Source: Pontederia crassipes (taxonomy: Eukaryota > Streptophyta > Magnoliopsida > Commelinales > Pontederiaceae). Taken from it: a stretch of DNA of 64,000 nucleotides. The notes beneath the pieces are model-generated. The model ran no database searches. It saw nothing but the letters and a program-made list of their open reading frames with translations, and was not told the origin of the DNA. The stretch covers positions 30,207,052 to 30,271,051 of the forward strand of contig CM060183.1 of NCBI GenBank assembly GCA_030549335.1, given 5' to 3'. Each line of letters opens with the position of its first letter. Position 1 is the first letter of the stretch. The translations under genes and the position numbers were made by a program. Shown here one piece after another: positions 1 to 64,000 of this stretch.

Positions 1-801
1 GCCGAATCATTAACATCTAAAAAAATAGTACAATATTGCCAGTTTCTCTAGACATGATTACATGTGATTCAGTTCCATAATAATGTTTTTTGCACATTTC
101 CATAATAGCAATATGGCACTTTCCAGAAAACTGCTTTTGTAGTTTACAAACATGCATCAGCATGCGCATGTTACATTTTATGTATTTTGAGGCGTGTTAC
201 ACAATGGATTTTATATTGTCTGACAGGGTATCTTCTTGGTGGAAATACTTCAGACTTTATTATTTTGGTGTTCTTATTTACTTGGCATATGAAGTTACTT
301 CATTTACTACTATGTGTTGTTCTTATCTGTGGAGTGTGCACATTTTTAGATTCACTGGAGACAGGATACTTTACAAAGTCAGCAGCAAACAGTGGAGCAA
401 AATTTGGGGATTCTTTTAGTAAGCATGAAACATCTTTCTTTCTTTAATTTGCTCCACTGATCTCTTAAAAGAGATGCACTGTGTCAATCGATTGTAGTGA
501 TACATCTATTGGTTCTGATGTTATTTATTGACCTGAGTTATGGGAGATCAGGTCTGCACAGATCCTGGGTATCCCACAGAGAGGATCATGAATGTTATTG
601 GAATGTTAACATATTTTTTGGATAAATAATTAGAATGTTAATAATTAGAATCTCATAAAAAAAAATAATTAGAATGTTAATATTGATAATTATTAAAGAA
701 GACATTTAACACTTACATATATCTTGAATTTAAAAAATTTTGGTTAGGTTGAAGAAATCCCAGAAATGTTGGGCTTCATTCTTATCATCCTATATTTACA
801 G
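1..801. other. AT-rich stretch without a recognised exon
   Basis: Short open frames occur at 90-447, but none matches the polymerase domain expected just upstream of the exon at 802. This stretch is most simply intron of the gene that follows, with the catalytic exons to the left of the window. The gene could instead be a 5'-truncated copy; the window cannot decide. Confidence 0.4.
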
Positions 802-2643
802 GTTAATTTCTTTGATTTTTTTGGACGAAAGTTGAACAATACTGATGTTGGTGTGTCTTGCAACTCGAAAAGAAACTTATTCCTGAAGAGTGACAAAGGG
901 TATGGTGGCATAATACTTTAAATGGAAGCAAGATTTGTTGACATTCAACATTGATATATGCATGATTTGTTGGCAGATTCTTAAACTTAGACAGACCATA
1001 TCTTCTTGCGATTGAGGATCCTCAGGTGTGTTTTTATTTCATTTACCATTCTTTTATTGATACAACAACTTACTAATATTCGAATTCATTTGTCTACATT
1101 AGGACTCAGACAATGATGTTGCAAGGAACTCTTTTAACTATTATAAGGTATTTTCTTTAACTATTCGGTAATACCTCCTTTATTCTCTGAAAATTTCCTT
1201 TGTCGAATTTTCTCCATTCTCACCCTTGTCTGGTATTTTTACATATCTTTAATAACCTTTAGCTTATAGGTGGTTGTATCTTCAAGTGTTATGTTATAGA
1301 AAAGTCATCTTTCAGGTTCACAAAACTTTGAATAGTTCATAAGCATGAATCAGCATGAATCATGATAATACCATTTTGCCTTCTGCTATCATCATGCTTT
1401 GTCAATTATTAAACAGAGTTTAAAGGGAACTAGAACCAAAGTTTGTTCCAGGTCTTCTTCTTATGGTTCATAAAGTATGTTGCATTAACCACGTGAAATA
1501 CAGAGATCAATCATATCCATTTGGTGAGTTTTTTTTTAATGTCGACATGTAAATAAGTTTCTTAATGAACTATTTGAATGCAGTCTCATATACCAGGTAT
1601 GTGTCTCATGGTGGCTAATGTACTTGTAAGGTTTCAATACCTGATCAAAACCATTGCACACCTCCTAAGGTTCGTGTGTGCTTGCATAGCATAACACCAG
1701 TGGAAGGTCATTTCATGTGTTTAATGATTCACAAAGCTTCTGCCTATCTGCAGTAATAACTTGTTCTTCATGTTGCAACTCTTAATATGTACTTAACAAT
1801 GTGTTCATGGTGGGCCAGTTGGAAGGCTTGGAATGAAATGGTGGTTCACATCTGTGTCCTTATCTTGTTTTATGGCGTCTTCATGCTTGCCTCAGGTTGC
1901 TTAGCATATGTACATGCCTTCTGCATGGTGACAAACATGTAATTTAATTGCCCCCTTTAATGGTTGGCACTCAAATATTTATTTTGCTTGTGGCACCAAA
2001 TGTTGATTTGAGACGCATCTTTTTGAAATATTTCTATAACTGCTTTCTTAGAAAGAAGAGAAAACTTCCGACTCGTGTTCCCTGAATTTTGTTTGACAAT
2101 GTGTGTAAGTAACTTTTTTGTTAACAATTCTTAGTGGCTTAAGCACTATTATAATTCCTGCAGGTTAGAGTTGCTTTTGCAAAGGCTTATTCTTCACTAA
2201 CAGATGAGAAGGCAATTATGCATTTTGGTTCTCAGAAAAGCATTTTGGGAATCATAATAAGACCTGATCCTGTACTGTTAGACCGAAAAGGAGGAAGTAA
2301 CGGAGAGCTCAGTTTCAACAAATTGCTTCCTGGGGCAGATGAAATGACTGAGCAATTTGAGAATGGAAGTGATGTTATCTACAACTGGGAATTGGTAGAC
2401 GATGAGCCTTTGCCAAGGCAGGACGTTTATCGAGAAGATGACTATCACTTATCTTCCAAGAAAAGGACTCCAAAATCAACACCAAGACATAGTAGAAATG
2501 CAAGACATGACGTTTGGGATGCAGATTACGAAAACATGGGAATGCGGAGCGAGGGAAGAGGAAGAGAAAAGAAGAGAAAAGGAAGGGATAAGTATATTTC
2601 ATACCCCAATAATCTTCCATATATGAAGAGCCGTCGGTATTGA
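802..2643 (+). CDS. TRF4/5-like non-canonical poly(A) polymerase, 3' part
   Basis: Four exons join in frame: 802-899, 977-1025, 1103-1147 and 2164-2643, with AG/GT borders. They encode 223 residues up to a TGA stop. The first 65 or so residues carry the end of the PAP-associated domain: an NFFDFFGRKLN segment, a V-G-x-S-C strand, then PYLLAIEDPQ and an N-x-FNYY motif before an alpha-helical VRVAFAKAYSSL stretch. These are typical of eukaryotic TRF4/TRF5 (PAPD5/7) enzymes, which add short A tails to nuclear RNAs for exosome decay. The rest is a charged tail ending in a Lys/Arg-rich stretch of the kind often found in nuclear proteins. The catalytic nucleotidyltransferase domain with its Asp pair is not in the window, so this is the C-terminal 40 percent or so of a usual family member. 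An intron of about 1 kb separates the last two exons. Confidence 0.85.
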
Positions 2644-5075
2644 CGTAATCTTCTTTAATTTGGATGTGCACTCCATAATACTATTAACTACCAGAAGAAG
2701 CAATGCCTTTATATGCTAATTGCCCTCATAAGATAAATTATCAAGGCAGTGCTAGTTTGATTCTGATCGCTCCAAGCTACATTATTTGGAGTTTAATGTA
2801 AAGCAGTAGTTTTATTGCGATTCAAAATCAGTTTTGTTCTACTTGAATAATTTTTCAATGAAGATATTCTGGTCTCATCTACATTGTCGGAAGCAGTTAT
2901 GGAACTCATCCAAGCGCGTGTTGAGTTGGCTCGGGGCCTGGCCAACTTCGAACGTATTTTCTTACCAGCACATACGTAAGTTTGGTGGACTCACTAAGAT
3001 GATTTTGTTCGCTTCAGATATGTTCGTGTACTCTAAGTCAATTTGATATCTTGAACATATGGTTAGTTTTTAAGTTTTAACAGGGACACATTTACTGCAT
3101 ATATGTTTTAACTTGGATTCATCTTATTGCATAGGAGATTGCACGTTTGCATTGTCCGAGGAGGCTTGGATTAGAATCAGGGATAGTTTAGTTAACTGGG
3201 CGACCTTATTGCCCCCGAAAAATTACACTTGATAAAGACTTCAAAAATGTCTTTATATGCTCGTGATGATTTTGAGATTTTAAAACATTAAACAAGTAAT
3301 TCACCGGAGAAAAACATTAAACAAGTCGACGACAGACTGTATGATGTTATATGTACGCGATGAAAAATGATTGCAGGTATGAAGCAATCCATGCTGTAGA
3401 TTAGATGCTTCTGATACACAAGATTATGATTATAGGGTGGAAACAATCTCGAAATCCAGGGCTAAATGTAGGACGCACATCCGATGCATGTAAACGCTTG
3501 CAGGATTCGATAAAACTAGTGAGAGAGTGTCTGTGGCTGCATTTGTCATGTCTCAAGCATCAAGATTGTAGTGATATAAATGTTTATAAGGCTGGGAAAG
3601 AATAGCACGCAAGTTTAGGTATCGAATTCAATTTGTGTGCATGCAAAAAATCTTCTTAAAGATTCTCATCCATCGATATTCATGTCATGCGAGTCAGCAT
3701 TACTTTTCAAATATTACGGTGGCTATAAAAAAAATTATTCAACCACAATCGGATATTCTGCTGATAATCCAAAAAAGGAGTTTGGAGAAAACACAGTCAG
3801 AGTTCAGGCTCATCTATATAAAATATAAGCTATGGATGCGTTATGTATGCAAGTACTTTTTTCGGTTGTGTGTGTACTTTCCTACGACCTCAACTCAATC
3901 CAACAACGGAAAGGCCTTCATTGTTATCTTCGGATGTTTTCACGAGTTGGTTCGATTTGGGTGAGCGTGACATGATTTCTCTCAATCTTCGTTCTTATTC
4001 TCCCGGTTGGAGCCGCCTTCATGATCATGCAATTGTTGTTGCTGGAGCAACAGCAACCTCTTACTGTTTTTCCAACTTAACCCATCGTCTTTGAATCATA
4101 TACTTTTTTTCTTATTTTTGTTAGTTTAAATGTAAATAAATTTCTCTCAAACTTTATCATTTTTTCAATTATGTCTCTCAACTCTACTTCGTAATTTTAT
4201 CACCCTTCGACTATTAATTTATTTCATCAGTGGCCCTTTCAATCGCGATTTCCCAATTGTCCTGCACACGTGCCGAGCCCGGCGCGACGACAATCCCTTT
4301 CTAACATCCTAATAGTATCAAAATAATAATAATGAATTAAGAAAAAATAGAAAACAAACAAGGGGGGAGGGGGCGGGGCGGACAAAATCTGCGGTGGCGG
4401 AGGGAGAGGGGAGAGGGGGGAGGGGGGTGCCTGCCCCTCTTCACCGGCGGCGGCGATTGCTCGTCAGGCAATCGCGCTTTGAGAGGGGACGATCACGCTT
4501 CGACAATGAAGACGACAACCTCAACGGCCGCCTCGACGATTTTGGCCTCACGAGCATGGCGCCATTCTGAGCACCACTAGATCTGACGATGACGATCTTC
4601 TTCTCCGCAGCTACGTCGCCGGACGCACCCGAAGCTGCTCCTTTTCACATCGCCGACGAAAAGGATCCTCATGTGCATGTGCATGTGCATGGCATCGTGC
4701 CAGCATAACATCAGAGGGAAGAAGCTTTTGTATTCCACTCCCTCGCGGTATGTCGAGTTAATTGAGCAAGACAGTGATGAGGGCTGGCATCACATCATCG
4801 CTTGTTGTTGTCGCACCGTGCACCGCCGCACAACATTTCTCAATCCTCCAAGTGGCCGGAGAACTTAGTTGGCCGACAATGCGATGCACAGGGGATCCTT
4901 TCCCCCTGCTCGAGAACAAGGGAGGCAGTCTCTTTTTATTTACTTTTTATAATTTTATATTTATTATATTAAGATATTAAAAAGGGATTCATTTCAGAAT
5001 GCTAGTATACTTTGCAACTACTACTACTGCTGGGTTTGGGTGTTACATTATAAACATCTTAATCTATACTCGACC
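2644..5075. other. 3' flank of the polymerase gene and intergenic DNA
   Basis: The first few hundred bases are probably the 3' UTR. The rest has only short, unconvincing open frames. A G-rich island lies at about 4360-4930, flanked by AT-rich DNA. The segment 4130-4200 is rich in TCTCTCAAA-type and TTTATC-type words that look like a decayed inverted partner of 6160-6245, so an old transposon may enclose the whole region 4.1-6.25 kb. Confidence 0.4.
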
Positions 5076-5408
5076 GATGACTAATCCTTATAATCCAATA
5101 TATCTAATGTCCTTTTCGGGAGCTAGAGGAAATGCATTTCAAATACATCAATTAGTAAGTATGCAGGGATTAATGTCGGATCCCAAGGATAAATGATTGA
5201 TTTACCCATTCAAAGCATAAAATGCGAAGGACTTTTTTTGACAGAATATATAATTTCTTGCTACGACCCGTGAAGGAGTTGTTGAGACTGTTGAACATCA
5301 AATGCTGGATACCTCACACGTAGACTTATTGAAGTACTTCAACACATTATTGTACATAGAACAGATTGTGGAACTATCCGAGGTATTTTCATGAGTCCTC
5401 AAATGGGA
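5076..5408 (+). pseudogene. rpoC2: Nuclear insertion of chloroplast rpoC2 (fragment)
   Basis: The frame opening at 5076 reads [18 protein letters not shown] and continues with QxHQLV, GLMSDP, a lysine-rich break, then IDLPIQS and LTEYIISCY. This is the conserved clamp-side segment of the plastid RNA polymerase beta'' subunit. The nucleotide match to rpoC2 as I remember it continues to about 5408 through the segment ending in a CGAGGTATTTTCATGAGTCC-like stretch. Stops and small indels (for example after 5190 and around 5270) break the frame. It is a non-functional plastid-to-nucleus transfer, not a gene. It ends about 20 bases before a transposon-like element. Confidence 0.88.
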
Positions 5409-5428
5409 TAATTGGTTAAATAAGTTAG

Positions 5429-6134
5429 GATTATTTTTTTTAACCACCCATAAACTATTACGATTTTTCAAATCTAACTCCAAACTACGAACTTCATTTT
5501 TTGGGTCCTTAAACTATCACGATTTTTCCAATTTGATCCTTCCGTCAAATTCCATCAACTTCTCAATTATTTTTTATATTTGTGAAAAGTCCATTCTACC
5601 TTGCTACAAGTGTTAGTCTATTTTTGCTTAAAATAATATATAATAAAAAAAGAAAAAAAAGGAAAAAATGATGACGGCCCCCCTTATCTCAATCGTGCGC
5701 GGCGAGGGAGAGGGGGGGGGGGGGGGGGGGGGGGGGGCTAGCGCCCCTCGGCCGGCGAGCTCGCTCAGGGGGGCGCCAGCCCCCTCTCCCCCACGCGCGG
5801 CGAGGGAGAAAGGGGGGCCGGCGCCCCCTCGAGCGAGCTCTCCCTGGCCGGTGAGCTCCTAGCGCCGGCTGACACAGAGGGGGGATGCCACCCCAAGCCA
5901 TCATCTTTTTTTTTTAAATTATTATATATTATTTTAAGAAAAATAGACTAACACTTGGAACAAGGATATAATAGACTTTTCACAAATGCAGAAAATCAAA
6001 GATAATCGAGAAGTTGATAGAATTGGACGAAATGATTCAATTAAAAAAATTGTGATAGTTTAAGGACGCAAAAAATAAAATTTGTAGTTTGATGTTAAAA
6101 TCATGATAGTTTAAGGATGGTTAAAGGAAATAAC
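5429..6134. mobile_element. Non-autonomous TIR element with GC-rich cargo, copy 1
   Basis: The arms at about 5429-5640 and 5925-6134 are imperfect inverted repeats of roughly 200 bp. The left arm contains AACCACCCATAAACTAT and ACTATCACGATTTTT, and both reappear inverted in the right arm. Between them lies a sharply different GC-rich core (5690-5905) of repeated GGCGAGC/GCTCGC words and a long G run. The arms match the elements at 7894-8838 and 52794-53270, so this is a family. Long inverted repeats and GC-rich interiors suggest a Mutator-like (MULE) element. No convincing target duplication is visible at this copy. Confidence 0.7.
5712..5737 (+). repeat. Uninterrupted run of 26 G
   Basis: A homopolymer of about 26 guanines lies in the GC-rich core of the TIR element. 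Its length may be affected by sequencing error. A run this long could form a G-quadruplex. Confidence 0.85.
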
Positions 6135-6431
6135 ATAGTCAAAGAATACTCTAGTTACAAAATAAAATCGAAGAATAAAGTTAAAAAAGATAAAGTTAGA
6201 GGGGAGTAAAATTAAAAAAAAGAGGGTAAAATTGGAGGGAAAATTTTCCGATCAAATAGTTATGGAAGTAGAGCTTGGGGCCGGAGTGGAGGTCTGCTGG
6301 TCCCACTTTTGAAAAAAAAATACGAGTCCTAAATTCAATATATAAATTTCAGAATTGAAAATTGGATCAGCCCCTTTAAATATATTTATAATGCCATTTA
6401 ACAAAACAACATCCAGATTGATCGCAGTAGC
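6135..6431. other. AT-rich spacer
   Basis: No gene is seen. The purine-rich stretch 6160-6245 may be the inverted partner of 4130-4200. Confidence 0.3.
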
Positions 6432-6853
6432 TAGGGGTGTTCACGGTTGGCCGCGTCGGGTCGGGTCCCCTATTTTTTGTGGCTGCGACCCGAACCGGGC
6501 AACCCGACCATCCTTTTTTATTTTTCATTTATTTTTTAACATAAAAAGTATTTATTATTTTATTTTTAATACAAAATAAAGTATTTTAAATACAAAAAAT
6601 ATTGTTTTAAATATCTATATATTTTCTACATTTAAAATAATTTATTTCATATTTTTTAGATTTTAAATGATATAAAACTATATATTTAACTAAAAAATAA
6701 TTAAAAAATTAAAAAAAATCGAGTCTATCGGATCGGGTCAGATCAATTCGGGTTGGAAAATCCCAACCCGAACTTGACCTGACCCATGCGGGTCGACTCG
6801 ATTTCAAACGTCGGGTCGGATTTCCGGATTAATCGAGTCGACCCGACCCGGTG
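6432..6853. mobile_element. hAT-like short element with TCGGGTC-rich arms
   Basis: It begins TAGGGGTGTTCACGG and ends near a GGTGAAC complement. Both ends are full of GGTCGGGTC/GACCCGACC words around an AT-rich centre. The layout matches the better-bounded element at 16119-16592. The right end is decayed, so that border is approximate and no target duplication is claimed. Confidence 0.5.
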
Positions 6854-7893
6854 AACTTATGGTCATTCAATAAGTTGGAAGTTCGAAAGTTAGCATATAA
6901 CGTCCTTTTTGTCTTAATTTCTTTTTTTCATCATGCACATAAATTCCTCCTAACCAATTGCAATGGCACGTGTGCTAACTCTATTAACTTTTTTTAGTAT
7001 TTCTCATCAAATTATTCTTTTAAGTGGTCCTCATTAATTTAGTTAACCTTCAGGTAGAGATAAGTAGATTGATAAGTGTTTGGTTCTTATAGAGAAGCCC
7101 TGTCCGCATTACATGAGATCTTATACCGATACATTATTGAGAAACCCCTAACTGAAACAGGAATAATAATTCATGAATTTATCCGTTTGGCAATAGAAAA
7201 AAAAGTAGAATTTCAAGTAACGTATAAGAGTTTGACTTGGTCAAATCGCTAAAAAAGACATTTGATAAACAAAATTGGGTAATAACGTTTTGACTTTCGC
7301 GGTTAATTGAAGATTTTAAATAAGCTAATTTGATTAACAGTTAGAAAGTAGAAAGTGAACTTTAAAGCAATGCTGTAAAACTCGTCCCAATCGGACTGAG
7401 GAGGTGAAATGGGTCATGGGTCAAATAAAACCTGGTTAGGATTTTGACCCATGCCAAGCCCTTCAAATCTTGTTAAAACGTGGGTTTGACTGGCCGACTC
7501 ATCCGATTCAAAGGGGTCTGTCGGTTAAACTTTTTTTTTTTCATTTTCTTGAATGATCGAAAGTTGAAAATCAAAGAAAGAAATTCAGGAACCCTCGCCC
7601 GCTGATCGCATTTGCTATTTGGCTTCGACTTTGAGTCATCGACCAACGATCTCAACTTGGTGTTCGACAATTTTGGCGGATTCCGATCGACGAACTGGTC
7701 GCGTGTTTGGGCGACAATCGATGACGTCCTTCAAGGCTCAAGCTTTGACAACTACGATATGGAAGTGGCGACAGCCTTCGAGTTGGTTCGGTGACGATCC
7801 GACGACGAGGCGTTTGGTTACATGATCCAACGATGATAACTCCTCCATCGCTTAGTAAGGACATCATTTGATTTTTTTTACATTTTTCTTTTT
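6854..7893. other. Intergenic DNA
   Basis: No supported gene. A moderately GC-rich island at about 7590-7840 has overlapping short open frames on both strands but no recognisable domain. A pair of ATGGGTCAAAT/TTTGACCCAT words near 7410-7455 is another decayed inverted repeat. Confidence 0.3.
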
Positions 7894-8838
7894 GGGTAAT
7901 TTTCTCTAACCACCCATAAACTATCATGAATTATCAATCTAACCCCAGACTACGAACTTCATTTTTCGGCGACCCCCCTTCTCTTTCCCGGCGTCGAGAT
8001 CGCCCTCTTGCCGAGATCGCCCGTCGTCGTCGCCTGATTTCTCGCAGAGATCGCCCGCCGCCGCCGCCCGCTTTCTCGCCGAGATCGTCCGCCCGCTTTC
8101 TCGCCGAGATCGTCCGCCCGCTTTTTCGCCGAGATTGCCTGCCGCCGCCACCCGCTCTCTCGCCGAGCTCGACCGTCGATGACGGTCCCTCTCTCGCCGA
8201 GCTCAACCACTGACAACAGCCCCTCTCTCCCCGAGCTCGTCCATCGACGACGACTGCTCTCTCGCCGAGCTCGCCCGCTGCCGACAGCCCCTCTTTCGCC
8301 GAGCTCGTCTGCCGCCGATGGCCGCTCTCTCGCTGAGCTCGCCCGCCGATGATGCCCACTCTCTCCCCCGGCATCCTCGGCACGACCTCCGGCCAGATCT
8401 CACGCAGATCTACGTCCCCCGTCCGCTCGCTCCCGACCTCCTGCCATCTCGCGCACGACCATCTCCCCGATCTTGCGACCCACCGCCCGAGCATGACCAT
8501 CTCAGCCGATCTCGCGACCCGCCGCCGCCGAGCACGGCCATCGGGAAAGAGGGGCGGGGGGCGGCGAGCCCCTCCCTCCACATTTTTTTTTCTTTTTTTA
8601 AAATTATTTTTTATAATAATGTTATTATATATTATTGTATGTAAAAATAGAATTTAATTCAGAGCAGGGGTATAATGAACTTTTCACAAATGCGAAAAGT
8701 AAAAAATAACGGAGAAGTCGATGGAAGGACCAAATTGAAAAAATCGTGATAGTTTAGATACAAAAAAAATGAAGTTCATAGTCTGGGGTTAGATGTGATA
8801 ATTCGCGATAGTTTATGAGTGGTTAGAGGAAATAACCC
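7894..8838. mobile_element. Non-autonomous MULE-like element with GC-rich cargo, copy 2
   Basis: The outer ends are inverted repeats: the left begins GGGTAATTTTCTCTAACC and the right, read inverted, begins GGGTTATTTCCTCTAACC. The flanks are TTTCTTTTT (7885-7893) and TTCCTTTTT (8839-8847), an 8-of-9 match expected for the 9-bp target duplication of Mutator elements. The core (7967-8590) is GC-rich and built of imperfect repeats of CTCTCGCCGAGCTCG, with an earlier variant TTCTCGCCGAGATCG. The left arm is shorter than the right, so cargo seems to have replaced part of it. The long open frames through the core are a by-product of the repeats. Confidence 0.75.
8000..8390 (+). repeat. Degenerate GC-rich tandem repeat inside the TIR element
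   Basis: Units share a CTCGCCGAGCTCG or CTCGCCGAGATCG core. A clean 25-27-bp period lies around 8075-8140 (CCCGCTTTCTCGCCGAGATC), and a looser period of about 48 bp from 8150 to 8350. Confidence 0.7.
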
Positions 8839-8888
8839 TTCCTTTTTTTCCTTGTTTTGTTCATCCCTTTTATGATTTGTCTTTAGAA

Positions 8889-9390
8889 TGCGGCTGCACC
8901 CTAGCCGCAGCCATGGCCGGCCGGCCACCGCACCAAGGCCAGGGTGCGGCCTCCTCTGACCAAGGGGAGCGACCAGGATGCATCCATGGTCGTGCCATGG
9001 TGCACGATCGAGGCATGGCCATGAGCTGATTTTGGGCATGGCCGCGATTAGGGCGCACACTTGAGGCTGACCGGCCATGGCGCACGACTTAGGCCAGGCC
9101 GTGCCCTTGTCTTGGTTGACTAGCCAGGGGCACGCTCATGTCCTTGACCAGTTGGCTGGCCAGCCAGGGGCACACTCGTGCCCATGTCTTGGCCGCCAGC
9201 CGAGGGTATGCATGTGCTCGTGTCTTGGCCACCAGCCAAGGGCACACCCCTATCTTGGTCGGGCACACCCCTATCTTGGTCGGGCACACCCCTATCTTGG
9301 TCGGCCAGCTAGGGCCACTTCTGTGCCCCTGTCTTGGTCGCCAGCAAGGGCATGCCCCTATCTTGACCGGCCAACAAGGGACATGCTGCC
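8889..9390 (+). repeat. GC-rich degenerate minisatellite
   Basis: The stretch is built of words such as CCAGCCAGGGGCAC, GGCACACCCC and TGTCTTGGCC at irregular spacing. It includes three exact 21-bp units at 9240-9260, 9261-9281 and 9282-9302 (core GGGCACACCCCTATCTTGG). The open frames through it on both strands are repeat artefacts. Confidence 0.7.
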
Positions 9391-11338
9391 AAAGTAATAA
9401 GTAAGATTTTTTTTTTAAAATGAATGTATGAATGTCGTGTTAAATGCTTTTATTGTGTTGTGAATATTGTCACTAGAAAGACTAAAATAAAATATGTATG
9501 CCTACTTTTATTCATATTTTATTATATTCCGGTTCAATCATTCTGGTCCGACATGATCCTTTGATCAATCCGGATCGATGGTCGGGTCGGGTTTTACATC
9601 GTTGCTTTTATACTAAATTTGTCCTTGTCTATTAAATTGTATGAACCCATTATTATAAATAATTGAGAGGCTTTGTAAAAATTATTCTATTACTTTTAGA
9701 ATTTAAATTATTTGATGTAACATTATATTTATTATTTGGATAATTATTAAATAGATTCAATATGGATAATATGATTTTAAGTTAAAATTTTGATATCTTT
9801 ATGAATATTTAATCTATAAGGTTATAAAATAAAAAATCTATTACATTACAAATAAAAGTTATTTTTATATAATATCTAAAATTAAATTATTTGTTATATT
9901 AAATCTATTTATGCTATTTTATATGAAGAAATTAATTTAATTGTTAAATTTATCTAACATTTTATTACTCCCTTAATTCAACATCTAAATGCTAATATAT
10001 GCTCATCCTTTTTTGTGGGTACCCATTCATAGTCCCAGTGTCCAGTAGGGATGGCACCCGTCCCAAGGGATGCGATCCCCGCCCCTCCCCCGCTCACCCA
10101 TATCAATAGGATTGGATTTTTTTGTTATTTATATGATAAATTGAATGACTGACATTTAATATTTTTAATTTAAAGATTGCTGATCATATTAATAAAAAAG
10201 AGGACGGAGATAACATACTCCACTCCGATCTCCGAAAGAGGGTGCAGATGTAATTTCCTCCGTCCCGACCAGTGGAGGTAAAATCTTTTGAATTCGTGGC
10301 TGTTTCAAGAATTCTCTGCAAGCTCCGTGAGGGTCGAAGAATAGTATCATTCCTAAGAATGATTAGTGATGGCTCCAAGATTGATCCCGGAGAGATTAGC
10401 ATCCGTCGTACTACTTCAAACACAACCCTACTAACTAGTTGTACCACCTAATATTGTTCCCTACTAACTAGTTGTACCACCTAATATTGTTCATCCTTAT
10501 TCACTGCTAAATCATTATTCGCTGACCTAGTCTCTATCTCCTAGTAAAATGTTAAATTGATAAAGCCCTTATCCGATACTAAGCCGTTAATTTTGTCAAA
10601 AATAAAAATTTAAGTGTTATTACCTAACAGAAAAATAAAATTTTGGAAATTCAGTAAAGCAATCCGCTATCGGTCGCATGTCCTAAGGCTGCCAAAAACT
10701 CCAACTAAAATCCTATTCCAAGAAATGCTGCAGACAGTTCTGGTTTTGGCTGTAAGACTTCGAAAAATGAAAAACAAAATGCCCATATGCCAGCAACTAG
10801 ATTAAAGGTACAGATCAATCCAAGTATTCAACAAAGAACGCAGATCACTGACGATCGTATACGATTGGGAAGCCGGAAGCATTGAAATCCACTAAGGGCA
10901 AAATTGTCCTTAAGAAGTGGTTATGGAATAAATTAAAATATGTCAATCGAGTAAATTGCAGCTCAATTATAACCTGTGACAGCTACAAGCAACTTCTTTT
11001 GTCCTAAACTTAGACCTTAATCTTTATTATTAATGCAATCTATTGGGGAAAACCATAACTTAAGAACATCGGATAACAAGTTACCCCCGTAAGGCTATAC
11101 TGCAAAAAGTACTATGCAATGTTCTGAATGTTGGATGCCATCATTTGACAAAAACAAAGTTTACTGTTCATAATAGGTTTACACCATAGCACATTACTTT
11201 CAGTTATCCCACGACAGAACAATAACGAAATTAATGGTTGCATTAAGACCTAATATATACAAACATGCACGAACATCAGGTGATTATTATTCAATGTGAC
11301 ACGACAGAGATCACACTAACACGCAGCATGAGTTCATA
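9391..11338. other. AT-rich intergenic DNA
   Basis: No gene is recognised. It contains an exact 33-bp tandem duplication (listed separately) and short GC-rich remnants near 9530-9600 and 10040-10110 that look like ends of old DNA transposons. The right part (10800-11338) is the downstream flank, probably including the 3' UTR, of the minus-strand gene that follows. Confidence 0.4.
10426..10491 (+). repeat. Two exact 33-bp tandem copies
   Basis: 10426-10458 and 10459-10491 are identical (core CTACTAACTAGTTGTACCAC). It looks like a recent local duplication in non-coding DNA. Confidence 0.9.
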
Positions 11339-14255
11339 TCACCATCCTCGAGCTTGACCATTCAGTCTGTCAAGCAAAGCATTGAAATCCATAGTCTGAC
11401 CACTCTCAGCCATCCTCTGAACAACACTCATAACTTGATCCCTCGGGTATCCCATACCAACAGCCTTCTCGATCATCTCACCAAAAGGATGAGCACGAAG
11501 TTGTGAGCCATGCTGATGCACAGCACTGCTATTGCTCGGCGGCAGCTGCTGATTCTGTATACCCTGAAGGTTGGTTGGTTGATAATTGTAAGCATTGCCA
11601 TAACCCTGCATATATTGTGGCGGGTAACCCGAAGGGGCCATATAACCACTCTTAGTTGGCTGTGACCCAAAGGAGCTCTGGTTCGTTGGAGCTTGTGACT
11701 GCCGCTGAATATTGTGCTGTGTAGGTGGCTGTGAAACTGAGACGCCTGTTCCACCATAACCAAAAGGAGATTCTGGACGCAGGTTGTTGGGCTGCGGAGC
11801 CGCAGGATAAGAACCCTGAATAGGAGTGTTGACAGGAAACGTCTCTGGGCTGGCATTTGCAGATGGAGGCAGGTAAGGAGGATAAGATCCTTGAGGTCTG
11901 ATTTGACCATGTGGTGGATGCTGTGGTTGAACTGCCTGTTGTGGAAACTGCTGGGTCAGTTGCGGTGCCCATTGCTTCTGGTGTTGAGGAAATGATGGGC
12001 TTTGGTTCTGTGTTACAGTTTGAGGTTGCTGTGGTGGTGCCTGAACTGAGGTATCTTGTGGTCTTTGCTGCACGTATTGTAGATCAGGTTGTATCGGTAG
12101 ACTCTGCTGAGGATAGTAACTGGCAGGTTGATTCATAATATATCGATCTTGTTGGACATTGGGGGCAATAGGTGCTTGATGATGCACTGGCACTTCTTTA
12201 TATGGTTGAACCTGTTCAGGTGCTCTGGCTGGGATAACTGGAGCAACTGTTTGATGAGGAAGAGCAAGGGCCAGTTGTTGGTTAGCAATGTCTGGTTTAT
12301 CATCCAACCTTTTCAGCTCAGAAGCAGATTGCGCAATAGTCTCCTCTTTCTCTTGAGAAGATTCTTTATGCGCCGTCTGGAGTTTAGCCAGTTCCTTTTG
12401 TGTTTCTGCAAGTTCTTGTTTATCTCTAACAATTTGGACAGCTCTGTGAACCTGTTACAGTATACACACGCAGGCTGAGAATGATTGCTGTGCTTTTGTC
12501 ATATCATGAAAGATCAACCAACAAATAAGGAGGATAAGCATCAGGGCAAAGAACAATCTTATAATATAATTTCTTGCTAACTTATCATCCACAATGTTTA
12601 CACGCAACTTACTTCCTGTATATGCTTCTCAAGAGCCTTAAACCTCTGTTCAGCTTCAGCATGATCCCGAATAATATCAGCTCGAAATTCCCCAATGGAT
12701 CGGTCAAGTTTGTAGCAGTGAATCTCCAGCTGTGATAAACGACCACTAATGCCCTCAAGAGAACGAAGCAGATTGTCAGCATATTTCTTCATGCACTTCT
12801 CAACAGCAAACATCACGTCTTCTCTGGAAAAATCTTCCTTGTCATAAATACTGACAAGTGGTCTTCCGTTTCTGTTCTCATGGTAATCCTGCTTAACAAA
12901 GAAGTATATGACACATATTGGTAGCATGTCAGATGAATACTAATGCTTTATATGCTAGAAGAAATTTGGCATTTGACCATTCCTAATCTATTGCATTTTT
13001 ATACATGTTTCCTGCTCTCATACAGCTACATAAGATGTCCAACCAAGGAAAACAAATATTCCACTAGAGCTGTCCAACCCCAGGGCAGACCTCTAATATG
13101 AGTAAATCGATGCAAACGATCTTCAAATTCATTTCTTTCCAGGACCCTAAAATGGAAATAGGCCATAGCATGATTCAATCACATTGCCATTTTAAATGAA
13201 TGTCCGTCTCAAAAAAAAGTTTAAATGAATGTATATAGTAAAGCTGAAAAGATGATGACTTAAAAGACGACACAAGAAATGATATTCTCTAGTCAACTAA
13301 GTCAAGCATGGATCATGGAATCACGTTATAATGCAGCAATTCATACTTGAACATATTTAGCAGAACTTCAGTTGGTGGAAGGCACATGTAACTTGCCATG
13401 TCACAAGATTACCAATAACTGAAAAAATCCATAGCCATACCGAGACAAAATAATAACATCAAATGTGTCCATGAAATTGCATTTGATAGCAAATACTAGT
13501 GAAGTTACAAGTTGAGAGAGCGCAACATCATGGACAAATAGCATGAGACTGTAACAATTTAATGATCACAAGTCAGCCACCTCCATTCCCAAGCTATCCA
13601 AACTTCAAAAATTCACACCATCTGGCGATATTCAAAATGCATGGACCCTATCATCTGAGCTAACAAGCTAACACGATTAGCAATTGAGACACGAAGTTCA
13701 TGTAAAAATCACTTATAGCCATTAGTGACAACAACAATCACAGCTTTCCTAATTCTCAAACAACAAATTAGTACCCATCAGTTCCTAGAACGTTGATGAT
13801 GTTGAATAATGACCACAAGTAACAAAAGAGAGTCATCCAAAACTTCTACATTTCCAGATCCCCCATTTAGAGAAATTTGACTCATTACTAGCATTTTAAT
13901 ACTATAAATTCTGAGAATACCATCAACCAACGCACTAATTGTAACCAAAACATATTTTTCTCCTCCATCGTCGTAATCCCGCTGCGACAGAGAATGATCG
14001 CCCCAAAACTATAAGCTAAGTAGCTAACAATCATAATCGCAACCAGAAACCAGGTATTCTAAGGGGGAAACGCGAAAAGGACAGAGCTGATATCGCGAAG
14101 GAAGAAATCAATACCTTCGATGCAGGATCGGGTCGAAGGCCATTGGAAGGATCCTGCGCGGCGTAGTCGTCGTAGGAGCAAAGCACGTCGTCGGAGCCGA
14201 AATCGAACGATCGGGAGCCCGAAGGGGCTCGGCCGGAGGATCCACCGGTCGCCAT
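11339..14255 (-). CDS. DUF1421 / FLOE-like prion-like protein
   Basis: Three minus-strand exons give a 509-residue protein: 14255-14115, 12888-12613 and 12451-11339, all joining at codon boundaries with GT/AG borders. The start codon at 14255 opens MATGGSSGRAPSG. Residues 1-47 are rich in Asp and Ser (SFDFGSDD, DDYAAQDPS). Residues 48-190 look alpha-helical and coiled-coil (REDVMFAVEKCMKKYAD, heptad-like LSQLEIHCYKLD). Residues 190-455 are a low-complexity Gln/Pro/Ser/Tyr tract. The last 50 residues hold GEMIEKAVGMGYPRDQVMSV, the UBA-like DUF1421 domain. This order matches Arabidopsis FLOE1-3, where FLOE1 forms hydration-dependent condensates in seeds and affects germination. That function is transferred from the family; the sequence shows only the architecture. 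Intron 1 is about 1.2 kb. Confidence 0.93.
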
Positions 14256-16118
14256 GGAAGCGGGAGATCGATCTGCGACTAGGGTTTGGAGGCGATCGTT
14301 CGATCTCGCTGCTTCTTTTCCTCGCTTCGTTCGCACGGAGAAAAGCGAAGGCAACCAGAGACTTATTTTATTTATTTTAGTGATTAATAATTTGGAGTCG
14401 GTGACATGATGATAAAATGCCACGAGGGCACGCAAAGATCGAGTCGCATAAACTTGTAATAATTTTGTAAACACTTTTAAATTAAAATAAAGTTTAAACG
14501 TAACAGTTAAAACTTAAGATAAGGATCACACTTATAAAATAATTTTATTTTCAACTTTAATTATTAAGATTTTATGATATATAATTTTATATATAATGTT
14601 TTAAAAAAAATGGCGTTTGGAAATGAAAAAAAATCTAAAATAATTTAGCCATTTTATGTTTAATACATCTTTTTCTTTCAGTACTAAATGTCTTTGTTTA
14701 AATTTAAATATCTTGCTTATATGTTTAGTACTTTATATCTTTATTTTTTAAAATCAACATCATTATGATGATTTATTTCTTTATTTTAAAATGATTAGTT
14801 TCTTTCTTCATTTCGTGATAAAATAACTCTTAAAATTAATATATGATTTTGAAAAAAATAGCAAAAAGTACTTTAGTATGCAATACTAGAAAGTAATTAT
14901 CTTCTTTATATCGTTTTGTAGTTATCAATTAGTTCACTCATCATAATTATCAAACCTTTTTATTAGATATATTAATCAGATTACTATTTACTATTTTCAA
15001 TAATATGCTATTTATTAATTATGTGTAAATTACATTAATTAATCAAATTGTTTGTCATGTTAAATAAATTTACTAGGGTGCTCATCCAATCAAACTCATT
15101 TGAGGTCGGGTCGGATCGAATTCCAACTCGACTTAGACTATAGATCCTAGTTGATTTGGCCGATTAGGAAATGAAAATTCTAAATTCAAATCAATCTGAT
15201 CATGACCTTATTTCCTATATTTTTACTGAATTATTTTATTTAGTATAGAGCTTTTATGTAATTTGAAACATACAAAAACCAAAACACCCAAAATATAGAA
15301 AATAATTAAAATAAAATATTAATGTTTATATTAAATAATGTACAAATAGTTAGGCCTGGTGGGATATAGTTTGAACCCTAAAGAACATTCAATTTGATCA
15401 AATTTTGAATTCAATCCAACCAGTGATGAGCAAAACGGATCAAATTTGGTTGTAATTAATTATATGCAGGGCTTAATGAATTTTATATGGAATCTCGTAA
15501 TACTAATAAGTACCCTTGAAGACGGACCAGAAAGCAATAAGGAAAGATCGGGTCAAATAAAGATAAAAGAAAAAAAAAATTTAAAGTCCGACCCACATAT
15601 GACGTATGATTAGTGTTTGAATTTTTATCACGCATGGGCTGTAAAGTATGTAATAACATTAAGAATAAAATTTAAGTTAAAAAAAAAACAAAACTAGGAG
15701 AGTACTAATGGTTGTAATAAATTTGATTCGGACGTTTCTATTGTTATCCTCAAACTTCATTTTATAATTAAATTACTCTTCATTTTTTTTACTTATTTCA
15801 TATAATAATATTTAAAAAATTAAAAAAAAAATGATGCAAAAATTAACTCTCTCCCTCCCTTCGACTGCCCCCTCTCCCACTCTCATCCTCGGTGTTGGGG
15901 AGGAGATGGGGAGGGGGGCGGCTCCCCCTCCTCTCCGACATCGGACTCTATTTATTTTTTAATTTTATATATATTTTAAAATAATGTGTTAAATCAGCAA
16001 AATAATTAGAAAATTAATTATTTTTGTGAAATTATAGGATAGCGTTGAAAAAATAAATAAATTTGAAGGATATTTAGTAAAATTTATCCGGATATCAAGT
16101 TAATTGATTATAGCCGGA
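14256..16118. other. Promoter side of the FLOE-like gene, then AT-rich spacer
   Basis: The first 150 bp or so is presumably 5' UTR and promoter of the minus-strand gene. The rest is AT-rich with no gene. A small GC-rich island at 15845-15955 sits between AT-rich flanks that contain weakly inverted words; it may be another decayed TIR element, but I cannot set its ends. Confidence 0.4.
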
Positions 16119-16592
16119 TAGAGGCGTTCACCGGGTTGGGTTGACCCATAAACTCGATGATCTAACCCGGCCTGAATCGGTTTGAGTCGGACCTGACCCG
16201 AACTCGATCCGATGTATCGGGTTGGGTACGTGTTAGATTTTCCCACTTATTTTTTATTTTTTATTTTTCTTTTTTATTTAAACTTAAGCTTATATTTGAT
16301 TTATTTTTTAAATGCAAATAAAATATTTTTAGTATAGAAATAATATTAAATAAGTACAAATTTATTTTATACTTTAAAATAAATATTAAGTAATATTTTT
16401 AAATATTAAAAAATATATAACCATAAGAATTATTTTTTTTTAAAAAATTGAGTGATCGGATAATCCGACTACCCTATCCGACTCAGACTAAATCGAGTTG
16501 GATTTGACCCACAAAAACTTCTTAACCCGATCCGACTAAATTCGGTCGAGTTTAAATTGGATTTGTTCACGGGCAACCCGTGAACATCTCTA
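16119..16592. mobile_element. hAT-like non-autonomous element
   Basis: The ends are TAGAGGCGTTCACCGGG on the left and, read inverted, TAGAGATGTTCACGGG on the right. The flanks are TAGCCGGA (16111-16118) and TAGCTGGC (16593-16600), a 6-of-8 match consistent with the 8-bp duplication of hAT elements. The arms carry TCGGGTTGGG-type words around an AT-rich centre. There is no transposase, so it depended on another element to move. Confidence 0.65.
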
Positions 16593-17518
<926 letters not shown>

Positions 17519-18325
17519 GGAAATCCTTGATGAGAAATTGTATTAGAACACACTTATCGAAAATGATTATAAGTACATCTTGCAAACCTACATTTTCTGA
17601 AACATAAAAATAATAGATATAACAGATATCGACAGTTCTATTTTTTTAGACACAGCTAATACGTTTGATATCCGTTTTACATGAAAAAAAAAACTATGCA
17701 TAATTTGTGAAACTGTATATATAATATTATCTTCCATCACATCATGTATACGCTGTATATACGCCATGTCAACATGCCAAAAATGAGAATTTGTAACAAA
17801 ATCGAAAAGTTTGAACCGTTATATATATACGACAATTATGATTTTATCTCCATGTACTTTTTTTTCGCTCGTAGTAAAGTTTTCTCGTGACAACGGCATC
17901 CTTTGTCATTTGATATTTCTTCCTTGTGCACTTATAATAAGATTTTATGATGTTAAATTTTTATGTTCTTCTATTTTGTCTCAATTTGTTTTATTTTGAA
18001 CACGTGAAAATTAAATATGAAATAAGTAGCAACGAACATGGGATTTTTTTTTAACATAGTTAGATATTTGAGGCAGTTCACATGCAATCACAGCCAATCA
18101 TTCATAAACCATTTCTTCACGAAGCAGTAATTGATCATTCATACTCAAATCTGTACGTAGATTTTTTGGCATGCAGCGCAGCTGAACCCAACTATATCTA
18201 TAAGAGTAGCACTACGCAACGCATGCATGAAACCATTTTATTAATACGCCAACTCACATGTTCAAAAACCACGACGGAATACGACATTCGAAAGCTCTTA
18301 ATCCCATTGCCGCCAATTAGTCACG

Positions 18326-18556
18326 CTAGTTGTGGTGTTGTGGGTCTGGTCCTCCGGGGACTTCTCTCATGAGTCGTTCACTCCTCGGAGGAGCCCTATC
18401 TCTGATCCGAAGATCGAACCCACGTCTTGCTAAATCGTCCTCGTTCTTGCAACCAGCTGCAAGATCGATCGCCCTGCAGGCCTCGCAGGTACTGATGAAG
18501 ACGACGTCCGTGCAAAGGAGCAAGAAGAGCAGCACGAATGTCTTGAACATTGCCAT
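18326..18556 (-). CDS. CLE: CLE signalling peptide precursor, copy 1
   Basis: A single exon encodes 76 residues from the ATG at 18556; an in-frame GTG three codons upstream is not a plausible start. Residues 1-28 are a hydrophobic secretion signal (MAMFKTFVLLFLLL...) ending near an AC-rich cleavage region. Residues 29-63 are a variable spacer. Residues 64-75 are the CLE dodecapeptide REVPGGPDPQHH, with one Asn before the stop. CLE propeptides are secreted and cut to 12-13 residue ligands, usually with hydroxylated or arabinosylated Pro, that bind leucine-rich-repeat receptor kinases in meristem and vascular signalling. The Pro and Gly positions typical of CLV3-class ligands are intact. This copy has the most diverged spacer of the four. 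A TATA box lies 65-73 bases upstream, implying a short 5' UTR. Confidence 0.93.
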   Translation of the reverse strand: MAMFKTFVLLFLLLCTDVVFISTCEACRAIDLAAGCKNEDDLARRGFDLRIRDRAPPRSERLMREVPGGPDPQHHN

Positions 18557-18620
18557 GCTGATCACAGGACCACCTTACTGTAACTTGTCTGACTGCAATG
18601 AGCAGCAGAGTTGGTGCCTC

Positions 18621-18629
18621 TATTTATAG
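18621..18629 (-). promoter_or_regulatory. TATA box of CLE copy 1
   Basis: The minus-strand sequence is CTATAAATA, 65 bases upstream of the ATG. It is kept at the same spacing in all four units. Confidence 0.75.
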
Positions 18630-18635
18630 GCCGCT

Positions 18636-18851
18636 TCATGTCGACAAGTAAGAGTTGGCGATAGTTGATGAATATACTACTTGCAGGTGGTGGTGCTTTT
18701 CATGAGTGAGTGCATGCATGTATGCATGGTGATGGGTCGATCGAGCAACTACGAACTCCTCCAACAGCCGCTTCCCCAGTTCGACAAATCCGACGCAAAA
18801 GCCGTTGATTTCCACTATTTCTGCCATTAGCGTCCTTTGTGCGCCTTCCAT
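18636..18851 (-). other. Conserved small open frame upstream of CLE copy 1
   Basis: It has 71 codons from an ATG, opening MEGAQRTLMAEIVEINGF and continuing VGFVELGKRLLEEF. I do not recognise the family and see no signal peptide. The first 40 codons stay open in all four units, but the tails differ. A TATTTATAAA-type box lies about 60 bases upstream, at 18906-18920. It may be a small gene, a gene fragment copied with the CLE gene, or chance; high copy identity alone keeps the frame open. Confidence 0.3.
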
Positions 18852-19505
18852 AATCGTCAGGCCTTCTCTCTGTGTGTGGGCTACGTACCCCAAGGCACCT
18901 CGTGTAGTTTATAAATATAACCAAAAGAGGACATGATCAATCATATATACATAATTAATGCATAGTGACCACGCGCGTCGACATGCAGATTAATTATGTT
19001 GCACAAAACTGCTTCCTTATTAATGTACTTTACACTCGTCGGTACCACTAACTTTTCTTAGATGCATCCATAAAAAGAAATGGCCATTTCAGTTTCCGTA
19101 TTAATCACAAAAGTTGTGACTATTCTTTCTTGGTAGTCTTTGTACTCTATTTTAATTCTTCTAGGTAATAATGCTTTGAATATGAAGCAAGTTGGTCTCT
19201 CTACATAGTCAGACGCTTCAATAGAATTTTTCTAGAGATATTCTGTATGTGATTCGGATTTGATTTATTTTTTTATCACGAGATAAGTGTTTTATTTTTA
19301 AAAAACTTATTTAGAGTCTCAGTTCGTATGTAATTTCTATTATCTATCAAAATGAGTATCTATATAAATTTCCTAGAGTCTAAATAGGGACTCATCATTA
19401 TAATTATTATTTTTTCATAACAAAGAATCGCCGTCGTTTTTTCTCTTCGCATTCTTCTGTGTTTCGTACGATCCCTCTCTCCTTCCTTTAGTAACACTTC
19501 TGAAT

Positions 19506-19853
19506 TTGTTACACTCGTGTTCTCGTTGCATGCAGACTTATCGAGAGCGCTCGAGTACGAGAACGCAAACGACCAGCAGCATCTCTCTTCTACAAAAACG
19601 TTGCACTAGCCGGATCCTTGATAGGCGCTCTGCAGAGCTTGACTTTGAGCCATTAAACTCCGGCCGGCCACCCGGGCTTTTTGGCACGGTGAGGGATATA
19701 TCATACGGAACGAAGAGCTACATGGCGGCCGGCCACCGCCCCCAGGGACGCGCCTTCCATCGGCGCCTACTTTTGGAGCTACTACTCGGGGCGCAGGAAC
19801 GGCAAAGAGGGCATGAGAGCCACTGCCTTCCTCTGGAGCTTGCACTGTTTTAG
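19506..19853 (+). other. GC-rich conserved segment between CLE units, copy 1
   Basis: An abrupt GC-rich block with an open plus-strand frame of about 110 codons (ends LELALF) and other shorter open frames on both strands. One frame reads IGAYFWSYYSGRRNGKEG, another SLFYKNVALAGSLIGAL. No known domain is recognised. A consensus-like acceptor (TTGCATGCAG) sits at its left edge. It recurs almost unchanged at 22081 and 24330. It could be a captured exon fragment or an unannotated gene piece. Confidence 0.35.
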
Positions 19854-20897
19854 AAATATGCTGCTATAATATTAATTTGCTATCAACCAAATTATATAAA
19901 TTCTTTAACTAATAAAAGACATTTTAGTAAAATATGTGTATTATTTAAATTTTTTTTTATAAGTATACATGATCATCTGAATTGCTAAACAAATTATTTC
20001 TGCTTAATAAACAAGGCAATACATATTATTTATGATTTAATAATTGGCCATTAAGATAGTCTAATTGATTATAATTTGTCTTGGGTATTAACTCTCCCTT
20101 CACTTAAAATTGTCCTGCGTATTCGAATTTCCTATCAAATATCAAGTAAATCAATATTAATTATATATATAACATATATATCGGTCTTACTTACATAACA
20201 TATTTTCCAAAATTATTTTTTCATAATTGTCTATAATTATGGAAATTTCCTTGATGATGTCTAAGTAATTGTGTTAGAACACACTTTTCGAAAATGCTTA
20301 TAAGTACATTTTGCTACCTACATTTTCTCAAAACTTAAAAATAATAGATACACCATATATTGATAGTTATAATTTTTTTTAGACATAACGAAGGGCATCC
20401 TAAGTTAAATATAACTAATTAAATCGTCATGATATGCTCGTTACATGAAAAAAAAATCATGCATACATATTTGTTAAAGCATCATATATAATATTATCTT
20501 CCATCACATCATGTATATACACAGAGCATATACGTGAAAGTTAAACATGGAGTGGTGAATTGTGTGTGACGTTAATTACGACAATGAGGGATTGTTACGC
20601 AATATGAACATGGGAAAAAAGTTCCTTTTTTTTTTTAACGTAGTTACATATATGAGGCAGTTCACATGCAATCAAAGCCAATCATTCAATAGACCATTGC
20701 TTCCTAAAGCAGTAATTGATCATTCAATACTCAAATCTCTAGATAATTTTCGGCATGCAGCACAGCTGAGCCCAGCTACGTAAGGGCAGTACTACGCATG
20801 CATGAAGCCATTTTATTAATACACCAACTCACATGTTCAAAAACCACGACAGAGTATGACATTCGATAACTCTTCCACTGCCGCCAACTTAATGACG

Positions 20898-21128
20898 CTA
20901 GTTGTGGTGTTGTGGGTCTGGTCCTCCAGGGACCTCTCTCATGGGTAGTTCACCCTTCAGAGCCCTACCTCTGATCCAAAGATCGAAACCACGTCGTGCT
21001 ACATTGTCCTCGTGTTTGCAACCTTCAGCTCCAGGATTGATCGCCCTGCAGGCCTCGCAGGTACTGATGAAGACGACGTCCGTGCCCAGGAGCAAGAAGA
21101 GCAGCACGAATGTCTTGAACATTGCCAT
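20898..21128 (-). CDS. CLE: CLE signalling peptide precursor, copy 2
   Basis: It has 76 codons from the ATG at 21128. The signal region differs from copy 1 at one position (Gly for Cys). The spacer is diverged (INPGAEGC, DNVARRGFDLW, KGELPM), and the dodecapeptide REVPGGPDPQHH plus Asn is identical. It differs from copies 3 and 4 by a single residue (AEG versus AAG). Promoter and small upstream frame are conserved. All CLE features, including a secretion signal and a C-terminal ligand, are intact, so it is likely functional. Confidence 0.93.
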   Translation of the reverse strand: MAMFKTFVLLFLLLGTDVVFISTCEACRAINPGAEGCKHEDNVARRGFDLWIRGRALKGELPMREVPGGPDPQHHN

Positions 21129-21189
21129 GCTGATCACAGGACCTTACTGTATCTTGTCTGACTGCAATGAGCAGCAGAGTTGGTGCCTC

Positions 21190-21198
21190 TATTTATAG
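21190..21198 (-). promoter_or_regulatory. TATA box of CLE copy 2
   Basis: CTATAAATA on the minus strand, at the same position relative to the ATG as in copy 1. Confidence 0.75.
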
Positions 21199-21267
21199 GC
21201 CGCTTCATGTCGACAAGTAAGAGTTGGCGATAGTGATGAATATACTACTTGCAGGTGGTGTTGGTTT

Positions 21268-21426
21268 TCATGAGTCACGAGTGAGTGCATGCATGTATGC
21301 ATGGTGATGGGTCGATCGAGCAACTACGAGCTCCTCCATCAGCTGCTTCCCCAGTTCGACAAATCCGACGCAAAAGCCGTTGATTTCCACTATTTCTGCC
21401 ATTAGCGTCCTTTGTGCGCCTTCCAT
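21268..21426 (-). other. Conserved small open frame upstream of CLE copy 2
   Basis: It has 52 codons and opens MEGAQRTLMAEIVEINGF like copy 1. It ends earlier (THHHAYMHALTRDS) because a short insertion changes the tail. The family is unknown. Confidence 0.3.
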
Positions 21427-22080
21427 AATCGTCAGGCCTTCTCTCTGTGTGTGGGCTACGTACCCCAAGGCACCTCGTGTAGTTTATAAATATAACCAAA
21501 AGAGGACATGATCAATCATATATAGATAATTAATGCATAGTGACCACGCGCGTCGACATGCAGATTAATTATGTTGCACAAAACTGCTTCCTTATTAATG
21601 TACTTTACACTCGTCGGTACCACTAACTTTTCTTAGATGCATCCATAAAAAGAAATGACCATTTCAGTTTCCGTATTAATCACAAAAGTTGTGACTATTC
21701 TTTCTTGCTGGTCTTTGTACTCTATTTTGATTCTTCTAGGTAATAATGCCTTGAATTTAAAGTCAGTTGGTCCATCTACATAGTCAGACGTTTCAATAAA
21801 ATCTTTTTAAGAATATTCTGTATGTGATTCGAATTTAATTTATTTTTTTATCACGAGATATATGTCTTATTTTTAAGAAATTTATTTAGAGTCACAGTCC
21901 ATATATAATTTTTATCATCTATAAAAAAAAGTACATATATAAACTTTTTAGGGTCTAGATAGAAATACATCCTTGTAATCATTATTTTTTCATAACAAAA
22001 AACCGTCGTCATTTTTTCTTTTCGCGTTCTTCTGTGTTTCGTGCGATTCCTTTCTCCTTCTTTTCGTAACACTTCTGTAT

Positions 22081-22428
22081 TTGTTACACTCGTGTTCTCG
22101 TTGCATGCAGACTTATCGAGAGCGCTCGAGTACGAGAACGCAAACGACCAGCAGCATCCCTCTTCTACAAAAACGTTGCACTAGCCGGATCCTTGATAGG
22201 CGCTCTGCAGAGCTTGACTTTGAGCCATTAAACTCCGGCCAGCCACCCGGGCTTTTTGGCACGGTGAGGGATATATCATACGGAACGAACAGCTACATGG
22301 CGGCCGGCCACCGCCCCCAGGGACGCGCCTTCCATCGGCGCCTACTTTTGGAGCTACTACTCGGGGCGCAGGAACGGCAAAGAGGGCATGAGAGCCACTG
22401 CCTTCCTCTGGAGCTTGCACTGTTTTAG
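22081..22428 (+). other. GC-rich conserved segment between CLE units, copy 2
   Basis: Almost identical to 19506-19853, with the same open frame of about 110 codons and the same acceptor-like left edge. Function unknown. Confidence 0.35.
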
Positions 22429-23471
22429 AAATATGCTGCTATAATATTAATTTGCTATCAACCAAATTATATAAATTCTTTAACTAATAAAAGACATTTT
22501 AGTAAAATATGTGTATTATTTAAATTTTTTTATAAGTATACATGATCATCTGAATTGCTAAACAAATTATTTCTGCTTAATAAACAAGGCAATACATATT
22601 ATTTATGATTTAATAATTGGCCATTAAGATAGTCTAATTGATTATAATTTGTCTTGGGTATTAACTCTCCCTTCACTTGAAGTTGTCCTGGGTATTCGAA
22701 TTTTCTATCAAATATCAAGTAAATCAATATTAATTATATATATAACATATATATCGGTCTTACTTACATAACATATTTTTCAAAATTATTTTTTTCATAA
22801 TTGTCTATAATTATGGAAATTTCCTTGATGATGGCTAAGTAATTGTGTTAGAACACACTTTTCGAAAATGCTTATAAGTACATTTTGCTACCTACATTTT
22901 CTCAAAACTTAAAAATAATAGATACACCATATATTGATAGTTATAATTTTTTTTAGACATAACTAAGGGCATCCTAAGTTAAATATAACTAATTAAATCG
23001 TCATGATATGCGCGTTACATGAAAAAAAAATCATGCATAAATATTTGTTAAAGCATCATATATAATATTATCTTCCATCACATCATGTATATACACAGAG
23101 CATATACGTGAAAATTAAACATGGAGTGGTGAATTATGTGTGACGTTAATTACGACAATGAGGGATTGTTACGCAATATGAACATGGGAAAAAAGTTCCT
23201 TTTTTTTTTTAACGTAGTTACATATATGAGGCAGTTCACATGCAATCAAAGCCAATAATTCAATAGACCATTGCTTCCCAAAGCAGTAATTGATCATTCA
23301 ATACTCAAATCTCTAGATAATTTTCGGCATGCAGCGCAGCTGAGCCCAGCTACGTAAGGGCAGTACTACGCATGCATGAAGCCAGTTTATTAATACACCA
23401 ACTCACATGTTCAAAAACCACGACAGAGTATGACATTCGGTAACTCTTCCACTGCCGCCAACTTAATGACG

Positions 23472-23702
23472 CTAGTTGTGGTGTTGTGGGTCTGGTCCTC
23501 CAGGGACCTCTCTCATGGGTAGTTCACCCTTCAGAGCCCTACCTCTGATCCAAAGATCGAAACCACGTCGTGCTACATTGTCCTCGTGTTTGCAACCTGC
23601 AGCTCCAGGATTGATCGCCCTGCAGGCCTCGCAGGTACTGATGAAGACGACGTCCGTGCCCAGGAGCAAGAAGAGCAGCACGAATGTCTTGAACATTGCC
23701 AT
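23472..23702 (-). CDS. CLE: CLE signalling peptide precursor, copy 3
   Basis: It has 76 codons from the ATG at 23702, and the predicted protein is identical to copy 4. It has a hydrophobic signal region, spacer INPGAAGCKHEDN, and C-terminal REVPGGPDPQHH plus Asn. The surrounding unit is nearly identical to unit 2, which points to a recent duplication or gene conversion. The next unit was separated from this one by the copia insertion. Confidence 0.93.
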   Translation of the reverse strand: MAMFKTFVLLFLLLGTDVVFISTCEACRAINPGAAGCKHEDNVARRGFDLWIRGRALKGELPMREVPGGPDPQHHN

Positions 23703-23763
23703 GCTGATCACAGGACCTTACTGTATCTTGTCTGACTGCAATGAGCAGCAGAGTTGGTGCCTC

Positions 23764-23772
23764 TATTTATAG
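23764..23772 (-). promoter_or_regulatory. TATA box of CLE copy 3
   Basis: CTATAAATA on the minus strand, conserved in sequence and position. Confidence 0.75.
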
Positions 23773-23841
23773 GCCGCTTCATGTCGACAAGTAAGAGTTG
23801 GCGATAGTGATGAATATACTACTTGCAGGTGGTGGTGGTTT

Positions 23842-24000
23842 TCATGAGTCACGAGTGAGTGCATGCATGTATGCATGGTGATGGGTCGATCGAGCAACTA
23901 CGAGCTCCTCCATCAGCTGCTTCCCCAGTTCGACAAATCCGACGCAAAAGCCGTTGATTTCCACTATTTCTGCCATTAGCGTCCTTTGTGCGCCTTCCAT
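23842..24000 (-). other. Conserved small open frame upstream of CLE copy 3
   Basis: It encodes the same 52 residues as the copy 2 frame. The family is unknown. Confidence 0.3.
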
Positions 24001-24329
24001 AATCGTCAGGCCTTCTCTCTGTGTGTGGGCTACGTACCCCAAGGCACCTCGTGTAGTTTATAAATATAACCAAAAGAGGACATGATCAATCATATATAGA
24101 TAATTAATGCATAGTGACCACGCGCGTCGACATGCAGATTAATTATGTTGCACAAAACTGCTTCCTTATTAATGTACCTTACACTCGTCGGTACCACTAA
24201 CTTTTGTTAGATGCATCCATAAAAAGAAATGGCCATTTCTGTTTCCTTATTAATCACAAAAGTTGTGACTATTCTTTCTTCATAGTCTTTGTACTCTATT
24301 TTGATTCTTCTGTATTTGTTACAGTCGTG

Positions 24330-24660
24330 TTCTAGTTGCATGCAGACTTATCGAGAGCGCTCGAGTACAACAACGCAAACGTCCAGCAGCATCCCTCCTC
24401 TACAAAAACGTTGCACTAGCCGGATCCTTCATAGGCGCTCTGCAGAGCTTGACTTTGAGCCATTAAACTCCGGCCGGCCACCCGGGCTTTTTGGCACGGT
24501 GAGGGATATATCATACGGAACGAACAGCTACATGGCGGCCGGCCACCGCCCCCAGGGACGCGCCTTCCATCGGCGCCTACTTTTGGAGCTACTACTCGGG
24601 GCGCAGGAACGGCAAAGAGGGCATGAGAGCCACTGCCTTCCTCTGGATTTTAGAAATATG
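24330..24660 (+). other. GC-rich conserved segment, copy 3 (3' end altered)
   Basis: It matches the blocks at 19506 and 22081 but lacks the GAGCTTGCACTG stretch at its end, so the frame runs on differently (LDFRNMLLGL). It lies just upstream of the copia insertion. Confidence 0.35.
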
Positions 24661-24708
24661 CTGCTAGGCCTGCTTTTTTTTCATATTTTATTCAGATTAA
24701 TAACAAAC

Positions 24709-25018
24709 TCTTGGAGTTAGTTATGGAGAATCAAGATAGATATTTCGATTATCTTGAGTTGTTACTCAAGGCACATATCTGATATGGGTTATGCACCATA
24801 TATTGTGGGGATCTGGGTAATATTTATAATTACGAACTGAAAAAATTGAGACATTTGAATATAGTGAAACTCTATGACGACCATAGACGTAAGAGACAAC
24901 CACGTAAAATTTGTCTTTCTCTGTGTGTGTTTTTTTATTATTTTTCAACTATATGTTCTTCGATTTCTTCTAGACATCGGTATCAACAATAAGTTGATAT
25001 CGAGGATATTCCGCAACA
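24709..25018 (+). repeat. 5' LTR of the copia element (internally deleted)
   Basis: It ends CCGCAACA like the 3' LTR but is 310 bp against 480 bp. The missing part lies in the U3 region just after GGAGTTAGTTA. The first bases are TC rather than TG, a decayed terminus. Confidence 0.85.
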
Positions 25019-25020
25019 AT

Positions 25021-25032
25021 TGGTATCAGAGC
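25021..25032 (+). other. tRNA-Met primer-binding site
   Basis: TGGTATCAGAGC follows the LTR by two bases. This is the usual initiator-Met tRNA complement of plant copia elements. Confidence 0.9.
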
Positions 25033-27655
25033 TTCGGTGAAGGAATTCGTGGGCAGTGTGAGCGATGGCGACAAACGACGAGAATGTGAAGATCGAGAAG
25101 TTCGATGATAGATTTCGACTTTTGGAAGATGCAAATTGAAGACTATCTGTATCAGAAGAAATTACACGGGCCTCTCTTTGGGAAAAGTCGGAGGCGATGA
25201 GCGATGCGTACTGGGCGCTCCTCGACCAGCAGGCGCTCGGTGTTATCTGTTGGCGTGGAACGCAGCCTTTAACATCGTGAATGAGAAGACCACGACTGAT
25301 TTGATGAAGTCGTTATCAAACATGTACGAGAAGCCATCTGCATCAAATAAGGTGTATTTGATGAGAAAGTTATTCAACATGAAGATGTCTGAGGGAGCTT
25401 TGATCGCAGATCACATCAACGAATTCAACATTATCATCATCACATAATTGAATTCGATGAGTATCACTTTTGATGATGAACTGAGGGCTTTGATCTTGTT
25501 GTCCTCTTTGCTAGAAAGTTGGGGTGCAACTGTGACGATGGTCAGCAGTTCTTCCGGTTCAACAAAGTTGAAACTCGATGATATTCGAGATTTGATTCTA
25601 AGCGAAGACGTTCGCAGGAAAGAATCAGGAGAAGTCTCGAGCTCAGCGTTGAGTGCAGAGGGAAGGAGAAGAACGCACCAACGAGGACAAAATCAAGGAA
25701 GATCAAATGCAAGGCGATGAAGTTAGTCAAGAACTGGTGAATTCGCATGCTGGAATTGCGGGAAGAAATGTCACCTAAAGAAGAATTACAAGAAGAAAAC
25801 CAATGAGGAGTCGGCGAATGTTGCAGAAGAAGTCTCAGATGCATTGGTTCTAAGTGTTGCCAGTCCGACAGAATCCTGGATTCTGAATTCTGAAGCTTCG
25901 TAACATTTCACATCACAAATGGAGTGTATGAAAGATTACACTACCGGTAAGTTTGACATGATTTATCTGGCTGATGATAAAGCCTTGAATGTTATGGGTA
26001 AGGGAAATATGAAGATTGTCACTGATAATGGGACAACTTGGAAGCTAAAGGATGCTCGACATATACCGGAGTTGAAGAGAAATCTGATCTCAGTTGGACA
26101 CCTTGACTCAAAGGATTACAGTATTTGTAGGTAATACCTGGAAGGTCATCAAAGGAACTATGGTGATCGCACGGGGCAGCAAGCTGGGTACTTTGTACAA
26201 GTCGTCGAACGAAAGAATTATCGCAGCAGCTGATTCGAATGATATGTTTGAAGTCTGGCATTGCAGACTTGGACATATGAATGAAAAAAGGATGAAGGTT
26301 CTGCACAAGATGGGTCGACTATCAGATCTGAAGTCAGTCGATGGTGGACTTTGTGAAGGCTGTATATTGAGAAAGCAGAAGAAAGTCACATTCAACAAAG
26401 TGTCAAGGATGCCGAAAAGTAGCAAGTTAGAGCTTGTGCACACGAATGTGTGAGGGCCATCTCTAGTTCCATCCCTCGGCGGGTCATTATATTATGTGAC
26501 ATTTATCGACGATTATTCCAGGAAGATATGGGTTTATTTTTTGAAAAATAAATATGATGTGTTCTCTACTTTCAAGAAATGGAAGACACATGTAGAAAAT
26601 GAAACAGACGTCAAGATCATGTGTTTGCGGTCTGACAATGGCCGTGAGTATGTGAACCATGAGTTCAAGGGGTTTTGCGGAAAAAATGACATTAGGATGG
26701 AGATGATAGTTCCAAGGACACCACATCAGAACTGAGTTGTTGAACGGATGAATATGACGCTGAAAGAGCGTGCCAGGAACATGGCGATCCATGCAGGTCT
26801 ACTAAAGTCATTTTGGACAGATGCAGTGAACATAGTGGCATACCTAATCAACCGCGGGCCATCTGTACCATTGGAGAAACAGAGGAGATCAGGAGTGGTA
26901 AGGAGGTAGATTTTTCTCATCTGAGAATTTTCGGTAGCCTATCATATGTGCATATTGATTCTGCATGTAGAGACAAGCTAGATGCTAAGTCTCAGAAGTG
27001 TTTTTTATTGGTTATGATTCTGAAGAGTTCGAATATTGTTTCTGGGATAATGAGAATAGGAAAATTATCCGGAAAAAAAACGTAGTGTTCCATGAAAAGA
27101 CCATGTATAAAGACAAATATGTTGCAGAATTTGGTAATGCAGGAGAAAAAAATAAGGCTCAAGTGGAACTTGTGGGCATTTCAAATGAAGATGTGGCCAA
27201 GTCCGAAAAGATTGTTCAGTAGGAGCCTGAGATGATACAGGCTGGGTCGAGTACTTCATTCCCTATCAGGAGATCTACTCGGAAAATAAGACCATCGGTG
27301 ATGTACTCTCCTTTTCAGAATTTCATGTTGCTAACTAATGCTGGTAAATCAAAGTGTTTTAGAAAATTCTTGACGATTGATGATTCAGTTAAGTGGGAGT
27401 TAGGAAGGAAGAATGAAATGATTCATTGTACAAGAATAAAACTTGGGTGCTGGCAAAATTGCCTAATGATGAAAAGACATTACACAAGAAGTGGTTGTAT
27501 AAGATCAAGGAAGAGTCATGTGGCTATCACAATAAATCGAGATTCGATGCAACTTCGGGTTCCCTCCAAAGTTAGTTGCAGGGAGGAGCCGTCCAGAGTT
27601 TGAGCACACGCAGGTGCAACTCAATTTCAAGAAAATCAGTCTCCAAATAGGAGAT

Positions 27656-28135
27656 TGTTGGAGTTAATTAGGTGGAGACTAATTCTGAGCCTAACTAATT
27701 TGTTGTTAGATATAATAAAAAGAATATGAGAGATTGTAACTTCCTTGTAACCATAATAAAGTAGTTATGATAACCATAATCTGAAAAGATTGAGTGGTTA
27801 TCATAACTACCTTATTTCTTAGATATGGAGTTATGAAGAATTAGGATAGATATTCGGTTATCCTGAGTTGTTACCCAAGGCACATATCTGGTAACGGTTA
27901 TACACCATATATTGTGGGGATCTTGGTAATGTTTGTAATCCCGAACTGAAAAAGTTGACACATCTGAATAGAGTGAAACTCTATGACTGCCGTAAATATA
28001 GGAGGCAATCTCCGAACCACGTAAAATCTGTCTTTTTCTGTGTGTGATTTTTTATTATTCTTCCACTATCTATCTTTCGATTTTTTCCAGACATCGGTAT
28101 CAACATTAAATTGATATCGAGAATGTTCCGCAACA
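27656..28135 (+). repeat. 3' LTR of the copia element
   Basis: It starts TGTTGGAG and ends CCGCAACA. It aligns with the 5' LTR from the TATGGAGTTATGAAGAAT region to its end. A purine-rich stretch (AAATAGGAGA) lies just before it. Confidence 0.88.
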
Positions 28136-28874
28136 CAAATGATTTAAAAGAATATTGGTTTGTTTTAATATAAAATATCTTTAATATTAGAATTTAACTT
28201 ATTATTATTATTATTTTTAGATAGTCATCGATATTTTAAAAACGGTATCTTACTATTATATATGTTATATATATAATATTTTTTTATCAAAATATTTTTC
28301 ATCGCGCTCCGCGAGAGAGTTCCCTAATTTTAATTTTGTGAGGAATTTAAAATGTCTATCCACGCTTATTGTTTGTAATGAAATAACAATTCATATATCG
28401 CACATTTCAATTTATTTATTTTTATAATAAACTAATATTTTATTCAAAATATTTGTAATGAAATAACAACGCTTATTGTTATCATTATTTGTATTCAAAA
28501 TAAGCTAAATCTTTACAATATTAATTTGCTATCAACCAAATTATATAAATTCTTTAACTAATAGAAGACATTTTAGTAAAATATGTGTATTATTTAAAAA
28601 TCTTTTTATAAATATACATGATCTCATCTGAAATGCTAAACAAATTATTTCTGCTTAATAAGCAAAGTAATACATATTATTGATGATTTAATAATTAACC
28701 ATTAAGATAGACTAATGGATTATAATTTGTCTTGGGTATTAACGTTGTCTTGAGTATTCGAATTTTCTATCAAATATCAAGTAAATCAATATTAATTATA
28801 TATATAACGTATATATCGGTCTTACTTACATAACATATTTTTCCTAATTAATTTTTTTCATAATTGTCTATAAT
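28136..28874. other. Array spacer beyond the copia insertion
   Basis: AT-rich. From about 28515 it matches the spacers at 19870 and 22440. The part 28136-28500 is found only here and, in part, at 17265-17400. No gene. Confidence 0.5.
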
Positions 28875-29509
28875 TATGGAAATCCTTGATGATGTCTAAG
28901 TAATTGTATTAGAACACACTTTTCGAAAATGCTTATAAGTACATTTTGCTACCTACATTTCCCCAAAACTTAAAAATAATAGATACACCATATGTTGATA
29001 GTTATAAAGGGCGTCCGAAGTTAAATATAACTAATTAAATCGTCATGATATGCGCGTACATGAAAAAAAAATCATGCATAAATATTTGTTAAAGCATCAT
29101 ATATAATATTATCTTCCATCACATCATGTATATACACAGAGCATATACGTGAAAGTTAAACATGGAGTGGTGAATTATGTGTGACGTTAATTACGACAAT
29201 GAGGGATTGTTACGCAATATGAACATGGGAAAAAAGTTCCTTTTTTTTAACGTAGTTACATATATGAGGCAGTTCACATGCAATCAAAGCCAATCATTCA
29301 ATAGACCATTGCTTCCCAAAGCAGTAATTGATCATTCAATACTCAAATCTCTAGATAATTTTCGGCATGCAGCGCAGCTGAGCCCAGCTACGTAAGGGCA
29401 GTACTACGCATGCATGAAGCCAGTTTATTAATACACCAACTCACATGTTCAAAAACCACGACAGAGTATGACATTCGATAACTCTTCCACTGCCGCCAAC
29501 TTAATGACG

Positions 29510-29740
29510 CTAGTTGTGGTGTTGTGGGTCTGGTCCTCCAGGGACCTCTCTCATGGGTAGTTCACCCTTCAGAGCCCTACCTCTGATCCAAAGATCGAAA
29601 CCACGTCGTGCTACATTGTCCTCGTGTTTGCAACCTGCAGCTCCAGGGTTGATCGCCCTGCAGGCCTCGCAGGTACTGATGAAGACGACGTCCGTGCCCA
29701 GGAGCAAGAAGAGCAGCACGAATGTCTTGAACATTGCCAT
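29510..29740 (-). CDS. CLE: CLE signalling peptide precursor, copy 4
   Basis: It has 76 codons from the ATG at 29740, and the predicted protein is the same as copy 3. The signal region, spacer and C-terminal REVPGGPDPQHH plus Asn are intact. The unit's right flank is more diverged than those of copies 2 and 3 and lacks the GC-rich block, so this is the edge of the array. The TATA box is at the conserved position. Confidence 0.93.
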   Translation of the reverse strand: MAMFKTFVLLFLLLGTDVVFISTCEACRAINPGAAGCKHEDNVARRGFDLWIRGRALKGELPMREVPGGPDPQHHN

Positions 29741-29745
29741 GCTGA

Positions 29746-30033
29746 TCACAGGACCTTACTGTATCTTGTCTGACTGCAATGAGCAGCAGAGTTGGTGCCT
29801 CTATTTATAGGCCGCTTCATGTCGACAAGTAAGAGTGATGAATACAGAATACTACTTGCAGGTGGTGCATGGTGGTTTTCATGAGTGCGTGCATGCATGT
29901 ATGTATGAAATGAATGGGTCGATCGAGCAACTACGAACTCCTCCATTAGCTGCTTCCCCAGTTCGACAAATCCGACGCAAAAGCCGTTAATTTCCACCAT
30001 TTCTGCCATTAGCGTCCTTTGTGCGCCTTCCAT
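29746..30033 (-). other. Conserved small open frame upstream of CLE copy 4
   Basis: It opens MEGAQRTLMAEMVEINGF. An indel lets the frame run 95 codons, past the CLE TATA box to just before the CLE start. The conserved part is only the first 40 codons, so the long tail is probably non-functional. Confidence 0.28.
29802..29810 (-). promoter_or_regulatory. TATA box of CLE copy 4
   Basis: CTATAAATA on the minus strand. Confidence 0.75.
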
Positions 30034-30270
30034 AATCTTCAGGTCTTCTCTGTGTGTGTGGGACACCCCCATGGAACCTCGTGTAGTTTATAAATATAAC
30101 CAAAAGAGAACATGATATCAATCATATATAGATAACTAATGCATAGTGATCACGTCGGCATGCAGATTAATTATGTTGCACAAACTGTTTCCTTCTTAAT
30201 GTATATTCCACTTGTCGGCACCACTAACTTTTGTTAGATGCATCCATACAAGAGAAGGCCATTTCACTTT

Positions 30271-31286
30271 CTTCTTTCCCTTTCTTTCGTGTTATTTTTT
30301 AGGGCTCACGGTGTCAGAAGGCCAATCTAGCAGCCTAGCTGGATGGCTGCACACTCTTTTGTCTCAGCTAGCTGAAATAGTAGTGACAGATCAGAACGCA
30401 AATCAGAATGCAACATCAACACCTGCGAAATCGATTTCCACGTAGTAACATGAAAATAAAATGATCATCTTTTTGTTGCTTGAACTGCCAATATACATAT
30501 ATATATAAGTCTGAATAATCTTAGCATATATGAACTGAAGCCAGTGACTAGATCTCCACACAAGATTTAGCGTACCCTACAGAGCACGTCGCTATACAAA
30601 ATTGATAGATTAAGGAGCACAAAATGGGTCCTTCTACCTGGTTCCCATCTTTTTATCTCCACTAGGTCCTGTCGTCAACTAGAAAGCCCCAACACTTGAA
30701 CCAATTTATTTTAACTAATCGTTGCGTTAACCACACCATCATCGCTCTGCACTACTACTACTATTACTACTAGTAGTAATACTACCTGCTTTGCGGCGCC
30801 GCATATGAAAAGAAGCACCACCCGCATGCAAACTAAATGAAGCTGTGGGGGTATAAGATGCAGTTGATGCGGTGTAGACGTGGTCTGGTACACCATTAGT
30901 ATTATTAAACACTTATTGTGCTCGATATTTTTGTCGCACAAAATCCTGGTTAATTGCATAAACATATTGATCTGAATGGGAGTGTGTGTGTGCCTGTCAT
31001 TCTTATCATCGATGAACGAAGTTGCTTGAGTTCAATAGGAGAAACCCTACTAAGTAAAGGAGATGATGCATGTACTCATTTGGTCGATCATAACAAGTTG
31101 GCCATGGTGCATTAGATCCATTGCACAGCAAGCATTCAGCACAGTAACAAATGTTAATGTAGCCCCAGTTGGGAATAGTTCATTGGTTTCGAACCATCAC
31201 TCCAACACTCTTCCAGGAAATTTCAACTTTAGTCACCAAGTAACTTAAAAACTCTCTGCATTAAAAAGGGAACAGACAGGAATTGA
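30271..31286. other. Spacer without a recognised gene
   Basis: Short open frames only. A small TACTACTAC/GTAGTAGT cluster lies near 30752-30785. Confidence 0.4.
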
Positions 31287-33350
31287 TGTAGGAGTGATTC
31301 CTAATTTGTTTACTTTTATATTATTTATATTCTAGTGAGGAGTTTTATTTTATCTTTAACTTTTGTTACAAGAGTCCCACATATATATGTTAGGTGGAAT
31401 TAATGATTTATAAACCTATTTAAAGGAACAACTACGTGAAGCTTTAAGTATTAGATTTGATCATTCAACAGAATTTTGTTTGGATCTTTCTAAACTTAGA
31501 ATATCAGAGAAGGGGATCTCTAGAGATTTCTTTCAAGTGTTGGTGGATTTCAAAGTGATCTCTTCGTCAACTATCATTCCCTTGAACTTTTTTTTGCATC
31601 GTCATCTCTTCGTCTTTTTCTTTGATTTCTGCTTGCATTCTCTGTCTGCCGTGCCAAAAATCTGATTCATGTGAGTTATCAATTCAATATTAATTTATTA
31701 TTAGTTGCTCCATCCACTACATCAATTGGTATCAAAAATGGAAAAACAAACAAATATGGATAAAAGTGTCATTGCTTTAGAAAGTTTTCTAAGGCAACAT
31801 GGTGTGGAACGAGCTCATCCTCGACCTGAAAAATGAACACAATTGAATCAAGAGTGTCTAGTCGCAAATTTTGGTAGTGGACAATAATGGCGAAGATACT
31901 TGACGAGATTATTGTTTATCTAGATGAACAAGAAGAACAACATTGGTCGAATCCATTTTCCTTGGAGCAAATATCGAAAACTACAGATAGGGATGAGGGT
32001 ATGGGTCAACATTGGTTGAATCTGTATGTTCTCCTTGAATCAAATATCGAGACTACAGATGAGAAACTTCATTATTAAAGAAGTTAATAAAAAATTTGGC
32101 TTGATCACGACCAGTGCGAAGATGAACTCATTGCAACAATTGGAAGATACAATTGTGAAAGCAAAAATTTTTATTTGGAATTTGATTGAATTACTTCAAA
32201 GTGATTCCGTATTCTAGAACGTTCTGATTGACATCTAAGAAACTATATCTATTTATCTGGATCGTAGGGTTCCCTCATTGCGTGTTAGTAATTCTCAAAA
32301 TCATCACATTAATAAAAGTTTATTCATACTGTTTTCATTTAGGTTCTAATAATCTTGATCATCGGTGAATCTTGGGAGAGAAACATCTATTTAGGACAGG
32401 TTTTCAAGTCAAGCAAAGGGTTGTCATACTCAAAGTATTCAAGACCGGGATCTTATCTAAGATCGGAAGGGGTCCGTAAGATCGAAGATCCTACTAATAT
32501 ATTAAAAAAATATCCTACTAATATATTAAAAATATAAATTATGTAAAATAATATTTTTTTTAAAAAAATTATGATGATTTAAATTATAAATAATGTTAAC
32601 TTGAGTATTATCATATTAAGGCTTCCTACAAACGCATATATATATTATTTATATAATAGTAATTTAATGTAGATTGGCAAAAAAATGACAATAATATGAT
32701 GAATATGAAATAACATTATATAATAAATTTTAATATACATTTATAATAGGGTTATTTTATGAAAAAAAACTGAACATTTTAATTGTAACCAATGACTTTT
32801 TTTCTTAATTTTATTTCTTAAAAAATCATGTTGCATTTGGTGAAAATTTTAAAAAATAAAAAAATAAAAAATTGGATTAATAGGATCGATAAGATCGTAA
32901 TATCTTATCGATCTTACGATTCTACCAATGTTACATAAATAATCTCAAAATTGCTAAGGGCATCGCATTAGAAAGCATTTTTGGAGCATTAGCAAGGACG
33001 GTGGAAATTGGATCTCTAGGACTCCCTACTACTTGGAACGGACTTGCCGCTAAGAGAAAGATATGCCTCGAAATCGCAGACCCTAGATAGGATTAAGATT
33101 ATGATTTTGATAATCTTGGTCATACCCTATTCTCAAATTAAGAACTATCATTCATGTGGCCAAGGCTTCCCATTAGATTCTCTATTTCGCCGCATCGCGA
33201 AAGATTCTATTAGAAGCGTTGAGCATCATCATCAGATTATAAAACTACTTGAGTTCAAAGATCGATCTCTTTTCTAGGAGTTTGATGTGGAATTCCAAGT
33301 GTATTTACTTTTCTATCGTTTCTGAAGAGTTTTACTTTACATTGGACTTC
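31287..33350 (+). mobile_element. Decayed LTR retrotransposon remnant
   Basis: A 435-bp LTR (31287-31721) runs from TGTAGGAGTG to CCACTACA and contains a TATTTAAAGG box. A TTGGTATCA primer-site-like sequence follows at 31726. The adjoining frame (from 31739, MEKQTNMDKSVIAL) is gag-like but soon broken. Near 33289 the start of an LTR seems to recur (TGTGGAATTCC, TTTACTTTTCTAT, GAGTTTTACTTTA), suggesting a truncated 3' LTR. No protease, integrase or RT is visible. The right border is uncertain. Confidence 0.55.
32884..32913. repeat. Perfect 12-bp inverted repeat
   Basis: GATCGATAAGAT, a 6-base spacer, then ATCTTATCGATC. It could form a small hairpin. It lies in AT-rich non-coding DNA. Confidence 0.85.
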
Positions 33351-34107
33351 ATTAAAATAGTTCTTGTTTAAATGAAATTAGTTATCCACAAAAAATAATA
33401 AATTTGACTTGATAACATTTTATTTCATATTCGCAATTTTTTTTTCTAAACCCAGAGTTTGTGAGAAGACGGGCTTTGCATTTTCTTGCACCGGCCCTGT
33501 CGTTGAATTTATGTCAATCATCAATTCTTAGTTCATAGTTCTTTAACAAAATTCAGAGATGAAATGCCATCCATGTTTCCTGCCACTTAATTTTTACCTG
33601 ATTCTTTAGAAAGTATTTTGGAAATATTGCTATTTTCCTAGTTGTCATTTCAAACTTGATTTAAACATGCATGCATAAAGTAATATAATAGTAAATTAAT
33701 CGAATATACTCCATACTTATTAACTATATATATAATAATAATTGCTAATTAATTATTACTTGGCGTGCGTTTGGAGGTAGCTCATCATGATAAGCTCTAT
33801 ATATATCAAGTAATCTTATCCCCATGCATGCCCTCCCCAACCAGGGAAGAAAGACGGTGGTCCTCCAATACTAATAAGCCGCCGTCCGTCAGCTGTCCAC
33901 AACATCGATCTACATATTCCGACCCACTCTCTCTCTCTCTCTCTCTCCACTGAGTCGCCCACTTCACCTAACAGCCCATCAACGAAATGCATGCAATTAG
34001 CTCTTATCAATTAAAGGAATTGGAAACTAAGTCGAAGACTAATTAATTTGACCACACGTTGCTCATATGCCGTGTAATCATTCGCATGTTAAGAAAACAA
34101 ACTACAT

Positions 34108-34205
<98 letters not shown>

Positions 34206-35785
34206 TCACGTTATAAGAACTTATCAACCGACCAAGATTGCCAATTCGCCATTGAGGCAAGACAAGCTGATTAATTACAATCAATCGCCATCTTATCCAC
34301 GGCACAAAGTGACATTATCACTTGTCGTAAGAAACCAAGTCTAACTTGGCATTCCATTTAATTATTCAAGAATCACTCATTAAGACTAATGGAAGTGTCA
34401 GATTACCTTGTAGGATAAGCTTCAAGGTTTGCTTTTCCGAAAGAAAAAAAAATGCATGCCCGACGAAAAATCGAAATCTCACCAATAATTTTTCTCATTA
34501 TAAACCGGCAATTGAAAAGATTATGTATTATATGTGTCTGCATAATTATAACTTATTATAACAGCTCATCATCGTTTAAGTAAAAATCTTCTCGAACTTT
34601 TGTAGATGTAGAATTTTTTCGCTAAAAATTTCATCCGTCGTATTCAAATATATTATCCGAGATGACAAGACTTCAATACGTGATTAATGCCCATAACTCT
34701 TTAACATGGTGTGGGTTGTACTATGAATCCCAGATGGCAATAGAAAGAAAAGGAATCCCCATCTCACGTGGCATTATACTTTTCATCCTTGGTTAATCTT
34801 AAAAACCATCGATATGGTGGTCGCAATGCGGGAACACTTATCCGTTAACATGTGTTTATGTTCAACTCAAGTTACATCGGCTCATTTATTTAACAGAATC
34901 TTGAGTCACCAATTTAATTGAGAAATTGTTGTTTCTCTCTTATCCGAACCAAAAAAACTAGACACGTGCAAATGGGTACTAAGCACTACAGATGGGTTCA
35001 TATCTAAAAAAAAAGATATGTTTATGTGCAACGTACTAGACTTAGATTTTAGAAATGTCCGAATGTTATTTTTCAATCTTTTTGAACGGGCCACTGAACC
35101 AATTTTGGGGGGAGGGGGATCAAGCTCTCCAAAAAAAAAAAAGTAGTAAAACATTGAATGAATGGTTTTCTTTAGTAGATTCGTTCGTACACGCAACTTT
35201 TCCCTGTCCTTTCCTTTCTCTTTCAAAATATATATGCATGATGTGCATAGGGGGCACTTTTGGTCTGACACCTTGTCATCCTAAAATAACCGGCAAAAAA
35301 GGATATGATACATGTGTCAAAGCCGCTTAATTATTCTACTTTGGAGTTCTAAGCTTGACCCAAAAAAAGAAGGGAAAAAAAAAGGTAACATGGCCATCTG
35401 GGGCAATTGAGTGTAGTTGTTATAAGTACTGCCCCGTGTGACTACGAGTTCACCAAGTATTTCAATTTTCAAGTTCTTCCACGTATCCAATTAGTTAATC
35501 ATGTCAAAGCAACTCAGTTGCAAGTAAAATGGACATTTTGATAAGCTCTCTGCACTTTAGCCATGTTAACAGCACATCAAAACTTTATTTATTGCTCAAA
35601 TGGAGGTTGGAAGCATCCTGAACCATAATGTTCTCCATCAGAATAGTGTTGCGAAAGGAAAAGAGCACTCAACGTCAAGACTTACAATTGATTGAAGTGT
35701 CGAAAGAAAGAAAGAAAGCACAATTAAACACTTGACAGTCAAGTTGTGCTACTACCAAGGGCAAAAGCTTCCTGCAGTTCATGAT
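33351..35785. other. Intergenic DNA
   Basis: No gene is recognised. It contains CT microsatellites at 33927-33946 and 34109-34200. The final stretch is the downstream flank of the minus-strand CLE gene. Confidence 0.4.
34109..34200 (+). repeat. (CT)46 microsatellite
   Basis: A pure CT dinucleotide run. The open frames through it are artefacts. Confidence 0.97.
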
Positions 35786-36031
35786 CTATCTGGTAACCTT
35801 AAAATGGTGCTGTGGGTCTGGCCCGCTGGGGCTGACACGCTGAGAGTCCAAAGCTCTGTCCCCAACCTGCCGCCACACAGCTGCCGCGGCCGGGCGTTCC
35901 GCCGTGCTGCCCGCCTTCGAGCCTCCACGGCCAACTGCCGCTAAAGGGCGGCACTCGCAGTTCCTTGTGCAGGGAGATAGCACCAGCATGAGACAGACAA
36001 GAAGCATGGCTTTCAGATGCAACCTCTCCAT
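35786..36031 (-). CDS. CLE: CLE signalling peptide precursor, RVSP type
   Basis: A single exon of 81 residues from the ATG at 36031. Residues 1-25 form a hydrophobic signal (MERLHLKAMLLVCLMLVLSP). A GC-rich variable region rich in Ala and Arg follows. Residues 65-76 are the CLE motif RVSPSGPDPQHH, then a five-residue tail FKVTR. The RxSPxGPDPxHH pattern is that of the Arabidopsis CLE1-CLE7 group rather than the xVPxG form of the array copies, and the spacer has no visible similarity to them. This is a separate subfamily member and not a fifth unit of the duplication. A TATA box lies about 95 bases upstream. A C-terminal extension after the motif occurs in some CLEs and is normally trimmed. 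Confidence 0.9.
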   Translation of the reverse strand: MERLHLKAMLLVCLMLVLSPCTRNCECRPLAAVGRGGSKAGSTAERPAAAAVWRQVGDRALDSQRVSPSGPDPQHHFKVTR

Positions 36032-36121
36032 GTATAATCTGCTGGAACTCTTGTTCTAGATATATCTGACTGATGTGGCCTATATGAATTCACGAGGTGT
36101 TAAGAGACTGACAGGTTCATG

Positions 36122-36132
36122 CCTTTATATAG
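36122..36132 (-). promoter_or_regulatory. TATA box of the RVSP-type CLE gene
   Basis: CTATATAAAGG on the minus strand, about 92 bases before the ATG. Confidence 0.65.
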
Positions 36133-36497
36133 CTATCAGCGCTTGGGGCCTTTTTGTTTTTTTTGTTTTTTTTTCTGCTATAGATTAGAAAAAGAAGAAG
36201 AAGAAAAGAAGGTGGGCAGTTTCTACCGACTTGCTATAGATTTAAGTTTCCGAGTGGAAGGAAGTAAGCGCACATTTATATTTTATATGGGTGCTGTTTT
36301 GTTGCGGCAGCAGTTGCAGCTCCACGCATAACCAATAACGACCTGAAACAACAACAAGGAGTATTGAGGAGGACAAATTAAGTACAAGTAAAAAAAAGGC
36401 AATCCGTGGCAAACCATTTGCCCCCGCCACTCACAGTCCTGGCGCCTCTCTCTGACGGTCGTGCATCTGTAGGAGGATTCCATTACCTCGGACGCCC

Positions 36498-36500
<3 letters not shown>

Positions 36501-36577
<77 letters not shown>
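36501..36577 (+). repeat. (TC)n microsatellite upstream of the CLE gene
   Basis: About 38 dinucleotide units, giving a GA tract on the gene's own strand. Confidence 0.97.
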
Positions 36578-36582
<5 letters not shown>

Positions 36583-39405
36583 TTTTTTCTCCTCCCCTTG
36601 TTTACGTCAAATGATTCATTTCCATATGTGATATCTGTTTCCATTGTGGGTGAAGAGGATCAATAGATGAAAGAGGATGATGGAAATGACAGCTAGCCAC
36701 CGAGTTCGCTCGGCACAAGTTGCTTTATCTCTTTTCTCGTCGTTGGAAGTTGGAACAGCTCTCTGTTCTTAGCCACAGGTTATATGCATTTTGGATCGTT
36801 TGATATGCCATATTTTTTAAGCATACGTAAAGCCTTTTCCCTTTCTCAGAACTTAGGCACGATTGGAAAGACAATGATGTCCCAGGTATAGCTAGACTAA
36901 AGTCGTAGATTGGATTTCTGAAATCAATTTATTGTTCAGGTTCTCATCCGAACATTTCCGCAGGTTTGGCCTCTGGGAAATCAGGTATGAGTCCGATCCT
37001 CTGCATTATTGATTATGCACAGACACAACATTCCCATGCACATAGATGATTTAATTACTCGAGCTTTTCAAACTTTTAGTCAGCGGCTACGGGTAAGAGC
37101 AGAAGAGGAAGTGGGAAATAGAAGAAAGAAGACAAGCTTAGAATTCAATTTATTAGTTGCCTACGTAGAATAGAATTTCAACACGTAGAAACTGCATACG
37201 GTTGATGTACATCAATCGCAGGGTCTTGAAAGGTCATGAAGAAGTCTTCTGATTGGAAGTCACCAACTAAGAAAGCACCATGATATAAAAGTAAACCAAA
37301 CTAGTGATGCAAGTGCGAGGCGACTAGTACCAAAAAATACCATTAGACAGCTATGAATCTTGTGGGGGCTATTAAATTGATCGATCTCCAATTAAATGCC
37401 TCGGTCATATCAGATCAGAACTGAGAACAACAAGTAGTGGTCATCCCGCAACCGGAGGATTTTCTCGCATCACATTTCACAATTTTTGCACATCCCCTTT
37501 AGAAGATGATGGTATCAGTCGGATCTGTGTGGCAACATGATCAGAACGCCATGTTTTATGCACACACTGCTCGCATTAATCAAATTTAAGCATAAAGCTG
37601 AACTGTTACAAGCATCTTATTGGATTCAAGAAAAAAAGAAAGAAAAAAACCAATGCATCTTCTCACATGCACGTTTGATGGACATCCAAAGAGTGATGCT
37701 TACACAATACAACCATAGTTTTTTATGCATTAGGCTCCATTCCTTAACGAGATCGGGTTTTTGGGCATGCTTGTTACGGCCACTAACATTAATAATGGCA
37801 ACATTTTTTAATTTTGACCAACCATGGAGAAAGATTCTTACAAGTTGGGATGATCATCCACAGGCCAAAGTGAGATTTCTCTTAACAAACATACCTTCCA
37901 CACAATATTCTGCACTATAACTTCGACACAATTCTGAAGACTTGAGGATGGGGAAGTTTGAGATTCCACTTGATCTAACTTAATCCTTATTCTTTACTCT
38001 AATAGTCTTCTCATGCTTCTAACTATCTGGGGGAAAATTAGTTAACCTCAGAAACACTACGCAATAGGTCAACAACTTGTCTTATAGACGACCATGATCC
38101 CTGATATTTAAATTGTTATTCAGCAATAAGTCAAATTCTCCTAAAGATGTTAATTTTATACTCAATCGAAGTGCATGAGTTTAATCGAAAGGAGTCTCAA
38201 GCTTTAGAACTAGACCAGAGCAGGACATAATCCATTAGCATGTTACCAACTCCCCCAGGTAGCTAAAGTATTTAACTTAAAAGGCCGTCCACGCAAACTG
38301 TTCAAATTGAGACTTGCACATCTGACACACGTCAGAATCTCACTTCGTCCCGACGTGTAAAAACAGGGGGCGTTTAATTTTGTCGATCAATGTCATCTTC
38401 ACATTTGGGCATGGCCAATCTCGGACTACATTAAAGATAACCTAATGATATGTTGGCATAAGTGGGTCAAACAGCTTAGGGACAAGTATTTAAGTATAGT
38501 CTAGTGGCCTGATACTACTTCAGTAACCAATACAAAGGGGTTGCCATGCAACCCATCGTCCTCGCACTGCTATCCTCTTTCTCTTTCCTCTAGGAAAATG
38601 AATAAGGCAGCTGACATGGGTTACAATGAGATTGATGATCCAATCTCACACCTGGGAACTGAAGGTTGCCTTCTGGCCTCATGGCATTTGCTTATTTCAA
38701 GTTTCAGTCTTATGATTTTTAGAGAGTAAAAAAGAATGCAGAACAACTACAGGATTTCATACTAGTCACCTCAATACATCACAATCCACAACAAAAAGGG
38801 AAGAGAAATAAAGAAAAGACTATCATATTAACATGTCAGAAAAATGAAAGATACCTTTGTGGAATTAGGTAATAAAAAACTTGGTCACTAAGAATAATTG
38901 GAAAACTTCGAATGCAGATTGCTTTTCGTTAAATCATGAAGGAATTCGATTTGACCTCGTCGTCTCAGTGATGGTTAGGCCACGACTTTTCAAGCTAGTC
39001 ACTTCCCGAATTCTGCCTTCGAGGTGAGGCTTGTTAAAAGATGGTGGAAACAAGCAGCAACCTGACATTCAATCTCATGTACATTCAATATAAATTCTAT
39101 TTTGCGCTATAGACTATATGCTCCAAATCAAAATGTTCTAATAAGTTCAATATTTTACCACCAATTTATTTTCTAGAGAAGTTCATACCATCCAGATTAA
39201 CAGATCAGCAGAAGGATGCATTCAGCCTTAAACCTCACTGGATCAAAGCCGACAGAACAATAGGAACTTCTTAAAATCTGCATTAAATAACTTAAACAGA
39301 TAAAAATATGCATCAATATGTAGTTGATGACTTTCATTAACAAACAAAAGAGGAATGCCAAACAAAAAGCTAGGAAGAATAATATTTAGCGTGGGAAATC
39401 CTCAA

Positions 39406-39900
39406 CTCTAATTGTCAAGGTTGGTCAATACCAAAATTTGGTCGAAGATTTTAAACCCTGAAAAAAATAGACATAAAATTTCTCTATATATATTAGAGCC
39501 AAAAAAATAATCTTATTGACCAAAATTATCAGTGTGAATCTCCTACCTATTAGATTATGGTTTTGGAAAACTCAATCAGGGGACTGCATCAACTCCACAT
39601 CTTATGGAAACATTTTCTAAATACTATTGAATCATCTATAGATCAAATTAGATCAGTATATGTGTCCTCATCTCTAATTGTCAAAGTTGGTCAATACTAA
39701 ATATGGTTGAAGACTTTAGACCCTAAACAAATGAAAAAAAAATTTCTCTATATATATCTGAGTAAAAAAGTCTCAAATGTCATTGACCCAAATCTATTGA
39801 TTATGGTTTTGGAAGACTCGGTCAGGGAATGCATCAACTCCACATCTTATGGTATCATTTTCAAGTAGTACTGAATCATCTAGATCAAATTAGAGTAAGA
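39406..39900 (+). repeat. Diverged tandem duplication, period 266 bp
   Basis: 39406-39671 and 39672-39900 share CTCTAATTGTCAA, TTGGTCAATAC, GATTATGGTTTTGGAA and GCATCAACTCCACATCTTAT in the same order. It is old, with many differences, and has no coding sense. Confidence 0.8.
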
Positions 39901-40079
39901 AATTTGTTTAATGACAGTTTCATTCTTTGGAATCCATATCATACAGAAAATAGTTGAGAGTAAGATCATACTGCAATATTGTGCTATTTCACTTGGAATA
40001 GCAAGATGTTAACTTTTCCAGTTTTCTCTAGATTGTAGGTTCGTTGCAAACCTCTGAAGAGCGCAGATGTTCTTACTGA

Positions 40080-43000
40080 TTAAGGTCCTACAATTATTTT
40101 ACTCCACTGAAGCGGAAGAAACAATATCACAAAAGAAATTGTCAATATAAGAAGATGGAAGGATATCCTTGACTGTATCATAGGATGGTCCAGCATCAGT
40201 AGACTGTTATTATTGACAATAGCTCGAACAAGTAAGTCTTTTGCTTCTTCCCGCTTCTTTCTAAGCATGCTGCATATCTGGCAAAAATATTTTATATTCA
40301 GGAATTTTATTCTGCTGCATTATCAGCACTAGCAGTAAAGTGTTTGGAGATGCTAAAGGTACATGAAGAAATTAATAATAGTTCTAAAAAAAAAATAATT
40401 TACTATCAATATATGTTATTAGGCATCAAAAGCAGCTATGAGGCCATTGCAAGGAAAAAGTTTTGGTTTCATCATTTTTTAACTCCTACAAAAACAGAAA
40501 TATTGTCAATACTCACATCATCAAGCTCCTTAGAAAGTGCTTCGGCTCTTTCAACATTACCATCATTTTCTATTAACACTGGCAGTTCTAACTCCATTTC
40601 AGTCCCAGAAGCACTTGTGAAATAAGTAAGATTAACAGCATGAGTATCATGTCTGAGATCTTCTTGATCTTCACTTCTTGGCGCCTGACAGTTTTAAAAT
40701 AAAATTGCAAATTTGATGTCAAGTGGCATTCAATCTTCTATGCCATCACGGAAGTTATGATAACGAATAAAGACCTGGAGGAAACAACCTAATATAGTTA
40801 CCTCATCAGTACCATCAATTGGGAAAACCTCTTCCAATATCCTGCACAATATTAAAGCATGCCATTTTTTTCAGTATAGAGGCAACAAAACTTCAAGTAC
40901 TCAGGCAAATAATCTCCATATTAACCTTTTTTCCAGTGACGATGACTCCATATGTGTCATAGGAATGGAGGTTGGATCTGTCTCCATCTGCTTGCATAAA
41001 AGAAAGATTAATTTGAACATTATGAGGGAACCATAATACATTTGTGTGTATCAAAGTACTATAAGCCTATTCAAATAATTATATTGTACTAAATACTGTG
41101 ATCTAGTAATAGAAGGTTGTATCAACAATGAGTGGATATGCAATTCCACCATTTTGGAAAGGAATATTTTATTTATCATTTTCTACTATTCATCGGGTTA
41201 ACTTTTTTTAATACCAATTTTGCCCCTAAATGACAAGACCTTGTTGGTCTTGTTTAGTGGAATGAGGAAGAATAAGGCCCCATTTTATGCCTTATTCTGC
41301 AACCAAACAGGACGTCAGGTCTAAATGCCTAAACAACGTAAATATTTTATTGCGGATTGCAGGTTTACTTCCATGCTTGATCATTTTTAGATGAAACGTT
41401 TCTCATGAAACTTGATTAAGAAAAGTCATATTCTAGGTTATGCTTCAAGAAAGTCAGGCACCAAATATTCAAAACAAAGGCAGAAGGCCAGTGTGTCATT
41501 TCTCTGAAGAATTGACCTATCATTTTTCTGCCAGGAGTTTCCTTTCCAGTGGGAAGATTTAGTAAATTTATTTCAGTACGAAATTCAGATTATGCATCTG
41601 CTGTCTCTCAAATTTAACCTTAATTTGACCATATTCATAAAAGCAGAGAAAAGACAAAAATCTTGTGAAAAATGGAGCGTTGTATCACTCATGACAAGAA
41701 CATAGAAAAGGTGATTCTTTAGTACCAAAATGAAATGCAATAAGAGAAAGCACCTCAGGTGTCTTCCTCTTTAGAGACGAGTTCAATAGTGCACATTGAT
41801 TTGTGGTATCAGAGCCAGTAACTACGTTTGTTAAGCTTCCATCTGAAAGTGTGTTCAAGTTTCCCCTGTGCACTATTAAGGAGCTCGTGGTATTGCCAGT
41901 TAGTTTTGATAACCTACATGAAACCCAACTCTGCTATCAAGTTTTCCTCAAAAAACTCTGCTATCAAGTCAGTACTCATTATATAAAAATTTCCAGAAGG
42001 GTTTTAGTATTTCACCTTGAATTCAAGAAGCTCAGGGTTTTCAATTTTTTCATAGGTTTCTGAGTAAAATGTTGACCTTCATAAGTTTTCATCTGGGGGC
42101 TAATCATGACAGAAGAAACAATCTTTGCATTTTGAGTCGTGGTAGTTTTGTCAATCATGTGGGAAAGAACAAGCTCGGTACTGCAGCAAACATCCATGCA
42201 CACCATTTACTTTTACTCAAATAATTAAATGACACAAATCTTGTTTTTGTCCCTACATTCATACAGCCTAGCTATCAGATATATCATTGGAAACAAGATG
42301 GAATGATAAAGATGGGCACTCCTGAACTCATAGTATAAGAATATCTGTAGAAAGAAAACTGTTCGAAAGGAGAAGATGACAAAAAAGGAAATATACTGAA
42401 AATACGTGTGAAATCTATCAGTGACATATGGCAAATCGAAGAAGTATTTTTAATATAATAAGAATATGCCATTTATCAATCTCAAATTTCAATGTCTTCA
42501 TACTATAGCATATAATCAGGGTTATTCGCATTGGAGTATATTTCCTTACCGATCACCACTACCAATATCAGCACTTCCACAGTCAGTTACATCTGATTCC
42601 ACTTTTGCATTAGCTTTGTCATCACAAGCTGATATGCTGCACTTTCGTTCTACAGTTCCTTCAACATTTATCTTACAGTCTCTGCATCAAGAAAAGCATT
42701 AATACAAAACACTTTACAGTAAGACTGTAAGCATCCCTCTTTATTCTGGTATTACCTTTTTGCATTTGCTGGGCATGAATAAATGGAATCCATTTTCATG
42801 CTAAGTGGAAGTAGTTTTGATTTCTGATCAAGTGCAGCTCTTTCTGGCTTGTTGAGGGGCTTTAGTTGTATAGGAAGCATGTTTTTCCCTTTAGTGGGTG
42901 TAGAACTCGGTAACTTGGATCCTCTGGAGTACATGCCATGCATTGTGCTTCACCAAAGGTTTTTCAGTGGTAGTGTAAGTGCAACCAAATTAAACACTAA

Positions 43001-45334
43001 TGTATCTTAACCAAACATTTTTCCTTTTTATGGACTAATCCAAGTATTGCTCTTGGATTTGTTGACGCATGAAGATCTTATGTCATCTTACTTGGATATA
43101 GTTCTTAAGTGAAATGTTGGAAAGGGTATTTAAGTCATAATTGCAATGTCTATGTTTAAGATTATACAGTGTTCTCAGTCAAATCTATGTTGTTGTTAGA
43201 AAATAAGCAAGAGGAGTGATACATTAATGTCGAAGTTATAAGAAACATCACTGTACGACAATTAGAAAAATATGTACCGGTTTGATGGTGAAGGAATATG
43301 CTTTGAGGTGGGATCTTCTATCTCACAGGAATTCTTCATTCCATAAGAAACTTTGTTGACAGAATCCTTGTTATAAACATTTTGAGCATCTTCTATGACA
43401 TTAGTATGTTCATTACAAGACCCACTTCCTCCAATAATATTGGTTTGGTTAACCTCGTGAAACTTGTTGACATTATCTGAAGACTCAAATTGGCATTTTG
43501 ACTGCCAGCTTTTGGAGTTAAAGGAGTTTACAGGACTAGCATTTCTAGTTTGCAAATTCTCATGTGGCCTATTATTGCTACCTTCTTCATTGAACAAATT
43601 AACCTTCAAGGAACCAGATGAGACGAGTTCCTTTTGAACTTTGGTAAATGCATCCTTTGCAGATTCATTATCAGATGCTGATGGTTGAACAAATTCCAGT
43701 GTTATGTTGTTGGCGCATGATTTTGTCTGATACAAAGATGTTTCATCTGACTGCTCCATTTGCTCAGTTTCAGTTACAATTTGTTTCATTTTTTCTTCAA
43801 TACCAGAAATTTTCTTTTCTATAGATTGTTGTGCTTGATGAGATATATCAGCCTGTGTATGTGTATCAGACAAAGGGGTAGAATCATGTGCCTCACTAAC
43901 CTCTGCCACTTGAGCAGACTTTGAAGTTGAGATACTATCTGAATTTTCCATGCCTTCGGTTTCATGTCTTTCAAGTGCATCAGTATTTATGATGGAATTG
44001 CATTTTATGCCTAAATCCTTCTTGTGTTCAGCAGAATTGGCATGTGCACTTCCCGTCATGGATTTACAGACTTTTTCTCCTCCATTTACCATATTAGCAT
44101 CAGGTTCAAATGCATCCAACCTAAAATAAGAAGCCAACAGTATAATTCCATAATCAAACTGTTTCCAATTCACAGTTTAGAAACCAATATACATGTCACT
44201 ATACTGCAACATACAAAGGAAACAAATGTAGCTGATAGAAGAAACTTACATACCCCTTGAAGTCAAATACAAATGGGAACTTGTCACTGTGTGGATCCTG
44301 CATTTCTTGAGCAAAGTCCTTGCTGGACCTGTTGTTGGCTTTCTCAGTCTTCTTAAGTGGTTTGGAGAAGTCCAAATCAGGAATTCCGAAAGATGATAGC
44401 TTGTCAAAGTCAGGACCAAACCCAAAGTCATCCCTACGAAATAGTAATGTTAATATGAGAAAGAAAAAGAAATGAAAACTGTGATAGGATTGGACTCACA
44501 ATTCATCAAAATTGAATGATCTTTTGTTTTTTCGTGGAACAGCTTCCACATCAAAATCCAATGAATCATTGTGCACTTTCGAAGAATTCCAGGAACTAAG
44601 GAAATCCTTCCCAAAATCTTCATCTGAATATGGTAAGAAGCATCGCATATGTTAAAAAAAACTTTATTCCTTAAGCATCATCAATCAACTTTCAAGAAAA
44701 TATCACACGGCTCTAGAATGATGAGGACACAACCAACTTAAAAGCTGAATTAACACGAGACTGAACTTTGTGTGTTACCATGGAATGTTTTTACATTTTT
44801 TCTATATCTGTAAAAGGCGAACCTATTACATGTGAAATATTGTTTGGGGACGCGATCTTAGATAGAAGCACATACTTGCTAAGGCCATGCTTGAGGAAAC
44901 AACTACAGAAGCACAGGAGTATGACTTGCCATGGTCATAATCTAAGGAACAAATGTAAGAAATGCTTTGATAGCATTTTGGGATGAGACAATACAACAAT
45001 TAAGAATAGCCCTCTGGCCACGCATAGCGTAAGCATCTCTTTCCTTCCCTTTCGGCTTCTGTGTAGCTCTAAAGCAACCTTTACTTGATCCGGATTGAGG
45101 ACATCCCCCGCATTCTGGGATTGCGACTAATGTGGTTGTTACAGTTATACTAGCTTTCCATCAATCAGGAGATGCATAGGAAAGCTTGTCCCTTCTAAAC
45201 ATTGTACTAAACATGTACCTATACCAATTTCTTGCAACTATAAACTAAGATGTATATGACCAAGTGTTACCTATTATTGGACTCCTTTTTTTCGTACAAG
45301 AGTTTGAAGGGTCTGTATTCTTCAAATCTGTCAT
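40080..45334 (-). CDS. At4g18490-like protein of unknown function
   Basis: Twelve minus-strand exons join in frame to give 775 residues: 45334-45271, 44623-44500, 44433-44254, 44120-43278, 42947-42756, 42681-42550, 42180-42016, 41913-41754, 40987-40926, 40841-40802, 40684-40517 and 40277-40080. The N-terminus has repeated acidic and aromatic segments ([61 protein letters not shown]). I recall this pattern from the Arabidopsis protein At4g18490. The large exon 4 is Ser/Glu/Asn-rich and probably disordered. Near the end, an acidic segment precedes [18 protein letters not shown], a conserved helix. The last 27 or so residues are hydrophobic, which is unexpected, so the real 3' end may use another splice. 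No enzymatic domain is seen. Confidence 0.82.
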
Positions 45335-46341
45335 AATCTCATATAAAAGCTGGAAACACCCTTGTTCTCTGCAGGTATAGTATAATTACTGTTAACAGAC
45401 CATTCTGACTATGCAAGATGTTAAGAGAAGAGCATAAGTCTCTAAAGCATAAAGGCATCTGCATGAAAACAATCACGCATAACTAATTGATTTAGCATCT
45501 ACACGAACAAACAGTCCTACTCATGGCCAGAGTAGAGAATTTTACACAAAACATAGATTACACAATTTCAGTATATGTTATGTCCATTGCTAAGAATGTT
45601 TTACATACACGAACTATAATACATTCTACTCTACTAGATGAGTTCTTCCACTAAACTTCCCGAAATAGGAAACATGAAAACCTGCATGGTTAGCTGAAAA
45701 GAAAAATCCAAACTCTGTGCAGAAACAGATCCGGCTGCAAACAAATAATGAAGGCTCCCAATAAATTAATAAGGGAAAACGTAATACCTAAAAATCACAA
45801 AACCAAAGACCAGCAAATTAACCAAATAAAAGAAATACCAAGTAATCACCCACAAATCCAAAGAGATGTTCATCCGATGGACGATCAATCACACACAAAG
45901 AAATTATGGATGAACCGACTCAAAGAATTCCTCGTCTAAACAACATAGAAGAGAACAACAGCTTCCCCGGAAATTTCAAAGTAGATGCACAAATCAGTCG
46001 AACAGAAGTCCAAAAAATGAAACATTAAATCTTTTCATCCATAAGCGCGTCAAGCTTCCGAAAAAAACTGACGTGTATGAAAGCAAGCCAAATTTTTACT
46101 TCAATATAATGTTGAAGAACTCAATCATTTAAGCCCTAACGCAGAACTCCAAACAAGGATCCAGTGATCAACTAGTACATGAGAATCGAGGGATGGAAGA
46201 GAAGAGGGAAGAGATCGAAGAACCAGAGAGGGGGTTCGCTCCGTCTTCGAGACTTCACTCTTTTTGTATTCCGTTGCGCGACCTAAGAAAGAGAGGAGGA
46301 GAGACACGAAAGCTTCCCTCTCCACGTTGCCTTCTGGTCCT
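45335..46341 (-). other. 5' UTR and first intron of the At4g18490-like gene
   Basis: No long coding exon is seen between the start codon at 45334 and the TATA box at 46342. The first transcribed exon is probably near 46200-46310 with an intron in the 5' UTR. Confidence 0.45.
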
Positions 46342-46351
46342 CCTTTTATAG
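46342..46351 (-). promoter_or_regulatory. Likely TATA box of the At4g18490-like gene
   Basis: CTATAAAAGG on the minus strand, just upstream of a purine/pyrimidine-rich leader region. Confidence 0.55.
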
Positions 46352-47100
46352 TCCCCCGAAGAGAGGGCGGGGAAATGATCCGTTGTTTTAAAATAAGAAA
46401 AATTAGAACCTACGACCTATTTTCTTTTATAATTATTTTCTCATCGCTTTCATGTGTTATTTCAGCTTCCATGGTTTAATATAATGTAATAGTCCATTAT
46501 TTTTTTTTATACTCACTCGAATCCTCTATATATTCAAAATTATTAGCATCCGACTAATTTAAAGTCAGGATAAATATTAGATGAATATATTTTTTTATAT
46601 GATTGTATCATATACTATTATTTATATGATACCTACTCGGGGTAATAGTATATTATTTATATGATAGAGTTTGCACTTGATCCTATTAAAATTGGCATGA
46701 CTAATTCTATTTGTTTCGCAGTACAACCACCCATTCAGTGTGATCATTGCTTATCATTTGGGAATGGATCCACGAATTAAAAATTTGTGCGAAATTCACA
46801 ATGTTATGTAAGTAGATGCAGGGTGCAATTAAAAACTTACTTAATCGGTTTTAAGTTTGCAAATGCCTGCTAAATCGCTCACATATTTCTATATAATATT
46901 TCTCTCTACAACATTGTTTACTATGGGATAAGGATTTTTTAAATTAGGTGCAACCTTATAATCACTCACATAATGTGGGCTGCATGAGTTTAAAATGTGC
47001 ATGGAATTTTATGGATAGATGTAGGGTGCAACCAAAATCTATTTAATTTATTTTAAATTTGTAAGAACTGCGTGCTAAATCACATAAATATATCTCTTTG
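46352..47100. other. AT-rich spacer
   Basis: No gene is seen. Two diverged copies of a segment with GCAATTAAAA and TAAATTTG words lie near 46815 and 47020. Confidence 0.35.
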
Positions 47101-47464
47101 GAGTTTAATGGGCATACACCCCATTTTAAATGGATGGATGCTCCCACCTACACAGGTGTCCGTAGGATCAAGATCCGACGGACGTGATGGGACACATGGT
47201 TCACGCATAATTCAACTGTGCGAGCATTGATCGGGTGCTCACGAATGTCAACTAGCGATCGGCGGGCGACAGCCTGTGGCAGCGAGGACGAGGAGGGCGA
47301 TGATGACGGAGGTGAGCGAGGTTGAGGGCGGTGAGAAAGTTCGATGGTGGTGGCGAGGGCTGAATCGGAATGTTTGCATCACGTCCATCGGATCTCGATC
47401 CTACTGATGCACGTGTAAGTGAGAGGGTCCACCTGTTAAACTTGAGTGGATGGGCATTAAATTC
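47101..47464. mobile_element. MULE-like TIR element, 364 bp
   Basis: Inverted arms of about 95 bp: the left begins GAGTTTAATGGGC and the right, read inverted, GAATTTAATGCCC. Both contain GTAGGATC, AGATCCGA and GGACGTGATG. Flanks ATCTCTTTG (47092-47100) and ATCTCTTTA (47465-47473) match at 8 of 9 bases, the duplication length of Mutator elements. The core is GC-rich (GGCGAGGACGAGGAGG-type words). It has no transposase. Confidence 0.8.
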
Positions 47465-47524
47465 ATCTCTTTAGACAACATGATTTTTTTAATGGGATGA
47501 AGTTTTTTTATTCGCTCCATCTAA

Positions 47525-47940
47525 GAGGGACGGTTTGGTTAGGAAATTCTTTAAAAAGGATAAAAAAATATTTTAGAGAATATCGTACTCTAATTATATT
47601 CTTTTCCGTTTCTTATTTGGTTGAAAAGAATAAATTTATTATTTTTTTAATTAAAATATTTTACTATAAATAGTTTACACTTATTATTATATAGATTAGA
47701 ATATAATAAATATATACTTAAATAATGAAAAATAAAAAATGGAAAAGAAATAGAATATTTTTATTCTGTCGTTTTAAAAGAATAAAGATTTTTTTTCAAT
47801 CAGTGCAAAAAAATGATGATTTCACATTTTTCTATATGATTTCGTTGAAAATGAAGTTTGACCATGTTAATCATTGTGTTTGGCTGTATTATCGAGAGTA
47901 TCAAAATATTCTAATGAACCAAAAACAGCCCCTAAATAAA
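47525..47940. mobile_element. Possible MITE
   Basis: The left end has GGGACGGTTTGGTT and the right end, read inverted, AGGGGCTGTTTTTGGTT, around an AT-rich centre. This end type is common in short plant DNA transposons. Borders and target duplication are not clear. Confidence 0.4.
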
Positions 47941-48760
47941 TTATTTAGAAGTCAAATATGTGAGCAGTGCTTATTGAGTATTCTAAAACCACAAAAAAAG
48001 GGAAGAAAGAAACGCATGAAATGGCATTTACATAGAAGATGAAGCTTCTATACATTAGTACGTGGGGGATTGTACGAAACATATTGCCTTGAAAAGTTAT
48101 CAAAATTCAATTGTGTTTTAGAGATAGCTAAGATAAGAAAATTATCATAGTTATATCATTAACAAAATTTGTGGTTAACATAAAGGGCTGTGAGTGAAGC
48201 ATAATGAGATTACTTTTTCTTGAACCTTTTTTTTTTGTTATTTTCGTCAAGTATATAATATGACTAACAACTCATTATTTTCAAACTGTCTATTATTTGA
48301 TTTACTAATGCTTTGTATTGGAATGAGTGAAAAGACAAATGCTTTGGCAATTCCTCCAAAGAGGATAAAACAATATAATTTTGAACCAGAGCTTTTTATC
48401 CTTGTTTCCTTTTTAAAAAAAAATTCAGTCGCAAATGCACCATTGTTTTGCATTTCAATTTGATCCAATTAGGAGACCTCCCTAATAAATTATTATGCTT
48501 CTTCTCAAAAGAATTAGAATATTGCTAAGCCTTGTTATTTGTAAAGAAACACAAAATAAACCGATATAAAGGATATGGCATAAGAAGCAAGGATTAGTTG
48601 GCCAAGTAATACAACATCGAAGTGGGAGATACCCGAAGCAACCAGGATTGACTAATGAGCTGAGAAGCAAACTCAGCTGCGAGTACCAATTATTATTGTT
48701 TTAGAAGGCCGCAACAAAAGGTTGAGTCATGCTTCTAATAAATGACAGGACCTCATGTGT
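47941..48760. other. Intergenic DNA
   Basis: No gene is seen. The right end is the 3' flank of the Nudix gene. Confidence 0.35.
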
Positions 48761-51633
<2,873 letters not shown>

Positions 51634-52793
51634 CGGACAACGGAGGCTGGAGAAATCGGACTGGGCGATGGCTCGGTTGGTCTAATTTGGTCTCGAGCAG
51701 AGAGGTCGCACCCTTCCAATTCGTACGCGGATCGCTCTGATATGAAATAGAAAAGGTTCGAATAATATTTTTGGGTATATAATTTCTACTTTATTCTCAT
51801 TCGCGTATTATTGATGCCAAAGTGAACTTTATTCTTCAAGTAAATTCCCTCGATTTTATTTATCAAAATTTTATCTTCTTCTACCTTTTATTTGTATCTA
51901 TCATTTTTTTTCTTTCTTCTACGTTATTTAAAAATAATAAAAAATATTATGATAAGGGGAATATTAAAAAAAAATATTACCGTCCCCTGCAACGATCTTG
52001 AGAGTTCACCCACATTTCCATTTTATTATTATGATGTGGATTACTGAAAAATACACAGAAATCTCAACTTTCTGTTGTTGCCAATATGATCCAAACTTTT
52101 GTTTAATGTTAAAAAAGTTATCAACTTTACAATTTTCGTTAGGTCTAACTTAAACTTTGTTTGACAAAAGCATTTACTTCTAACTCCTCACATCATATAT
52201 TTCTCAAAAAAGAAAAAAGAAAAAAAACAGCAAATTCATTATATGTACGAATGTTGTATAATCAATATTTTTTGTACCCAAAATATTAAATGAATACAGA
52301 AATTATAATAGTTTATGAGAGTAACTAATCACTATTATTCTCAAGTATATTACATAGGTTAATTGTTCGATGAATAATATAAAATAGAGATCAGTTGGTG
52401 TAAATTTGTGAACGAGTAAATTAATATAATGCATCATATATATAATAACTATTATCAATATGAATTCATCACGTCAATTTTTTTTAAAAAAAATATTGCG
52501 AGTCTGAATATAAAAAAAATGGAAAGTTAGTGTTTCTTTGTCCAATAAAAGAAGTTTAAGCTATATATCGCAATTTGATGAAATTGAACCAGGTCTAATT
52601 CAGTTCAATTGAGGGTGAGTCACTTCCACACCCAACTGCTATTGGATGTTATGAGTGCCACGCCATAAAATGATAAAACTTTCGGATCATGAAGACGAAA
52701 AAGATTTAAAAGAAGGTAGAAGATGACATATTGTAATAAAATTAAGGCGCATGTTATATTATTATTTCAATACTAGACTATATAATATATATG
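51634..52793. other. Nudix promoter side and AT-rich spacer
   Basis: The first 120 bp is GC-rich and presumably the leader of the Nudix gene. Beyond that it is AT-rich without a gene. Open frames on the plus strand at 51.3-51.75 kb are antisense to exon 1. Confidence 0.4.
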
Positions 52794-53270
52794 TGTTATT
52801 TTCATAAATCACTTCTAAATTATTAGGATTTTTTAAATCTAACTTTAAATTACTAACTTATTTTTTTTATCCCTAAACTATCACCACTTTTTCACTTTAA
52901 TACTTCTCGTCCACTTCTGCTATATTTTCTGCTAGTTTTTTTTCTCATTTATGAAAGAACTAAATTATCCCTCCTTCTATAGCACATCAAATAATAAATA
53001 TAAAAAAATAAAAAATAAAAAATGTTCCTTGCGCTGAACACCTTCCCTCCAATTAGGGTTTAAAAGTTACGTGTCCAATATTTTTTTTAATTTTTATTTT
53101 GTATGTTTATTATTTGATGTGTTTATGGAGGCAAGAGTAATTTAGTCTTTTTATAAATGAGAAAAAAAAACTAACAACAGTGGACGGAGGACTAAAATAG
53201 AAAAGGATTAAAAAAATAAATTCATAATTTGAAATTAGATGTGGTTTAGTAATAGTTTGTAAAAATAACT
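52794..53270. mobile_element. Non-autonomous MULE-like element, copy 3 of the family
   Basis: The arms of about 200 bp are inverted and have the same word order as the elements at 5429 and 7894 (TTATTTT, AAATCTAACTTTAAATTAC, CCCTAAACTATCACCAC). Flanks ATATATATG and CTATATATG match at 8 of 9 bases, but they are simple AT sequence, so this is weak support. The core (53030-53070) is short and differs from the other copies. Confidence 0.65.
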
Positions 53271-54364
53271 CTATATATGTATAGAGAGAAAGAGAGAACT
53301 TATCTAAGGTGTCTGCATCCCTCCTCTGTTCATCAAATTAAATATTCATAAGAAAATAGGAATAAAAAGGGATTCACTATTTTAAATTCAATAATTAAAA
53401 AAATAGAGGACACAATTTCTCCCTTTAAAAAGTGAAGCCTTTATTTTTTCACATATATATATATATAAAATAAATCCTAAGTATCTACATTTTTACTATT
53501 CAAGTCATCCGTTAATTGGCAGATACATAGAAAAAAAAACAACTTCTTTTTTTTCTCAATTGCTAATTCATGAGAAATGTCTAATGTTTAAAGTTTTTTG
53601 GGTGAAATCTAATGTTTAAAGTTTGACCATGTTATGATTTCTGGAATTCTCCCATAGGCCAATCATGGGAAGAAACATATTTCTAGGTGTCGCCTAAATA
53701 ATAAGGTGCATTGTATTAATGAGTGCCCTTAATGCCATTATACGATTTATTATTTAGCTTTCCAGATCATTGCATTATTTTATAGAAGATCCCAAAGATA
53801 CTTTCTTTTCCAAACAGGTGCACGTATATCTTTTTTTCTATTATTTTTTGGAATAATAAGGACACTAAATTTTTGTCGCAGCTTGCACTTATATGAGAAA
53901 ATATGTATTTTTAAAATATATTAATGAAAAAATATTATTTTCATCTTTGGTAGGATCGTAGGACTGAAAGTAAATTTGGTGGGGCCAATTTTTTTATTCA
54001 AAAAAATCGTCAGCTATTTTTTGGATTAATTTTTAATTTAAAAATATAAAAATTAATTCTTTCGGGACATGTTTTTATATAATTACAATTTTAAAAACAT
54101 ATAATAAATTAAAATTAATGCAAGCATATTAAATTTTATAATTTACAAAATATATTACTAACATTTTGAAATGACCAAATTAGAGTTTCCATAATGTCAA
54201 CAAAAAAAGTGTATGCATTGCAATAATTGGTATGAAGATGTAACCAATGACAAGAGAGAGAATGAGATGCGACATTTCAGTTGGTCATGTCATCTTCTTC
54301 TCATTCCCCACTTTTTTATATGGTGTAATAATAAGGGATTGTCACACTATTCATTTACCTAAGT
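53271..54364. other. AT-rich spacer
   Basis: No gene or clear element is seen. Confidence 0.35.
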
Positions 54365-54373
54365 TTATACTTT

Positions 54374-55623
54374 GAGAAATGCTATAGCCTCCTAAACTCG
54401 TCAACCTAATAATCTGCCTAACAATGTAAAGTTGACATGTGGCACTGACAATTTCTTTTTAAAACATTAAAATATACTTTTCTTTTATTTCCAAATATAC
54501 CCTTATCTCTCTCCCACGTCAAATTTGCTTACCTTCCTCTAATTTTTCTCTCACGTCCACACCTTTCTTCTTTATCTTTCTCTCTCCTCTTTAATCTCAC
54601 GTTCCTTTTTTTCCGTGTGATGTCCACACCTTTTGCCATTAGAATAAGTTAAAGAAATATAACTCCATTTATTTAAGATTATTTAGTAATCCATATTTTT
54701 TAATTGCATAAACACACAACGTTGTTATGTGAATAGTTTACTTACAGTCAAATGTTACTACTATTTTTATGTCATCGGCAAATTTTTTCCTGAATAATAA
54801 AATTTGGTTTTATTTTTAATGCCTAACGATAATGAATTTTTTTCTAAGCCTGTTGCATTGAATTTGGTCTTAATAAAATGCCCTAGTTAGGTGAGTTTTC
54901 TTATTCATTATGGATATAAATAATTAGATAGATTCCTCGTTGTATAATGTTTTATCGACAATAATGTCATTTTAATTTTATTTTTGCGATGCTTTTCTAT
55001 TCAAGTTAATGAAGTAAGATCTAATGGACCATTGAGTTAGGAAATATATTTACCATTTTATATATGAATTAAAAATTGTTGGTTTTACGATACTTTTATA
55101 ACTTTTGAGGAAAAAATAAATTTTTTTTTTGAAAAATGTATAGAATTTTTTCAACAATATATATATCGATTTAGCTAATTATTATTTTGCAACTTCATTG
55201 TTTTTTTTATATTTAGTAAATTTTCCATTGGTAGAATAACATGAAAAAAAATCACAATAAATAAAGGCAAGTATGAAAAAAATAAAGAAGGCAACATATC
55301 AATACATGGTACAAAAGAAAACCATATTAAATTAAAGCTTCGTAAAAAATATTAAAAATAATATAATGGAGAAATCAAAGCATGATAAATGAAGAGGAAA
55401 AAAATATTTAAAGTGAATATATTAAATGAGATAGCATAAAAAACAATATTTAATATGAAAGATAAGGTAGATGGAATTCACGTGAGAAAGATAAGGGCAT
55501 TTTAGGAAGTAAAGTTGAAGTATATTTCAACTTTTTAAAAATACATTATGAGTGCCACTTGTCAGCCCTAAACTCTTAGGAGGATTATTAGGCACATGAG
55601 TTTAGGAGGCTATTGCATTTCTC
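54374..55623. mobile_element. Mutator-like element with perfect 9-bp target duplication
   Basis: The ends are GAGAAATGCTATAGCCTCC on the left and, read inverted, GAGAAATGCAATAGCCTCC on the right, continuing as arms of more than 130 bp (CACGT, ATAAGGG and TATACTT words inverted). TTATACTTT occurs at 54365-54373 and 55624-55632. The 1250-bp element has an AT-rich interior without a transposase frame. Confidence 0.88.
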
Positions 55624-55858
55624 TTATACTTTATACCTAATTTTACTTTCATTTTATGCACGATTAGACCAGCCAACACAGATGACAAAACAAATGTACG
55701 TAGTATGCGCATATTGAGTTATCCACGCCGGATTTATAATTTGTCATCTTATAAATAATTAATTAAAGATGTAGGGTATACAATGAATACATAGTTGATT
55801 TCTTCGTTTCAAATTGGATCGGGAATGAACATCTCTCCCCAATTATTTTGAAATAAAT

Positions 55859-58353
55859 TGTAACACTTCGACTTTTTTTCAAATTAAAAATTAATTTTTT
55901 TAATTAAAATAAATCCAATTTTTAGGATTTATTAAAAAGATAAAGTTTGAAAAGAATTAGAAATATATTTAGAGGATGAATAAAAGAAGAAGCGAAGATA
56001 AGATAAGAAAGTTTGAATATGAATAAAAATCTTATTAGATAAGAGGTATGAAAAAAGAATTCTTAATTAGATTGGGAGCTGAAGTTATAATAGATTAGGG
56101 ATTCAAAATTTAATTTAAATCTAAGTAGAAGTTTAGGATATAAAAGAAATCATAATGAGAGTTAAAGATAAGAGTTTTATGTCAAAAACAATATTTAGAA
56201 GATAAAATAATATTATTTTATTTTAAAAATTATAAGATAAGAATAATATTTATTTATTTAATTCCGAAATTCACGAATAGATATATTTAAGAGGTCAGAT
56301 AAAATAAAGAAAAGATAGTTAGAAGAGAATTAGGGATAAAGTTTCTTGAATGATTGAATTAGGACTTCTAATGAGGTTGAAATTAGGAGTTTTAAGCATA
56401 AAAATATTCAAAAAAATAAAATAATAATAAATTATTATTTTAATTCTGAAAATTAAGAAATAGTATTATTAATTATTTATTTAAATCCGAAAAATCATGG
56501 TCAATAAAAGATAAATTATAGATAAGAAGTAGAATAGGAGTTCTAATTAGATTAATACTTGAGAGACTTTACCCTATAAATAGGATCCTAAATGATCTCC
56601 TCCAACACGTCTTTTTCTTCTTTGTACTTGAGTTTTTCCTTCATCTTTGGGCTACGTTTTCTTCTTGCACGGTGCGCATGAGTGGGAGTTCCGACAGGTC
56701 ATCAAATCTCGAATCTAGCCTCTGTCTAAGGACGTCGGCCTCGTGGTTAGTCGTCACTGGATCTCACCGGAAATCACGTCCAAATCTCGAGTTTTAGGTA
56801 GTTTGAAATAGTGAAGGTACATAAAATATCGGATTCACTTTTGGATATGATTTTTTAATAGAATAGATAAGACGATGGATGAGTTAGGATTTGTACGTGT
56901 TCTTCTATGTTCCATGAATAGTTTCATATAGTTTTATGACAAACGAAGTACTGTACTGAAAGTTATGATACGCAAAAGTCTCAAAAAATACCATCGGAGT
57001 TTTGATAGTCGGAATCTGACCCGCGCAGCATGAACCCGTCCCGGGTTCCATTGTGAAATCGTAAATCCGACGGAGTCCTTTTTCGAACCTATCCCGGATT
57101 TCGAAGAAGCCTGACCCGAGCATCCACAATCGGTTCGGATTTGCCTCTACAAGTTTCAGCCTTTTAGCCAACAACGACTAAACGACTTGGCCCGCGTTGG
57201 GATTACACCCGACCCGGGTAGGTAAACATCACTCTTCATAACAATAAAGTCAGCGAACTCAACTGGGGTTCTCCTAGGAAGAAGAGGAGAACGCAACATC
57301 GAGAACCCGATCTGAGGAGAACGCAACATCGAGAACCCGATCTGAGTCTTGGTGAGCGCAGATCGAGTCCAGTTATAACCTGGCCCGGGTTTGATGGCAC
57401 TCTGCCCGGATTCATAGAACAGAGAAGAAGTTATTTTTTTATTGTTATGGTGTGCAATGATTATTGTACCCTTGTGTTAATAATACTTAACAGAGAACAG
57501 TAAGAATATTAATTAGGTCAACAAATAAAATATGTAAGATCGGACTTCTTGGCGTGGGTAAATAAAAGCCCCACACATCTTTATTGGATACGTCATTGTC
57601 CTATTTTTTTGTCATGGTTTGATCCACCTTGACAATGCATGAAGTGTCATGAATGCATATAAACAAAAGAAGTCAAGCTCGCATTAGGGCAACACGTATA
57701 AATATTCTAAAAATTGTTAAAAGTAAAAAATGTAGTGAAATGAATAGAAAAGAACAAAATCGAAAGAACGAAAAAGAACAAAACAGAAAAGAGAAAAAAA
57801 TAGAAGAGAACATAATTGAAAAGAAGAAAGAACCGAAAGGAATAGAAGGAACTGAATTAAAAAGAGAAAAGTATCGAAAAAATCGAACCGAATTGATAGC
57901 ATGATTTTCTCATACTAAAAGCTTGCCTATTTGCATTATGTTTTCTTATTCATTTGTATTATCTTATGTACTGAATATTTTATACTAATGTAAATTCTAT
58001 TTCCTTGTGTTTGAATCCCACAATTAAATCGACAAAGATAGAGGCGTGTGCAGCTAGAGATGTTCGTGGTGATGCAGTTGCACATGACATAGATGTTTAG
58101 TTTAAATTATTTTATTTTCTTTTGGTTGCTACTCTGTTATAATAAAATGAATAAAAGAACCACTTGGAAATAATAAATATGTTAGCTTCCACACTCTTAT
58201 ATGATTGGTTTATGATAGTTAATGGTTAGTTTATTTTGTTATTTCTTTATGGATTCTGTGAAAGCCCAATGGATAAAGATGAATAGTAGATAACACCAAC
58301 CAAAATAAGTTCAAATGTCACACGACAGGAGGGTGAAATTTCGGGGCGCTACA
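55859..58353 (+). mobile_element. Solo LTR, 2495 bp, probably Ty3-gypsy
   Basis: It starts TGTAACACTTCG and ends TTTCGGGGCGCTACA, with TAAAT on both sides (55854-55858 and 58354-58358). A CTATAAATAGG promoter box lies near 56574. There is no gag-pol and no second LTR, so the internal part was lost by LTR-LTR recombination. TGTAACAC...GGGGCGCTACA ends and this length are typical of chromovirus-type gypsy LTRs. A tandem duplication of about 30 bp (GAGAACGCAACATCGAGAAC) lies at about 57290-57345. Confidence 0.85.
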
Positions 58354-58358
58354 TAAAT

Positions 58359-60023
<1,665 letters not shown>

Positions 60024-60959
60024 TACCCTTCTCTTCTCCGTGTCGCGGTCTCGGGATAGGGCCAGAAATGTCAGTCGGAGGCGCGGCACGAGCTGTGGCT
60101 AATGGCGCCCTCAATTTGCCCCACTTGATCCATGCACGTCGACTTCTGGGAAGATCATGTCCCTATGCGAAAGATCCCCCCTTGCCTTGTCCCTTTGCTC
60201 GCACATCTCTCTCTCTCTCTCTCGCTCTCGCTCTCTCTCTCTCTCCTTTTCCTTTTGCAATAATTGGGCTGTGCACCCAACCAACCTTTTTTAAGCATGT
60301 GTTCGTTGCAATGCCCCTCCACCCTCTCTCACCTTATCTGCAAAGTCTCAGCTGTTGGATTTGAGCCACTTCACATGCCCATTTAAAGGCGCATCAATGA
60401 TCAATTTGCTAGGCACGAACAGCTACGGATCCAAATGTTGAGCGCTTTAGTCGGAGCTAACATACAAAAACACATCAATAAGCTTTCACTTTACTTCCAA
60501 GTTTACCGACCACAGTCATGTGATGTACACATATATACATTGGACGGATCCACAGCAAGTTCTTGTCACAAAAGAAACTTCGTCGCGAGCTTCTTAGCCA
60601 GGTTCTTGGTTTCGCAGGATGCAGGTTAAGATTTCTGGCTTCTTCTTTGTTACATAAACATCTCCTCAAAAGAAGATAAACCATTTAAGACTCGTACATA
60701 TGGAATATGCTTACTGATTTTTCCGGGTTAAACCCTAGTATTCATAAGTAATTCTATTCGAGGTAAGGGGTGTAAAGATTAAACCAAAATGATCAGTGGC
60801 TCTCATTCCAAGTTGTTTGAACTAAATCTGAAGCTTCAGCGTCGTTAAAAGAAAAAAAGAGATAAAATAATACGTACTTTTCAGAAAGTATGGCATGCAA
60901 TTAAATTGATTTGTACGTAAAATCATCTGGGAACGTCTTTTTTGCATGACTGTGCACCC

Positions 60960-61421
60960 CAAAAAATTCTTAGCCTATCTAAAGTTAAATTTTATTGTTT
61001 TATATGGTAGTGAATGTTGGGCTATGAAGGAACAATATGAACGTAAAATGGGGGTAGCCGAAATGAGAATATTGAGATGGATGTGTGGTCATACAAGATT
61101 AGATAAGATTAGGAATGACCATATACGTGAACGAGTCGGAGTGGCTTCTATTAGTGAGAAAATGGTAGAGAATCGTTTGAGATGGTTTGGTCATGTTCAG
61201 AGAAGACCATTAGATGCGCCAGTAAGAAAAGTAGATCAAATAATTTGGAGTTCGATTAAAAGAGGGAGAGGGAGGCCAAGACGGACACTTGGCGAACTAA
61301 TAGAGCAAGATCTATTGGTGAATAATATACCGAAAGGTTTGGTTACTAATAGAGCGGAATGACGTCGTATGATCCATGTAGCCGATCCCACCTAGTGGGA
61401 TAAGGCTTTGTTGTTGTTGTT
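60960..61421 (+). mobile_element. 5'-truncated LINE (RTE-like), C-terminal RT end
   Basis: An open frame reads VLYGSECWAMKEQYERKMG, AEMRILRWMCGHTR, IRERVGVASISEKM, RLRWFGHVQRRP and KRGRGRPRRTLGELI, the standard C-terminal end of plant LINE reverse transcriptase. The 3' UTR is short, and GTTGTTGTTGTT forms the tail. Almost all of the RT and the endonuclease are missing. The 3' end is shared with the intronic copy at 49729-49908. Confidence 0.92.
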
Positions 61422-62106
61422 TAATTTATTACCATAGTTAATTAACTAATGCAGTTTAATCAGCACAACAGCTTGACTGTTTCTGAAAACAAAGGGGAAA
61501 AGTGGTGTAATTAATACCACATTAGCAGGAATGTGAGTAGGAAGACAACTTCAAACCTGTCATGCTAATAAGAACAGCTGAAAGAAACTTTGAACTACGC
61601 ATCCTCGAAGCTTCCTCTTTTGCGGTGTGCATATAAATAGCAGCTACAGAAAGAGAGAAGAATATTTATATATGCTGCAAAGGGGCATATATATTTTTGT
61701 TGCGGTTGATGATGATGATGATGATGGCAGCGATGATGATTCAGGAAAAGTAATTGTTAAGTAGAAAAAACGGATCTGAAAATGATGGAAAGCAGCAAAA
61801 TGCAAGCGTGATGTCCTCCTTTTGTCAGAGCCGCAATAAAGGAGAGCCGGAAGATCCAAAAGCCGGAGGGAGTCGCTTTCCGTGCTCAGAGCGAAAGATA
61901 GCGAAAGAACGAAGCAAACGCGCAGGAGGAGGAAGAAAGAGATCGATCGATCGACCTGCGCGCAGCTACGGCTGGAGACTTCGTGAAATCTCATTCACCC
62001 CTCGCCATTATGTCTAATCAGCCCTAAACTTGGCTTCTGCGGCTTTACTTGGAGGGGGACGTTGGCGTTGGTCAGAAGGAGTCGGCCGCTGAAACTTATC
62101 GCCACC
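61422..62106. other. Upstream region of the TCP gene
   Basis: No coding gene is recognised. It contains an ATATAAATAG box at 61631-61640 on the plus strand, followed by a leader-like stretch, so a distal transcription start is possible. Confidence 0.35.
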
Positions 62107-62114
62107 TTTATAAT
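62107..62114 (+). promoter_or_regulatory. Possible TATA box of the TCP gene
   Basis: TTTATAAT about 590 bp before the ATG. If used, it places the CT tract in the 5' UTR. Confidence 0.35.
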
Positions 62115-62165
62115 CCTTGACTGTTGTCTGTCAACGCCGCCCGCTCCATTCTTTTAATCCTTTGT

Positions 62166-62169
<4 letters not shown>

Positions 62170-62246
<77 letters not shown>

Positions 62247-62263
62247 CCTCTCTCTCCCCACAA
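62170..62263 (+). repeat. (CT)n tract upstream of the TCP gene
   Basis: CT repeats broken by two CCCT interruptions, about 440 bp before the ATG, in the promoter or 5' UTR. Confidence 0.95.
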
Positions 62264-62687
62264 CTTACACAGACCACAGGTGTCACTGGCTTTTCTCTCC
62301 ACCACCAATCGATATATATATGGAGGTCTAGTGATATATACTTGCCCTTCAGATTCAGATATTACAGCTACATTTGTTGTTGCTGTCATAGACCCACAAG
62401 TGAACTGGTCATATTGGCAATTGAGTAGGAGAATTTGATGTATGGGGCGAGCTCTTAATTAGCGGGGACAAGTCTAGTAGATCAATTAGCGAAGAGGAGA
62501 TGCAGACAGCAAGCAGAACCTACGACTAGATCTTCAGAGAAGAGCAAGCAGGAGGGGATTGAAGAAAGCTGAGGATCTAAAAGAATCGATTTTTATGATA
62601 CAAGTTACCGTATCTAACTTACCATTTGTAGCACACGAGAGGTTCTTGTTTCCTACCCTCCCTTTCCTCTTTGTCTGTCTCTGAAGG

Positions 62688-62750
62688 ATGCGCGGCTGTC
62701 CATGGAGGACAACAGCCGTGGCTACAACCAGCGGAAATATCACCAGCTGA
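62688..62750 (+). other. Upstream open frame overlapping the TCP start
   Basis: An ATG 14 bases before the TCP start opens a 20-codon frame (MRGCPWRTT...) that ends inside the TCP coding region. A ribosome starting here would miss the TCP start. Whether it lies in the mRNA depends on the true transcription start. Confidence 0.5.
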
Positions 62751-63709
62751 GGGGTGCCGGGGAGCTGATAGAGGTGCACGGAGGCCACATTGTGCGGTCC
62801 ACAGGTCGGAAGGACCGCCATAGCAAGGTGTTCACCGCCAAAGGCCCGAGGGACCGGCGAGTCCGCCTCTCTGCGCACACCGCCATCCAGTTCTACGACG
62901 TCCAAGACCGCCTTGGCTATGATCGCCCGAGCAAGGCCGTCGACTGGCTCATCCAGAACGCCAAAGCCTCCATAGACCAGCTCGGCGAGCCCTCCCCGTG
63001 TAACGCTAACGCCCCTTCGGATCAGCAGAACGCCCGTGAACCATCGATGCTCGAAGTCAAAGCAGATCTACCAGTAAGCTACAGCATCAGCGTCGCCTCC
63101 TTCCTCCCTCCTCTGGATGGCGAGAACTCCATGAAGTCCTTCCCTGTCGCCGCTGTCACGGGGTCGTCCTACGAGAACTGCACGCCGGATCTCCTGCCGA
63201 GCGCCAGCAGCCAAGCGCAGGACCTCAGTTTGTCCCTCCAATCCTTTCACGAACCCATCTTTCAGCAAGCTCACCACCAACACAGTCATCCCGATTCCAC
63301 GATGCACACCTTCTTCTCGGGTACCGCAAGTTTAGCTCACGGCGCGACTCCTGTCAGCTGGCCAGCGCACGGCGAGAGAATGCTCACGTTTAACGCGGCT
63401 GACGCGCTTTGTGGCGGCGGAGGCGGCGGAGAATTTGCCTACAACGTCGCGTTCTCGCAACATAACCAAAGCCAGTTCACTCAGAGGGAACCCCTTCAGT
63501 CCAGTAACTTGTCCCCGGTTCGCGCCTGGATGGACCCGTCGGCTATCCAACAGTCTTCCTTTTCAGCCGCCGCCGCCGCCGCCACCGGCATGTTTCTGCC
63601 CGCTGGCTACGGCGGCTTCCCGGGGTTCGACATACCGGTGCGAGTCCATGGTGGTGAAGCAGAGCAGGGCGGCATTGACAGAAAGCCGCACCCTGCTCCT
63701 CACCAGTGA
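62702..63709 (+). CDS. CIN-class TCP transcription factor (TCP4-like)
   Basis: A single exon of 335 residues. Residues 25-95 are the TCP domain: a basic region [20 protein letters not shown], helix [21 protein letters not shown], loop, and helix [17 protein letters not shown]. The short basic region without the class I insertion and the PSKAVDWL helix mark class II, CIN type. The rest is Ser/Gln-rich with a Gly run (GGGGGG) and a poly-Ala tract near 294-300. A microRNA319 pairing site encoding REPLQSS lies at about residues 261-268. CIN-TCPs bind GGNCCC-type DNA sites and limit leaf cell division and promote maturation; miR319 cleaves their mRNAs. The length fits the TCP3/4/10/24 group. The start chosen is the first ATG in frame with the TCP domain. 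Confidence 0.95.
63483..63504 (+). promoter_or_regulatory. miR319 target site
   Basis: It contains GAGGGAACCCCTTCAGTCC. The 3' half CCCCTTCAGTCCA is the conserved pairing core of miR319 targets in CIN-TCP genes, and it is in the expected place, downstream of the TCP domain in the coding region. Confidence 0.88.
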
Positions 63710-64000
63710 TGTGAAGACATGAAACAGCTGAATGCGTCTCACCAACTGTTCACAAAGGTAAAATCCCATTTGTTCACCTTCACATTGGCTTCTATTATTT
63801 CTTGACATCACTGTGCTCAGTGGTCAATATGAGTTCATGCTTCAATCTTTTCACATACCAGGAAGCATTTCTGGTCATGTCACTTCTAACCAGTTCCTTT
63901 TTTTTATCTTTCAGTCTGTTCGCTTGTTCTATTGCTTAAGATTTTGCCTTTGCTAAGTGCCCCATTGCGGGCCGTTCATGTTATGTATCAATCGTACCAT
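63710..64000 (+). other. 3' UTR of the TCP gene
   Basis: No coding is seen. A donor-like AAAG/GTAAAAT at 63757 suggests a possible 3' UTR intron. Confidence 0.5.

What the first reader, a model, noticed from the sequence alone, without database searches (positions are those of the whole stretch)
17519..36031. Cluster of five CLE peptide genes on one strand, four in a tandem array
Four single-exon CLE genes lie in a 2.57-kb tandem repeat, with a fifth of another subclass 6 kb further on. All read the same way and have TATA boxes at matching spacing. CLE genes are usually dispersed, so a same-strand array making one ligand from several promoters suggests dosage or expression-domain differences. 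The array is seen directly; the biological role is inference.
Basis: partly seen in the sequence, partly recalled or inferred. Interest (0 to 1): 0.85.

Follow-up and report, generated by a model that had tools for sequence, protein, structure and literature searches.

The report
Homogenised tandem array of CLE genes
A plant (probably monocot) chromosome segment carries four near-copies of a gene for one small CLE signalling peptide plus a fifth, different CLE gene beside them; the cluster is real in this sequence, but such clusters are a known kind, and its most telling feature is that the copies look as if recombination has kept them alike.

Summary
The cluster is real in the sequence: five intact single-exon CLE genes on the minus strand. 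Four (18326-29740) end in identical REVPGGPDPQHHN; the fifth (35786-36031) carries RVSPSGPDPQHH. Corrections: two of three intervals are 2.57 kb; the third is 6.04 kb, with a ~335-bp loss and a decayed Copia element; gene 5's TATA box is 100 bp, not 69-72 bp, from its ATG. The premise that CLE genes are usually dispersed fails: Arabidopsis CLE4/5/6/7 lie within 16.5 kb and bean PvCLE15a-d form a four-gene array beside PvCLE14. REVPGGPDPQHH occurs in 32 of 72 database hits. The copies are mosaics: coding and 3' flank alike in copies 2-4, upstream sequence alike in copies 1-3, core promoter alike in all four. This fits unequal crossing-over, probably with gene conversion, between two older copies, leaving two upstream types (three plus one). 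A TCP10-like gene lies about 26.6 kb from gene 5; Arabidopsis locus numbers place TCP10 beside CLE4-7, so an old TCP-CLE neighbourhood is possible: a lead, not proof. Expression and true copy number were not testable.

The parts
18326..18556 (-). CLE copy 1 (76 aa, ends MREVPGGPDPQHHN); diverged pro-region, upstream region of type A
   Evidence: ORF and motif; 21-22 of 225 aligned coding bases differ from copies 2-4
20898..21128 (-). CLE copy 2 (76 aa), hybrid unit: coding/3' flank of type B, upstream of type A
23472..23702 (-). CLE copy 3 (76 aa), hybrid unit like copy 2; protein identical to copy 4
29510..29740 (-). CLE copy 4 (76 aa), coding/3' flank of type B, own upstream region (type B)
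35786..36031 (-). Fifth CLE gene (81 aa, ...RVSPSGPDPQHHFKVTR), 34-35% identical to the array proteins
17502..20222 (.). Repeat unit 1 (3' flank of copy 1 to the intergenic region before unit 2)
   Evidence: self-BLAST and alignment
20223..22796 (.). Repeat unit 2 (2574 bp)
22797..24666 (.). Repeat unit 3, cut short: lacks the ~335-bp stretch present at 19162-19497 / 21737-22072
28514..30271 (.). Unit-like sequence beyond the insertion: end of the intergenic region (28514-28859) and repeat unit 4
29076..29792 (.). About 0.7 kb of unit 4 that is 99-100% identical to unit 3 per 120-column block (3' flank, coding sequence, 5'UTR); identity falls on both sides: probable gene-conversion tract
24667..28513 (+). 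Sequence found only between copies 3 and 4, containing a decayed Copia-type retroelement (gag, Pol_BBD, GAG-pre-integrase and SH3-like fragments in separate short frames)
24719..25018 (+). LTR-like end of the Copia element (83-84% identical to 27829-28135; exact ends not fixed, no target-site duplication recognised by eye)
27829..28135 (+). Second LTR-like end
18620..18628 (-). TATA box of copy 1 (TATAAATAG, starting 72 bp before the ATG); counterparts start 69 bp before the ATG in copies 2-4
62618..63709 (+). TCP transcription factor gene (stop-to-stop frame; TCP10/TCP4 class), about 26.6 kb from gene 5
   Evidence: PF03634 E 1.1e-30; best solved-structure match TCP10, E 1.7e-40; 2849 homologues at E up to 0.001, 120 listed, the top ten from Musa, Ensete, Cocos and Elaeis

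Best explanation
This is a local cluster of CLE peptide-hormone genes (A-type by its motif, a recalled criterion) in a flowering plant, probably a monocot. An older pair of REVPGGPDPQHHN genes (A at 18 kb, B at 29.5 kb) diverged and was then expanded and partly re-homogenised by unequal crossing-over, I think with gene conversion, giving A, two hybrids (B coding and 3' flank under A upstream sequence) and B. An old Copia insertion lies between copies 3 and 4. How it would work: each gene makes a secreted pre-propeptide from which the same 12-13-residue ligand is cut, so copies 1-3 add dose under nearly the same promoter, while copy 4 and gene 5 can be expressed differently. Shown: genes, order, identities, mosaic pattern. 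Inferred: the recombination history, secretion, processing, expression, and perception by CLV1/BAM-class receptors (recalled).
For: Five motif-bearing intact ORFs, against 0 hits in 300 shuffled windows. Of 106 variable sites among 1017 ungapped columns shared by all four units, 55 set unit 1 apart, 40 set unit 4 apart and 11 show other patterns; in the 3' flank, motif, pro-region and signal-peptide zones 50 set unit 1 apart and 2 unit 4; in the two zones above the core promoter 38 set unit 4 apart and 4 unit 1; the 90-bp 5'UTR/TATA zone has 1 variable site. Unit 4 against the continuous stretch 22440-24245 (end of unit 2 plus unit 3): 11 differences of 971 bases centrally, 18 of 341 on the Copia side (Fisher p 3.7e-5), 40 of 432 upstream (p 1.2e-12); I set these boundaries after seeing the profile, so the p-values are descriptive. 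Selection alone does not explain the central stretch: its non-coding 3' flank is 94-100% alike among units 2-4 but about 52-92% between unit 1 and the rest, per 100 columns, a few with under 60 aligned bases. The mature peptide is unchanged in all four, with 2 synonymous differences in its codons, while 13 (copies 3, 4) or 14 (copy 2) replacements and two one-residue gaps separate copy 1 from the others elsewhere. 72 of 72 profile hits (240 candidates scored) carry the motif, 32 of them REVPGGPDPQHH exactly.
Against: No reads, expression data or second genome could be examined; the genome search did not complete. The 3 of 5 CLE proteins given to Pfam matched no family, the single-protein search found no candidate, and the profile search E-values are weak (best 9.7e-4); its candidates are chosen by shared words, so 72 of 72 with the motif is not independent evidence. 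The order of crossing-over, conversion and Copia insertion is not resolved: the 336-bp patch between units 1 and 2 (83.6% identical, flanks 98-99%) and the LTR-like ends (84%) look older than the 98-99% stretches, but the patch is rich in transitions (44 ts, 11 tv), as methylated DNA would be, so part of its divergence may be rate, not age.
Confidence: 0.82

Rival explanations
1. A variant within the best explanation: unequal crossing-over only, without gene conversion. An A-B pair recombined once or twice near the 5' end of the gene, making hybrids 2 and 3, and differences since then are ordinary mutation. (Odds here overlap with those of the best explanation.)
For: The switch from the 'unit 1 apart' to the 'unit 4 apart' pattern lies between 21087 (5' part of the coding sequence; one more such site at 21152) and 21225, about 97 bp above the ATG, for both units 2 and 3, and these two are 98.45% alike over 1870 bases.
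Against: It predicts even divergence of units 3 and 4 up to the insertion point, but identity falls from 99-100% to 93-96% toward the Copia side, and it leaves the 83.6% patch between units 1 and 2 and the 84% LTR pair unexplained. Raised mutation next to a methylated element could rescue it.
Confidence: 0.35
2. Assembly artefact: allelic copies of one or two genes strung together.
For: Units 2 and 3 differ by only about 1.5%, within the range of allelic differences in outcrossing plants (recalled); no reads were seen.
Against: The four units have different outer flanks, a ~335-bp loss and a 3.85-kb insertion; all four reading frames are intact.
Confidence: 0.06
3. Some copies are silent or on the way to being pseudogenes; only gene 5 and one array copy matter. 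Compatible with the best explanation of how the array arose.
For: Copies 2-4 are so alike that intact frames say little; the inserted sequence with Copia begins 0.97 kb above copy 3.
Against: Copy 1 differs at 9-10% of coding bases yet is open, with dN/dS about 0.39-0.53 and an unchanged mature peptide (short sequence, so a weak test). TATA box and 5'UTR are present in all four.
Confidence: 0.25

Closest known systems
Arabidopsis CLE4/CLE5/CLE6/CLE7 cluster, chromosome 2 (At2g31081-At2g31085)
   Same: Four CLE genes within 16.5 kb; CLE5 and CLE6 have identical predicted peptides; CLE5, CLE6 and CLE7 ascribed to local duplication (PMC6508849, passages); numbered next to TCP10, At2g31070
   Different: CLE5 and CLE6 promoters only 49.6% similar over 1.7 kb (same passages), whereas array copies 1-3 here share nearly the same upstream region; the RVSP start that I recall for the CLE5/6 peptide occurs here only in gene 5, the array has REVP
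Common bean PvCLE15a-d with PvCLE14, chromosome 7
   Same: Four tandem CLE genes plus a different CLE gene adjacent; the four arose after the split from soybean (PMC4526924, passages)
   Different: Two of its four (PvCLE15a, d) have an unusual residue at position 1 (same passages), here all four peptides are identical; its full sequences were not seen
Grass REVPGGPDPQHH CLE genes (for example rice OsI_03778, wheat CFC21_048099)
   Same: Identical 12-residue peptide and similar precursor length, 78-89 aa
   Different: Pro-regions differ; their genomic arrangement was not examined
Heterodera cyst-nematode CLE with motif RVSPSGPDPQHH
   Same: Same 12-residue motif as gene 5 (PMC8618561, one table passage)
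   Different: A nematode peptide in a review table; gene 5 sits among plant genes with its own precursor. Mimicry or convergence, no shared locus implied

Membership tests
CLE (CLV3/ESR-related) peptide genes | C-terminal 12-13-residue CLE motif | tested here: met
   5 of 5 ORFs; 0 pattern hits in 300 shuffled windows
CLE (CLV3/ESR-related) peptide genes | Short precursor with hydrophobic N-terminal signal peptide | tested here: met
   76-81 aa, hydrophobic stretch from residue 8 in 5 of 5; hydropathy only, no signal-peptide predictor was run
CLE (CLV3/ESR-related) peptide genes | Sequence relatives that are CLE precursors | tested here: met
   72 of 72 profile hits carry the motif, P0143 named CLAVATA3/ESR-like; caveat of word-based candidate choice, and no Pfam match for the 3 of 5 proteins tested
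CLE (CLV3/ESR-related) peptide genes | Cleavage, proline hydroxylation and arabinosylation, receptor binding | not testable with these tools
   needs biochemistry
Tandem CLE array | Several copies, same strand, homologous flanks | tested here: met
Counterpart of the Arabidopsis TCP10-CLE4/5/6/7 neighbourhood | A-type CLE genes next to a TCP10/TCP4-class gene | tested here: inconclusive
   TCP gene present about 26.6 kb away; no plant genome could be searched for intermediates, and the ORFs between (a Nudix-like one at 51 kb) were not matched to Arabidopsis positions

The most novel reading that the evidence does not exclude
The cluster is one lineage's version of a TCP-CLE neighbourhood older than the monocot-eudicot split, and within it the CLE copies evolve in concert: gene conversion keeps ligand and core promoter the same while distal upstream sequence drifts, so that dose and expression change without changing the signal.
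Probability: 0.3. Interest if true: 0.55.

Novelty: new member of a known kind. Interest (0 to 1): 0.3.

Why it matters
CLE genes are short and often missed by annotation, and copies with the same ligand hide each other in mutants. A clear mosaic array shows how such redundancy can be maintained, and the unit-specific sites allow reads to be assigned to groups of copies. If the TCP neighbour is ancient, it offers a way to trace orthologous A-type CLE genes, whose proteins are too short and variable for good trees.

Tried and rejected
Protein search with one array copy: no candidate; repeated as a four-sequence profile (copies 1, 2, 4 and gene 5), 72 hits. Pfam on 3 of 5 CLE ORFs: no family. 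Rfam at gathering thresholds on the window: nothing. tRNA: none. Whole-genome search for further copies: tool unreachable five times, so copy number elsewhere in the genome is unknown. Literature search by grass TCP and CLE locus-number prefixes (chosen from names and from recall) to test linkage in grasses: 0 papers. Search for the exact array peptide in papers: none. Search for papers holding at least two of TCP10, CLE4, CLE7: 29, of which the 10 listed all lack TCP10; 19 were not listed, so I saw no earlier report of the linkage but cannot say there is none. Passages of PMC2254619, PMC10281966 and PMC8213210 added no closer case. I considered and rejected that the 107-126-aa plus-strand ORF repeated in units 1-3 (19530, 22105, 24340) is a gene: no Pfam match for the one copy tested; I treat it as part of a GC-rich repeated module. 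I considered selection on coding sequence as the sole reason for the 99% stretch and rejected it because non-coding 3' flank shares it.

Full report
What is there. The window holds five intact, intronless CLE pre-propeptide ORFs, all on the minus strand: copies 1-4 at 18326-18556, 20898-21128, 23472-23702 and 29510-29740, and gene 5 at 35786-36031. Copies 1-4 end in MREVPGGPDPQHHN; gene 5 ends RVSPSGPDPQHHFKVTR. The motif pattern has 5 hits in the window and 0 in 300 shuffled windows. The proteins of copies 3 and 4 are identical, copy 2 differs from them by one residue, copy 1 by about a fifth of its residues; gene 5 is 34-35% identical to the three array proteins aligned with it.

Corrections to the observation. 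Start-to-start distances are 2572, 2574 and 6038 bp within the array, then 6276 bp to gene 5. The long third interval has lost a ~335-bp stretch and gained 24667-28513, which contains a Copia-type element in broken frames: of six pieces scanned, four match gag, Pol_BBD, GAG-pre-integrase or SH3-like models above the curated cut-off, one matches gag below it and one matches nothing. Its LTR-like ends are 83-84% identical; the exact ends of the element are not settled. TATA-to-ATG distance is 69-72 bp in copies 1-4 but 100 bp in gene 5.

Mosaic structure. In the stretch shared by all four units (1017 ungapped columns, 106 variable), 55 sites set unit 1 apart, 40 set unit 4 apart and 11 show other patterns. 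The two classes occupy different places: unit 1 is the odd one in the 3' flank and coding sequence (50 against 2), unit 4 in the region above the core promoter (38 against 4), and the 90 bp holding 5'UTR and TATA box vary at one site. So copies 2 and 3 look like hybrids, type B below and type A above. Comparing unit 4 with the continuous stretch 22440-24245 (end of unit 2 plus unit 3), identity is 99-100% per 120-column block over 29076-29792 and falls on both sides; differences are 11 of 971 in the centre, 18 of 341 on the Copia side and 40 of 432 upstream, with boundaries chosen after seeing the earlier profile. I read this as unequal crossing-over plus at least one conversion tract; crossing-over alone is the main rival.

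Older marks inside the array. A 336-bp patch (19162-19497 v 21737-22072) is 83.6% identical between units 1 and 2 although its flanks are 98-99%; unit 3 lacks it. A tract copied from a unit without the patch would stop there, which fits conversion. Against this, the patch has 44 transitions to 11 transversions, as in methylated DNA; but transversions are also raised over the flanks (11 of 336 v 8 of 1258, p 4.6e-4). The LTR-like ends (84%) likewise suggest an insertion older than the 98-99% stretches. Age and rate cannot be fully separated here.

Selection. Between copy 1 and copies 2-4 the mature peptide codons differ only by 2 synonymous changes, against 13-14 replacements elsewhere; dN is 0.08-0.09 and dS 0.16-0.20 over the whole ORF. 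This suggests mild constraint, concentrated on the ligand, on few sites.

Organism and neighbours. The TCP protein at 62618-63709 has 2849 homologues at E up to 0.001, of which 120 were listed; the top ten are from Musa, Ensete, Cocos and Elaeis at 47-55% identity over 41-93% of the query. The plant is therefore probably a monocot with no close relative in the list; the species is unknown. The best solved-structure match is TCP10 (an Arabidopsis protein, recalled). Arabidopsis TCP10 is At2g31070 and TCP2 At4g18390 (PMC5469495, passage); CLE4-7 are At2g31081-85 and CLE2 At4g18510 (PMC4416448, passage). Since such numbers follow chromosome order (recalled), TCP10 lies beside CLE4-7 and TCP2 about 12 genes from CLE2. 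A TCP gene near A-type CLE genes here too suggests an old neighbourhood, but it is one case, with no intermediate species examined.

Relatives of the array. The profile search scored 240 candidates and returned 72 at E up to 10, all with the motif: 32 REVPGGPDPQHH, 19 RSVPGGPDPQHH, 13 RTVPGGPDPQHH, 8 others. Of 40 with an organism name by my count, 37 are grasses (my reading of the names). The array ligand is therefore not new, although the exact string was in no paper of the library.

Comparison with the literature. Tandem CLE clusters are on record (passages only). The bean array of four plus one is the closest in layout; the Arabidopsis cluster is the closest in peptide type (recalled) and neighbour.

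Verdict. Real in the sequence, ordinary in kind, with an instructive recombination pattern and an untested lead on TCP-CLE linkage.

Noticed in passing
62618-63709: TCP10/TCP4-class transcription factor gene near the end of the window, about 26.6 kb from the fifth CLE gene; Arabidopsis locus numbers show a like arrangement for TCP10 and CLE4-7, and more loosely TCP2 and CLE2.
   Followed up: partly
19497-19866, 22072-22441, 24307-24666: GC-rich 360-370-bp module with a 107-126-aa plus-strand ORF, 97-99% alike in units 1-3; no Pfam match for the copy tested, origin unknown.
   Followed up: partly
19162-19497 and 21737-22072: 336-bp patch, 16% diverged with strong transition bias between otherwise 98-99% identical units, missing from unit 3; may be a small methylated element or a stretch spared by conversion.
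   Followed up: partly
11339-12454: ORF with a DUF1421 (UBA-like) domain, minus strand.
   Followed up: no
51082-51681: Nudix-hydrolase-like ORF, minus strand (match to Nudix hydrolase 11 in the solved-structure set, E 1.8e-5); no Pfam match by this exon alone.
   Followed up: no
35804-35839: The fifth gene's motif RVSPSGPDPQHH equals one listed for Heterodera cyst-nematode CLE peptides in a review table (PMC8618561).
   Followed up: partly
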